From: Anadara kagoshimensis
Lineage: Eukaryota > Mollusca > Bivalvia > Arcoida > Arcidae
Length of the DNA stretch: 64,000 nucleotides
Assembly: GCA_021292105.1 (NCBI GenBank)
Contig: CM037869.1
Coordinates: 42,451,990 to 42,515,989, forward strand
Reading direction: 5' to 3'
Below are positions 1-64,000 of the stretch, in pieces. The notes below the pieces were generated by a model, which saw nothing but the letters and a program-made list of their open reading frames with translations, made no database searches and was not told where the DNA came from. Every line of letters begins with the position of its first letter. Within the stretch, counting starts at the first letter, position 1. The translations under genes were made by a program, and so were the position numbers.

Positions 1-147
1 ATCCTAGGGTGGGACAAGGAAATCCCACATGGGTAAAAACGTAGGATATCCATGACACAGGTTTTGCCATCGTCTGAGATATCTTCATTAATTTTCATTA
101 CTAAGCCACAGTCACAGAAAAGCTTTGGCTTTCGTCCAACATAGGAC

Positions 148-485
148 CATTGCGGTAGCTCAGTAAGTAGAGTGCTCGCTCCGTAAGTGGGAGGTAGTGG
201 ATTTGATCCCCGACCGGGTCTCACTCTAGACTTGAAAGTGGGTAGTGACTGTTCTTTTGCCAAGCACTCGGCATTACGAAATGAAAGTCACTGTTCTTTC
301 GGATGGTAACTTAAAATAAATGATGCCCGGTGTCAGAGCGGCCTGGCACTCTAAAGAACCCTGTTGTATAATGCCATCAGCGCAACGCAAAATTTCTGCA
401 ACTTCGCCTATAGCTGGCGACGTCTCGATATAAGTGAAATATTTTGACTGGGACGTTAAACATCGTTACTCAACTCAACTCAATT
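148..485 (+). mobile_element. tRNA-derived SINE, family A, full length
   Basis: Starts with a tRNA-like head (GCGGTAGCTCAG, box-B-like region near 200), followed by the family body 'gacttgaaagtgggtagtga' and tail 'gactgggacgttaaacat' ending in ctcaa repeats. The same order recurs at 4121-4464, 51096-51443 (reverse) and 52504-52850, which defines the unit. Confidence 0.85.
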
Positions 486-534
486 CGTCCGACATAGGTT
501 TTATAATATAAGGACCGGCTGTGACTATTAATAC

Positions 535-790
535 TTTAGATATAATTGTCTAAATTTCCTGCAAGTTAAAATTTGAAATTTATCAAAAACTAAGGTATAC
601 TCCCTCATGCAAAGCATTTCCTTAGCTTAATTTGGTAAAATATATTTTGGTCCTTGGGTAGATTTTCAACATCTTCAAAATAATTTTGGTTTCATAATTT
701 TGATCCAAGCACTACTGATGAGGAATTGTATTCCGAAACGGCCGTATAGTGCTGTAAAATTAAAACTGGTATAAAATGTAATTAGTTTGG
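535..790 (+). repeat. Dispersed repeat R1
   Basis: Contains 'aattgtattccgaaacggcc' and ends 'aaaattaaaactggtataaa'. A second, highly similar stretch is at 3145-3368; shorter copies are at 4965-5045, 7385-7470, 42020-42130, and reversed at 16215-16340 and 32262-32480. Class unknown. Confidence 0.75.
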
Positions 791-803
791 TATTAAATTT
801 CAG

Positions 804-845
804 ACAAAGAGGATATTCGAAAGTGCAAAGAGAACGCACCACAGG
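804..845 (+). CDS. Protease gene, 42-bp linker exon
   Basis: Micro-exon between a TTTCAG acceptor and a G|GTAAGT donor, phase 1 at both ends. It encodes a short charged stretch (DKEDIRKCKENAPQ with one base borrowed from the previous exon) that reads in frame into the death-fold exon. It is short, so the support is phase agreement and splice sites only. Confidence 0.6.
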
Positions 846-3800
846 GTAAGTGTTATCGACAAACACCACTTTAATTAATTTTGAAGTCAAGGAAATATAG
901 CCTAACAAACTGTATTTGATATTACAAGCCCATAAAATTAACTATTAATTAACAACATGTCTTATTCATACAATACGTAAAAATCTGCTTCGCCAATAAT
1001 TTCACAAAAATGGTTGATCACATAGCGCTTCTGAAAATCCACTAGGCGGAATGCAAATAAATTTTTTTTTTCGATTACAAAATATGTTTTTTTGTATGGA
1101 AAAGTTGCTTTTGTGTGATAAAAATATTGTCAATAAAAGTATCTCACAAAATATACAAAAGCTACACATTTTTATTCGCCCGTTTCTCGTCTTGTAAGCT
1201 TAAGCTTTTCTTTGACGTGGTATGTTTACAAACAATCGGACGATAATGTCTAACGTGATGCAGCGAATGTCAGACAGACATGCTTGAGGTTTTATCGCAT
1301 GACCTAACTCGCTATGAAATGATAACAGAAATTTAAGATTCTGACTTAGATACCGTTCTCTGATACCAATCAACACTTGTCACAAAATAGTTTTGTTGAG
1401 GTAACAATCGACGATACTGATAAATTTATTGAAAGTATGAAATGTTAATTCATAAAATTATCATTAATCTGTTTTTTAATATTGACCCAGTTATTTAGCC
1501 TCGGTGTTCTATATTAGCTCGAGGCCGAATATGACACACCTTGGCCAAATAACTGGGCCTGATCAATAATATGATAGTATTGACACGCCCTCAATTTTCC
1601 GAGAAAGGCCCGGCATGCTTGAATTACACGCAGAAAGAATGAAAACTCGGCATGAATTGTGGCGTTTAATGACGTCACTGACACTAGTAGTCATAAGTTG
1701 CTGTGACGCTGTTTTGGTACCACCGTGATCGCGGTCATTGGCGGAACAATAAAGGCATGGCCGGCGTTACGTCAATTTTAATTCAGATGAGTAGTAAGAT
1801 AATGATGTCAAAAGAAAATTGATGGTTAAAGATTCATACAATTGGCAAGAATGCGTATAAATGCGTAGTTGAGGCTTAAAGGGGTTAACAAGATAATATA
1901 AATAAATTGTATTTGATTTATTTGTATTGCAGGAACTCTTTTGAGTAGTAAATCCGCTGCAGATTTAGAAGCTGTTATGGTCAAAAAATTGTCAGGAGAA
2001 ATAGGACCGTCACACAAACATTGGGGAGATTTCATTGAATATGTAAATGTGTATGTAGGGAATGCTGTAGCAGTTAAGAGCTGTAAAGGTGTGGATGATG
2101 TTTTCAACGTGCTCATTGACAATGATGTTATACAGCAAGGAAATTATGGAAAATTGGTTGAGATTTTAGGAAGGATTCCAGCTGCTCCCGCTAAAAGAAT
2201 TGCTGAGGATTTTCAACAGCAGATCACCCAAACACTGAAAGGTAATCATAGGTAGTCTGAATAATTTCATTTTCTGAGCACCCGGCCTCGCTTTCGTTAG
2301 AAATGTTCAACTTTTTTTGACATGTGCCACATTTTGCGTTTGGGATTAGGACATTGGATTGGTATCTTTATTTTTGATTCTACAAAGTAATTAAAAAGGG
2401 TTTTGATAAAGCATACATGTATGTAAACAAAATAGTTTCCAACTAAATTCAGGATTTTTATAAATTATGGTTTTTATGTTTGCCCTTTCCGTCTTGTTTC
2501 GCTTTTTGTATTTTTTGTATTTTTTATGCTCTTGCATATTTCCTTATAATTAACATTTTCCTGCTCATAGTTATTTGTTTCACGATTAATACGCCCATGG
2601 TAGAACTGGTTCCCACTACAAGAACTTTTTCCAACGAATATAGCAAGCATAGCCTAGGCTTATCAACTCTGTAAAAACTTTTTAAAGTTCCATGTTCCTT
2701 TCACACAATTTTAATTACAGACATGGCGGATGTAGGTAGCTAAACAGGAGGTGCTTATTTGTCTGGAACATCCGGTTTCGCTTTCCCTAGTGGAAGTTGA
2801 ATTATTTTTCACTTTCAATGTTTTACTTTGCTAATGGATTGTGGTTTGGACATAGATTCTTGTATTATTTTTTATTTCTCGAAGGGTGTGCGAAGGACAA
2901 AACTTACAAATTGGGTAGCGTCATAGATACCTCGCTGTACATATTCCTAAATATCTCTACTGCAAATTATAATTATTAGTCTGATGATTTACGGGTTTTC
3001 TTTTTATTGATACAGCGAACGAAACTACAACTGCAGGACAGAGAGAAACAAAAAGAAAAAGCGATGAACCGCGTAAGTATTCAGTTTATTATCAATGCTT
3101 ATAGAATACAAAATTAAAGAATGCTTTATTATTGTCAGAAATATACTATAATTGTCTAAATTTCCTGCAAGTTAAAATTTGAAATTTCTCATGCAAAGTA
3201 TTTCCTTAGCTTAATTTGGTAAAATATATTTTGGTCTTTTTGTGTAGCTTTTCAACATCTTCAAAATAAGTTTGGTTTCATAAATTTGGTCCAAGCACTA
3301 CTGATGAGGAATTGTATTCCGAAACGGCCGTCTAGTGCTGTAAAATTAAAACTGGTAAAATATGTAATTACGATAATTTTTTTGTTAAAAATGGATAAGT
3401 GGGAGTCCAACATTTTTATTGCCACACCACTTGCATACAGACTAAAGCCCTTGGCCGACAGTTAAACAGAAATAAAAACTGTCCAGTCTTCGAGGGAAAA
3501 AACAATAGAGGCAATTTGATTAAATTATTGGCATACAAGTTATGACTGGGTTATGTTAGTAGAAAGCAAATGATCATTAAACATCATTTGCACCGAACCC
3601 ATATAAATTTACAATTTTAAGAGATATGAAAAATACATTTATTCGTTTTTTTAATTCTGCTTTTTCCTTTTTTTAAATTCGGTAGGTTTTGGATACTGCT
3701 AGGAATATAAGAATGACTATTGGTTTTTTTAAATTCATTTTATAAGCTATCGCGTGTCTTTTCGTAACTATTGACATAATTGCTTTGATTGCTTGGTTTC

Positions 3801-6049
3801 TTTTTTAATAAATCAATTTGTTATGATAATTTGTTATCGTGTTTGTCTTTTTAAGCCATTGACATGAACGTCTTTAATTACAGCAATATGCGATAATGAT
3901 GGTGGTGCAAAATTCAGAAAAAAGATTGATGATACAAGAAGTGCTCAAAACACCGATGCTCTTTCAGACGCTAATAAATCAGTCGGAAAAATCATTGGTC
4001 GTGAGACACATGGTACAGGATTTCGAGTTGGAAGCAAATATATTCTTACCTGTTGGCACGTAGTGAGTGACCTTATAAAAGGTAATGTTTGATATTTATT
4101 TTGCCTCAATACAACTGCTGGACCACTGCGGTAGCGTAGTTGGTAAAGTACACGCTAAGTGGGAGGTCGTGGGTTCAACCCCGACCGGGTCTGACCCTAG
4201 ACTTGAAAATGGGTAGTGACTGTTCTTTCGCCAAGCACTACGAAATGAAAGTCACGGTTCTTTCGGGTGGGAATTTTAAATAGACAAGGTCTCGTGTCAC
4301 GATGGGGTTGGCACGATAAAGAACACTGCTGTATACTAGTAATACCATCAGCACAACGCCAAGCAAAATTTCTGCACCTTCGTCAAAAGGTGGCGACGTC
4401 TTGATATATAGGAAATATTCTTGACTGGGACGTTAAACACCATTACTCAACTCAACTCAATAAACTGCTTCTCCCTGCTTATGGTGTAATTGTTCACAAT
4501 TAATACGCTATAGTAGAACTTGTTCCCACTACAGAAACTTTGTACAACGATGCAAAATGGTTACAAATAAATTGTTGACTGAGGGATATTGCAAGACCAG
4601 GTTTATAAAACCTTCAATGACCATTATCACAATATTGTTGATAAGTATGATGTCTCTGTATCTAAATTGCTCTGCATATACCGTAAAACCTCGTTATAAT
4701 GCCCCTCAATAACTTTGCCACCTCGCTTATCGCCACACTATTTTAAAGTCCCAAAATCCATTTTGTTTCTGTTTTTCTTTATGAGCCTCCCTCGATTTAT
4801 TGCCAAACCCCTTTAAAACGCCAAAATATGACTGAACAAATGGTGGCGATGAATCGAGGTTTTACTGTATTTGACGTGTCAAAGCCCCATTTTCTTTCCA
4901 TTACAAATTTTAACATAGGTGGCGGTTGTAGTTCACTTCAGGAGCACTCGGTCACACTTCTCCGGTGAAAGCGTCTAAGCACTACTGATGAATTGTATTT
5001 CGAAACGACCGTTTTGTGTTGTAAAATTAACACTAGTATAATATGTTGTTAGGACCTTTTAAAAGATGACATCTTATTGTAATGCTCTGAATTATATTGA
5101 GATCAACTAATTAACTGTCAAGTTGCTCCATAAATATAGGGAATGGAAAGAGGGAGATAGTTCCTTAGTATATGTTTGTTCATAAATATCATGAATGAGT
5201 TTATTGTAGGAGAAAGCGGCGAGTTATAAGCAAGAACTAAAATTTCACGTTAGGCATAATAAATCGCAACAATTACACGAATAGCACCCGGTCTCATTTC
5301 TCTGATGGAAGTTAACGTGTTTAACCTAATTTGCCGGCTTTCAAGTTTTTACTTTGCTTTTGGGATATTGATGTGTTTTGTTTCTATTGATTACAGGTAA
5401 TTTTGGTAACAAGGAAGAAAAAAACCTTGATAATGATTCTGTTAGTATCCAGTTCAATTATAAAAGTGGAGGACATAATCCATGCCAAAGGGGATTCCAT
5501 TTTGAAGGTAAAGTTTTGTGTTACAATGAGGATTTGGATTATGCTGTATTAGAACTTAAAGATGAAGGCACTGCTTTTCCGCCACCTATTAAATATTTCG
5601 AGGAACCAACAAGCAGGCATGATATTTATTTTATTGGACATCCTGAAGGATCACCTATGAAAGAAGATCCAGGTATTCGAATTTTAGACCGCACTGATCA
5701 ACTCAAAGACACAATATATCACTTAAATGCTCAATGCAAAAGCAGATACAACACGGATGATTATCTTTTCCTGTTAGAAAAAGATAAAATTTTGTTCCAT
5801 TGTTCCTTTCAATTTGGAGCGTCGGGATCGCCAGGGATCGTAGTGGCAAACGGCATTGCCACGGCAGTATTGATGCTTCAAGGAGGAGCTCCGCAAAGGT
5901 GGCATAAAATGACAGATGAAGAAAGAGCCAAATATGATATCTCAAATTTGGATTTGATAGAATATGGCGTTGGAATGAAAACCATTTGTGACGACATGGT
6001 GGCTAAAAATACATGCCAAGAACTGAGGAAAGATATATTTGGCTCTTAA
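804..6049 (+). CDS. FAM111-like: Death-fold / FAM111-type serine protease gene, 3' part (five exons)
   Basis: Spliced gene with exons at 804-845, 1933-2241, 3016-3072, 3884-4081 and 5397-6049, giving about 418 residues; the start codon is outside the window. The second exon encodes a helical death-fold (DED/CARD-like) domain. The last two exons encode a trypsin-like peptidase: GTGFRVG then ILTCWHVV (catalytic His, 4057-4059), NEDLDYAVLELK (Asp, 5537-5539) and FGASGSPG (Ser, 5822-5824). The IGHPEG and IEYG motifs and the spacing match the vertebrate FAM111A/B peptidase domain better than digestive trypsins. No signal peptide or membrane segment is seen, so an intracellular protease is inferred. 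FAM111 proteases act in the nucleus on DNA-bound proteins; a death-fold partner domain suggests a stress or immune role instead, which is inference. All introns are phase 1. It converges with the SLC23 gene. Confidence 0.85.
1480..1569. repeat. Palindromic element in protease intron
   Basis: Arms 'gacccagttatttagcc' and its imperfect complement 'ggccaaataactgggcc' enclose about 45 bp. Foldback or miniature TIR element. Confidence 0.65.
1580..1790 (+). repeat. Dispersed repeat related to 11130-11440
   Basis: Shares 'tttaatgacgtcact' and the 'catggccggcgttacgtcaa' type block with the interior of the TIR element 10595-11524; a fragment of that family. Confidence 0.6.
1933..2241 (+). CDS. Protease gene, death-fold exon
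   Basis: 309-bp exon between TTGCAG and G|GTAATC, phase 1 at both ends. Translation gives about 100 residues with death-fold helix patterning: a KHWGDFIEYV segment, then DVFNVLIDNDVIQQ, then GNYGKLVEILGRI and a closing helix ending QTLK. The NDVIQQGNY and LVEIL stretches resemble DED/CARD repeats. Assignment to DED, CARD or DD is not possible by eye. Such domains form homotypic signalling complexes. Confidence 0.8.
2574..2890 (+). repeat. Dispersed repeat R3 copy in protease intron
   Basis: Contains 'cacgattaatacgcccatgg', 'cctaggcttatc', 'tgtaggtagctaaacaggag' and 'cttccctagtggaagttgaa' style blocks that recur in the same order at 4465-5390, 8040-8400 and 9805-10130, and reversed at 21365-21665 and 22695-22835. 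Confidence 0.65.
3016..3072 (+). CDS. Protease gene, 57-bp linker exon
   Basis: Between TGATACAG and C|GTAAGT, phase 1 at both ends. It encodes a polar, Lys/Arg-rich spacer with ETKRKSDEP, which could act as a basic nuclear-localisation-like patch; that is inference. It joins the death-fold exon to the peptidase exons and could be skipped without breaking the frame. Confidence 0.75.
3145..3368 (+). repeat. Dispersed repeat R1, second copy in protease intron
   Basis: Near-identical in order to 535-790, including 'caagcactactgatgaggaa' and 'gccgtctagtgctgtaaaat'. Confidence 0.75.
3884..4081 (+). CDS. Protease gene, catalytic-His exon
   Basis: 198-bp exon between ATTACAG and G|GTAATG, phase 1 at both ends. 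After a polar lead (CDNDGGAKFRKK) it starts the peptidase fold with SVGKIIGRETHGTGFRVG and ILTCWHVVSDL. The His of CWHV at 4057-4059 corresponds to the catalytic His of trypsin-like enzymes. Confidence 0.9.
4121..4464 (+). mobile_element. tRNA-derived SINE, family A, in protease intron
   Basis: Head, body and tail as in the copy at 148-485; inserted in the sense direction in the last intron of the protease gene. The box-B-like GGGTTCAACCCC and the terminal (ctcaa)n are retained. Confidence 0.85.
4680..4870. mobile_element. Small TIR element (Tc1/pogo-type MITE)
   Basis: Ends read TACCGTAAAACCTCG and the complement CGAGGTTTTACTGTA. About 190 bp with no coding capacity; ends in TA as expected for a TA target duplication. 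Class is inference from the ends. Confidence 0.65.
5397..6049 (+). CDS. Protease gene, terminal exon with catalytic Asp and Ser
   Basis: 653-bp last exon after GATTACAG, entered in phase 1 and ending at TAA (6047-6049). It carries NEDLDYAVLELK (catalytic Asp), IYFIGHPEGS, the nucleophile loop FQFGASGSPGIV and a C-terminal IEYGVGMKTI helix. These are the diagnostic blocks of FAM111-type peptidases. The acceptor sits at the end of a copy of a dispersed repeat. Confidence 0.92.
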
Positions 6050-6318
6050 AATACTTATTTTTTACATGTTTTTTAACAATTGTCATTGTTACTCCTTCTG
6101 TAACACATTTTGAGCAATTGCATGTTATAGTGTTATAGATAATAATTGACGCCATCATGTAAATACGTCATTTACTTGTTACGTCAAGACATGGCGTTTG
6201 AATACACTCCTCCTAACTTTTTTACGGTTAAATACAATGAGAAACGTTTTCATGTGCAAAAGTAAATCAATGTAGACGTGGTTTTATCATGAAATTTTGA
6301 TTTTCTCGAAGTTGTATA

Positions 6319-6324
6319 AATAAA
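6319..6324 (+). promoter_or_regulatory. Candidate poly(A) signal AATAAA for the protease gene
   Basis: AATAAA lies about 270 bp after the stop codon and is the first canonical hexamer I noticed there. Position and motif only. Confidence 0.4.
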
Positions 6325-6515
6325 ACTCGTGGTGAGTGGAAGATCTATTTTAGTTATCGTTTGTAATGCTTCTGGATTGTGATTCGGACATGGCTGTGGG
6401 CGCTGCCATTTTTCTGACGGTGGGTGGTGGGTATCGTAGCAAAATAATAATTAAACACACACAAAGTATTACGTATTTAGCATTTTTAAATTGAAGATTG
6501 ATATAAGAAATGACT

Positions 6516-6638
6516 TTTTTTTCGTTATCGATGAAAGTATGAATAACAATGCCCAGTCCAAATTATACATGAACGGCTTCGCGGTCATGTAATTTGGACT
6601 GGTCATTGTTATTCATACTTGCATCGATAAAAAAAAAT
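6516..6638. repeat. Long palindrome with TTCG core
   Basis: Arms 'gtatgaataacaatgcccag' and its near-complement 'ctggtcattgttattcatac' continue inward to a centre 'acggcttcgcggt' and outward to poly-T/poly-A. About 120 bp foldback. Confidence 0.75.
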
Positions 6639-6749
6639 TATTCCTTAAATAATGTTTCAAAGCATTTTATAACTTTTAGTCTTACAAATGTCGAACTTTC
6701 AGTGTGTAACACACATACACACATGCAAGATGCCAAACTTTCAGTTTGT

Positions 6750-7012
6750 AACCCAAGACTTGAAAGTGGGCAAAGCACTCGGCATTACGAAATGAAAGCA
6801 ACGGTTCTTTCGAATGGGAACTTGAAATAAACGAGGTTTCGTGCCACGGTGGGCTTGGCACGCTAACGAACCCTGCTGTATAATGCCATCAGCGCAACGC
6901 ACAGGCAAAATTTCTTCACCTTCGCCTATAGCTGGCGACGTCTCGATATAAGTGAAATATTCTTGACTGGGACGTTAAACACCATTACTCGAACTCAAAT
7001 CAACTCTTCTGG
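6750..7012 (+). mobile_element. SINE family A, 5'-truncated
   Basis: Starts in the body (acccaagacttgaaagtggg) and runs through the tail to 'gacgttaaacaccattactc'; the tRNA head is missing. Confidence 0.8.
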
Positions 7013-8039
7013 TAGACTAAGCATTCCAAAAAAGATATCTTTATTTCATCAGTCTATATAATGTCAGATAAACATACATTTTTTTAATTTCCTCAAAAAA
7101 AAGCTATGCCTTAGGTGGATTTGGTAAAATAAATTTTGGTAATTTTTTAATATTTTATCCGAAATATATTGATTTTTTTTTCTGAAAATGGCAGTCTAGT
7201 GCTGCAACATTAAAACACCTTTAAAAATTATGAGGTAGTAAGGATTCTCAAAAAAAAAAAAAAAAAAAAAACAAACCTACATGATGCCCAGTAGTTATGT
7301 AGTCCAGGAAAGAAATTTCATAAGTAATAGATTTGGTGCATTGGATATTCTTTCTACATTTTGAAAAAAACATGGTTTCACAATTCTGGTCCAAGCACTA
7401 CTGATGAGGAATTGTATTCCTAAACGGCCATCTGGTGCTGTAAAATTGAAACTGGTATAATATGTAATTTGACCGTATTCGACACGATAAACCTGGCCTC
7501 TTGATGTCTTCTAAAGGATGCTTTTGCCTCATTAACACTAAAAAGTGACATTGAGCCCGGAAAAGTAACTGTGTAGCTAGCTTAACGGGGAGGGGGGGGG
7601 TGTACCCCTAATAGTTCACCCGGTCTCATTTCCAAGTGGAAGTTCAAGTGCCAGTTTTTATTATGCTTTTGAGATTGTAATTTGGCCAACGACTTGTATA
7701 TGTGTTTGATTAGGCTGGATCAAGAGCATAGATATTAATGTAAAACAAAAAGCTCACCATCTCTGGTTTGATTGGATAAACAATGAAATAAGAAAGTTAT
7801 CCATTGGAACAATCTTGAACGCCGTTTGTGAATAGAAGACTTAAGTTTGCATTCGAATCAAAGCAAATGGACATTTAATCAAAAGTAATTAGCATTAACC
7901 TGCCCGCTTGACATTTAATTTAAATATTTATTACGGACCATTGTATTTATGTATGAAGAACATACGTGTTCATTTCGTATAGATAATAGGAACACCTATC
8001 AAGTGCTTTGTGTATATTCTAGTTTTATAACTATCAACT

Positions 8040-8400
8040 AATCCTTAAATTACCCTCGTACTGAGTGAATCTTCCTATATGGAGCTTGTCAATACAATGA
8101 TTTTGTTCAACGAAGCAGCTGCTTGCAAATAAATTGTTGACCCAGGGGTGTTGCAAGCCTAGACTTGACGTCCCATAGTTCCATATTCTTTCAAACAATT
8201 TTGATTACACACATGGTTGGTGTAGCTAGCTAAACAGAAGGTGCTTACCCTGCCGGAGCACCCGACTTCACTCCCCTAGTGGAAGTTCACGTGTCTAACC
8301 TAACTTGTCAGTTCCAATTTTATACTTTGCTTCTGGATTGTAATTCGAAAATGGATTAGTATATTTGTTTTTGATATGAATATTGATAATAAAAGGTCAA
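8040..8400 (+). repeat. Dispersed repeat R3 copy
   Basis: Blocks 'gaccca', 'gcaagcctagacttgacgtc', 'tgtagctagctaaacagaag' and 'acctaacttgtcagttccaa' in the family order. No coding capacity is recognised. Confidence 0.65.
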
Positions 8401-9804
8401 AAGGTTGGGTAGTGTGTGTGCCATGTTTTATTACCTGTAGAATGAGTACGCATTCCGTCTAATGTCGGAATACATAATGGGAATTCTTGTGATTCGTCGT
8501 CACTATCAGTGATCAGTTATTTTCTGAGGGGGGTGTGAAAACCACTGGCGATTTTGGTTCATGTTGAACCAGATTACGATATACACAGCTCAGATGTATA
8601 CGTATTCCGCTCCTTTGTCTAGAGTAAATAGAGAACGACCAAAAATGAAGTAAGATTTGCAATGAATCTTCACATCCTTTTTTGAGATTTTTACAAAAAT
8701 GTCGAATATTTTCTTCAATAAAATACACGTGTCAATATCAAGTACATATTACGAACCCGTTAGAAAAATATCAGTGAATAGCACATTGTTCGTGATCATT
8801 GGTTTTATAATCACAATATTTACCTTGGGATAATATTACACCAATTTATACATCAATATTAACGTTCAGATTTGATAAAAAGCCGTAAAGATTAATTTCA
8901 AATATTAGTATATTTGGTTTTGGTATTTCCTGATATTTAAAATTCCCTCTTCTAGGGCAAAGGAGCATCAAACTGTCAGAATATGGTAATATTGGTATTG
9001 TTCCAGGGAACTTGGATAGTCACTTTTTTGTCAATTAAGTTTTTATGTTTAATGATTTATATTCAATGCCATACATATTGAATCTAAAATATAAAAGCCC
9101 AATTAAGTGTTCTACAGTCATCTGGTTTTGCTCTACATACCGAAAATTAGTTGTTTTTCTAACACTGCACATATGCCATGTCGTTATCCGTGCCTCGTAT
9201 GCAAATCTAGAGCATTGCATGAAGGGTAATTATTATACATGTACATGGGTATGAGTAAAACCCGAACCGCACACCTGAAAGACGGCCTTATTTTTACCCG
9301 TGTGATAATAATGAGTATGCAGGTCAACTACGTATGATTTACACCTATCTGAGGTACATTTAGGTATATATACAACACATTGGTTTTTATCTGTTATGCT
9401 GAACAGGGATTCTGGTTATTTTGTCTAGCATCATGCGGATTCCAAGATTTTGATAGGTAAGATATTTGTTTTGTTTGGTAATATAGTTTTTCAGGAAACA
9501 ATCTGTATACCAATGGTACAAACTGTGCACCATTAATTGCTGATTTGTTTCTTTATTCTTATGAAGCAGAATTTATGCAGGACTTTGTTAGACTGTTGTT
9601 GCCAAATCATTCAACTGTCTCTTAACAATCCTAAATTTGGAGACTATGTAAACGTCATCTATCCTAGTGAGCCTAAAATAAAAGACACGACTGATTCTTC
9701 AAGTTCTGCTTCATATTGAGACTTATACCTGAATTATGACGCATATAAAACTTTATGACAAACGTGATGACTTCAATTTTTCTATTGTCAACTTTCCTTT
9801 TTTA

Positions 9805-10130
9805 TGCAGCAATATACCTGCTTCTCCTGCTTATTATGTACATATGTATATGTTTCTCAATTGATACGCTATGGTAGAGCTTGTTCTCACTACGAGGACT
9901 TTGTACAACGAAGTAGGCTGCTTGCAAATAAATTCAGGGATATTGCAATCCTAGGCTTATCAAGGCCCTCAAAAAGTTTTATGGCCGTCATCAGAGTATT
10001 GTTGACAAGTTTGATGTCTCTGTGTCCAGAATTGCCCTGGATAATTTTGACGTCTCATAGTTCCATGTTTCTTTCACATAACTTTGATTACACACGTGGC
10101 GGGTGTAGCTAGCTAAACAGGAGGTGATCT
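9805..10130 (+). repeat. Dispersed repeat R3, 5' part
   Basis: Runs from 'ctgcttctcctgcttattat' to 'agctagctaaacaggaggtg', the longest clean 5' portion of this family here. Confidence 0.65.
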
Positions 10131-10594
10131 GATTTTATTTATAGAATATCAAAATTACTACCAATATTACAATACATGTACTTGATTCTATATTAAAGAT
10201 AAATCGACTATATAAGTTACCTGGAACAATAGAAGTGCCTTGTATATCGTAATAGGATTTTTTTCTTACTTACTTTGCTCAGTCTGTTTCAATCGCGTTT
10301 TTGTTGTAAGTGTCCTATGTAGCAGCCACATGGGCCTACTCTTTTTCGAACTCTACAGAGGTGTCTTAAGTGTGCACTGAGATACGGGACCTCCGTTTTG
10401 AGTCTCATCCGAAAACTATACTAGTATTTCAGTTTTTTACAGCTGTCGTATGGACAGGAGATGAAATCATCTCAGAACATTTGCAAATCTTGAGTAAGGT
10501 TCGAACCCACAATCCTTGACTTCGAAAGCCAAGTCCGCCCATTGTCAAAAGCCATTAGAGTTTAAATAACTCTTAGCCATGTCAATGTCGGTAC

Positions 10595-11524
10595 TGTTAG
10601 AACCACTCTGTTTGTGACAGTGATTTTTTTTATTTCCATAGAAAATCAAATAAACTTGAATAAATATTGATTTTTTTCCCAATTACTTGTACCTAGTCTT
10701 AATAGGTAATCCGTATGCGCATCTGCGATTAGCCTAGAATATCTGCATTAGTACTGGGCAAAAAGTTGAATAACAGGCAAATGGTGGATTCTGTTGCGCA
10801 TAAGTAAAACATCACCAAGGACATCACTTCCGGTGTAAACATCGTTTTCGCCATTTAAATTCCCCAAATCGTCAAAACTTTCTTTTCTACAGAAATATTT
10901 TAAAAACAATCGGGGATGCGCTCACAGATTTTCAGTTACGACTAGGTACAAGCAAGTGAAAAATTTCAATATCTATTGAAATTTATAACACACAGAATTT
11001 TAAATTACATTTCTAATATTTACAATTTTCTAAAAATACGAAAATGTTTTAGCGTTTTTCGGTCAGGATGACATTCAAATTACTTGCTAAATTTTAACTA
11101 GCAGTTCAGGAAATCACTTTGTTGGAACAGATTTTGACAAACATGTGGCAGACGCGAAATTCCGCCTACATCCATTAAATACGTCGAAAAAGCTTGTTTG
11201 TGACGTCAAACTCGGCCACGTGAGCATCGCTATGAAGTTATAGGAATTAAAGGATCGCAAGGACACCCTCACAATGTTCCGACAAAAGTCCAGCATGCAT
11301 TACACGTAAAAATGCCATTTAATGACGTCACTAACACTTGCACGTCATTAATTGTCGTGAGGCTGCTTTGGTACTGTCATGGCGGCCATTGTCGGAACAT
11401 AATAGGCATGGTCGGTGATACGTCAATTGTTTTGATATTGTGTTTCATGTAAGGAAAATAATAGAATTGTAAACAGTTGGAAATAAAGAGTTTATTTCAC
11501 TGACACAACAGAGTGGTTCTAACA
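10595..11524. mobile_element. 930-bp TIR element
   Basis: 28-bp imperfect TIRs: TGTTAGAACCACTCTGTTTG at the left and its complement ending GAGTGGTTCTAACA at the right. The interior (11130-11440) is shared with 1580-1790. No transposase is recognisable, so non-autonomous. Confidence 0.7.
11491..11496 (-). promoter_or_regulatory. Candidate poly(A) signal for SLC23-like gene
   Basis: TTTATT on the + strand reads AATAAA on the - strand about 145 bp after the stop codon. It falls at the edge of a TIR element. A variant ATTAAA is at 11597-11602. Motif and position only. Confidence 0.35.
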
Positions 11525-11641
11525 GAAGAAAATTCGTGTGAATAAACAGTGAAAAACAATGCTTTCAGCAGTAATGCAATCAATCCTAAAATAATTTTTA
11601 ATCACTAAATATAGCAGAGTATATATGTTTTACATTTGCAA

Positions 11642-11910
11642 TTATTCTTTTGCTTTTATGTTCAACTCAATGTCTCTTCCGAAATTATATTTTGATGATT
11701 TTGAGCAAGGACATATATTCTCAATTCCTTTGAAATTTGGAAAGAATGGAATATATTTTGTCCAGTTCCATTTTCTAATGTATTTCATTCCAAACGGAAA
11801 ATCATATGTTCTTAAAGTTAGTTTTCCTGATTTCAATGTATCTTCATTTTCGTCTGCAGCCTCATCCTCAGACAGACGCCACGCCCTGATCCCTCTTTCC
11901 TCTAGCGTCC
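11642..11910 (-). CDS. SLC23-like: SLC23-like exon 14 (C-terminus and stop)
   Basis: 269 bp, entered in phase 1, stop TAA at 11644-11642. Starts GTLEERGIRAW, has an acidic insert, then YDFPFGMKYIRK and YIPFFPNF as in SVCT C-termini, followed by a 28-residue tail without recognised targeting signal. Confidence 0.95.
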
Positions 11911-14900
11911 CTATGTGATAACGAAGAAAACGATTAAAACATGGACGGATATATTTGTGTCTGATTCTAAATAAAACCATGTTTGATAAATCAGAGCAGT
12001 AAGAGTGGTTTTTATTTGATTAAGAAGAATAAGGAAGCCAATGGCGATTTTGGCGTGATTTTTACCGACCAAGGCTTCAAAATGGGTAGTGACTGTTTTT
12101 TCGCCAAGCACTTGGCATTAGGAAATGAATGTCACGGTTATTATGGATGGGAACTTAAAATTACCAAGGTCCTCTGTCACAATAAAGAACCCTGTTGTAT
12201 AATGGCTTCATTGCAACGCCGCTCAGGCAACATTTCTACAACTTCTCCTATATATAGCTATAGCTGACGGCGTCTCGAGATAAGTAAAATTTGCTTGACG
12301 GGAACGTTAAACACCATTACTGAACTGAACTCCAGTGGCTAAGCACAAAAATTAGTATCCAATAGCAATCTCTTGTTTAAATTGCACCAGCCGTTTGGAG
12401 AGACTAAAGTAATGAAGATTAGAACAGACTATCGGAAAGATGACCGAAGACCTTTACCAAATTGAAATTACTCAACAACTCTACTCACTACTAATATCAT
12501 TACCTGGCAATATGTTATCCAGAACTAACGAGACGAAACAGGCAATAAACATATTATTTGCTAGTAGTGCTGTTACCACCTGATTACCTATTGGGTCGCC
12601 TAAAAATAATTTTAAAAAACAACAAAAGTTTAATAAATATCATCAAAGCACTGAAGGTGCTGAAAGACGATTTAATTAGAAGCAATGAACTTAATAATAC
12701 AGTCAAACCTGTCTATAAAGGCCACCAAAGGGAACCAGCAAAAGTGGCCTTTATGGGCAGGTGGCCTTTATATACAGGTTTAAAAAATATGAATAAAGAA
12801 CAATTGGGATATAATTTTACTGTCCTTTATAAGCAGGTAGCCCTTATATAGAGGTGGCCTTAAAGCAGGTTGGACTGTATTTATTAAGAAAATGGCTATG
12901 GGGGTACTACGTGTGGTAATAAAAGAAACAACAAACCATTATTGAATACAATCCCAATTGAAAACTTTACAAACTGACAAATTAGATTAAACACGTGAAC
13001 GTCCACCAGGGAATTGTTCCGGAATTTCATTGAATCAAAAGAAGTCGCATATGAATCATTTCATTGCATTATACATAGAATTATATCAACTAAACACTGA
13101 TAAATTACGCTACTATATTATATACCTGTAGGAAATTTTAGGCGTGAATGGGCGCATTTTGATATTTGAACTTTGGAGCTATTGTGAACCAGATCACATT
13201 AGACTACCACGATGTGACCATGACCGACAGTGTGTAATATGCGTATGTCTGTTTTGTACAAGCGCACACTCATCTCACTTTGAGATGCTAGTTCATTACG
13301 ACAACAGTTACAGAGGTTGCTGCACCACCGGTCCATTATCCTGACACCGGTTAAGCAATGTGGAACGAAGTTTATTCTCACAATAACCATCGTTCGGGTT
13401 CGAACCCACAAGCCTTACATCTGGAGTCCGGCACTCTATGAGCTATATCCTACCATAAAATTCACTTATAAAACGCACAGGAAAAACATTATGCAAATAT
13501 AAGGTTGAATAATAATCTTAAAATTAATCAGAACATTGCCTTCCAACAGAAAAAAAAACAATAATTTTTTTTAGAAGCGCTTATCTTAAAACCGCGGTTG
13601 CCTAATGGCGTCGGTCTACCATATCAGGGTGTCTCACCGAGCCCCGCTCACACCACGTGTGGGAAAGTGAATTTTCCTTGCCGTTGAATCTTCACTGGTT
13701 TATCCGGTTTCAGTATTATGTGACTTTGGTAGTGACACGCTTGTCTATGGGGTACTGACTAAGTGAGTCAGTACCTGAGAGTCGCACGGAGTGCGCGCTG
13801 AAACAAGACAGACCATAAAACAAACTAGCGCTTCACAAGCATACACGAACGTGTTCATAGATTAATTTACAGAGATTAAAAAACTAGTTATCGTCGCAAA
13901 TAGCTGAAAATATTCTGATGTGACGTTAAACAACACCAAACGCTTATATAAAATATTAAAATAAATACTGATGAATGTAATTATGTCTGAAATAAATAAA
14001 GAAACTTGTTGTATAATGTCAACAGCGCGACGCACAGGCAAATTTCGCACCTTTGCCTAATGCTAAATAAAAAAAGCATGTTAATTGAAACCACTGAAAT
14101 TTTAAAACACATTCATATATAATTATCCCCGACTCTCAATGAAAGACAGGGGTTTTAAGTTAACATTCTTTATCGTGTCACGTGACCTCATTTATGCAAG
14201 TTACCATCTGAAAGAATACTTAATATTTACAATATGACTGTATCTCTCTTCGATGAAACATGCAAAAGCAATTGTATTGCAATTCCATAAAAGACAATTG
14301 GAGTCATGACCCTTGGTTTGTATCAATTTGACCGCAATATCACGACATGTCCCACACAGGGGGGTCACGTGGTCGTGTGAGATACACCGAACTCGCATGA
14401 CTAAAAACCCTATCTCACACGAGCAGATATTGAAGAAATAGCCCCAAGTTACAAACTAGTTATTAAAAGAAAGAATCGTAAATACAGGTACAAGCAATGA
14501 CATTCTGATCATGGTATTTCAAGGGGTAATTCAAGATAGTGTGGCGCGTGCCAAATTCCAATTGAAGGGCTTCGGCCTTCATCGAATGTGGCACGCGCCA
14601 CACTATCTTGCATGTACCTTTGAAATACTGTAAAACATAAAATTTTCGCGTGCATGTTATTTTCGCGTAATTCGCGAGTTCATAAAAAATCGCGAAAATT
14701 ATATGCGCGAAAATAAATTTGATCGAATAAATATGAATGGACTTATTTGGGTGTTTCAGCAAGGGGCTCACGATGGGATCGGGCTCACCAACGGGATATC
14801 GCGAAAATTTCATGCCGCGAAATGACTTTGATACAAATATCGCAAAAATATCATGCCGCCAAAATAAAATGTTTTACAGTACCATAATCCGAATGTAATT

Positions 14901-17900
14901 TCTTAAATACTGAGAACTTGGCGAAAGAACAAGAATAGTGTTTGTCAATTTTGTTTGCCTAGACATATAAAGCTTACCTGAGGTAAAAAGTGCTTCGTTG
15001 TTTTTAACCCAACCTGGAGCAGCTAACCCACAGAAAAGTCCCATACCAAATACTATCATATTCCTGGAAGAATTTAAATCCACATATTGAAGATTCGATG
15101 CACCAACTGCAGCCAAAACTCCTAAAATAAAATCAAAACCAAACATACAAATCTAGTTTCAAATCACTATCTAAATACAAAGTAAAATTTCTGAAACTAG
15201 CGAACATGTTAAATACCTGAAAATCCACCAGGTGTTCTGGAAGGGTAATCACCTACTGTTTAACTAGTACATCCGCCACCTTCGTTGTAAAAAGTTCCCA
15301 TAGTTGGAATAAGCCTACGATAGCTTTGAGGTGACAGAGATGGGGATAGCAAGTTCTTGGAAAGCTCCGGAAAATAGATAACATCTGCCGAAAAACTGTC
15401 ACTATATGGCTAATATGTTAGCTCACTGTTAAACATTCAATATATATTTTTGGAAATAAAAAAAAACATACAAGTACATACACCCTGTGGTCCATATATA
15501 TTTTTTTCCTTGTTTTTTATTTTGTTTTTTTACAAGAAGGGAATTTACAAGCTAAAGACATATGCATGTACTTAGAACATACCGAGGAAACAAAGAATTC
15601 GAGATAATACAAATTAATAATAACAAGAACTGTTTCGTGAGAGCCAAATACCCCCTTTATCTAACATCTACAAAAGTATTATGTTTTCCTGCGACCTTGA
15701 GCTTTCCGATATGACATTTGGGTTAAGGTCATACCCCACACACCTTTGGTTGGTTGGTAGGTTGAATGTTGCTTAACGTCGCATCAGCAATTTTTCAGCT
15801 ATTCGCGACGAGAACTATTTAATTAATCTCTTTGGATTAATCAATGAACAATTTTGTGTATGCATGTGAAGTGCGAGTGTGTTGTATGGTCTGCCTTGTA
15901 CTAGCGCGCACTCAGGGCGACTTTACCGTGCTAGCTCACAGAGTCAGTACGTCACAGACAAGCGTACCACTCCCCCAGTCCATTATACTGATACCAGGTG
16001 AATCAGTAAAGGCCAACGGTAAGGAAAATCCACACACCTTTGGACAATGAAGGTTATTCATGTAAAGTTTTATGACAGCGGTCCAAACCAATTGTTAGAT
16101 ATGATTTGGACACGAATTTACACAGATGGATGAACAGATAGACATGGTGATCCCTTTAATAAAACAGCCAAACACAAGTATACAAAGAAAAAGCAAATGC
16201 GTTTTTTGATAATAATTATTAAATCTGATTTAATTTGCAGAACTAGACGGCCCTCTCGAAATTAAATTTCTCATTAATATAATGCTCGAACCAAAATTGT
16301 GAAATTCCAAATACCTTTATTTCAAGATGTTGAATTGAGAATGTAAGAAGGACCAAAATTTTATTTTATAAAATACAGTCAAACCTGTCTATAAAGGCCA
16401 CCCAAGGGATCCAGTAAGAGTGGTTTGTATGGGCAGGTGGCCTTTATATACAAGTTCAAATAATATGAATAAAGAACAATTGGGATAAATTTATCTGGCC
16501 CTTATAAGCAACTGACCCCTTTATATAGGCGTGGCCTTTAAGGCAGGTTGGACTGTACATCTTATTTTTTACCAAACATATTTTTTATCAATGATTTTAA
16601 TACTCGTGACCTTGGACGGACACTTGAGGGATATAATGCTTACCAAATAAAACTATAAATGATGCGCCAATGATAGGATCGGGTATCGTGACAATAAAGG
16701 CACTCATTTTGCTGAAACACCCAAATATCATCATTATAACACCAGCCGTAAAAACAACACGTCTACTGCCAACCTAAAATAAATAAATACCGTTACCACG
16801 ACAACAGAAGAACTAATTTTATTGAAACACCCAAACAGCATCATTATAACACCAGCCGTAAAAACAACACGTCTACTGCCAACCTAAAATAAATTAATAC
16901 AATTAAAGTCCGATCATATTTTCAGTGATGAAAAAAAAGGTTTTGAATGGGTGGAGTGATTCAAACTTAGATATCTTACTTGATATAACTTCAATAGAAT
17001 TGAAATTGCGCATGTGTTATTAGAACATATTTTTTCATATTTTGGATATTTTTTGCAAATATTCTCAGCTTTTCATTTTTTCTGGCTTTTAATTTATATG
17101 AATAAATTTTAATAAACTTTATCGATAAAAGTTTGATGAGAAATTATTACTTGTTCGTGTGCAGTCTTGTTTAGAATATAGGTATTTAAAAAAGTATTTC
17201 TCTATCTTCATGGTTAAATTATTAATATCCGCTGTAGTTTTGGAGTTTTTGGGAGTCTAAATTTAGCAATTACTTGAAAGGAAGCTGTTGTCCCTCTCAT
17301 ATGTTGATATGGCATATTCGACAGTTTCATTCATATAAGTCATTCAGAACTTAGTTTTAATTGGCTAATACGTACTCACGCGATACGGCTTTATACGTGT
17401 ATTTTTTCCTAACCAGTATATGTCATGGACTAACCCATTGCACTTGTTTATGAATGGACACCAGGTAAAACAACACAAACATAAAAATAATGAATAATAT
17501 TTATTACACATGTTTGACCTTGAACGACATTTTTTAATTAATATTTTAAAACTGCAAAACCTTCAAGCTCATCTAACAAGCCGCGATTTTTATCTCAAAA
17601 GATGCAGTTATTGACGATTTACGTAATATGCATTGTCTGAGTTCAGATGTGCGTCTGATAAAAACGGAGTTTATTTGATTTTTAGACTTAATATAAGAAA
17701 TTTAATCAAATTTTTAAAATTTTTTATAAAAATTACAGAGCTTCATAAAGCATTTATGAAAGTTGAGGTAAGTACTCCACGATCTTTTTTTCATCACTAA
17801 TTAAGTGATCAGACTATGTATACTATGACTACAGAGGTACTCATTGTACTGAAACACCAAAATGACATAATTATAACACCTGCTGTAAGAACAACACGTC

Positions 17901-20900
17901 TACTGTCAATCTAAAATAAATAAATACCGTTACCATGACAACAGAGGTACTGATTTTACTGAAACATCCTGCCAACCTAAAATAAATAAATACAGTAACC
18001 ATTGCAACAACATTTTACTGAAACACCTAAATAACATCATAATGACATCAGCATTCTACTGCCATCCTAAAATAAATACATACCGTTACCATGACAAAAA
18101 AGGTACTCATTCTGCTGAAACAACCAAATAACACAATTATATCACAACGCCGTAAGAACAACAATTCTACTGCAAACCTAAAATAAAAGAATACAGTTAC
18201 CATGACAACAGAGGTACTTCTTTTTCTGAAACACCAAAACAACATCATTATAACACTAGCCGTAAAAACATCAAGTCTACTGCCAACCTGAAATAAATAA
18301 ATACATTTACCATGACAACAGAGACACTAGTTTCACTGAAACGCCCAAATAACATCATTAAGAACAACACTTCTACTGCCAACCTAAAATATAAAAAAAT
18401 GACAACAGAGGTACTCATTTTGCTGAAACACCCAAACAACACCATTATAACACCAGGTCCTAGTTTCACAATCATTTCTTAGCTAAGAATTTCCTTAACT
18501 TGATTTTAGCAAAATTTGGTAATCTTTTTTTAAACTACTGATGGATATTTTTGTCAAAAGTATATGCGAATGTTTTAATCTGGAAGTAATCTTAAAAATG
18601 ACACCTTAAATCTTCGAATATCTTGAAAATTAACAAAATTATAAAGATTTGAAATTTTTCAAGATTTGAGTTAAGTAAAATTTTAGCTAAGGAATGATTG
18701 TGAAACCGGGGCCAGCCGTAAGAACATCAAGTCTACTGCCAACCTAAAATAAATAAATAGTTACCATGATAACAGAGGCACTAGTTTCACTGAAACACCC
18801 AAACAACATCAAATCACAATCCCAAATATAAGTAAATAATTTGAAACTGGCTTCTAACAGGGAAATAGAATAAGGCCGGGTGCTCCGGAAGGGTAAACAC
18901 ATATTTAGCTGGCTATATTTGTCAGGTGTGAAAACTTTATTGGATAATATTCCATTTGTGTACGAGTCGTTATCTCATTTTGACCATACTTGAAAATGCA
19001 GTCCAACCTGCGTTAGAGGTCATCTCTATTTAAGGGCCACTTGCTTATAAAGGCCAGTAGAATTTTATCCCAATTGTTCTTTATTCATATTATTTAAACC
19101 TGTATATAAAGCCCACCTTCCCGTTAAGGACCCTATTACTGGTTACCTTGAGTGACCTTTATAGACAGGTTTGACTGTTAGTAATTGCTGTTCGTCAAGC
19201 ACTGGACATTTAGAAATGAAAATCACAAGGTCCTCTGGAAGAGACCTTCTGGAAAAACAGATGTTCCGTGTTCACAAAAAGCGTATCATGTTAAAGAAAC
19301 ATTTCTTGCAAATGTCAAATGTCTACCGGTTCAATCATAGTGGGAGACATCTCGATATAAGTGAAATAATCTTAAATAAGACGTAAAACTCCATTTATTT
19401 AATCAATCAATCAATTTGGTCATTGATTAGGTTCTTTTCAATCACAATTTTTATATGTAATCATACATACCTTTGTGAGACTAATAACGCCAATATTTTG
19501 ACTGCAAGATGTTACCCCGAACCCAGATCCAACAGCCACAGCCAGTATACAGTCGATACCTTCAATGAGTATGCCTATATTAACAAAAAATAGTAAACCT
19601 ATTATTAAAAAATAAATTATTACCCCCCCCCCCCTCCGCAAACGAAGTTTAGGGGGTATAAATGAACTATTCTGTCTGCACATTTGGTGGTTGTCCATCC
19701 CAATATTGTGTCCGCACTTTATCTTTTATGTCTATAGATGGATTTTGAAACTTGGCACAAACGTAAACCAACATGAGACGATGTGTTGCGTATCACATTT
19801 ATCTGTATATGTCAAAGGTTAAGGTCAGGAGGTCAATGTTTGGAGGAAGAGGTATTAGGCTCTCAAGAGACAGTTCTAGTTTTTTCTTTTTCTTTTTTTC
19901 ATATTAAATGCTAAAACCCCTCTGTAAGTGTAAAAGCCCGCGAAGCAAAATAATATCAGTTATTCCTTATAATTTAATTTAATTATACCTTTGCAATAAT
20001 ACAATGTATTTACAATTTCAATGACAAATGTTTTAAAAACTTTACAGTTAAATAAAAAACAAACATACTAATCCATGTCCGAATCACAATCCAGAAGCAA
20101 AAAAAAAAAAAAAAACAAAACTTTGAAACAGACACGTAAACATTCACCAGGGAAGTGAGAAAGATCTTGACTAGGGAGAGCATATTTAATCTAATCTTAA
20201 TCTTCGGGCTTTTAGTAAACAAACGTTGGCGATGGATTGAGGCTTTACTGTTACTTTTATATAAAAACAAAAGCTTTCAGTGAAAGCAAGATCCCCCGCC
20301 GATAGGTGTTTTTAAGATGAACGACAGGGCCACACTTGACATTTTTATCTTAAAATTAAGAATGTCAAGTGTTGGCTATTTTCTTCCCGTCCATCCAATG
20401 TGTGTATCAGTCTCTGTTTATGTCAAGTGTTGGCTATTTTCTTCCTGTCCATCCAATGTGTGTATCAGTCTCTATCTATCTATGAAGTGTGATCAAGTGA
20501 TACATAACTGGATTTTTAATGATGTTTATTATGGTATTAATATGCGCCAATATAGCACTTTGTTGTTGACTATCCATCGGTGTAATATGTACTATATATG
20601 TTAGAAGTTTGAACATTAACTGTCAGACGAAAATAAACTAAAAAGGGCCATAACTCCTAGAAAAGTTAATGGACCAGAACTGGTTTACAATATGCAAAAC
20701 TATACTTCACACTGACCATTGCTGTAAAGTTTCACATATATTGGATGGACAGTTTAGGAGAACTAGCGCGGACAAACTTTGTAACTGGCGAAAATAAACT
20801 ACAAAAGAACATAACTCCTGGAAAAAATCAATGAACAAGAACTGGTTCAAGATATGCACAACTACACTTCCCACTGATCATTACTGTAAAGTTTAATGAA

Positions 20901-23900
20901 TATCGGATGGATGGTTTAGGAGAACTAGCACGGACAAACTTTGTGACACGAAAGGGCCATAACTCCTGGAAAAATCAATGAACCGAAACTGGTTCAAGAT
21001 ATGCACAACTACACTTCCCACTGATCATTACTGTAAAGTTTAATGAATATCGGATGGATGGTTTAGGAGAACTAGTACGGACAACCTTTGTGACACAAAA
21101 GGGCTATAACTCCAGAAAAAAAATCAATGAACCGGAACTGGTTCAAGATATGCACAACTACACTTCCAACTGATCATTACTCTACAGTTTCATGAATATC
21201 GGATGGATGGTAAAAAATGATTCAAAGTGACTAAGAATGCAATACTATTCCTTCATGTATTGGAAAACGAAAAGAAATATGGACGATAAAATTATAAGCA
21301 ATCAGCAAGATTTCTTATCATTTCATATTAAACTCATACACGTCAACACAACATACTGGTAAGAGCCTAAATTACAATCCTAAAACTGGCAAATTGATTT
21401 CAACACCCGAACGTCCACTAGAGAAATGAGGCCGCGTGTTCTGGAAGGGTAAACACCTCCATCTAGCTACACCCGCCATGTGTGTAATTAAAATTGAGAA
21501 TGAAAGTAACGTGCAACAATAGGAGGTCAAATATATCCAGGAAAATTATGTATACGGAGATATCATACTTGTCAACAATATTGTGATGACGGCTATTTAA
21601 CTTTGGTAAGGTTCGGTTTTCAATGACCCCATGTCCCAACAGCTCTACCATAGCCCATTAGCATATAAATAATGCATTCAAAACAACTTATAACTAGAAA
21701 AACTGTGAGCCCCAAGCTCACAAAAAATACCCACCGCTCCCAAAAATACATCGGATAAAATTTTTAAATAGGAGGTGCACATCTACATTATATCACAAAG
21801 ATTGTGTGAAAGTTTCATGGAAATCCATAGAAGGGTTTAGGAGGAGTTGCGGATAAGAGATAGGTACCCTAAGAAGTAACGGAAGGACGTAAGGACGGAC
21901 ACACGGACGGACAACCCTATCAATATATACCCCCCCCCCCACTTTTTAAGCGGGGGGTGTAATAAAGGAAGGCAAATATAGTAATAATTCAAAATGCTGT
22001 TATTTTAGCGAATCAAGTGTTAATTCGCGAGAAGATGAAATTGCGTTTCAGTCATCGGTTATTGACTAGCAAAATTATTTAAAGATAGATACCTTCAATT
22101 CCAAGAAGATATGGAATTCGGGAATTAATTAGAACGCAAATTAACGCAAAAATTATGTTCATGCGAAGAAAACCCACTTACAGCAAACTAAAGCATTGTT
22201 TTATATTTTACTCAACTCACAGCATAATAAAATGTATAATTTCAAAATTGATTTCCATACCTCTATTTACTGCTGAGGATGGTGGCGGAAGTGCTCCAGC
22301 AATTCTTGCGCATGTGTAATAGTCTCCAATTGACTCTATCACCGATGTCACAACTCCAGCAATCATAGTAAGAAATATTGCAGAATTAAAAGTAGGTCTG
22401 CCATATTTTCCTAAAAACGAATAATAAAAGTGTAAAGCCATTAAAGTTCGATATTTAGTCGAGTTGTTACGATGGTGAACTAGACTATGAATTTGATGAT
22501 GCGACGAGCAGGCGGAAGGAATTAGTGTTGTGGACTTTTTTTCTAAACGCCAATAGATCGAGCATGAGTTCCGTTCAAGTCAACTGATTTTTGTCGAGTT
22601 ATTGGCCTTGGACTAACATAGTAAAATGATGGATTTTGCCGCCCGAACTTGTATTAAAAACCCTTGCAGGCATTAAACTACGATTTTGCATGTCAATCAA
22701 AAACAAACATACTAATCCATTTCCAAATCACAATCCAGAAGCAAAGTAAAAACTTTGGAACTGACAAGTTAGGTTAGACACGTGAACTTCCACCAGGGAA
22801 GTGAGGCCGGGTGCTCCGGAAGGATACACCCTACCATATAGAATGTGAAATTACAATTTGATTTGTGCCTCCTGCTTACAGGAATTTATCTTATTTTTAT
22901 ATTGGTGATTTATGACATTGACAAATCAATTGATGATTTATTATTTTGATCATTGACATAAGCAAAATGTAATTTTTGAAGAATGATGTAAGCGACACGT
23001 TGAACTCGCGTTTTATTGCGTTGGTAGGGAACCATGCATTGGTTGGAAGTATAGTGGATAAACAAGACTGTGATTACAGGGACACAAAGCAGAAAAGAAG
23101 AAAGTTCAGATTCATACAGTCAGAAAAATTATCCATTGATGCTGCAAATGAGCTGGTATTGAATTATTATCGATGATGACATACCTGGGTAAGAAAATGT
23201 CACCGTATGACTTACCTGGGTACGAAAATGTCGCCTAATGACTTACCTTGGTACGAAATGTCACCTAATGACTTACCTGGGTACTGAAATGTCCTCTAAT
23301 GACTTACCTGGGTACGGAAATGTCGCCTAATGACTTACCTTGGTACGAAAATGTCGCCTAATGACTTACCTGGGTACGGAAATGTCGCCTAATGACTTAC
23401 CTGGGTACGGAAATGTCGCCTAATGACTTACCAGGGTACGGAAATGTCGCCCATGGAGTTTGTTGTATGACGTGTGTCCGTATGTCCGTTCTTGCTTCAT
23501 ATCCATAGTTGCCTTTCCTTTCAGGGAATACGTCCGTGATAGTGAAAACGTAACATAGCAACCACACAAAACACACCGATATGATAACCTGTAAGTATTA
23601 AATAAAGCATGAGTTTGATTGACAGTAAAGGGCGGAGCATAAGTCATTACATGAGTTTGATTGAAGGTAAAGGGTTGAGCATAAGTCATTACATGAGTTT
23701 GAGTCAAGGTAGAGGGTTGGGCATAAGTCATTACATTGGTTGGAGTGACGGTAGAGGGTTGGGCATAAGTCATTACATTGGTTTGAGTCACGGTAGAGGG
23801 TTGGGCATTAATCATTACATGAGTTTAAGAGACGGAAGAGGGTTGAGCATAAGTCATTACATTGGTTTAAGTGACGGTAGAAGGTTGGGTATAAGGCATT

Positions 23901-26900
23901 ACATTGGTTTGAGTGACGTAGAGGGTTAAGCATAAGTCATCACATTGGATTAAGTGACGGTAGAGGGTTGGGCATAAGTCATTACATGACGGTAGAGGGT
24001 TGTGCATAAGTCATTACATTGGTTTGAGTGACGGACGAGGGTTGAGCATAAGTCATTACATTGGTTTAAGTGACGGTAGAAGGTTGGGTATAAGGCATTA
24101 CATTGGTTTGAGTGACGTAGAGGGTTAAGCATAAGTCATTACATTGGATTAAGTGACGGTAGAGGGTTGGGCATAAGTCATTACATGACGGTAGAGGGTT
24201 GTGCATAAGTCATTACATGAGTTCGAGTGACGGTTGATGGCAGATCATAAGTCATTACATGAGTTTGAGTAACGGTAGAGGGCGAAGCATAAGCCATTAC
24301 ATTGGTTTGAGTGACGGTAGAGGGTTGAGCATAAGTCATAACATGAGTTTTAGTGACGGTAGAGGGTTGGGCATAAGTTATTACATTGGTTTGAGTGACG
24401 GTAGAGGGTTGAGCATAAGTCATTACATTGGTTTGAGTGACGGTAGAGGGTTGGGTATAAGTCATTACATTGGTTTGAGTGACGGTAGAGGGTTGGGCAT
24501 AAGTCATTACATGAGTTTGAGTGACGGTAGAGGGTTGGGCATAAGTCATTACATTGGTTTGACTGACGGTAGTGGGTTGAGCATAAGTCATTACATTGGT
24601 TTGAGTGACGGTAGAGGGTTGGGTATAAGTCATTACATTGGTTTGAGTCACGGTAGAGGGTTGGGCATAAGTCATTACATTGGTTTGAGTGACGGTAGAG
24701 GGTTGGGTATAAGTCATTACATTGGTTTGAGTCACGGTAGAGGGTTGGGCATAAGTCATTACATTGGTTTGAGTCACGGTAGAGGGTTGGGCATAAGTCA
24801 TTACATTGGTTTGAGTCACGGTAGAGGGTTGGGCATAAGTCATTACATTGGTTTGAGTGGCGGCAGAGGGAGGAGCATAAGTCATTACATGAGTTTCAGT
24901 GACGGTAGAGGGTTGGGCATAAGTCATTACATGAGTTTGAGTGACGGTAGAGGGAGGAGCATAAATCATTACATGGGTTTGAGTGACGGAAGAGGGTTGA
25001 GCATAAGTCATTACATGGGTTTAAGTGACAGTAAAGGGTGGAGCATTAGTGATTACATGGTTTGAACGACGGTAAAAGGTGGCATTATATATCACATTGG
25101 GCATAAGTCATTACATTGGTTTGAGTGACGGTAGAGGGTTGGGTATAAGTCATTACATTGGTTTGAGTCACGGTAGAGGGAGGAGCATAAGTCATTACAT
25201 TGGTTTGACTGACGGTAGTGGGTTGAGCATAAGTCATTACATTGGTTTGAGTGACGGTAGAGGGTTGGGTATAAGTCATTACATTGGTTTGAGTCACGGT
25301 AGAGGGTTGGGCATAAGTCATTACATTGGTTTGAGTGACGGTAGAGGGTTGGGTATAAGTCATTACATTGGTTTGAGTCACGGTAGAGGGTTGGGCATAA
25401 GTCATTACATTGGTTTGAGTGACGGTAGAGGGTTGGGCATAAGTCATTACATTGGTTTGAGTCACGGTAGAGGGTTGGGCATAAGTCATTACATTGGTTT
25501 GAGTGGCGGCAGAGGGAGGAGCATAAGTCATTACATGAGTTTGAGTGACGGTAGAGGGTTGGGCATAAGTCATTACATGAGTTTGAGTGACGGTAGAGGG
25601 AGGAGCATAAATCATTACATGGGTTTGAGTGACGGAAGAGGGTTGAGCATAAGTCATTACATGGGTTTAAGTGACAGTAAAGGGTGGAGCATTAGTGATT
25701 ACATGGTTTGAACGACGGTAAAAGGTGGCATTATATATCACATTGGGCATAAGTCATTACATTGGTTTGAGTGACGGTAGAGGGTTGGGTATAAGTCATT
25801 ACATTGGTTTGAGTCACGGTAGATGGTTGGGCATAAGTCATTACATTGGTTTGAGTGACGGTAGAGGGTTGGGCATAAGTCATTACATTGGTTTGAGTCA
25901 CGGTAGAGGGTTGGGCATAAGTCATTACATGAGTTTGAGTCACGGTAGAGGGTTGAGCATAAGCCATTACATTGGTTTGAGTGGCGGCAGAGGGAGGAAC
26001 ATAAGTCATTACATGAGTTTGAGTGACGGTAGAGGGTTGGGCATAAGTCATTACATGAGTTTGAGTGACGGCAGAGGGAGGAACATAAGTCATTACATGA
26101 GTTTGAGTGACGGTAGAGGGTTGGGCATAAGTCATTACATGAGTTTGAGTGACGGTAGAGGGAGGAGCATAAATCATTACATTGGTTTGAGTGACGGAAG
26201 AGGGTTGAGCATAAGTCATTACATGAGTTTGAGTGACGGTAGAGGGTTGGGCATAAGTCATTACATGAGTTTGAGTGACGGAAGAGGGTTGAGCATAAGT
26301 CATTACATGGGTTTAAGTGACAGTAAAGGGTGGAGCATTAGTGATTACATGGTTTGAACGACGGTAAAAGGTGGCATTATATATCACATTGGTTTGAGCG
26401 ACGGTAGAGGGCGAGGTATTGGACATCACATGGGTTTGAGTGATGGTAGAGGGCGGAGCATAAGTCAATACATGTGTTTAAATGACAGGAGAGGGCGGAA
26501 CATAAGTTATTACATGGGTTTAAATGACGTTAGAGAGAGGGGAAGTAGTTATTACATGACATGCATTTGAGTGGCGGTAAAAGGCAGGTTATTAGACGGG
26601 CGAGGTTATGGCCCTATGAATTTGGGATCTGCCTAGACACAGTTATCCATAAACCTACTCTATAGACCACTTGGACGATGAAGTTCCTTCATAAGTGTAC
26701 GAGTTTGGAATCTGCGAGACGCAGTGATTCATTAACTTGCACTATTAGACTAGGCACATTTTCAGAAAAGACGTCGTTTTAAGGAGGAAGAGGCATTTTT
26801 TAGTAAAAGCAAACCATATATGATTCTTACCTAATTTGGGTGTGCTGAGTCCGAAAATGGCGGATACCAAGCTGAAAAATTGCTCTAAGTAGGTCAAAAT

Positions 26901-29900
26901 TTTAAATACAAAATGGCCGCCAATATCAAAATGCATTTTTGCATGAAAGTTGATATAGAAGTTGTTTTGGTAGCAACAAACAGCTATTAATCAAAGATTG
27001 TGATATTTCAAGGCTTACTTGGGTGTTAATAAACAGAAAATTTAAACAAAATACCTATGGACCTTATTGCTCACCTGAAAACATTTAAAGATACTGAAAT
27101 CTTAGGGGCAACAACACCTTCGTTTATTATCATACACAAAATTTGCTACGAAGTTAGATCTTGGCATGTTGATTATTTTTGCAACTTGGTGTTGTTATCT
27201 TTTTATAATACTCTTTGAAAATATATGGTCAAAAACACAAACTCGCAAAAAATTATACTCCAGGGGTAACAACTCCTCTATGGATCATCGTATTCTTACA
27301 AACATTGCTACTTAGCTTGGCATGTTCATTATTTTTTAATGTCTACTTTATATAACACCAATAGTTTTCTAGTAAATAGCCTCAAAACAAGCACAATTTG
27401 TGAAAAAATTAAGTATTTTTCAGGGGCAATAACTCTGTAAAAGGGGTTTAATATTTATGAAATCAAAAGATCTGGCATGCCGGTCAGCGTCTCAGGTGGC
27501 CTGGCGACAAAGGTCATTATGAAAAAATGTTTATATTTGACTCATGAAAGAAGTTCACATGTTTAATTTAAGCCAGTTTTAAAGGTTTTCGCTTTTATTT
27601 TTGTATTGTAATTTGAACATAGGACTGTATGTTTCCGTTTAATTCAATGAATCAAGTATGGCACATAACATGCTGAAACACTGATATATGTAGTCTAGGG
27701 TGTGAATGAAATAGCTTACAAAATTGAAGCCTGTGTTTGCACCAAATGCTTTAGAATTTTTCTTTTTTGCAGTCGAAGAGCAAAGTAAATGTAACTACAC
27801 TAGCCTTCCTAATCTATTTAGGGGTGCTAAGTCATCACCGAGCAACTCTAAGCTGACTATTTGCTAAAAAGGTGAACTTGCACTACAAAATGTTGATGTG
27901 AAGTTTGATATTCAACTATAGCAAAAGTAATACTACATTTTGTTTTATTAAAACTGGTAAGAAGTAAGAGGGCTGAAAGATATACCGTAAGCCTTCTGTT
28001 TAAGGAGATTAGCGCCGATGTCCCATTTCAACCTTCTATCCCCTAACTATTTAAATCCGTGTATCTGAAGACCAGTGTAATTTTGTAAGTTAATATCAAC
28101 AAGGTATTACTCTTAGTAGACTTGGCAAATGTAAAAAATGGTGAAAGAGCAGGATCCAATATTTGCACAAAAACGGTTAGGCACCTAAGGCTATCCATAC
28201 TGATACGATAGCAACACTAGGGAAATATGTCCCTTCATAAGCAAGAGTAAAAAGGTGGGTGGCGGATTATGAACAGGAACAGGACAAGCAGAACATTAAT
28301 GATGACCCCAGTCATAGAAGGTATGCCACTGTTGCAACCCAGAAATGGTCAATAGAGCTTTGTTTTCATTCCATTCATGGTAGTCGAAATCACCATTGGT
28401 TGCTCATTTTTGAGAAATCCTTTTCTTTCAAAAAGAAAAAAATGTTTTTGCAAATCTGTAAAAACAAAAATACTCTAAACATTTTCACAAATTTTGAAAG
28501 TCATTTAACAAATCATTTTAAAATTGTGGAAACGTAGATAAAAACCATTGTATTGTTATGACTGACGGGTGAGTTACAGAAAATATAAGGGCAGTGAGTT
28601 GGCATTTCACAGAGAAGAGTACATTCTATTCTGACATCCTGCAATAAGAAAGCTTTTGGGTCTGTTGGGCTTCTGGCAATTAATCAGAAGCACACACAAG
28701 ATGCACTTTGTCGCGTTTTAATCTAAACATTTTAGTGGTAGATTCTGCTAGCTCCCATAAGAGCTTTGTTTCTATGGAGGCAAAGTGGGACATTATTTCA
28801 TCCCTGAGCCCAAATAACAGTCTAAACAATGGAATCACCTGGCTCATCTCCGCCAAAAAAGGCAGAGAAAGACTGTTCCATCACCACAGTTAACTTAGAT
28901 ACTGATGGTATTCTGATGGTACATGTAGATTATTTCCAAAAGGGACAAAAAATAAATGGCACATAATTTGTATTACTTTTGAGGCTGTTTCGGAAAAATA
29001 TTCAACTCAAGTGTTGTGGAAAACTCAGTAAAGGTGTCTTGGTCCACTGACACAATTCTACCATTGCTTGACTGCAATTAACGATTGTGGCTTTAAATTT
29101 TAAATTGAGTGGCCAACTTTTTGCTTAAGCTTGCACATCAGTCTTGCTATTTACAATACCCAGTTTTATATTTAGACGATGATGTTATATATTCATTGGA
29201 GGACTTTCTGAATTTTCAAGAATATGAATTATTTAAAAGTTGCATTGAGCTCCTTAAACATCGCTAGCAAAACTGTATAGAGACCAATACTATGTTGTAA
29301 AATAATGCAATATTACCGTCGAAATTCAAACCACTACATATGAGGTTCACAACTTATCAATCGATATATGTTTTTAAGTAATGGTTGTGATTCTACCTAT
29401 TAAAGCAATATCATTCTTAAAAGTTTGACGCATGATGACACGCACGATAATTTGGTATTTTGACATTGACAACCACGGGTTCTACATACTATTTTGCTAG
29501 AACATGTGGCAAACTCTGTATAAAAGAGTGTTCTTGAATATGCTCTTTTTGCATTTCAAACACAAGTTTCGATTTTGACTGTTAATTCCACACCATGAGC
29601 AGTATTTCAGTATGATTTTGGTTATGAACTCAATTTATTAGTCATGTAGATTTATCAGTGCACTATGCAAAAGGCACACATAATGAACAAACACTTAACT
29701 ATAGCCACCTTTTTTTTTTAGAAATTGTTTTAAATTTGGTTTAAACATTTATACTTCAGTTTAGCCTTTTTCATTTTAATGTTACAACCCCAAGTCTGCA
29801 AATTATGCTGAAATGTTACAAAGTACCATCTTTTGCTAAAACATGCAACTTAAATATAAACAGTCGCCATTTTGTTTCGGAATTATGGGTTCAAAAGCTC

Positions 29901-32900
29901 AAAATTTTACTTGGTATCCTTCATTTTTTAACTCGAAGTATGTCAAATTAAGCATGCTTCTAACTTTTACTAAAGTTTGAAACCCCAAGTAACATTTTTG
30001 CGATGGTACACTATAAGTCGCCATTTTGATTTTGGAATTATGGGTTCAAAAACTCAATATTGAGCTTGGTATCTGCCATTTGTGAATTCGGGATCCTTCA
30101 ATTGTGTTAAATAAATCATGTTACCAACTTTTACTAAAATTTGAAACCCCAACTGACATTTTTGCATTTGGTACACCATTAATTTTAGCCGCCATTTTTA
30201 ATTATGGATTAAAAAATTCAAAACTGATCTTGGTATTCACCATTTTTGGAATCGGCATCGTCGAATTGTGTTAAATAAATCATGTTACAAACTTTTACCA
30301 AAATTTCTCAACCCAAGTAACATTTTTTGCATTGTAACCATTAATTTAGCCGCCATTTTGTTTTTGGAATTATGGGTTCAAAAACTCAAAATTGAGCTTG
30401 GTATCCGCCATTTTTGAATTCAGCACCCTCGAATTATGCTAAATAAATCATGTTACCAACTTTTACTAAAATTTGTCAACCCAAGTTACATTTTTTTGCA
30501 TTGGTACACCATTAATTTTAGCCGCCATTTTGTTTTTGGAATTATGGGTTCAAAAACTCAAAATTTAGCTTGGTATCCTCTATTTTTGAATTCGGCATCC
30601 TCGAATTATGTTAAATAAATCATTTTACCATTTTTTACCACAATTTGTCAACCCAAGTAACATTTTTTGCATTGGTACACCATTATTTTTAGCCGCCATT
30701 TTGTTTTTGGAATTATGGGTTCAAAAACTCAAAATTCAGCTTGGTATCCGTCATTTTTGAAATCAAACTCTCCAATTATGTTAAATAAATCATGTTACCA
30801 ACTTTTACTAAAATTTGCCACCCCAAGTAACATTTTTGCAGTGATACACTATAAATTTAAGTCGCCATTTTGTTTTTGGAATTATGGGTTCAAAAACTCA
30901 AAATTCAGTTTGGTATCCGCCATTTTTGAATTCAGCACCCTCAAATTATGTTAGAAAAGTATGTTACCAACTTTTACTAAAAAATGCCGCTTCAAGTCAC
31001 ATTTTCTGAATTTGTTCCTAGTCTATATAGACTACTCAGCCTCTAAAGCCCCTTTTTATGATCGTATGAATTTGGGATCTGATCCAGACACAGTTATACA
31101 CATAAACTGCGCTATAGACAACTCGGCCCCTAAAACCTTTTTATGATCTATGAGTTTGGATCTGGCCCAGACTCAGTTAAACATAAACCTGTGTTATAGA
31201 TAATTCGGTCTCTGAAGCCTTTTTATGATCGTATGAGTTTGGGATCTGACCCAGACACAGTTATACATAAACCTGTGTTATAGACAATTCGGTCTCTGGA
31301 GACGTTTTATGATCGTATGAGTTTTGGATTAGTCCAGATGCATTCATACATAAACCTGAGCTATAGACTACCCGGGTCCTGAAAAAATATTATGATCGTA
31401 AGAGTTTGGGATCAGGTCCAGACACAGTTATACATAAACATGCGCTATAAACAACCCGGTCTCTGAAGCCTTTTTTACGATCGTATGAGTTTGGGATCAG
31501 GCCGAAACGCAGTTATCCATAAGCCTGTCTTATGGACAACGCGGCCTCTGAAGCCCCTTCATGATCGTGCGAGTTTTGGATCTGGCCGAATCGCAGTAGT
31601 CAATAAGCAAGCGCTATAGACAATTCGGTCGCTGAACCCCTCTAAGATAGTATGGGTTTATGAATCTGGCCCAGACGCAAATAATCCATAAATCTGCGAC
31701 ATAGTCTTCTCGGACTCTGATAAGCCCTTCATGACTTTGGGTTTGGGATCTGTCTAAGACGCAGTGATTCATAGGCCTGTGTTATAGACAACTCGGCCGC
31801 TAAAGCCCCTTACGGATTTTGTTTACTTACAGAAAACATTTTGTGGAAAACTACTTTGATCCGTTCTTCGGACTGTTCCGTCTTTTCCTTTGAACGTATA
31901 CATGGATTTTTCACATACACAGGCGGGATGACCTCACTGAGAATCATGATGAGGCATATTGTGCTGAAAGTAAAATACACAGTATGACATATATGTATAG
32001 GCAAACAACATTGACCTGTCCGCTTGACCTTTGATTTAAATAATAATTTTGGACGAGTGCATTTATGAATAGGGATCACGCGTGCTTATTTCGTCTACGT
32101 AATGCGAACATTAATCATGTTCCTCGGCTATACATGACTGTGAATCCTAACACTACCCATGCATTTGGTGGACCCTTCTATATGAATATTCCTCATGAAA
32201 GGTCAAGAGGGCGTGTCAATGTTGTTTATCTATACGTATCAATTACATTATGTACATATTATACCAGTTTTAATTTTACAGCACTAGACGGCCGTTTCGG
32301 AATACAATGCCTCATTAGAAGGGCTTTAACCAACATTAGGAAAACAAAACTTTGTTACAAGATGTTAAAAAGAAACCCGAATTACCAAAATATATTTTAC
32401 CAAATTTAGCTAAGGAAATACTAGAATTTTGCATGTGGCTGTATATCTTAGTTTTTTGGGGAATTTCAAATTTTAACTAGCAGCAAATTTATTCAATAGT
32501 ATATTTAAAAAAAAAAACACATACCAATCCTTGTCCGAATCACATGAACAATCCTAAAGCAAAGTGAAATCTTAATAAAACTGAAATAATTAATAAGTTA
32601 AAAACATGAACTTTCAACAGGAAAGTGAGACCGGATGCTCCGGAATGGTACACATCTCCTATTACGCTGTCTACTTCCGACACGGTTACAACTGAAATGG
32701 TAGTTGTTGTTGAATGTTGCTTAACATCGCACAAGCAACTTTTCAGCTATTCGCGACGAGAACTACTTTATTTATCTCTATGGCCCGGGTTAATCTATGA
32801 ACAAGTTCGCGGATGCATGTGAAGTGAGAGTGTGTTTTATGGTCCGCTTTGTATCAGCGCGCACACAGGACGACTTTAAGGTGCTAGCTTACCAAGTCAG

Positions 32901-35900
32901 TACGCCACAGACAGGCGTATCACTCCCCCAGACACATTGTGCTGACAACGTATCAACCAGTAAAGGCCAACAACAAGGAAAATTCACTTTCCCACAAGTC
33001 GTCTGAGCGGGACTCGAACCCACAGCAGTGAGAGAGTCTAGATTTTAAAATTAACACTTTATCCATTACAATCGGAATTAATGGCGTATGATTGGGATGT
33101 CAAATAAATCCGTGGTAATTTTGAGTATAGAAACATCATAAATAATGACAATATTTGTAACAACGGCAATAAAACTTTTAGATTTAGCGGGCTTGATAAG
33201 TAAAGGCTTGCAATATTCCTGCGTCAACAATTCATTTGTAAGCAGATTGCTTCGTTGTATAAATTTTCCGCAGTAAGAGCGAGCTCTACCATAGATTTAT
33301 AGTTGTGAAACATAATACACCATTAGCAGGAGAAGCAGATATATTGCCGCTGTTTTTCTTGTTAACAAAACATAACAAAAGTGGAAACTAGGCAAGCAAC
33401 ATCGATCTGTCATCTTGACCTTTTATTAGGAATATCCATAAATTGTTGTTCACCCAATACAGGTCATGGGTAATTTTAGGATTCGCGGCACAACATACAC
33501 AATGAAAGTGTTTCCACATTATGTACACAAAATAAATCTTCGCCAGTAAGGAAATATATCACAACGCAAGTACATATTGCAGAAACACTTTATCCAACAA
33601 GAGGCCCATGGGCCTGATACGCTCACCTGATAACTAATGACTAGCTGATAGATTTAAAGGAAACATAGATACTGAACCCCCAATGACTTTTATTTTTTTA
33701 CATCATAATGACCATTGTATCAATACCTACAACATTCTAATATGCATGCCTATACAAAAAGTTAATAGTTTTCGAGATAATTAAACATTTCAGTATTGTT
33801 TCACATCTGTGACCTTGACCTTTGAACCCATGACCTTTTTCTATACATCAAAATGATTGTTGTATCAATACCTACAATATTCTAATATACATGCCTATAC
33901 AAAAAGTTTATGGCTTTCCAAATAATAATTATAATCAGAGGTAAAAAAATTTAGGTCACGAACTTCACAATTCACCTTGACCTCATTTTGAAGATACTAA
34001 CAAGAAGATGTCAAAACTGAAAACTCCATGTCATTATCTGGTCAAATAGTCAAGTTATAACAATTTGAAGCTGTTTTACGATTTTTTTTTCAAAATTAAA
34101 CGCAAAAACGCGTAACCTATTTTTTGTCCGAATTTCAAAATGAACAAACTATAGGCTTAAGACCCTAGAGAAGCCAAATATCACATCAGATTTTTTCTCC
34201 AATCAATACTTTCGGAGAAGAAGATTTTTTAAGATTTTTGCACCCCTAGGTCACCTTGACCTAGTTATAGTAGCCATGGCAACGCCACGAACAAATCTGA
34301 ATTGCACCGGCCCATATATACTTCTGACCAAGTTTCATTGAAATCTATCCAGTAGTTTTAGAGGATAAGTCGAAAATAGGTGTTAACGACGCACGCACGC
34401 ATGCACGCACACACACACGCACGCACATACACACGCTGCGCTATGCCATAAGCTCACATGACCTTTCGGTCAGGTGAGCTAATGAACGAGTCAATGCACA
34501 TAACGCACACACACACAGATACGCCACATCCGCAAGGAAGATAAAACACAAGGTCCTAGGTGGAGTTGATACAACATAATCTACAATATATATTGGCGCT
34601 TTTTACAATTTCATCTTAAGTTGATTTTAGGCTTGACAAATATAAAAATCCAAACATTGCAGGATATAAGTTTCATACAATACATTACCCAAATGAAATC
34701 CCCCAGTGTTTGCCAGCCATCTCAAACCCAGTATCAATAACACCAAGACCCATCATCATTATCGTAGGGGCCACAGTCAAAGGTCCGATAAATCGTAGAA
34801 GAATACTGATACACCCGCTGGCCCCGACAAATATCTCCAGTCCTGCCGCAGCCATTAATGTACCACTAACCTAGGAATATAACATACATGTTAATTAATA
34901 TTGTGTTTGGGCAAAAATACATTATCGCTCCTTTCGAAGTTGCGAAGGAGCGAAGATATGATGGCGAAGGGGCGCAGGTACGATGGCGAAGGAGTGACGA
35001 TACGATGCCGAAGCAGCCAAGATACAGTTCCGAAGCAGTGAAGGTTCTATTGCTCGTTCACAATCGCGACTTCTCTTCTTCGCAACTTCGCGTTCAGATT
35101 GAAGGAGTGATGACACGATTCAGAGCGATAATATGAATTTGGTCCTAACAAGAACCCTCTTTTTTTTTTTGTGTTGATGGCGGTATATGGCGGCGGATAC
35201 AATTCTTACTTAAATTTCAGTGATTGAATGCTTGAATGGGGTTTTATTTTTCAGTCAAGAATATTTCACTTATATCGAGACGTCGCCAGTTATATGTAAA
35301 GCGACATTCGGATCTTTGCCATGCGCTCAGGACAGTATGGATGGAGTGTTCTCTAACATGCCACACTTATATTGTGACGCACATCGGTTTCTAAAGTCTC
35401 TACAAAAACTCTGCTATCAGCCATAAGCCATTCACGATCTAATGGCAGAGTAGAATTTATATAACGTATAGGTAAACAACATTGATGCGTCCACTTGGCC
35501 TTTTATTTCATTAGGAATATTCATATAGAAGGATCCACCCAATACATGGGCAGTGTTAGAACTCGTAGTTGATTATAATATTACACACGACACTTCGTTA
35601 GTGTTTTGTCATGAGGACTGTGATTCCTATGTATAGTGCGTCAAGTTTGACCTGACCGTTTGACCTTTAATTTGAGTATTAGATTAGGCTAATAAACTGA
35701 CAGTTTAGGTGAGACAGCGTGTTGCTTTACAACTAATACCAGGTACCCAGTATTACTATCATCTTTCATTATATATCAACTATACAGCCCCTTTTTTACA
35801 CAATGGATATGCGTGTTTGAATATAAAAATTAAAGGTCAAACGGCCAGGTCAAACTTGACACAATATACATAAATGCACATGTCAATCATAAATATTCAA

Positions 35901-37306
35901 ATTAAAGGTCAAGCGGACAGGTCAAAGTTGTTTGCCTTTAAAGAGGTATTACTAGGTTTCGTCGTATGTGGGTAATCACGCCGGCTTACGCTTTTTTCGT
36001 TACATCTACCCTAATAATGAAATGGACTCGCTGTAAACTTCGCCATCAGATCGTGAATGACCTATTCATTACATTGGATTATACTGTGGAAATAACCGGA
36101 TTAGCAATATGGAAAAAGGAACATGTGCCCACTACCGTTAATTCCCGGAAATACAGTTCTGTAGATTATAATTTTATAAGGTAAGTTACCTTACATTATT
36201 TCATATGTCTACCTCTGACCTGTCCGCTTGACCTTTTATTTAAATATTTATCACGGACCAAATACATCTATGTATTGGGAACACAGGTATTTTTTTGTAA
36301 ACACCGTGAGATATATAGGTAAACAACTTTGACCTGTCCGCTTGACCTTTCATTTAAATATTTATCAGGGACCAAGTATATCTATGTATAGGGAGCACAG
36401 GTGTTTATTTTGTATACATCATGAGATATACTCACCTCATAGAGTACACCTGTGCTTTGCGTATGTATTAACTTGGATCTTAACGCTACCCATATATTGG
36501 TTGGACCCTCCTATATGAATATTCCTAATGAAAGGCCAAACGGACAGGTCAATGTTGTTTACCTATACTCACCTCATAGAGTACACCTGTACACTGTGTA
36601 TATATTAACTTGGATCTTAACACTACCCATGTATTGGGTGGACCCTCCTAAATGAATATTCCTAATAAAAGGTCAAACGGACAGGTCAATGTTATTTTCC
36701 TATAAGCGTATAGGTCGTCCGTGATCTGATGACAAAGTATACAGCGAGTCTATTTTAATATAAGGGTGATTGTAACTAATAAAGCGTGCGTCGGCGTGAT
36801 TATACATGAACAGCGATACGCTACTTATATAGGTACACAATATTGACCTGTCCGTTTGACCTTACATTAGGCATATAGGAGGGTCCACATAATATATGGG
36901 TAGTGTCTGAATTATCAGTTAATACATATTCACGTTGCCTATGATTAGTGTTCACATCATATAGACGAAATATAAATGTGTGATCCCTATTAATTCAATT
37001 TACTCGTCCATAATGAATATTTAAATCAAATGTCAAGCCGACAGGTCAATGTTGTTTGCCTATAGATACATATGTATTATTGAAACCTGTCAGTGTTTTT
37101 AAACACTCTGCCATCAGATCGTGGGCGGACTACAACACTTATCTGTTGGCTTGACTTTTTATTTTATTATATGATGTATGCAGATCCATTATACAGTTGT
37201 ATTTTCCAAGTTTATTTTATATTACCATATTCAACCGTGTCTGCCAAATGGGTTGATCTTCGGTGATATTGATGTTGGTCTCATTTCCAAATGTTACATT
37301 GTTTGC

Positions 37307-37354
<48 letters not shown>

Positions 37355-37443
37355 ACAGTGGTTTATAGCTAAAATAAATACATGTTTATTGTCATAAATA
37401 AATGGATAGATAGATAGCTAGCTATAGATAAATACCACTGCAA

Positions 37444-37474
<31 letters not shown>

Positions 37475-40400
37475 ATATACTTTAAAACTTATATTGAAAA
37501 TATGGAAACATATATTAATAAAAAGTATCAAATTCTTCCTTTAATGATACTATACATTTATGGCGTCATATGGATCAAATTAAAATGTGGGGCTGTTTCC
37601 GAATACCACACTCTCTACTGCAATACCATAACTGACTGCCACTGCATCATCCAAGAACCGACTGTCTCGATATAAGTGGAAGAATCTTGACTGAAGCGTA
37701 ATAAACCATTACTCTATCTCGTCGTCCAAGAACTGACTGTCTCGAAATAAGTGAAAGAATCTTGTCCTGAGTGTAAAACACCAGTACCGCACTCATGAAT
37801 TATCGGCCATTGAAATAGAAGGAATTCTACTGTTCGGAATCAAACATGTTGATAAAGAATACGTTGCCGGCAAAGAAAATTTGAAATTTTCATTGGTACA
37901 AAATACCTTGCGAACTTGTCCCGTTAATATTTGGGCAGCCCCAGCTATCAAATGACGTCATCGCTAGCATTGGTACTATATATGCATAGGCTGGGCACTG
38001 GACAATTGGCAATCTAAAATAGAAACGGTGTATGCACATACATGTCTATTATATACAGTTTAGGTCTGTCGAAAGTTTAGAACTAAGCTAACGATTGGCA
38101 GCTCGTGCCGGCTCCTCGTTTCCTAGTTGCATTTAGTCCATCGGCAGCCGAACTGTTGACAGATTAACGACGTCAAATTGTCGAGAAATTAAAAGAGATA
38201 GCTATTAGGTCTCTTGAAAATACATAGTGGCTATTCTTTCTCCAAGCACTCAGCATTTAGAAATTGATGTCATGGGGTCCTTCGAAAGAGACATTAAAAA
38301 CCTTTTTTTACCATGGCCATGTCATGGCAGGCCTTTCACGTTAAAGAAACCTCCCTGTACATTGTCCTGAGCTCATTGAAGAGGTAAAAAAAAATCACTT
38401 ATAGCTGGTTACGACTCGATATAAATGAAACGTGGGACGTTTGTGTTATGGGGTCTTGAGTGGTCTTGTGCCTCTAAAGCGCCGACAAAAAACCACAGCG
38501 CCTATGTTTCGATTTCTACTCTGTGCAGATTCTAGTGAAAAATTCATGTCCGGGCAATTTCAAGTTTATCCTGGATTTGCCTATTCATCGTGGGTACGAT
38601 CGCGTAACAAGGGGAAACAACTCCTACAATTTGGTTGGTTACAGCTTCTGTTTTTCTTTGGGTAGTCTCCCTTTAGTCAGACGATCTTACCGGTGTGAAA
38701 AAATGGAATCGTCGTACATGCGCAGCTCGATTCTTCTGAGCCATATGTTTTATACTTCCTGTCGTCTGTATGGCTCCAATGCATAGTATATCCCCGCAAG
38801 GATTTTAAAAAGCTTTGCGTTTTATTTTCTGAATGAGATAGTATGTAGCTTGGTGCTCATTGATTACGACAAAATGCATACTTCACAACGGTATGTGACA
38901 TGATAGAAAATTTATTGATTTTCATATCTAAAAGCTTGAAAAACATGTGCTCTGCCGGACATGAATTAAACAGTAGGTGTTTTTCTGTGGTTTTTACCAA
39001 ACACTCTGGATTTCCCCACCACCAGTAAACTGATCGCCACCGTATGGATACCCAGTGACCGAAAAGCTCTGTACAGAACTTTCCAAATTTTGACACTTAG
39101 ATACAGCCATGTAATAAAAGTGTCCGATCGGCAAAAGATCTCTGCCCGTTTTCTACGGGAACAAATGTGTCTCTATACAGCTTTACAACCACTAGCTATC
39201 TATGCCTCATGGTTTCAACTCCTTTTCGTTCAGTGTTAAGCTTTCAACAGGTCTGTACTGTAGAATGATTATGTCATGTGCTTTACCATAGCAACAAGTT
39301 TGTTTCATTACCTACATCCAATAAAAGTCTGTATAACTGTACACAGCCCACACGCAAACAGCAAATTACCCAATAATATCGCCTGTACCTCTACGTCATT
39401 GCCTGCGCACATTATTCTTGACACAATTATGGGCGTGGCTAAGTTAGAACCAAGTAGCAGAAGGTAATGCTGAAAAAATAATTTCAAAATTGAAAGCGGT
39501 TTCAGCAAAATTTCTGCGTATTTTAGATTTTTGTTAAACAACAAAGTTAAAGATCATTGGAGATTTTAAAAACCGTAAAACATCATTTAAGACTTATTTG
39601 AAATAACAAATCCAAGTGTCAAATAGTTTGTCAGTTCGCTTTCCTAAGTTCGGTGTTTTCTGCTGACACTCTGGTTTCCTCTACCATTAATGAATTGGCC
39701 TCCTCGATGTAAGTGACAAAATTGACTCGGCGTACAACACCATTAAAAAATGAAATGACTTGAAACCTATGCAATGCAGCTATAATCCAAGGTGGGGTTT
39801 TCTCCAGCAATCATGAAATGCCCGCCTCGATATAAGTGAAAGATATGACTGTGGCGTAACCCATCATTACTCCAGTCCAGATTTTATTAACTGACCGCCT
39901 CGATACAAGTGAGGGGCGTTAAAGACCATTACTCCACACCAACATCTGTGAACTGACTGCATCGGTATAAGTGTAAAAAATCTTGACTGGGGCGTTAAAG
40001 ACCATTACTCCACACCAACATCTGTGAACTGACTGCATCGGTATCAGTGTAAAAAATCTTGACTGGGGCGTAAAAGACCATTACTCCACACCAACATCTG
40101 TGAACTGACTGCATCGGTATAAGTGAAAAAATCTTGACTGGGGCGTAAAAGACCATTACTCCACACCAACATCTGTGAACTGACTGCATCGATATCAGTG
40201 TAAAAAATCTTGACTGGGGCGTAAAAGACCATTACTCCACACCAACATCTGTGAACTGACTGCATCGGTATCAGTGTAAAAAATCTTGACTGGGGCGTAA
40301 AAGACCATTACTCCACACCAACATCTGTGAACTGACTGCATCGATATCAGTGTAAAAAATCTTGACTGGGGCGTAAAAGACCATTACTCCACACCAACAT

Positions 40401-43400
40401 CTGTGAACTGACTGCATCGATATCAGTGTAAAAAATCTTGACTGGGGCGTAAAAGACCATTACTCCACACCAACATCTGTGAACTGACTGCATCGATATC
40501 AGTGTAAAAAATCTTGACTGGGGCGTAAAAGACCATTACTCCACACCAACATCTGTGAACTGACTGCATCGATATCAGTGTAAAAAATCTTGACTGGGGC
40601 GTAAAACCATTACTCCACACCAACATTTGTGAACTGACTGCATCGGTATCAGTGTAAAAAATCTTGACTGGGGCGTAAAAGACCATTACTCCACACCAAC
40701 ATCTGTGAACTGACTGCATCGATATCAGTGTAAAAAATCTTGACTGGGGCGTAAAAGACCATTACTCCACACCAACATTTGTGAACTGACTGCATCGGTA
40801 TCAGTGTAAAAAATCTTGACTGGGGCGTAAAAGACCATTACTCCACACCAACATTTGTGAACTGACTGCATCGGTATCAGTGTAAAAAATCTTGACTGGG
40901 GCGTAAAAGACCATTACTCCACACCAACATTTGTGAACTGACTGCATCGGTATCAGTGTAAAAAATCTTGACTGGGGCGTAAAAGACCATTACTCCACAC
41001 CAACATTTGTGAACTGACTGCATCGGTATAAGTGTAAAAAATCTTGACTGGGGCGTAAAAGACCATTACTCCACACCAACATTTGTGAACTGACTGCATC
41101 GGTATCAGTGTAAAAAATCTTGACTGGGCGTAAAAGACCATTACTCCACACCAACATTTGTGAACTGACTGCATCGGTATAAGTGTAAAAAATCTTGACT
41201 GGGGCGTAAAAGACCATTACTCCACACCAACATTTGTGAACTGACTGCATCGGTATAAGTGTAAAAAATCTTGACTGGGGCGTAAACACCAACATCTGTG
41301 AACTGACTGCATCGGTATAGGTGAAAAAATCTTGACTGGGGCGTAAAAGACCATTACTCCACACCAACATCTGTGAACTGACTGCATCGGTATAAGTGTA
41401 AAAATCTTGACTGGGGCGTAAACACCAACATCTGTGAACTGACTGCATCGGTATAGGTGAAAAAATCTTGACTGGGGCGTAAAAGACCATTACTCCACAC
41501 CAACATCTGTGAACTGACTACATCGGTATAAGTGAAAAAATCTTGACTGGGGCGTAAAAGACCATTACTCCACACCAACATCTGTGAACTGACTGCATCG
41601 ATATAAGTGAAATAATCTTGACTGGGGCGTAAAAACACACTTACACAACTCCACCATTTATTAATTGACCGCCTCGATATAAGTGAAAAAAGTCTTGACT
41701 GGGACGTAAAAAATTATTACTCCATTCCACCATTAATGAACTGACCGCCTCGATATAAGTGAAAAAATCTTGACGGGGAGGGGGGGGTAAAACACCATTT
41801 AAAACTAACAACTGCGGCGTAAAATGAAAACAAATACTTATTTAAAGAATAAATTTACTTGAAATCCGAGTAATATAGTTGTTATCCAAGGAGGGTTTTC
41901 ATCCACTGTGTACTGTATTCCGGACAGAACGGCTGGAGAACTACGGCTCGCATTTTGTATGGTTTCAGTCTGAAATTAAACAATAAATTAAATATTAAAT
42001 TTTGAAAAAAATCTTGATAACAATTTTGATTTCATAATTTTGGTTCAATTACTACTGATGGGGAATTGTATTCCGAAACGGGCGTCTAGGTGGCTGTCTG
42101 TAAAATTAAAACTAGTATAATATGTAATTATATCGATTAGATAATTTAAATGGGCAATCCCGTATTCCGAAAATACCTGTTCCCCTTCCCTCATTACAAA
42201 ATCAGTGTATATATCATAAAACAAACCTGTAAAGTTTTTAAAACTGAAAATTGTAAAATTCTAGATTAAAAGGGAAGGGTATCACATGTTGCTGTGTGGT
42301 CACTGTAATAGGTATGTAGGACCCAAGATGTGATGAGTTGACAATCATCTGGTACAGAGATATAGTCCAATAAATAAAGTGCATCATTTGTTGGCTGTGT
42401 TATATAACTTGTTTAATAATTACTTAAGTGTATAAGTGCATGTTTGTTGGATATATAATATATGTTAAAGTCTTCAAGGATAACAATTTACATGTTTAAT
42501 ATTCAGTAGCTTCAATTAAGAAATAAGGTAGTTTTCCAATGTCTTTATGAACTTGCAAATTGCATAAAAGGCGAAGCCTTTTGTGTAGTAATTTGAGACA
42601 ATTCATTATACTTTGCAAGTTCATAAAGACATTGGAAAATTACCTTATTTCTTTTATAAAAAATAATTTTATTGCCGTCTGACTCTCACATTTTTTCATG
42701 TTAATTTAAAAAAACAATTTTGAAATGCGCTGTTGGTACACCTTTTCATAAAAATGGGTCGTCTACTGTCAGTCAACGAGAGCATTTGACATCTGACGTC
42801 ATCACGTCAGCGCGTGGAGCAATATCTCTATGGAGTTGCAAAGTATAGTCGATGTCAAATACGTTATTGAAGCAAAGATATTGCAATTGTAAATATTACT
42901 TGATGAAGTTGAGTTCATAAAACTTATTTCACTCTGTATGTAATTCACTGATGTTGATAGTGTTATCTGAACATATTGTTGACTTTGGGGTAAGACTGTA
43001 TCGACTACAGAGGTAGCTATTAACTTATTGAAAATCGGCTTAGAGATAGATAGTAACTGCAAATAAGCTGTTGAAATATAGCAAACGAGGGACTGAGATT
43101 GTGGCCCCTAAAATAGTGTCATATACCATTTTTGAATTTAATCATAAAATAAAAAAATGGTATATGATATTGTCATAAACCATTTTTGAATGTATTTTAT
43201 GATTAATTTAAAAAAAAAAAAAATATGGTATATGATAACAGCACTAAAATTACGGTTAGACCTGTCGAAAGTTTACCACTAAAGTAACGGTGAAGAGTCG
43301 AAGCTCGACCCCCCCCCCCCCCCAAGCGGCCGAGATATGTATAGCTTAAGATCGAAAAGAAGCCGCGATAAAAAAGCCGCTACAGAAAAGCTGTAGAGAT

Positions 43401-46400
43401 ATACTATTAGCTAACTACTGTATTTCCACAAATTCAGTGCACATGGAAAATGCAAGAATTAAGTAGTATTTTCCAACAAACTCACAAGAAATTGTCAAAA
43501 TTTAATACTAGTACAAAATATACTGACCTAATAGGAAAAAAATATTTTTCATTTCATGAAAAAGTGAACTTAATTCTGTACATAAAGCAATTTTTGAACT
43601 TTTTTAACAAAACAACAAGTATGACTATGTCAAAATTATCCCTTCTATACCTTCTTATCTAGAACAACTGTAAACGTTATGTCATAATTTGAATATTCAT
43701 GATGATCACACCTGGAAAAAAACCCGAAAAGCAATGACCTATCTGGTCCTAAATACCCTGATGTAACCTTGAATGAGGCCCAATTGGTGTATAACTTTTA
43801 TTAATAATAATTTCCAAACTTTTCGCAAAATTTCTCTATGTACAGAAGAACTGAACATTAATGTTTTTAATTAAAAACATAATTTGGTTAGGTCAGTGCA
43901 TTTTTAAATGCATTTTATTGATAGTTTAATGGAAACAGAAATAAATAATAAAAACGATGTGCACACAATTTATGGAAATACAGTAGCGGCCTAGTTGAGC
44001 TCTCCGACAATTCGGCACCAATTCGTTAGCTAATTAGTGTTAAACTTTCGTTTCGTTTTACACTAAGATCACGAATTATAATACATATATACAGTACAGA
44101 TCTGTCTAAACTTTAATGTTTAAGTTTAGACATATCTGTACTATATATATGTATTATAATTTATTAAGTAATTACGTATTTACTATCTTATATATTTTTG
44201 TATTATAACAATTTTACTCACACATATTGTGTGAAGGATTGTGAATTCTATATAATAAAACACATTACAACTGAAAAAAATATCACGAATTAGTACAGAA
44301 TCGGCAGCTAGACTTGGCCCCTCTTTATAGTCCTGATTTTGAATTTTTATTAAAATAATGCAATCAATATCAGGACATGGCACAACAGCTAACTATCTCT
44401 GGATAGTTTATCGGCTACTGGCAATCTAGTCGAGTTTTGACTCCTATTCGTTAAGCCCAATGCACCTAGCAACAGACGTCAAAAATGTCAAAAGTAATAA
44501 ATTATAAAACGAATCAGCTGTTCTGAGATGGTAACAAGTCATGGCGTATAGAAAAAATGGACCGACCCTAGACTAGGAACTGGAATACTAAATTTGTCCA
44601 ATAGCAACGGCGTTTTAATGTGTTCTGAGGTGATAACAAGTCATGCCAGGGCGTATAGACTAGGTAAATGTGGCCCGACCATAGACTAAGAACTGCAATA
44701 AGAAATTTGTCTAATAGCAACGGCTTTTTAATTTCTTCCGAGGTGATAACAAGTCATGCCAGGGCGTATAGACTAGGGAAATGTGGCCCGACCAAGAACT
44801 AAAAACTGCAATACGAAATTTGTCTAATAGCAACGGCTTTTTAATTTCTTCCGAGGTGATAACAAGTCATGCCAGAGCGTATAGACTAGGGAAATGTGGC
44901 CCGACCATGAACTAAGAACTGCAATACGAAATTTGTCTAATAGCAAAGACTCTTGAAATACGCAAAATTGAAAGAATGATAGTAATTATATCAGCAAAAT
45001 ATTAGTAAAAAATAAAACCTTAAAACGACTAAAGAATTTCTTGTCACTTTGATCCGCACAAGCGAAATTCGAGCTTATGCGAGCCGTAAACCACAAATAC
45101 CATCGAGGCTTTCTGCTAAGTAGAAATATACAGGAAAATTCTTCATTTTCGCATGGATATTCCGAATTTTTGCTAAATGTTTTCAGTGGAAAAATACCTT
45201 GTTTGGCCAAAATTTGTGTTTCTAAAATTCTCAATGTTGACAAAATGTTTCACGCAGAAAAATCTCAATTCTTTGTCAAATTTTTCGCGTTGGATTTTTT
45301 TTTATTTCTCAATTTTTGCGACTGGGCTTAAATCAAATGACACGGGCCAGTCTAAGTTTTATGGTATGCCATTTATAAACATCATCAAAGAACAACTGGC
45401 TCAGGAAACCGATAGACCAAAGTCGTCTAAGGTTACAGGCCTGTCAAAAGGTTAACACACAGTTAACGAATTCGTGCAGAAGCGACAGCTCATCAAGGTC
45501 CCTATCTCGAAATCTTTTTGTCACCTGTTAGCTTTCTCTGCTCAGTTTTTCAGCCACTAACTCATGTTAATATTCTGCAGCCGAGCTTCGGTTTCTTTTT
45601 GTTATAATTAGCTCGATGTTAAAATTTTGACAGGTCTGTAATGGATATTAAAATGATTTAGATGTATTTTATGGTACAGTAAGAATGTACATATAACAAA
45701 ATGCCTTTGCAGTATAGGTATGTTGAAACTTTAACACTAAGCTAAGTGATGAGTTCTGAATCGGCAGCTCATCTCAGTTCCTCGGTATCTACACCTATCC
45801 CTCGGCAGTTTTTTTGGCAGCCACTGTCTATCCCTCGGCAGTTTTTTGGCAGCTGCTAACCATCGGCAGTTTTGAGGCAGCCACTGTCTATCCCTTAGTG
45901 TTTTTGGCAGCCACCGTCTATCCCTCGGCAGCTTTTTAGCAGCCACTATCTATCCCTCGGCAGTTTTTTTGGCGCTGCTGTCTATCCCTCGGCATTTTTG
46001 AGGCAGCCACTGTCTATCCCTCGGTGTTTTTGGCAGCCACTGTTTATCCCTCGGCAGTTTTTTGGCAGCTGCAGTCTATTCCTCGGCAGTTTTTTGGCAG
46101 CTGCAGTCTATTCCTCGGCAGTTTTTTGGCAGCTGCAGTCTATTCCTCGGCAGTTTTTTGGCAGCTGCAGTCTATTCCTCGGCAGTTTTTTGGCAGCTGC
46201 AGTCTATTCCTCGGCAGTTTTTTGGCAGCTACTGTCTATCCCTCGGCAGTTTTTTGGCAGCCGCTATCTATCCTTTGGTAGTTTTTGGCAGGTACTATCT
46301 ATCCCTCGGCAGTTTTTTGGCACCTGATGTCTATCCCTCGACAGTTTTCGGCAGCTACTGTCTATCCCTCTGTAGTTTTTGGCAGCTACTGTCTATCCCT

Positions 46401-49400
46401 CGGCAGTTTTTGGCAGCTACTGTCTATCCCTCGGCAGTTTTTTGGCAGCCACTGTCTATCCCTCGGTAGTTTTTTGGCAGCCACTGTCTATCCCTCTGTA
46501 GTTTTTGGCAGCTACTGTCTATCCCTCGGCAGTTTTTGGCAGCTACTGTCTATCCCTCGGCAGTTTTTGGCAAGCACTGTCTATCCCTCTGTAGTTTTTG
46601 GCAGCTACTGTCTATCCCTCGGCAGTTTTTGGCAGCTACTGTCTATCCCTCTGTAGTTTTTGGCAGCTACTGTCTATCCCTCGGCAGTTTTTGGCAGCTA
46701 CTGTCTATCCCTCTGTAGTTTTTGGCAGCTACTGTCTATCCCTCGGCAGTTTTTGGCAGCTACTGTCTATCCCTCAGTAGTTTTTGGCAGCCACTGTCTA
46801 TCCCTCAGTAGTTTTTGGCAGCCACTGTCTATCCCTCGGTAGTTTTTGGCAGCCACTGTCTATCCCTCGGTAGTTTTTGGCAGCTACTATCTATCCCTCG
46901 GCAGTTTTTGGCAGCCACTGTCTATCCCTCAGTAGTTTTTGGCAGCCACTGTCTATCCCTCAGTAGTTTTTGGCAGCCACTGTCTATCCCTCGGCATTTT
47001 TTGGCAGCTACTGTCTATCCCTCGGCAGTTTTTTGGCAGCCACTGTCTATCCCTCGGCAGTTTTTGGCAGCCACTGTCTATCCCTCTGTAGTTTTGGCAG
47101 CCACTGTCTATCCCTCGGCAGTTTTTGGCAGCTACTATCTATCTCTCAGTAGTTTTTGGCAGCCACTGTCTATCCCTCGGCAGTTTTTGGCAGCTACTGT
47201 CTATCCCTCGGCAGTTTTTGGCAGCCACTGTCTATCCCTCGGCAGTTTTTGGCAGCTACTATCTATCCCTCGGCAGTTTTTTGGCAGCCGCTGTCTATCC
47301 CTCTGTAGTTTTTGGCAGCCACTGTCTATCCCTCTGTAGTTTTTGGCAGCCACTGTCTATCCCTCGGCAGTTTTTGGCAGCTACTATCTATCCCTCGGCA
47401 GTTTTTGGCAGCCGCTGTCTATCCCTCTGTAGTTTTTGGCAGCCACTGTCTATCCCTCTGTAGTTTTTGGCAGCCACTGTCTATCCCTCTGTAGTTTTTG
47501 GCAGCTACTGTTTATCCCTCGGCAGTTTTTGGCAGCTACTATCTATCCCTCGGCAGTTTTTTGGCAGCCGCTGTCTATCCCTCTGTAGTTTTTGGCAGCT
47601 ACTGTTTATCCCTCGGTAGTTTTTGGCAGCTACTGTCTATCCCTCTAAAAGTTTTTGGCAGCTACTGTCTATCCCTCGGCAGTTTTTTGGCAGCCGCTGT
47701 CTATCCCTCGATAGTTTTTTGGCACCTGATGTCTATCCCTCGGCAGTTTGTGACAGCTGCTGTCTATCCCTCGGCAGTTTTTTTGGCACCTGATGTCTAT
47801 CCCTCGGCAGTTTTTTGGCACCTGATGTCTATCCCTCGGCAGTTTTTGGCACCTGATGTCTATCCCTCGGTAGTTTTTTGGCAGCCACTATCTATCCCTC
47901 GGCAGATTTTTGGCACCTGATGTCTATCCCTCGGCAGTTTTTGGCACCTGATGTCTATCCCTCGGCAGTTTTTTGGCACCTGATGTCTATCCCTCGGCAG
48001 TTTTTTGGCACCTGATGTCTATCCCTCGGCAGTTTGTGACAGCTGCTGTCTATCCCTCGGCAGTTTTTTGGCACCTGATGTATATCCCTCGGCAGTTTTT
48101 GGCACCTGATGTCTATCCCTCGGCAGTTTTTGGCACCTGATGTCTATCCCTCGGCAGTTTTTTGGTAGTCACTATCTATCCCTCGGCATTTTTTGGCAGT
48201 TCCCATCTATACCTCGGTAGTTTTTGGCAGCCACTATCTATCCCTCGGCAGTTTTTTGGCACCTGATGTCTATCCCTCGGCAGTTTTTGGCAGCCACTGT
48301 CTATCCCTCGGCAGTTTTTGGCAAGCACTGTCTATCCCTCGGCAGTTTTGGCACCGATAGTTTTTTGGCACCTGATGCTTATCCCTCGGTAGTTTTTTTG
48401 GCAGTTACTGTCAATTCCCAGTTATTTTGGTTGCAAGTCATTCATTTTGGCAGCCGAGCCTCGTAGACTTCTTTTGTCGGCTTAGTGTTAAACTTTAGAT
48501 AGACATGTACTTATATACATTTATATATATATAGGTCATGAAAGTTACAATGATCAGTGTCTTTAACTGCTATCACTAAACAGTGGAATCAAAAATTCAA
48601 AACCAAGTATTCTACAGCATTTCCATCATGTTTTGTCAAGTCAAATATGGAAATAAATCCTTATGGTTAATTTTTGGAATAATTACCCAAGCTTTCTCCT
48701 AGTCTCAAAAAGGGTAGGCAAGTATGCTTTTATCTTGAATATTATATTTGGGCTTATTATGTATGTCATAACAATATTTATGTATGTATAAGCCATTTTA
48801 TGTTATATTATACCATACATCATAGGCGTAGGAGCCGGGGGGCCAGCGGGGCCCGGCCCCCCCCCCCCCCCCAATGTCAGAGAAGGGGGGGCCAGGCCCC
48901 CGCAATATATTGTGTGAAATTTTGTATCATGCTTAAAAAAAGAAGAAGAAAAACAAGAGCTTTAACAGGAAATGTCCATCTGGTAACCAATCAATTATCA
49001 ATTTCATCATTATATTTGTAAAAGTGCGTCAAAATTTTCCGGGGTACCCCATATCCAGTGGCGGATTCAGTGGGGGCGTAGGGGGAATACGCACCCCCCT
49101 TTATGTCGCTAATAACTCAGATTGCACCAGAATGCAGGATTTTTGTGCCACTTTTTCAAAATTTTCCGGGGGAGCATGCCCCATAACCCCCTAGAATGTT
49201 CGAGCCTTCGACTCACATCATACGCCCCCTTTCTAAAATTCTGGATCAGCCTCTGATATCCATCTCCAATGAGAGGGGTGATTATGGAACTTGTGTTATA
49301 TGGTCATTTTATATAATCTTGCAGTAATAATATCACAGTATTTTAAACCTATCAAAACGATGCACAATACATTGAAAATGCGTCTAGACAGGACTTAGTT

Positions 49401-50353
49401 TTGGAAATTTTCCGGGGGAGGCCCCCGGACCCCCACATATGCCAGGGGTTTAGCACCCCTCTCATACTCTCCCCGCCTCGTGCCATAGGCACGAGGTCGT
49501 CCCTGCGGCACGACATAGACATAGCTTCGGTTTGGCCCCCCCAATATTAAAAACCCTCCTACGCCTATGTACATTTATATGTAACAAGAAGAACTGTACA
49601 CAACGGTGAAACATGTTTTACAAATAATAAATTCAGTTATGTTTTAGAAAATTTAAGTTTTTAATATATAGATGTACCTCACACAAAGGATAAACTTTAT
49701 CGATATATTTGGAATATATATATATATATCTTCTAAACGGTTAGGGCTGTTTTCTGCCTAAAAATTTTATTTAAAATATTTTCAGATTGCGTATGGTGTC
49801 CTTTAATGGGTATTAACCATGCGTTTAAAATTTATGTAAAAACGTTAAGTTTTATATATTATATCTTATTTGCATTATACCACTTTTACTTACCTGCACT
49901 TGTTTTTATCAAACTTGACACAGATAAAAAATTACCATATTAAGTTCAAAATAAAGAGGATTGGTGCCATAGAGGAGAACACCCTAATTTAAAGACATCA
50001 CTATTAAATGTGTACACTACGCAACGTGACCCCCATCCCAGCCCCACCCTCTATTCACGCTCCATAAACGCCAGGTAATACATTTAGTAGTTTTGCTGCT
50101 CTCTTGAAAAAATTATCTTTTTATTATTTTAAATTTTCTTTTTATCCTGCTTTCAATGTGCTGATTTTGAATTCATTTTAAATAAAAATCCCAAATCAGC
50201 ACATGACACTGATACTGCATGCATTTAATTCTTTTTTTAAAAATAAATAAATAAATATCTAAAGTTAAAAATATTCACCTGATAATTTCGTTTGACGTTG
50301 CTAATACCAGCATTTTGTTCCGGTTTTCCTTCAAGATCGTTGGAATCCATCAT
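11642..50353 (-). CDS. SLC23-like: SLC23-family nucleobase/ascorbate transporter, complete 14-exon gene
   Basis: Coding exons in order: 50353-50279, 41969-41859, 39469-39312, 38013-37907, 37305-37226, 34870-34689, 31963-31831, 23588-23432, 22410-22261, 19574-19471, 16773-16644, 15121-14978, 12599-12504, 11910-11642. They total 1,896 nt, 631 residues plus stop, normal for SLC23A1/A2. All junctions agree in phase. Family blocks are PPWITTILLGFQHYLLLLG (TM1), an Asn-glycosylated loop near residues 143-165, RFIGPLTVAPT, AGKHWGI, EARTD and FPYPGKYGRPT, ESIGDYYTCARIAG, the signature QNIGVISLTK (residues 410-419), VGSRRVVFTAG, DPIIGASF, SNLQYVDLNSSRN, LDNILPGT and C-terminal DFPFGM. SLC23 proteins are plasma-membrane Na+-coupled transporters. 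Gln at the first signature position is typical of nucleobase transporters, whereas vertebrate ascorbate carriers have Pro; substrate therefore uncertain. Confidence 0.95.
12065..12333 (+). mobile_element. SINE family A, degenerate copy in SLC23 intron 13
   Basis: Diverged body and tail ('aatgggtagtgactg', 'cgttaaacaccattactg'), antisense to the host gene. Confidence 0.7.
12504..12599 (-). CDS. SLC23-like: SLC23-like exon 13
   Basis: 96 bp, phase 1 to phase 1. Encodes NQVVTALLANNMFIACFVS and LVLDNILPG, the last membrane segment. Confidence 0.93.
12698..12879. mobile_element. pogo-like MITE 'CAGTCAAACCTGTC', copy 1
   Basis: 182-bp element ending TACAGTCAAACCTGTC and, reversed, TACAGTCCAACCTG; internal halves are near-palindromic ('ggccacc...aggtggcc'). 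Bounded by TA. Six copies occur in the window. Confidence 0.8.
13200..13445 (-). mobile_element. tRNA-derived SINE fragment, family B relative
   Basis: Reverse orientation; 'gttcgggttcgaacccacaa' near 13390 is a B-box complement, and the left part resembles the family B body (acaagcgcacactc). Confidence 0.55.
13590..13945 (+). mobile_element. tRNA-derived SINE, family B
   Basis: Head 'accgcggttgcctaatggcg', then a body with 'gtgggaaagtgaattttcct', 'gagtgcgcgctgaaacaaga' and 'gtcgcaaatagctgaaaata', tail 'gacgttaaacaacaccaaac'. It shares only the tail idea with family A. Reverse copies are at 15757-16045, 32703-33085 and 62268-62641. Confidence 0.8.
14512..14630. repeat. Long palindrome with TTCG core
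   Basis: Arms 'agatagtgtggcgcgtgcca' and the exact complement 'tggcacgcgccacactatct' around 'gaagggcttcggccttc'; weaker complementarity extends out to the 'gtatttcaa'/'ttgaaatac' ends. Confidence 0.8.
14978..15121 (-). CDS. SLC23-like: SLC23-like exon 12
   Basis: 144 bp, phase 1 to phase 1. Encodes GVLAAVGASNLQYVDLNSS and MGLFCGLAAPGWVKNNEALF, matching the SNLQF-DLNSSRN block of SLC23. Confidence 0.96.
15757..16045 (-). mobile_element. SINE family B, reverse copy in SLC23 intron
   Basis: Begins with the tail complement 'gttgaatgttgcttaacgtc' and runs through 'cagctattcgcgacgagaac'; the head is lost at the right. Confidence 0.78.
16374..16557. mobile_element. pogo-like MITE, copy 2
   Basis: Same ends and interior as 12698-12879, just upstream (in transcription) of the exon 11 donor region. 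Confidence 0.8.
16644..16773 (-). CDS. SLC23-like: SLC23-like exon 11
   Basis: 130 bp, phase 0 to phase 1. Encodes VGSRRVVFTAGVIMMIFG, FSKMSAFIVTIPDPIIGA and ends VLFG. Partial tandem copies of it lie upstream, in the direction of transcription, between 16797 and about 18830. Confidence 0.95.
16797..16883 (-). other. Cassette-like duplicate of exon 11 (87 bp)
   Basis: Copies the acceptor and first two thirds of exon 11: AG at 16885-16884, open phase-0 frame VGSRRVVFTAGVIMMLFG and then NKISSSVVV, followed by GTG|GTAACG. Exactly 29 codons, so inclusion before the real exon would keep the frame and repeat one membrane helix. Whether it is spliced is unknown. Confidence 0.7.
17819..18830 (-). 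repeat. Tandem array of partial exon 11 copies
   Basis: About eight further units of roughly 100 bp, each with TTATTTTAG-like acceptor, a stretch homologous to the start of exon 11 and a GTAACNG donor-like end fused to the next unit's acceptor tract. The copy at 18287-18201 (TTTCAG acceptor) and the one ending near 17892 are open for 29 codons; others have stops (for example at about 18151) or deletions. The array is interrupted by a MITE at 18463-18712. Confidence 0.85.
18463..18712. mobile_element. MITE nested in the exon 11 array
   Basis: Ends GTCCTAGTTTCACAATCATT and, reversed, GCCCCGGTTTCACAATCATT. The repeat unit 'acaccagccgtaag' is split with CAG on both sides, consistent with a 3-bp target duplication. 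Relatives at 56858-57068 and 60352-60577. Confidence 0.75.
18998..19180. mobile_element. pogo-like MITE, copy 3 (reverse)
   Basis: Reverse orientation: 'cagtccaacctg' at left and 'agacaggtttgactgt' at right. Confidence 0.75.
19180..19418 (+). mobile_element. SINE family A, diverged fragment
   Basis: Carries 'caagcactggacatttagaa' and 'tctcgatataagtgaaataa' blocks in the right order, next to a pogo-like MITE at 18998-19180. Confidence 0.65.
19471..19574 (-). CDS. SLC23-like: SLC23-like exon 10 (family signature)
   Basis: 104 bp, phase 1 to phase 0. Encodes ILIEGIDCILAVAVGSG and the family signature QNIGVISLTK. Glu of IEG and the Gln-Asn pair correspond to substrate-site positions known from the fungal and bacterial relatives UapA and UraA/XanQ. 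Confidence 0.97.
19617..19690. repeat. Poly-C / poly-G bordered dispersed repeat end
   Basis: A C13-type run followed by 'cgaagtttagggggtat', close to the end of exon 10. A related end occurs at 21700-21965 ('gggtttaggaggagttg' then a C run and 'gcggggggtgt'). A common invertebrate repeat style; class not identified. Confidence 0.5.
20634..21225 (+). repeat. About 148-bp tandem repeat, four units
   Basis: 'ctggttcaagatatgcacaa' recurs at about 20842, 20989 and 21138 with a more diverged first unit near 20675. Each unit also has 'ggatggatggtttaggagaa'. Confidence 0.8.
21365..21665 (-). repeat. Dispersed repeat R3, reverse copy
   Basis: 'ggccgcgtgttctggaaggg' and 'ccatctagctacacccgcca' are complements of the R3 blocks; continues to the 'ctaccatag' end. 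Confidence 0.6.
22261..22410 (-). CDS. SLC23-like: SLC23-like exon 9
   Basis: 150 bp, phase 1 to phase 1. Encodes GKYGRPTFNSAIFLTMIAG and ESIGDYYTCARIAGALPPPS then NRG, the most conserved SLC23 block after the signature. Confidence 0.97.
23170..23445 (-). repeat. 31-bp array of exon 8 donor boundaries
   Basis: About nine units. On the gene strand each unit has CATTTCCGTACCCAG|GTAAG followed by TCATTA and the next GGCGA; the unit equals the last 20 bp of exon 8 plus 11 bp of intron. The authentic boundary (CCCTG|GTAAGT at 23432/23431) is the first unit transcribed. Downstream units carry CAG|GTAAGT, the full consensus; the last is degenerate. Only the authentic donor keeps the reading frame, since extension meets TAA in the second unit. 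Confidence 0.93.
23432..23588 (-). CDS. SLC23-like: SLC23-like exon 8
   Basis: 157 bp, phase 0 to phase 1. Encodes VIISVCFVWLLCYVFTITDV and then YEARTD and TPWATFPYP, matching the SWLLCF...TDVFP and ARTDAR...PWF...PYP blocks. It is squeezed between a 42-bp minisatellite on its acceptor side and a 31-bp array made of its own donor boundary. Confidence 0.93.
23605..26570. repeat. 42-bp minisatellite with 646-bp higher-order repeat
   Basis: Unit 'gtttgagtgacggtagaggg' plus 'ttgggcataagtcattacat' and two bases, about 70 units with variants. Because 42 is divisible by three, both strands stay open (SDGRGLGISHYI on +, TYAQPSTVTQTNVM on -), which explains the long ORFs. Boundaries repeat at 25079 and 25725, and the end motifs at 25065, 25711 and 26357, giving a 646-bp higher-order period. 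It begins within about 20 bp of the exon 8 acceptor. Confidence 0.93.
26575..26740 (+). repeat. Two units of the 84-bp repeat, detached
   Basis: 'tgaatttgggatctgcctag' and 'gagtttggaatctgcgagac' blocks match the array at 31040-31815 about 4.4 kb away. Confidence 0.7.
26745..26936 (-). repeat. Inverted copy of the 171-bp repeat
   Basis: Reverse complement contains 'cagcttggtatccgccattt' as in the direct array 29820-30975, so the array family exists here in the opposite orientation. Confidence 0.7.
26937..29819. other. Intron 7 sequence without recognised feature
   Basis: AT-rich unique-looking sequence. The longest ORF (28259-28537, +) has no splice context, no family resemblance and poor composition. 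Lines such as 'tgaagttttcagg' degenerate blocks near 27050-27500 look like old repeats ('ggggcaacaac') but cannot be classified. Confidence 0.5.
29820..30975 (+). repeat. 171-bp tandem array, about seven units
   Basis: 'gccgccattttgtttttgga' recurs at about 30349, 30521 and 30692, with further units on either side. Units also contain 'attatgggttcaaaaactca'. Confidence 0.88.
31040..31815 (+). repeat. 84-bp tandem array, about nine units
   Basis: 'atgatcgtatgagtttggga' recurs at about 31225 and 31309, then diverging units. It ends within about 20-30 bp of the exon 7 donor. Confidence 0.88.
31831..31963 (-). CDS. SLC23-like: SLC23-like exon 7
   Basis: 133 bp, phase 2 to phase 0. Encodes TICLIMILSEVIPPVYV followed by a Lys/Glu-rich cytoplasmic loop ending FHKMFS. 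The GTAAGT donor is within about 30 bp of the end of an 84-bp tandem array. Confidence 0.92.
32703..33085 (-). mobile_element. SINE family B, reverse copy
   Basis: Full order with a tRNA-like head at the right, including a B-box complement (GACTCGAACCC) near 33010. Confidence 0.78.
33600..34485. mobile_element. 'gaggcccatgggcct' element
   Basis: Left end 'caagaggcccatgggcctga' with 'gctcacctga', right end 'ggtcaggtgagct'. Contains two related blocks with 'catgcctatacaaaaagtt' (about 33743 and 33890) and a (CA)/(CGCA) run at 34386-34435. Known as an abundant style of repeat in marine invertebrates; the class is uncertain. Confidence 0.6.
34689..34870 (-). CDS. SLC23-like: SLC23-like exon 6
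   Basis: 182 bp, phase 0 to phase 2. Encodes VSGTLMAAAGLEIFVGASG, then RFIGPLTVAPTIMMMGLG and EMAGKHWGISF, an unmistakable SLC23 block. Confidence 0.97.
34905..35136. mobile_element. GC-rich small TIR element next to exon 6
   Basis: Ends 'acattatcgctc' and 'gagcgataat'; interior of short repeats ('gcgaaggagcgaagatatga', 'gatggcgaaggag'). Starts about 35 bp upstream of the exon 6 acceptor. Confidence 0.65.
35455..37075. repeat. Cluster of 'gacctgtccgtttgac' repeats
   Basis: About ten copies in both orientations of a block with 'aaaggtcaaacggacaggtc' and 'aatgttgtttacctata', several next to 'acccatgtattgggtggacc'. Single copies occur at 7895-8010, 31995-32220 and 57478-57715. Also carries two near-identical 150-bp stretches ('actcacctcatagagtacac') at 36430 and 36570. 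Confidence 0.75.
37226..37305 (-). CDS. SLC23-like: SLC23-like exon 5 (extracellular loop)
   Basis: 80 bp, phase 1 to phase 0. Encodes ANNVTFGNETNINITEDQ and then PIWQTRLNM, with three potential N-glycosylation sequons, at the position of the glycosylated extracellular loop of vertebrate SVCTs. The acceptor AG directly follows a (TTTA)n microsatellite. Confidence 0.85.
37308..37475. repeat. (AAAT)n microsatellites at exon 5 acceptor
   Basis: Two pure runs, about 37310-37355 and 37440-37475. On the gene strand the first is (TTTA)n immediately before the AG of exon 5 and serves as its upstream tract. Confidence 0.95.
37600..37800 (+). repeat. Two units of SINE-tail repeat
   Basis: 'accgactgtctcgatataag' and 'gaactgactgtctcgaaata', each followed by 'tcttg' and a 'ccatta/ccagta' block: a shorter relative of the array at 39840-41800. 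Confidence 0.7.
37907..38013 (-). CDS. SLC23-like: SLC23-like exon 4
   Basis: 107 bp, phase 2 to phase 1. Encodes LPIVQCPAYAYIVPMLAM then FDSWGCPNINGTSSQ, matching the RLP...FAFLAP block of TM3 and the start of the glycosylated loop. Confidence 0.93.
38053..39262. mobile_element. TIR element family T, copy a
   Basis: Left TACAGTTTAGGTCTGTCGAA, right 'caacaggtctgtactgta'; inner ends 'cactaagc'-like. Interior has a nested SINE fragment and no transposase. Confidence 0.7.
38215..38440 (+). mobile_element. SINE family A, diverged fragment inside a TIR element
   Basis: Blocks 'ccaagcactcagcatttaga' and 'gactcgatataaatgaaacg' in order; nested in the TIR element 38053-39262. Confidence 0.6.
39312..39469 (-). 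CDS. SLC23-like: SLC23-like exon 3
   Basis: 158 bp, phase 0 to phase 2. Starts HYLLLLGSNLATPIIV, continuing TM1 with the conserved Gln-His pair formed across the junction, and ends in a second helix LLFACGLCTVIQTFIGCR. Confidence 0.95.
39840..41800 (+). repeat. 76-bp satellite derived from the SINE tail
   Basis: About 22 units of 76 bp such as 'atcttgactggggcgtaaaa' then 'gaccattactccacaccaac' and 'tgaactgactgcatcggtat'. Each unit corresponds to the 'ctcgatataagtgaaatatt' plus 'cttgactgggacgttaaaca' end of SINE family A. Flanking degenerate units (39680-39930 and 41640-41800) keep the more SINE-like 'gcctcgatataagtgaaaaa'. Located in SLC23 intron 2. Confidence 0.92.
41859..41969 (-). CDS. 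SLC23-like: SLC23-like exon 2
   Basis: 111 bp, phase 0 to phase 0, acceptor AATTTCAG and donor CAA|GTAAAT. Encodes a polar segment followed by VDENPPWITTILLGFQ, the start of TM1, matching the PPW...LGLQ block of SLC23 proteins. Confidence 0.92.
42520..42652. repeat. 133-bp palindrome with GAAG core
   Basis: Arms 'aaataaggtagttttccaat' and 'attggaaaattaccttattt' extend to a centre 'aaaaggcgaagccttttg'. Only a short internal asymmetry near 42583-42610. Confidence 0.85.
43249..44160. mobile_element. TIR element family T, copy b
   Basis: Left 'agacctgtcgaaagtttacc'; interior ('actgtatttccacaaattca', 'gaacttaattctgtacataa') is shared with copy e at 53628-54909. The right end is blurred: 'gtgttaaactttcg' near 44040 and a palindrome 44078-44158. 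Confidence 0.6.
44078..44158. repeat. AT-rich palindrome
   Basis: Arms 'acagatctgtctaaacttta' and the complement 'aagtttagacatatctgta' with outer 'tataatacatatata'. The inner arms match the ends of TIR family T, so it may be two element ends head to head. Confidence 0.7.
44512..44950 (+). repeat. 113-bp tandem repeat, four units
   Basis: 'gaggtgataacaagtcatgc' recurs at about 44627, 44740 and 44853 with a first diverged unit at 44525. Confidence 0.88.
45433..45641. mobile_element. TIR element family T, copy c (about 210 bp)
   Basis: Left 'ttacaggcctgtcaaaaggt', right 'aattttgacaggtctgtaa'. Shortest member; interior 'gcagccgagcttcggtttct' lies next to the right end as in copies d and e. Confidence 0.75.
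45710..48510. mobile_element. TIR element family T, copy d, hosting a minisatellite
   Basis: Left 'gaaactttaacactaagcta', right 'cggcttagtgttaaacttta' then 'gatagacatgtac'. The end-proximal 'gcagctcatctcagttcctc' and 'gcagccgagcctcg' blocks are those of the family. Nearly all of the interior is the 31-bp array. Confidence 0.75.
45780..48430 (+). repeat. 31-bp minisatellite, roughly 80-85 units
   Basis: Unit 'ggcagtttttggcagctact' plus 'gtctatccctc'. Variants alternate ('gcagccactg', 'gcacctgatg', 'ctgtagttttt') and appear in local blocks. Since 31 is not divisible by three, each + frame reads through the same 93-bp/31-residue cycle, which explains overlapping open frames such as YPSAVFGSYCLSLGSFWQLL. 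Not a gene. In SLC23 intron 1. Confidence 0.95.
48821..49570. mobile_element. 'taggcgtaggag' TIR element
   Basis: Ends 'cataggcgtaggag' and 'ctcctacgcctatg' about 750 bp apart, with C/G-rich blocks ('ggggggccagcgg', 'ttccgggggaggcccccgga'). No transposase seen. Ends of this style are widespread in marine invertebrates, from memory. Confidence 0.65.
50279..50353 (-). CDS. SLC23-like: SLC23-like exon 1 (start codon)
   Basis: Two adjacent in-frame ATGs (50353-50351 and 50350-50348) start MMDSNDLEGKPEQ, a polar cytoplasmic N-terminus. The exon ends CAG|GTGAAT in phase 0. It is separated from exon 2 by an 8.3-kb intron. The start assignment rests on the downstream frame; no promoter was identified. 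Confidence 0.75.
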
Positions 50354-50569
50354 ATCCGATTTCACTGACTTCTTGTGTTAAATGTTAAATGTACACATCT
50401 GGTCTAGCATGTAAAGTTTGTTTGAAATTGACTATCTACTCATCCATCATATCAAGTTCCATTTCACTGACATATTGTAAACAGTTACTGTGAGGGGGGA
50501 TTCAGATTTTTATCAATACGATGGCCCATATCCGTCATTTTACTTTTTAAACTGCACTTAGGGTCATTC

Positions 50570-52370
50570 AACTACTATCGTATACGATAGTCGAGATCAG
50601 CCGTCGACGTTCATCTGTGAACTATGTCACTTCGATGGCCGATATCAGCCGTTGAATTTCATCTCTGGTTGAAGAGATGTGAACTATGTCACTTCGATGG
50701 CCGATATAAGCCTTCGAATTTCATATCTGGTAGAAGAGATGTGAACTAAGTCAAATCGAAGGCCGAATTCAGCTGTCTTATATTATCTCTGGTGGAAAAG
50801 ATGTGAACTATGTCACTTCGATGACCGAATTCAGCCGTCGAATTTCATCTCTGGTGGAAAAGATGTGAACTATGTCTCTTCGATGGCTAATATCAAACTT
50901 CGAGTCTCGTATCTGGAGGAAGAGATGTAAACTATGTCACTTCGAAGGCCGATATCAGCCGTCAAATTTCATCTCTGGTGGAAGAGATGTGAACTATGTC
51001 ACTTCGATGACCGAATTCAGCCGTCGAATTTCATCTCTGGTGGAAAAGATGTGAACTATGTCACTTCGATGGCTAATATCAACCTTTAGTTTCGTGAGTG
51101 AGTGAGTGAGTGAGTAATGGTGTTTAAAGTCCCAGTCAAGAATATTTCACTTATATCGAGACGTCGCCAGCTATATGTGAAGGTGCAGAAATTTAACCTG
51201 TGCGTTGCGCTCATGGCATTATACAGCAGGGTTCTTTAGCGTGCCAAGCCCACCGTGACACGTAACGGGACCTCGTTTATTTTAAGTTCCCATCCGAAAG
51301 AACCGTAACTTTAATTTCGTAATGCCGAGTGCTTAGCGAAAGAACAGTCACTACCCACTTTTAAGTCTTGGGTCAGACCCGGCCGAACCCACGACCTTCC
51401 ACTTACGGAGCGAGCACTCTACCAACTGAGCTACCGCAGTGACTTTCTAGTTTCGTATCTGGTGGAAGAGATGTGAACTATGTCACTTCGAAGGCCGATA
51501 CCATCCATCGAGTTTCATCTCTGGTGGAAGAGAAGTGTATTTTTCACTACGATGGTCGATTTTAGCCGTAGTGCGATGGTCGACATCAGCCGTTAATTTT
51601 TATATCTTGTGGAAGAGAATTGCGTTTTTTCACTACGATGACCGATTTTAGCCGTAGTGCGATAGTCGACATCAGCCGTTAATTTTTCATATCTGTTGGA
51701 AGAGAAGTGTATTTTGTCACTACGATGGCCGATATCAGCCGTAGCTATATAGTACGATGGTCGTTAAGCCGTTAAGATCCATCTGTTGAAAGAAAAGTGT
51801 ATTTTGTCACTACGATGGTCGATTTTAGCCGTAGTGCGATGGTCAACATCAGCCGTAAATTTTCATATCTGTTAGAAGAGAAGTGTGTTTTGTCACTACG
51901 ATGGCCGATATCAGCCGCAGTACGATGGTCGGCATCAGCCGTCAAGTAAGTGCATTTCTTTTGGGTGAAAAGTGAAATTATTTGTCACTACTAAGGCCGA
52001 TATGAGCCGTTGAGTTTCATGTCTTGTGGAAAAAAATTGCGTTTTGTCACTACGATGGCCGATTTTAGCCGTAGTTCGATGTTGACATCAGTCGTTAATT
52101 TTTATATCTGTTGGAAGAGAGTGTATTTTGTCACTACGATGGCCTATATCAGCCACAGCAGTCAACTTGCATTTCTGGTGGGAGAAAATGAATATTTTGT
52201 CACTACGAAGGCCGATATCAGCCGCCAAGATGCATTTCTGGTAGAAAAGATGTGTACTTTATGCACTCAGATGGTTGATGTCAGCCGTAAAGTTTCGTTT
52301 GTTTGGAGAAGAGAAGTGCACTTGTATTTTCTAACTAAGATGGTCGATATCAGCCGTCATGTTTCATTTA
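50570..52370 (+). repeat. 62-bp minisatellite upstream of SLC23, split by a SINE
   Basis: Unit 'cacttcgatggccgatatca' then 'gccgtcgaatttcatctctg' and 'gtggaagagatgtgaactat'. Units are 62 bp at 50570-51095; after the SINE a longer variant with 'cactacgatggtcgatttta' and 'gccgtagtgcgatggtcgac' dominates to about 52370. It lies about 220 bp upstream of the first ATG, so it may overlap the 5' UTR or promoter. Confidence 0.9.
51096..51443 (-). mobile_element. SINE family A, full length, inside 62-bp minisatellite
   Basis: Complete reverse copy (head at the right end, 'ctgagctaccgcagtg') beginning with (gagt)n, the complement of the SINE tail. It is flanked by a 9-bp target duplication TAGTTTCGT (51087-51095 and 51448-51456) and splits the surrounding minisatellite. 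Confidence 0.9.
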
Positions 52371-52503
52371 AGAAAAGTGACAATTATGTTCTTGATTGTC
52401 AACTGTCTTCAAAGGTTGGAATACGGTTAAAGAAAAAAAAAGAAAACTGAGAATAGAAATTTAACTTGACAATGACTAAATACACTTTTGTTACAAAAGA
52501 AAA

Positions 52504-52850
52504 ACACCGCGGTAACTCAGTTTAGTTGGTAGAGTGCTCGCTCCGTAAGTGGGAGGTCGTGGGTTCGAATCCCGACCGGGTCTGACCCAAGACTTGAAAG
52601 TGGGTAGTGACTATTCATTCACCAAGCACTCGGCATTACGAAATAAAAGTTACGGTTCTTTCCAAAGGGAACTTAAAATAAACGAGGTCCCGTGTTATGG
52701 TAGGCTCGGCACGATAAAGAAATTTGCTGTATAATGCCATCAACACAACGCACATGCAAATTTTCTCTACCTTCGCCTATGTTGGCGACGTCTCGATACA
52801 AGTGAAATATTCTTGACTGGGACGTTAAACATCATTACCCAATTCTACTC
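52504..52850 (+). mobile_element. SINE family A, full length, best preserved head
   Basis: Intact A-box-like and B-box (GGGTTCGAATCCC) promoter elements, body and 'gactgggacgttaaacatca' tail. Of the copies here it looks closest to a functional RNA polymerase III source element. Confidence 0.87.
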
Positions 52851-52899
52851 ACAAAAGAAATGAAAATTGACTAGTAGTATCGATCGGCCACCTTATATA

Positions 52900-52940
52900 A
52901 TAATAATAATAATCATCATCATCATCATCATCATCATCTA
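52900..52940 (+). repeat. (TAA)n / (TCA)n microsatellite
   Basis: Short trinucleotide runs 'aataataataat' and 'catcatcatcatcatc'. Confidence 0.9.
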
Positions 52941-53040
52941 GTTTATTTCAGTGTCACGTATAAAATTACTAAAACATTAATACATGGAAATAAAACACAA
53001 CACGATTTTATTTCTGGCCAAATTTGGCCTATGAGACTTT

Positions 53041-53205
53041 AAAGTAGCCCTGAGTGCGTGCTGGTACAAGACAAACCATAAAACACACTTGCACTTCACA
53101 TGCATACACAGACTTGTTCATACATTAATCCATAGAGATTAATAAAATTGTTCTCGTCGCGAATAGCTGAAAAATAGCTGATGCAACATTAAGCAAACAT
53201 TTCAA
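53041..53205 (+). mobile_element. SINE family B, 5'-truncated
   Basis: Contains 'gagtgcgtgctggtacaaga' through 'gtcgcgaatagctgaaaaat' and a degenerate tail. Confidence 0.7.
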
Positions 53206-53627
53206 CAATGCAAGGGAGAAAATATTAATGCGAATGAATTACAAAATGGTTAGATTAAATTACTCAATCCAAAACTGCCTTTTGCCTTAAGCTTAATGCC
53301 ATTTAAAAGTTAGTTTTATGGTGAAGAGTATGTATGTATAGTAATTCTGTTTTCTGTAAACACTTCTTCTTTATATAGTTTAAGGCCGATATGGGCCATC
53401 GTAGTTTAACTTCTGTCTTAAAATAGGTCGAGCATTTTGCTGTTAAGATTGTTCTACTTTTCATTAATAATTTCCAGTTGCCAAGGATTTTACATACATT
53501 ATAATCTTAATTAAATTCCACACAAAGATTTATTAGGTTAGATAAAGTTAAATGAAAAACACGAGCAGTTAAAACTGACAAAAACAAGCAATAGAATAAA
53601 AATAATGATGTACGCACTACAGGCTTG

Positions 53628-54909
53628 TCGAAAGTTTAACACTAGAATAACGAATTACTGTATTTCCACAAATTCAGTGCACATGGAAAATGCAAGAATA
53701 AAGTCGTAATTTTCCAAGAAACTCACTAGAAATTTGTCACAACTTGATACAAAATCTACTGACCTTTGAAAAAAATATTTTTATTGGTCCAAAAGTTAAT
53801 TTAATTCTGTACATAAAGCAATGTTTGAATTTTAATATAACTGTGTCAAAACTATCCCTTCTGTACCTTCTTACTCTGAACAACTATAAATGTTATTTCA
53901 TAATTGGAATATACCTGGAAAAAAACCGGACAACAATGACCTACATGACCCTAAATACACCTGTAACTTTGAATGAGACCCAATTGGTGTATAAACTTGA
54001 TCAAATTTCCAAAATTTTCATAAAATGTCTCTATGTACAAGAGAACTGAACAATGATATTTTTTATTTAAAAATATAATTTGGTTAGGTCAGTGCATTTT
54101 GAATGCTTTTTATTGATTGTTGAATGGGAACATTTTCAATTATAAAAACCATTTGCACTCAATTTATGAAAATACAGTAGTGCCGAATCATCTTGGCCCC
54201 TCAGTAACAATATCCCTACAACTTTTTCGGCAGCTGCTTTTGAATTGAACAATGATATTTTTATTTAAAAATATAATATGGTTAGGTCAGTGCATTTTAA
54301 ATTGATAGTTTAATAGAAACATGTTCAAATATAAGAAATAAATAATAATAAAAACCATTAATTTGCACTCAATTTATGAAAATACAGTAGTGCCGAATTA
54401 TCTTGGCCCCTCAGTAACAATATCCCTACAACTTTTTCGGCAGCTGCTTTTGAATTGAACAATGATATTGTTATTTAAAAATATAATATGGTTAGGTCAG
54501 TGCATTTTAAATGCATTTTATTGATAGTTTAATAGAAACATGTTCAATTATAAGAAATAAATAATAAAAAACATTTGCACTCAATTTATGAAAATACAGT
54601 AGTGCCGAATCACCTCAGTCCCTCAGTAACAATATCCCTACAACTTTTTTTGGCAGCTGCTGTCTATTTTCGACATTTTTGTCGGTCACTAGATATCCAT
54701 AACTCGCCATTTGCACTAAATTTATGAAAATACAGTAGTGCCGAATCATCTCGCCCCCACCCCCCACCCTACAACTTTTTCGGCAGCTTGTTTTCTATTT
54801 CTCGACAGGTTTTTCGGTCACTAGATATCTATAAATCGGGCTTTCGACAGCAGAGCTTCGACTCGGTTTCGGTAGCTCGTTGTTAAACTTTCGACAAGTC
54901 GGTACTGTA
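53628..54909. mobile_element. TIR element family T, copy e
   Basis: Left 'tacaggcttgtcgaaagttt', right 'aactttcgacaagtcggtac' ending 'tgta'. Contains a 211-bp tandem repeat and, near 54644-54690, a single-copy 'ttttggcagctgctgtctat' that matches the unit amplified in copy d. Confidence 0.8.
54060..54760 (+). repeat. About 211-bp tandem repeat inside TIR copy e
   Basis: 'cagtagtgccgaatcatctt' recurs at about 54175, 54385 and 54597 with a shortened fourth unit at 54732. Confidence 0.85.
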
Positions 54910-55031
54910 CGTCGTGATATGTTGGTCGGCTGCTTGACTACTGATTTACTCACCATAGGTTAGGAAGAAATTTTACTGACCCTTGGGTTCTACTTACATG
55001 CAGTTTGTTGGCTCGGTACCAGTACAATGAA

Positions 55032-55312
55032 TTGATTGATTAAATAAATGGAGTTTTACGCCCAAGTCAAGAATATTTCACTTATATTAAGACGTCACAA
55101 GTTATAGATGAAATGGCAGAAATTTTGACATTTGCAGTGCGCTAAGGGCAACGTGTAGGGAAGGTTCTTTAACGTGCAACGGGACATCAGTTTTTATGGT
55201 CTTTTCCGAAGGACTCTCATTTCAAAATGCCGAGTGCTTGACGAAAGAACAGTCACTTCATATTCTTCACATACGAAGCGAGCATTGTGCCAACTAAGGT
55301 ACTGAAGTGGTA
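55032..55312 (-). mobile_element. SINE family A, reverse copy
   Basis: Tail at left ('gtcaagaatatttcacttat'), body and degenerate head at right near 55265-55310. Older and more diverged than the 51-kb copy. Confidence 0.75.
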
Positions 55313-55384
55313 GTACAATGGATTGAGTGGTGACTGCGACTTTGCGGACATGTTTACTAGCACCAGTTGGTGCGACTGAAAACA

Positions 55385-55885
55385 TTATTCAACAAACCAT
55401 CAACCAACGGACCAACCGACCAACCATCCAACCAACGGACCGATCGACCAACCATCCAACCAACGGACCGACAGACCGACCAACCATCCGACCAACGGAC
55501 CGACAAACCGACCAACCATCCGACCTACGGACCGACCGACCAACCATCCAACCGACCTACTGACCGACCGACCAACCATCCAACCAACGGACCGACCGAC
55601 CAACCATCCAACCAACGGACCGACCGACCAATCAACCAACCGACCGACAATCAAGTCAGCCAACGAGCAGGCAAACTAATCGATCGATAGACCAACCAAT
55701 GTACAAAACAACCCACCGACCTTCCAATCCGACCGACTTGCCAACTAACCAACCTGACTGACCGACAGAGAGACCGATTAACCGACCGACCAACTAACAA
55801 ACAAACCCGACCGACAGACTGACCGACCGACCTTCCAGCCAGACAACCGACCGATTGACCGACCAACGTACCAAACAACCAACAG
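55385..55885 (+). repeat. (CAAC/CGAC) rich low-complexity array
   Basis: Four-base steps (gacc, aacc, gacg, atcc) arranged in irregular 24-28-bp units such as 'gaccgaccaaccatccaacc'. Open frames on both strands (TDRPTNHPT on +, VGRSVGWLVG on -) result from composition. Confidence 0.9.
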
Positions 55886-56460
55886 ACCAATGGACCTACC
55901 ACATGGCGGGTGTATCAAGCTAATCAGAAGGTGTTTACACCTGGCTGGAAGTACACGTGTTTCTCTTAATTTACAAGTTTTCAATGAAGTTTTTAATTGT
56001 GATAAATTCAAATCGACTTCGAGAGTTATCTCCCTTTGTCCATAAACGTCGATGGTTTTCTTATAAAGTGAGTGAACTACTAGTAATTAAACGCAGTGTT
56101 TATGACATTGTCAAACGAGTATTTCAACTATATCAAGGTTCAGGAATGGCGGGTGAAAGCAGAGTGCCCGAAAATCAATTAGCAAATTGATAAACAATCC
56201 CACACTAGAATCTGTCCGAGTAGGGTTCGAACCTAGACGTTGAGAGGCGTTATTCATCTTCATGGTTGATTCGCAAGATGACGCTATATAGATCACACGG
56301 TCACCGAGCCCCCTTCTATTGGGCACTATTTCAACTTTCAATTACCGTATTGCTTGTAAAAAGTTTTGTGGTAAACTTCGAGTATTCCGTAGTTCCCTGC
56401 CATCCTACAACCGATCACTGGAGATACATTTCATATTAGAAATAAAATAATTATATTACA

Positions 56461-56758
56461 GACAACTACGGTAGCTTATTATGTAGAGTGCTCGCTTTTC
56501 ATGTGGGAAATCTTTGATTCCAAACCCCAGCTGGGGTCTGACCAAGCACTCAGCATTTAGAAATGAAACATAAGGGGGCCTTCGGAAGAGACCTTTAAAC
56601 CTATGCCCCGTGTCACAGCACATTTCTCTGAGCGCAATGCAAAGTTAAAGATTTCTGCTACTTACCTTTTAGCAGGTTAGGTCTCAATATAAGTGAATTG
56701 TTCTTGACTGGGATCTTTAACTCTATCCGTCTATCCATCCATCCATCAATCAATTAAT
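56461..56758 (+). mobile_element. SINE family A copy
   Basis: Head 'ctacggtagcttattatgta', body with 'caagcactcagcatttagaa' and a tail ending in atcc/caat repeats. Diverged but full order is kept. Confidence 0.75.
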
Positions 56759-56857
56759 GTAAGTTTTACAATTCAAAATCACATTTACATTAGTAAACAT
56801 AAAGATCATTTCGCTTTGTGTTGAATGATGTGACAGGAATCACCTCTTTAAAGAACA

Positions 56858-57068
56858 GTTTCACAATCATTCCTTAGCTAAGATTTTCCTTAACTTAAAT
56901 TTAGCAAATCAAAACTAATACCAATAATTTAATCTAGAAGTGATCTTAAAAATGACACCTTAAATTCCTCAATATCTTGAAAATTAACAAAATTATAAAG
57001 ATTTGAAAATTTGCAAGAATTAAGTTAAGGAAAATCTTAGCTAAAGAATGATTGTTGAAACCGGGGCC
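56858..57068. mobile_element. MITE 'GTTTCACAATCATTCC', second copy
   Basis: TIRs 'gtttcacaatcattccttag' and the complement 'ctaaagaatgattgttgaaa'; interior resembles the copy at 18463-18712. Confidence 0.75.
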
Positions 57069-57270
57069 AGGTATTGAAGTCAAACCCTAGTCAACATTCT
57101 TAAATTAATATCGAGGGAACTGGACTAATAAAATAATAATCCCCTCTAGAACAATGGGTTCGAACCTAGACAGACGGACGATGGGAGGAGTTGAGACCTG
57201 TCAGCTCGGGATTCAGACCACTTAGCCACCAAGCTCAATGTAAAGGACTTAAAAGTAAAGCAACTACTGG

Positions 57271-57453
57271 TACAGTCTAACCTGCCTTAAAGGCCACCTC
57301 TATATAGGAGCCACCTGCTTGTAAAGGCCAGTAGAATTGTATCCCAATTGTTCTTTATTCATAGTATTTGAACATGTATATAAAGGCCACCTGCCCATAA
57401 AAGCCACTTTTACTGCTTCCCTTGGCCGGCCTTAATAGACAGGTTTGACTGTA
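57271..57453. mobile_element. pogo-like MITE, copy 4 (reverse)
   Basis: Starts TACAGTCTAACCTGCCTTAA and ends 'agacaggtttgactgta'. Confidence 0.8.
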
Positions 57454-57911
57454 ATTGGAATACGGATTCCTTCAGGTATAGGCAAACAACATTGACCTGT
57501 CCATCTGACCTTTCGTTTTATATGAATATTTATGTACATTTGTAGGAAGATCCACCCAAAACATGTGTAGTGTTATGATTCGCAGTTCATACATAGACCG
57601 TATATGTTTCCGAATTGTAGACAAAATAAACACACTTATTCCTTATAAATGAATGTAAATATTTATAAAAATTAAATTAAAGGTCAAACGGACAGGTCAA
57701 TATTGTTAGCCTATACATTAGGTTTTAATAACCAAACTCACTCCAAATTGTAACTATAAAAGGGTGTTTCATGTATTTTGAACGAAAAGGGGAATAATTT
57801 AACAGTTATAAATTCTCTCCATATGTGCAGTCAAACCTGCCTTATTTCTAAAGTGCATCTGCACTTACGTACATTTAAAAACCTGTAAAATTTTATCACA
57901 ATTTCTCTTTA

Positions 57912-58185
57912 TGTGTGTGTGTGTGTGTGTGTGTTTCAATGCCCCAGTCAAGATTTTTTCACTAAGTAAAGGTCGTTAGTCGAAGGACGTCGGTTGAAAC
58001 CGGACAGAACTCCCTACTTTGGCAGGCGAAATGCCGTCCATCTTTCTCGCACAGGTATGCGATGAGAGGCGTTGTAATTAATGTGTAGGCGCATACTTTA
58101 TATACCACTCAACCGCCGACCGCCCCATCCCAGACAGAGAGAGAGAGAGAGGGGGGGGGGAGCGGAGAGGGGGGAGGTTAAAAAT
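57912..58185 (+). repeat. (GT)n, (GA)n and poly-G runs around an unclassified repeat
   Basis: (GT)n at about 57914-57934, (GA)n at about 58136-58152 and G runs to 58185. Between them a 'gccccagtcaagattttttc' block resembles the reverse SINE tail. Confidence 0.7.
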
Positions 58186-58302
58186 ACATTTTTAAAGTTT
58201 ACATAAAGTATAAATTATAAAGTTTTAAAACACTTGTCCTTGTTTAACCCCTCCAATGTTGTAGTCACGATAAATCAATCAAAAATTCCTCCTAGCGGGT
58301 CG

Positions 58303-59627
58303 CTTAAGGCCAAGTGGTACAAATGGGCACTATCCTACAAGTTCCTGATTTTTTCCATATATGTAAAACTTTTTAAGGCCCATCTGAAAATGTAAAAAAA
58401 TATAGGGGTCACCTTTTTACTTTTTTAGCTATAAAGCGTCAAAAATCTAAAAAATGTTGGGATTTTAACATAGGATTAATGGGAAATTGCATTTTTTCAG
58501 GCTCTGAAAAATTGGGAAAAAGTGTAGAAAAATAACAGATTGTCCTACAAGTTTTTGAAAAACTAACATAATGTAGTTCTGAATTTACATTTTCTGAAAA
58601 TGTAAAGAAATACATATCTCACCTTGCTTGATTTCTTGGTATACAACTTTAAAGACGAAATTTGATGCGAAAATATGACCAAAATTAACAATAACGTCAT
58701 GATTTTTGACGATATTGCTAAAAGATCGGCAAACTTGCAAAATTTCACGTTATCGTGTCGTAAACTAGGAGTGCTGTGTTTGTGCTTCTCGGTGTTATAG
58801 TAAATGTATTAATTTTATTTTTTGTATACAAATTACTTCAATTAGATTATTTTATATTCCCAGTCACTATGGAATAATAATTATGATAGAAATAATAATA
58901 TTCAGAAACATTTATTACTTCGAATAGCAGAAGAACAAGGCCTTATCAACTGAAATAAGAGTCAATGATGATACTTCGAAAATGCAAGAACAATGGCCAT
59001 TCAGAGTCAAGAAAATATTATCAATGGCTACATTTAAAACATGAGAAAGATATTGAACTATTGAGACAAAATCTGACTAGAGTGAAGAAATCATTATAAT
59101 TCAAATAATTTTACTTGGCCAAAGTGAGTTACGGTTAAAAAACCACCGAGCTCGAAAATACATCACTCAGAAACTCCGTACGCAATTCTGTAGATACACC
59201 CCGTATTTCGGTATAAATTTTCATGACGTCATTGCAAATAGATTTTAAAAGTCATAGTGTATAAAAAATATGAAAATCTTCAATTTTTAAAATCTGAAAG
59301 AATTTTGAAAATCGATACAATATTAAAAAAGATATCATCAATTAAATTTTGTGAAAAAACGTCTTTATCAATGGCAAAATCTTCAGTGAATCACTGGTAT
59401 CTAGATCTGTTGAATTTATCCGTGTATCGTAAATTTATGATACTTTTCTTGTATATTTTCATTAATATTTTTAATCGATAGATATTATGTATTTTATTCC
59501 CTGCAAGATATTTATCAAAATTATTACAGTTCCTTTAAGTTAGGACTTAGAATAATACCATCAGAGTGCATAGATTTGTACACGCCGTGTGTAACGTCAG
59601 CATCCATTTGTACCACTTGGCCTTAAG
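58303..59627. mobile_element. 1.3-kb element with perfect 24-bp TIRs
   Basis: Left CTTAAGGCCAAGTGGTACAA ATGG and its exact complement at 59604-59627. TTAA lies at both outer ends, so the boundaries could instead be TTAA duplications as in piggyBac elements. Interior AT-rich; the ORF at 59257-59481 has no recognisable domain. Perfect TIRs suggest recent activity. Confidence 0.8.
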
Positions 59628-60351
59628 ACATAATAAATAAAACAAAATTTTTATATAAATGTATAAGTTTTTATAGGGAGGTAGAATAGAGCCGCATCAT
59701 TTTTATTCCTAAATTGCTTATATTAAATAAGTCATATTTATAATGTAACTGGTACCCGCTGCGAGACCTACCTCAAAGTTCCAAATTCAACAAAACATGA
59801 TTTTGCCGAACGGCGCCGAGGTTCCGAGGCGTAAAACCGTTCGATAATTTGATACCTAGCCAGTATAACTTTTCTGAATCTTAAAGATTTGATACCAAAA
59901 AGAAATATAATATCACCTCTTTTTTATTATATTTGATTGTAATTTCAGATTTTTTAAATGTATTCTCAATATGTTAGTCGTGTCGATTTCAATGGGTTAT
60001 AAAACCGCCATCATATTACGCGCGCCATTTTGAGCGTGCATTTGTCGTAAATCAGTCTATTACAATGTCGTTAACGAACCTCATCGGCTTCCTGTTAAGA
60101 ATCCGTGTTTTAAAAGAGTGAATTTAAACCACAAACTTTATAAGAAAGATGGCACATCTACATCTAAACGCTGAGCGGTGTCGACCAGTCGTCTATACGA
60201 TTGTCGTAAAATCTAATGAATTATGGGAATTAATTTCAAAATCATAAAAATTCTCTTAAATTTTCTGAATTTTATAGTTTTATACGAGTTCACTGGAAAT
60301 CAAAAATTAGTTATGCGTATAAATGAAGTGTGAGCATACCAAACGGTATAG

Positions 60352-60577
60352 CTCCAGTTTCACACGCGTTCCTTAACTAAGATTTTCCCTAACTTAAATC
60401 TGGCATATTTTGATGAGATCTTTTGGAACTTTGAAACATTTTTAAATGTATGTGTTTTCAAAATGATCTTAAAATGGCACATTAAATTCCTGAATATGTA
60501 AACAATAACCAAACATATTTCCAATTCGCAAAATTCAAGTTAACTTAGTTAAAAAATGAATGTGAAACCGGGGAGGA
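60352..60577. mobile_element. MITE 'GTTTCACAATCATTCC', third copy, diverged
   Basis: Left 'agtttcacacgcgttcctta', right 'aaaaaatgaatgtgaaaccg'; same layout. Confidence 0.65.
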
Positions 60578-60635
60578 CTATACCACAAAGTTGCATGAAT
60601 TCGTAAATCAGATTGTGTTGTAAGTGTGTTACTGA

Positions 60636-61140
60636 GCGCCTCGGTGGCCTCAGTGATAGTGTGTCCGCCTCAAGAGCGCGGAAGGTAATGGATTCGAACG
60701 TCGGTTGGGTCAGACATAAGATTTTAAAATTAGAGTAACGGCTTCCTCGCCTGGCGTTCGGTAGCCATAATCAGTGATAACTGAGCGTCCGTTTCATGAG
60801 TGGGAGGGCGCGGGTTCGAACATCAGCCGAGTCATACCTAGGACTTTAAAAATTTAAATTGCTTCCTCGCGTGGCGTTCGGTATTAAGAGGACAGAGTAT
60901 CTACTGGTTCAGGATAATGTGACTGAGCAAGTGCTATGTTTGTCTGCGACGTATTGAGCTATAAGCTAGTACCATAAAGTCACTGAGTGCATGCTAGAAC
61001 AAGACAGATCATAAAACACATCCACACATCTCACGCGCATACACGAACGTATTCTTAGATCAATCTTTAGAGATTAATAAACTTGTTCTTGTCGCGAATA
61101 GCTGAAAAATTTCGCATGCGGCGTTTAAAAACATCACAAC
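60636..61140 (+). mobile_element. SINE family B-like, with two tRNA-like heads
   Basis: A tRNA-like head at about 60636-60715 and a second box-B-like segment (GGGTTCGAACATC) near 60810 precede a family B body ending 'cttgtcgcgaatagctgaaa'. The doubled head suggests either a dimeric SINE or one SINE inserted into another. Confidence 0.6.
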
Positions 61141-61186
61141 ACAACCACCAAACATGTTACTTGTACATGTACATGTACTCCACCGT

Positions 61187-61211
61187 CCATTTTATTTATT
61201 TATTTATTCAT

Positions 61212-61258
<47 letters not shown>

Positions 61259-61330
61259 TTATTTTATTTAATCAATTAATATTTATTTATTTATTTATTT
61301 TATTTTATTTTTTAATTTGTTTATTTTATA
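61187..61330 (+). repeat. (TTTA)n microsatellite
   Basis: Long 'tttatttatttatttattta' tract with interruptions near 61262-61290, followed by poly-A. Confidence 0.95.
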
Positions 61331-61505
61331 AAAAAAAAATTAATTTGCACTTGATCGGCATTACCGTATGAGCTGCCGAGCTGTGGAGACCTCAAAGTGC
61401 CAAGTGACCAAATGATTTGCCGGGGACACCTCCAGTTGACTGGGGCCGAGAGATGGAGTCTCGGCTCCTTTTCGTTAGCTCAGTGTTAAACTTTCGACGG
61501 ACTTG

Positions 61506-61688
61506 TACAGTCAAACCTGTCTATAAAGGCCGGCCAAGGGAAGCAGTAAAAGTGGCTTTTATGGGCAGGTGGCCTTTATATACAGGTTCAAATACTATGA
61601 ATAAAGAACAATTGGGATACAATTCTACTGGCCTTTACAAGCAGGTGGCTCCTATATAGAGGTGGCCTTTAAGGCAGGTTAGACTGTA
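61506..61688. mobile_element. pogo-like MITE, copy 5
   Basis: Starts TACAGTCAAACCTGTC and ends 'ggcaggttagactgta'. It lies 138 bp from an oppositely oriented copy at 61827-62008. Confidence 0.8.
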
Positions 61689-61739
61689 TTTTATATTCGT
61701 TTCATGTATGTTATTCATTTAAATTGGATATTAAAGATG

Positions 61740-61775
61740 TAAATGTTTAATCTCTCTCTCTCTCTCTCTCTCTCA
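61740..61775 (+). repeat. (TC)n microsatellite
   Basis: About 14 TC units between two inverted pogo-like MITEs. Confidence 0.9.
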
Positions 61776-61826
61776 TGAACAATGTAAAGTGGGGGAAATG
61801 TGTAAGTAAAAGTAAGGAACAGGATA

Positions 61827-62008
61827 TACAGTGCAACCTGCCTTAAAGACCACCTCTATATAAGGGCTACCTGCTTATAAAGGCCAGTAGAATTGCATCC
61901 CAATTGCTCTTTATTCATATTATTTGAACCTGTATATAAAGGCCACCTGCACATAAAGACCACTTTAACTGGTTCCCTTGGGTGGCCTTTATAGACAGGG
62001 TTGACTAT
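61827..62008. mobile_element. pogo-like MITE, copy 6 (reverse)
   Basis: Starts 'tacagtgcaacctgcctta' and ends 'agacagggttgacta'. Inverted relative to copy 5; a (TC)n run lies between them. Confidence 0.78.
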
Positions 62009-62267
62009 ATATACAAAACTCTATTTACCTGCAATGTTGGGGCAGTTTTATTTGTATCCATTACTTGAGAAGCCTTTGGGATGAGACTAAAAACCGAGGT
62101 CCTGTGTCTCGGTGTACGCTAAAAATACCCTCGTGGCCGCTACAGAGGACACTTACAACACAGATTGAGCAAGATAAGACGTATAAGATAAGCTTTTATA
62201 AGTAGGATGGGGAAATCTCACTAAATCTCACAACCCAATAGGTTGCATTGATATGCAAATAAAAAGA

Positions 62268-62641
62268 TTGGTTGGTTGAATGTTGTTTAACGTCGCATCA
62301 GCAATTTTTCAGCTATTCGCGACGAGAACTTTTTATTTATCTCTATGGATTAATCTACGAACAATTTTGTGTATGCATGTGAAGTGCGAGTGTGTTGTAT
62401 GGTCTGCCTTGTACTAGCGAGCACTCAGGGCGACTTTACCGTGCTAGCTCACAGAGTCAGTACGCCACATACAAGCGCACCACTCCCCCAGTCCATAATA
62501 CTGATACCAGGTGAATCAGTAAAGGCGAACGGCTAGGAAAATAAACTTTCCCAAATGTGGTCTGAGCGGGACACGAACTCACAGCAGTGAAAGACCCTGG
62601 GTTTGGACACTGACGTCTTATCCATTAGGCCACCGCGGTCA
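62268..62641 (-). mobile_element. SINE family B, full-length reverse copy
   Basis: Starts with the tail complement and ends in 'ccattaggccaccgcggtc', the complement of a tRNA-like 5' end. Confidence 0.82.
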
Positions 62642-64000
62642 AACCAAACTGAAAAATGAATGGCCAGTTGTGATTGAGAAAGGATTGGTAAATTGTGTAG
62701 AAAAATCAAGCGATTTAAATTTTCTTATTAAAATAAAAAACTTGCCCGGTAGAGAAAGGGTTTATCACGTTTTTTGAAAAATCTAGTGTTTTAAATTTCT
62801 TCTAATGCAAACTTAAGTGTCCAGTAGAAAAGGATTTATCGATTTTTTTTTAAAAATTAAGCGTTTTAAAAGTTTCAAATTCAAATAAAAAATGGCCAGT
62901 TGAGGAAGGGTTGATAGAAAAACCTGGCGTTTAAATTTTTTCTTATTCAAATCAAAAGAAATGCCTGGTTGAGAAAGAGTTTCATTTTGTAAATCAAAAA
63001 CTATATTTTTAAAATTTTCTAATTCAAATAAAAAGAAATGTTCAGTAGATAAAGAAATGGTCAAATTTGTAAAACAAAAAACAAGTGTTTTAATCTTTTT
63101 CTTATTGAAATCATAAAAAAATGTTTGGTAGAGAAAGGGTTTGTCAAAGTAAAACAAAAACCAGAAAGGAATGATCAAATTTGTAAAGTAAAAACTTTAT
63201 GTTTTAAAATTCCCTCATTCACCCAGTTGAGTAAGGGTTAATCAAATTTGTTGCGTTTTAAATTTCTCCTATTCAAATGAAAAAATGTCCGGTAGAGAAG
63301 GGTTAATTAAATTTGTAATGAAAAAAATAATGCTTTTTAAATGTCTTGTAATTCAAATCATAAAAAAAGCCTGGTAGAGAAAGGGTTTGTCAAAGTAAAA
63401 CAAAAACCAAGTGTAAAAACCAGGTAAAATAAAAGGAAAAGTCCGGTAGAGAAAGGAATGGTCAAATTTGTAAAACAAAAACCAAATTTTTTAAAATTCT
63501 CTCATTCAATTCAAAAGATATACCCAGTTGATCAAATTTGTTGCGTTTTAAATTTCTCTCATTCAAATCAAAGAAATATCCTAATCAAATTTGTAGTAAA
63601 ATATAATGCGTTTTATTTTATTTATTTTTTTTTTTTTGCAATTCAAATAAAATAATTAAATGTCTGAATAAGAAAAAGGTTAATCACATTTTTAGAAAAA
63701 TCAAGCGTTTAAAAATTTTCTAATTCAAATCAAAAGATATGCCAAATTGAGTAAAGGATGACCAAATGTTTACGTTTAAAATTTCTCTCTCATTCAAATA
63801 AAAAAGAAATGTCCGGTTGAGAAAGGGTTGATCAAATTTGTAGAAAAATCAAGCGTTTTGAATTTTCTAATTAAAAAAAATAAAATTTGTTAAAAATTTG
63901 CATTTATTCGCATTTAACCATGATGATGATTATTTACCAGTCATTTAATAATGGTAAAGAAATCATTGGAAAGATCAAACAAGCAAGGAAACTAATGTCT
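62640..64000 (+). repeat. Degenerate about 85-bp tandem repeat running off the window
   Basis: Units built from 'attcaaatcaaaagaaatg', 'gttgagaaagggttgatcaa' and 'aaaaatcaagcgttttaaat'. Spacing is irregular and units are often truncated. It continues to the right edge, so full length is unknown. Confidence 0.8.

What the first reader, a model, noticed from the sequence alone, without database searches (positions are those of the whole stretch)
23170..23445. Tandem array of 5' splice sites made from the end of a transporter exon
The 31-bp unit is the last 20 bp of SLC23-like exon 8 plus 11 bp of its intron, repeated about nine times directly downstream of the real boundary. The authentic donor reads CTG|GTAAGT, while most downstream copies read CAG|GTAAGT, a full U1 match. 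Splicing must therefore prefer the first, weaker site over a row of stronger decoys, or the array shifts some transcripts into frameshifted or truncated forms: one unit adds 31 nt and two units meet TAA. Unit number could tune transporter output.
Basis: partly seen in the sequence, partly recalled or inferred. Interest (0 to 1): 0.88.

Follow-up and report, generated by a model that had tools for sequence, protein, structure and literature searches.

The report
Repeated splice donors after an exon
The end of one exon of a vitamin-C-type transporter gene, with its splice signal, is copied nine times in a row, and the same animal genome carries similar rows of repeated splice signals after exons of other genes, so cells must somehow pick the first of many equal cut points.

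Summary
On the minus strand a 31-bp unit (20 bp of exon end + 11 bp of intron) occurs nine times at 23176-23451 in a SLC23 gene. The real donor is CTG|GTAAGT; eight decoys follow (5 CAG|GTAAGT, 2 AAG|GTAAGT, 1 CAG|GTATGT). Only the first donor keeps the frame; all eight decoys give a premature stop. Two corrections. The real donor is not weak for this gene (second of ten scored). And it is not a SLC23 peculiarity: I examined 32 places with donor arrays in the same genome, and in 19 (15 non-duplicate families) an open frame ends at the first donor, among them TRRAP, NOA1, CYRI-B, acyl-peptide hydrolase and a carboxylesterase, with up to about 118 units (80 perfect donors). In the five genes tested, the first-donor junction aligns without a gap to a solved protein. 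The SLC23 gene also has eight decoy 3' splice sites before another exon. Best reading: minisatellites born across exon-intron junctions, tolerated because the first donor is used. A dosage-tuning role is untested; tests for enrichment and decoy conservation were weak or not significant. No RNA data were available.

The parts
23176..23451 (-). 31-bp x 8.9 array of exon end + 5' splice site
23432..23588 (-). SLC23 exon E7 (seventh of 13 placed), 157 nt, ending ...TACCCTG
   Evidence: frame
23426..23434 (-). real donor CTG|GTAAGT
   Evidence: the only one of nine donors giving an intact frame from E5 to the stop codon
23210..23403 (-). seven decoy donors (CAG or AAG|GTAAGT) at 23400, 23369, 23338, 23307, 23276, 23246, 23215
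   Evidence: each gives a premature stop
23179..23187 (-). last decoy donor CAG|GTATGT
22261..22410 (-). next exon E8 (acceptor TTTTTAG|GAAAATATGG)
23613..26535 (.). 42-bp minisatellite in the upstream intron, ending 24 bp before exon E7
16702..18811 (-). second boundary array: units of about 110 bp carrying the 3' splice site and about the first 80 nt of exon E10; eight decoy acceptors (18743, 18383, 18287, 18177, 18066, 17976, 17910, 16883) before the real one at 16773
   Evidence: TRF 16702-16900 and 18053-18360; blastn copies
16644..16773 (-). exon E10 (VGSRRVVFTAG...), real acceptor TTTATTTTAG|GTTGGC
11642..41972 (-). SLC23/SVCT-like gene, exons E1-E13 placed (E4 and E6 by reading the sequence); E5-E13 join into one 454-aa frame; joins of E1-E4 not checked by script

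Best explanation
A minisatellite arose across an exon-intron junction by tandem duplication (slippage or unequal exchange) and spread into the intron. The exon keeps the first copy; the others are intronic decoy donors. The spliceosome takes the first donor, the one that closes the exon nearest its own 3' splice site, so the coding sequence is spared and the array is tolerated; any decoy use gives a premature stop and probably decay. It is one of about 15 families of donor arrays that begin at an exon end in this genome. Shown: the anatomy, the frames, the recurrence, and gap-free protein alignment across the first donor in the five genes tested. Inferred: which donor is used, the decay, the way the array arose, and near-neutrality.
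For: Array and frames. First-donor junction aligns without a gap to a solved protein in 5 of 5 genes tested: SLC23, TRRAP (E 6e-51), NOA1 (2e-26), acyl-peptide hydrolase (4e-14), CYRI-B (4e-18). Genome-wide: 32 places examined, 19 with an open frame ending at the first donor. In 19 of 19 the exon frame meets a stop within 126 nt of the first donor, in 12 of 19 before the second donor. Arrays of a reversed control motif occur at a similar rate per motif (26 places per 13,923 motifs against at least 12 per 10,032; ratio 1.56, P 0.25; by family 20 against at least 8, P 0.18), as general minisatellite birth predicts. Duplicate copies of one locus differ in unit number: 20.1/18.1, 12.0/18.9, 4.4/5.4. 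0 of 14 SLC23 paralogues fetched have an array at this junction.
Against: No transcript was seen, so first-donor use rests on homology. Donor columns vary less than the rest of the unit in exon-end arrays (238/4151 against 1083/12295; lower in 14 of 19) but not in the other arrays (255/2414 against 786/7774; lower in 8 of 13); the six intron letters GTAAGT vary least of all (116/2448, against 784/9494 in exon-derived and 276/2732 in other intron-derived columns, 15 families). This hints at constraint on decoys. The rotation test gave z -2.31 for the 15 exon-end families (11 of 15 below the middle, sign P 0.12) and z -0.62 for the 11 others, difference P 0.32. Places were found by asking for three perfect donors, which biases such tests.
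Confidence: 0.66

Rival explanations
1. Splicing rheostat: a share of transcripts uses decoy donors, is destroyed by nonsense-mediated decay, and unit number sets output.
For: Seven of eight decoys score above the real donor in SLC23; all eight give premature stops, 602-839 nt before the last junction; unit number varies between duplicate loci elsewhere.
Against: No sign that decoys are used; genes such as TRRAP and NOA1 carry the arrays; a weaker first donor is not the general pattern (15 of 18 others are CAG or AAG|GTAAGT).
Confidence: 0.13
2. U1 platform: the row of U1 sites downstream of the real donor recruits U1 and strengthens definition of the exon, or protects the intron from early polyadenylation, and is kept for that.
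For: Lower variation of donor columns in exon-end arrays. [quoted passage not shown]
Against: The difference between exon-end and other arrays is not significant (P 0.32); no significant excess of donor arrays over control arrays (P 0.25); 14 of 14 paralogues fetched do without.
Confidence: 0.1
3. Self-correcting array: every decoy unit ends in AG before its GT, so a segment kept by using a decoy donor can be removed later as a mini-intron from the first donor to the decoy's AG, restoring the exact junction (re-splicing or stepwise removal).
For: In SLC23 all 8 retained segments (31-247 nt) begin GT and end AG, and the real copy alone has TG instead of AG. Tandem AGGT duplications that became introns are described in PMC4974935 (passages).
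Against: The acceptor context looks poor by eye (short pyrimidine stretch, another AG in each unit; no score was computed), and segments of one or two units are shorter than usual introns. No RNA evidence.
Confidence: 0.06
4. Assembly artefact.
For: None seen; raw reads were not available.
Against: Units differ from each other in SLC23, and the arrangement recurs in unrelated genes on different contigs.
Confidence: 0.04

Closest known systems
Internal tandem repeats at exon-intron boundaries in human duplicated genes (PMC2812944)
   Same: Tandem repeats at exon-intron boundaries, variable in number, that can give alternative splicing through novel introns (passages seen).
   Different: Described there for human genes in segmental duplications; here long rows of perfect donors directly after exons, also in conserved single genes, in an unnamed animal genome.
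Intron gain by tandem duplication of AGGT-bearing segments (Rogers model; PMC4974935)
   Same: Units contain AG|GT, so segments between copies are GT...AG; multiple 24-bp AGGT copies with introns across them are cited there for fission yeasts (passages).
   Different: Here the unit spans an existing donor and the copies lie in an existing intron; no new intron is shown.
Closely spaced tandem donors (GYNGYN / GYNNGY; PMC1779574, PMC4267661)
   Same: Competing donors at one exon end (title and start of abstract in search listings only).
   Different: Those donors lie a few nt apart; here the unit length is 19-46 nt in the exon-end arrays, with up to about 118 units.
Recursive splicing (zero-length exons; recalled)
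   Same: CAG|GTAAGT can be read as an acceptor followed by a donor.
   Different: Copies lie next to the exon, in tandem, and the acceptor context looks poor by eye.

Membership tests
SLC23 (nucleobase:cation/ascorbate transporters) | Xan_ur_permease domain and SVCT similarity | tested here: met
   454-aa frame E5-E13
Tandem repeat at an exon-intron boundary | unit spans exon end and intron start | tested here: met
Tandem repeat at an exon-intron boundary | unit number varies | tested here: inconclusive
   no second copy of this SLC23 array was found to compare; duplicate loci of other arrays differ
Tandem repeat at an exon-intron boundary | alters transcripts | not testable with these tools
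   no RNA data
AGGT tandem-duplication intron gain | each copy carries AG|GT | tested here: inconclusive
   8 of 9 copies; the real copy has TG|GT
AGGT tandem-duplication intron gain | a new intron between copies is spliced | not testable with these tools
   no RNA data
Recursive splice sites | good 3' splice site directly before a donor | not tested
   CAG is present; context judged by eye only, no acceptor score was computed for these copies
GYNNGY-type tandem donors | donors a few nt apart | tested here: not met
   30-31-nt spacing

The most novel reading that the evidence does not exclude
Rows of perfect donors after exons are a kept feature of this genome: the decoy donors are held intact as U1 landing sites (or as re-splicing points) that secure use of the first donor, and they show that a strict 'first donor wins' rule operates in vivo over as many as about eighty equal sites.
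Probability: 0.17. Interest if true: 0.85.

Novelty: new variant of a known kind. Interest (0 to 1): 0.66.

Why it matters
How a spliceosome chooses among equal 5' splice sites is usually studied in constructs with two or three sites (recalled). Here nature offers introns with tens of identical donors in conserved genes, where only the first gives a protein. Transcript reads across these exons would measure the choice directly, and duplicate loci with different unit numbers give built-in comparisons of dose.

Tried and rejected
Is the real donor unusually weak? Are SLC23 decoy donors conserved? 1 of 16 changes falls in the 8 donor columns (P 0.055), 1 of 12 by distinct changes (P 0.14); not convincing. 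One search gave a stronger value because the 30-nt unit was misaligned; it is discarded. One search showed a false stop for the real donor because I had set one exon start wrong by a base; one search corrects it. Are arrays concentrated at donors? Ratio 1.56 by places (P 0.25), 1.80 by families (P 0.18); one search had used 9 control families where a recount gives 8. The list was cut short of its 128 matches, so control numbers are lower bounds; the 13,923 donor motifs include the copies inside arrays. Is the array shared by SLC23 paralogues? 0 of 14 fetched, of 36 other exon matches in the genome. Thirteen of 32 places showed no clear exon before the first donor (L034, L039-L041, L052-L058, L060, L063) and stay unassigned. 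The census is a lower bound: one search listed 100 of 520 matches; one search listed part of 122 and showed two AAG places on contig C4 that I did not fetch; CAGGTAAGTT arrays beyond the listed part were not sought. Literature: ten searches listed no description of long donor arrays; the Zhuo 2007 paper is not held; passages of PMC12783039 describe repeats in a first intron and say nothing of repeated donors.

Full report
What is there. The minus strand of the window carries a SLC23/SVCT-like transporter gene. I placed 13 exons from 41972 down to 11642, most by tblastn with a recalled human SVCT1 sequence, E4 and E6 by reading the sequence. Exons E5-E13 join into one 454-residue frame; the joins of E1-E4 were not checked by script. 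Joined exons match solved SVCT1 at E 8.7e-72 and PF00860 at 7.9e-57. At the 3' end of E7 the last 20 nt of the exon and the first 11 nt of the intron are repeated, nine copies in all, at 23176-23451. The real donor is CTG|GTAAGT; downstream stand five CAG|GTAAGT, two AAG|GTAAGT and one CAG|GTATGT.

Frames. Only donor 0 gives an intact product. Donor 1 adds 31 nt and stops in the next exon; donors 2-8 run into TAA. All eight stops lie 602-839 nt before the last junction, where nonsense-mediated decay would be expected (general knowledge). The change CAG to CTG at the real junction is synonymous (CCA/CCT, proline). Among 14 paralogous exons fetched, eight have CCAG before the GT at this place and none has an array in the stretch seen, so CAG may be the older state; this is not proved.

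Strength. With a rough donor matrix (recalled frequencies) the real donor scores 6.63, second among ten donors scored in this gene; the decoys score 8.63 (CAG), 8.46 (AAG) and 5.80 (last). Pairing energy with the U1 5' end is -9.1 kcal/mol for the real site, -12.1 (CAG) and -10.6 (AAG) for the strong decoys, -8.3 for the last.

A second boundary array. In front of E10 of the same gene, units of about 110 bp made of the 3' splice site and about the first 80 nt of the exon are repeated, giving eight decoy acceptors before the real one at 16773. Each decoy, if used and read through to the real donor, meets a stop in frame (8 of 8). Two inserts interrupt this array (read by eye).

A genome-wide class. 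The window's genome (1.115 Gb, 36 contigs, unnamed) can be searched. The array sequence found one other place: not a SLC23 copy but an independent 33-bp array after an exon of a TRRAP-like gene. Pattern searches for three donors at short spacing then gave 520 matches for MAGGTAAGT, 100 listed, 67 for CAGGTAAGTC and 70 for CAGGTAAGTR. I fetched every place in those three lists and the TRRAP place, 31 in all (L033-L063). With the window that makes 32 places, or 26 after dropping six duplicate mates. In 19 of 32 (15 of 26 families) I judge that an open frame ends at the first donor: SLC23, NOA1 (L033), L035, L036, L037/L038, TRRAP (L042), CYRI-B (L043), L044, acyl-peptide hydrolase (L045), an arylsulfatase-like exon (L046; name recalled, not searched because too short), a fibronectin-III-like exon (L047), a carboxylesterase (L048/L059), L049/L050, a furin-like cysteine-rich exon (L051) and L061/L062.

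How firm the exons are. Pfam scores pass the curated cut-off for SLC23, NOA1, TRRAP, CYRI-B and the carboxylesterase, and fall just short of it for L047 (fn3, 24.8 of 25) and L051 (Furin-like, 26.5 of 26.8). L035, L037, L044, L045 and L049 gave no convincing Pfam match; L036, L046 and L061 were not scanned. For five genes the peptide across the first-donor junction aligns without a gap to a solved protein: SLC23, TRRAP, NOA1, acyl-peptide hydrolase, CYRI-B; no other junction was tested. The rest stand on an open frame that ends at the donor. In L035 and L047 only 3 nt and 1 nt before the first donor belong to the unit, so these are rows of donors that begin at the exon end rather than copies of it. 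The longest arrays have 118 units with 80 perfect donors in the locus (L046), 69 units (L033) and 54 units (L045).

What it does. In 19 of 19 exon-end arrays the exon frame meets a stop within 126 nt of the first donor, in 12 of 19 before the second donor. If decoys were often used, these genes would lose much of their output; that conserved genes carry the arrays argues that the first donor is mostly used. This is inference. The contrary rule, that of equal donors the one nearest the next exon is preferred, is recalled from older work; I read only passages on regulated donor choice (PMC5585400).

Tests of function. Donor columns vary less than the rest in exon-end arrays (5.7% against 8.8%), not in the other 13 arrays (10.6% against 10.1%). 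In 15 families the letters GTAAGT vary least (4.7%, against 8.3% in exon-derived and 10.1% in other intron-derived columns). Tested by family the signal is weak: mean rotation percentile 0.33 (z -2.31) against 0.45 (z -0.62), difference P 0.32. Donor arrays are not significantly more frequent per motif than arrays of the reversed motif: 26 against at least 12 places for 13,923 against 10,032 motifs, P 0.25; 20 against at least 8 families, P 0.18. So the data fit minisatellite birth at junctions plus tolerance, and leave room for a role as a U1 platform.

Instability. Duplicate copies of the same locus differ in unit number: 20.1 and 18.1 (L037/L038), 12.0 and 18.9 (L055/L056), 4.4 and 5.4 (L061/L062), 22.4 and 45.5 (L053/L054), while L049/L050 have 12.9 and 12.7; L048/L059 could not be compared because the unit fit of L059 began well after its exon. 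Whether these pairs are true duplications or separated haplotypes was not settled.

Novelty. Tandem repeats at exon-intron boundaries that change splicing are known in human genes (PMC2812944, passages), and AGGT tandem duplications are a known route to new introns (PMC4974935, passages). Ten literature searches listed no account of long rows of perfect donors after exons across one genome (call numbers under Tried and rejected); only openly licensed papers were searched. I file it as a new variant of a known kind.

Noticed in passing
16702-18811: Array of eight decoy 3' splice sites with exon starts before exon E10 of the same gene, interrupted by an insert of roughly 240 bp with inverted ends (about 18700-18450) and one of roughly 1 kb (about 17880-16905).
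   Followed up: partly
39743-39806: A 72%-identical partial copy of exon E1 (64 bp) lies between E1 and E2; the tblastn match there has a gap.
   Followed up: no
45795-48353: Another 31-bp minisatellite, about 82 copies, 88% matches, with a different unit sequence from the donor array.
   Followed up: no
23613-26535: A 42-bp minisatellite of about 2.9 kb ends 24 bp before exon E7, so the exon is squeezed between two arrays.
   Followed up: no
G000: 37 matches to exon E7 of this gene in the genome, itself included: the SLC23 family looks expanded.
   Followed up: partly
L072-L074: In three SLC23 paralogues a GAT-rich microsatellite starts directly after the same donor (GTAAGTGATGATGAT).
   Followed up: no
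L034, L039-L041, L052-L058, L060, L063: Arrays of perfect donors without a clear coding exon in front; some may follow non-coding exons.
   Followed up: no
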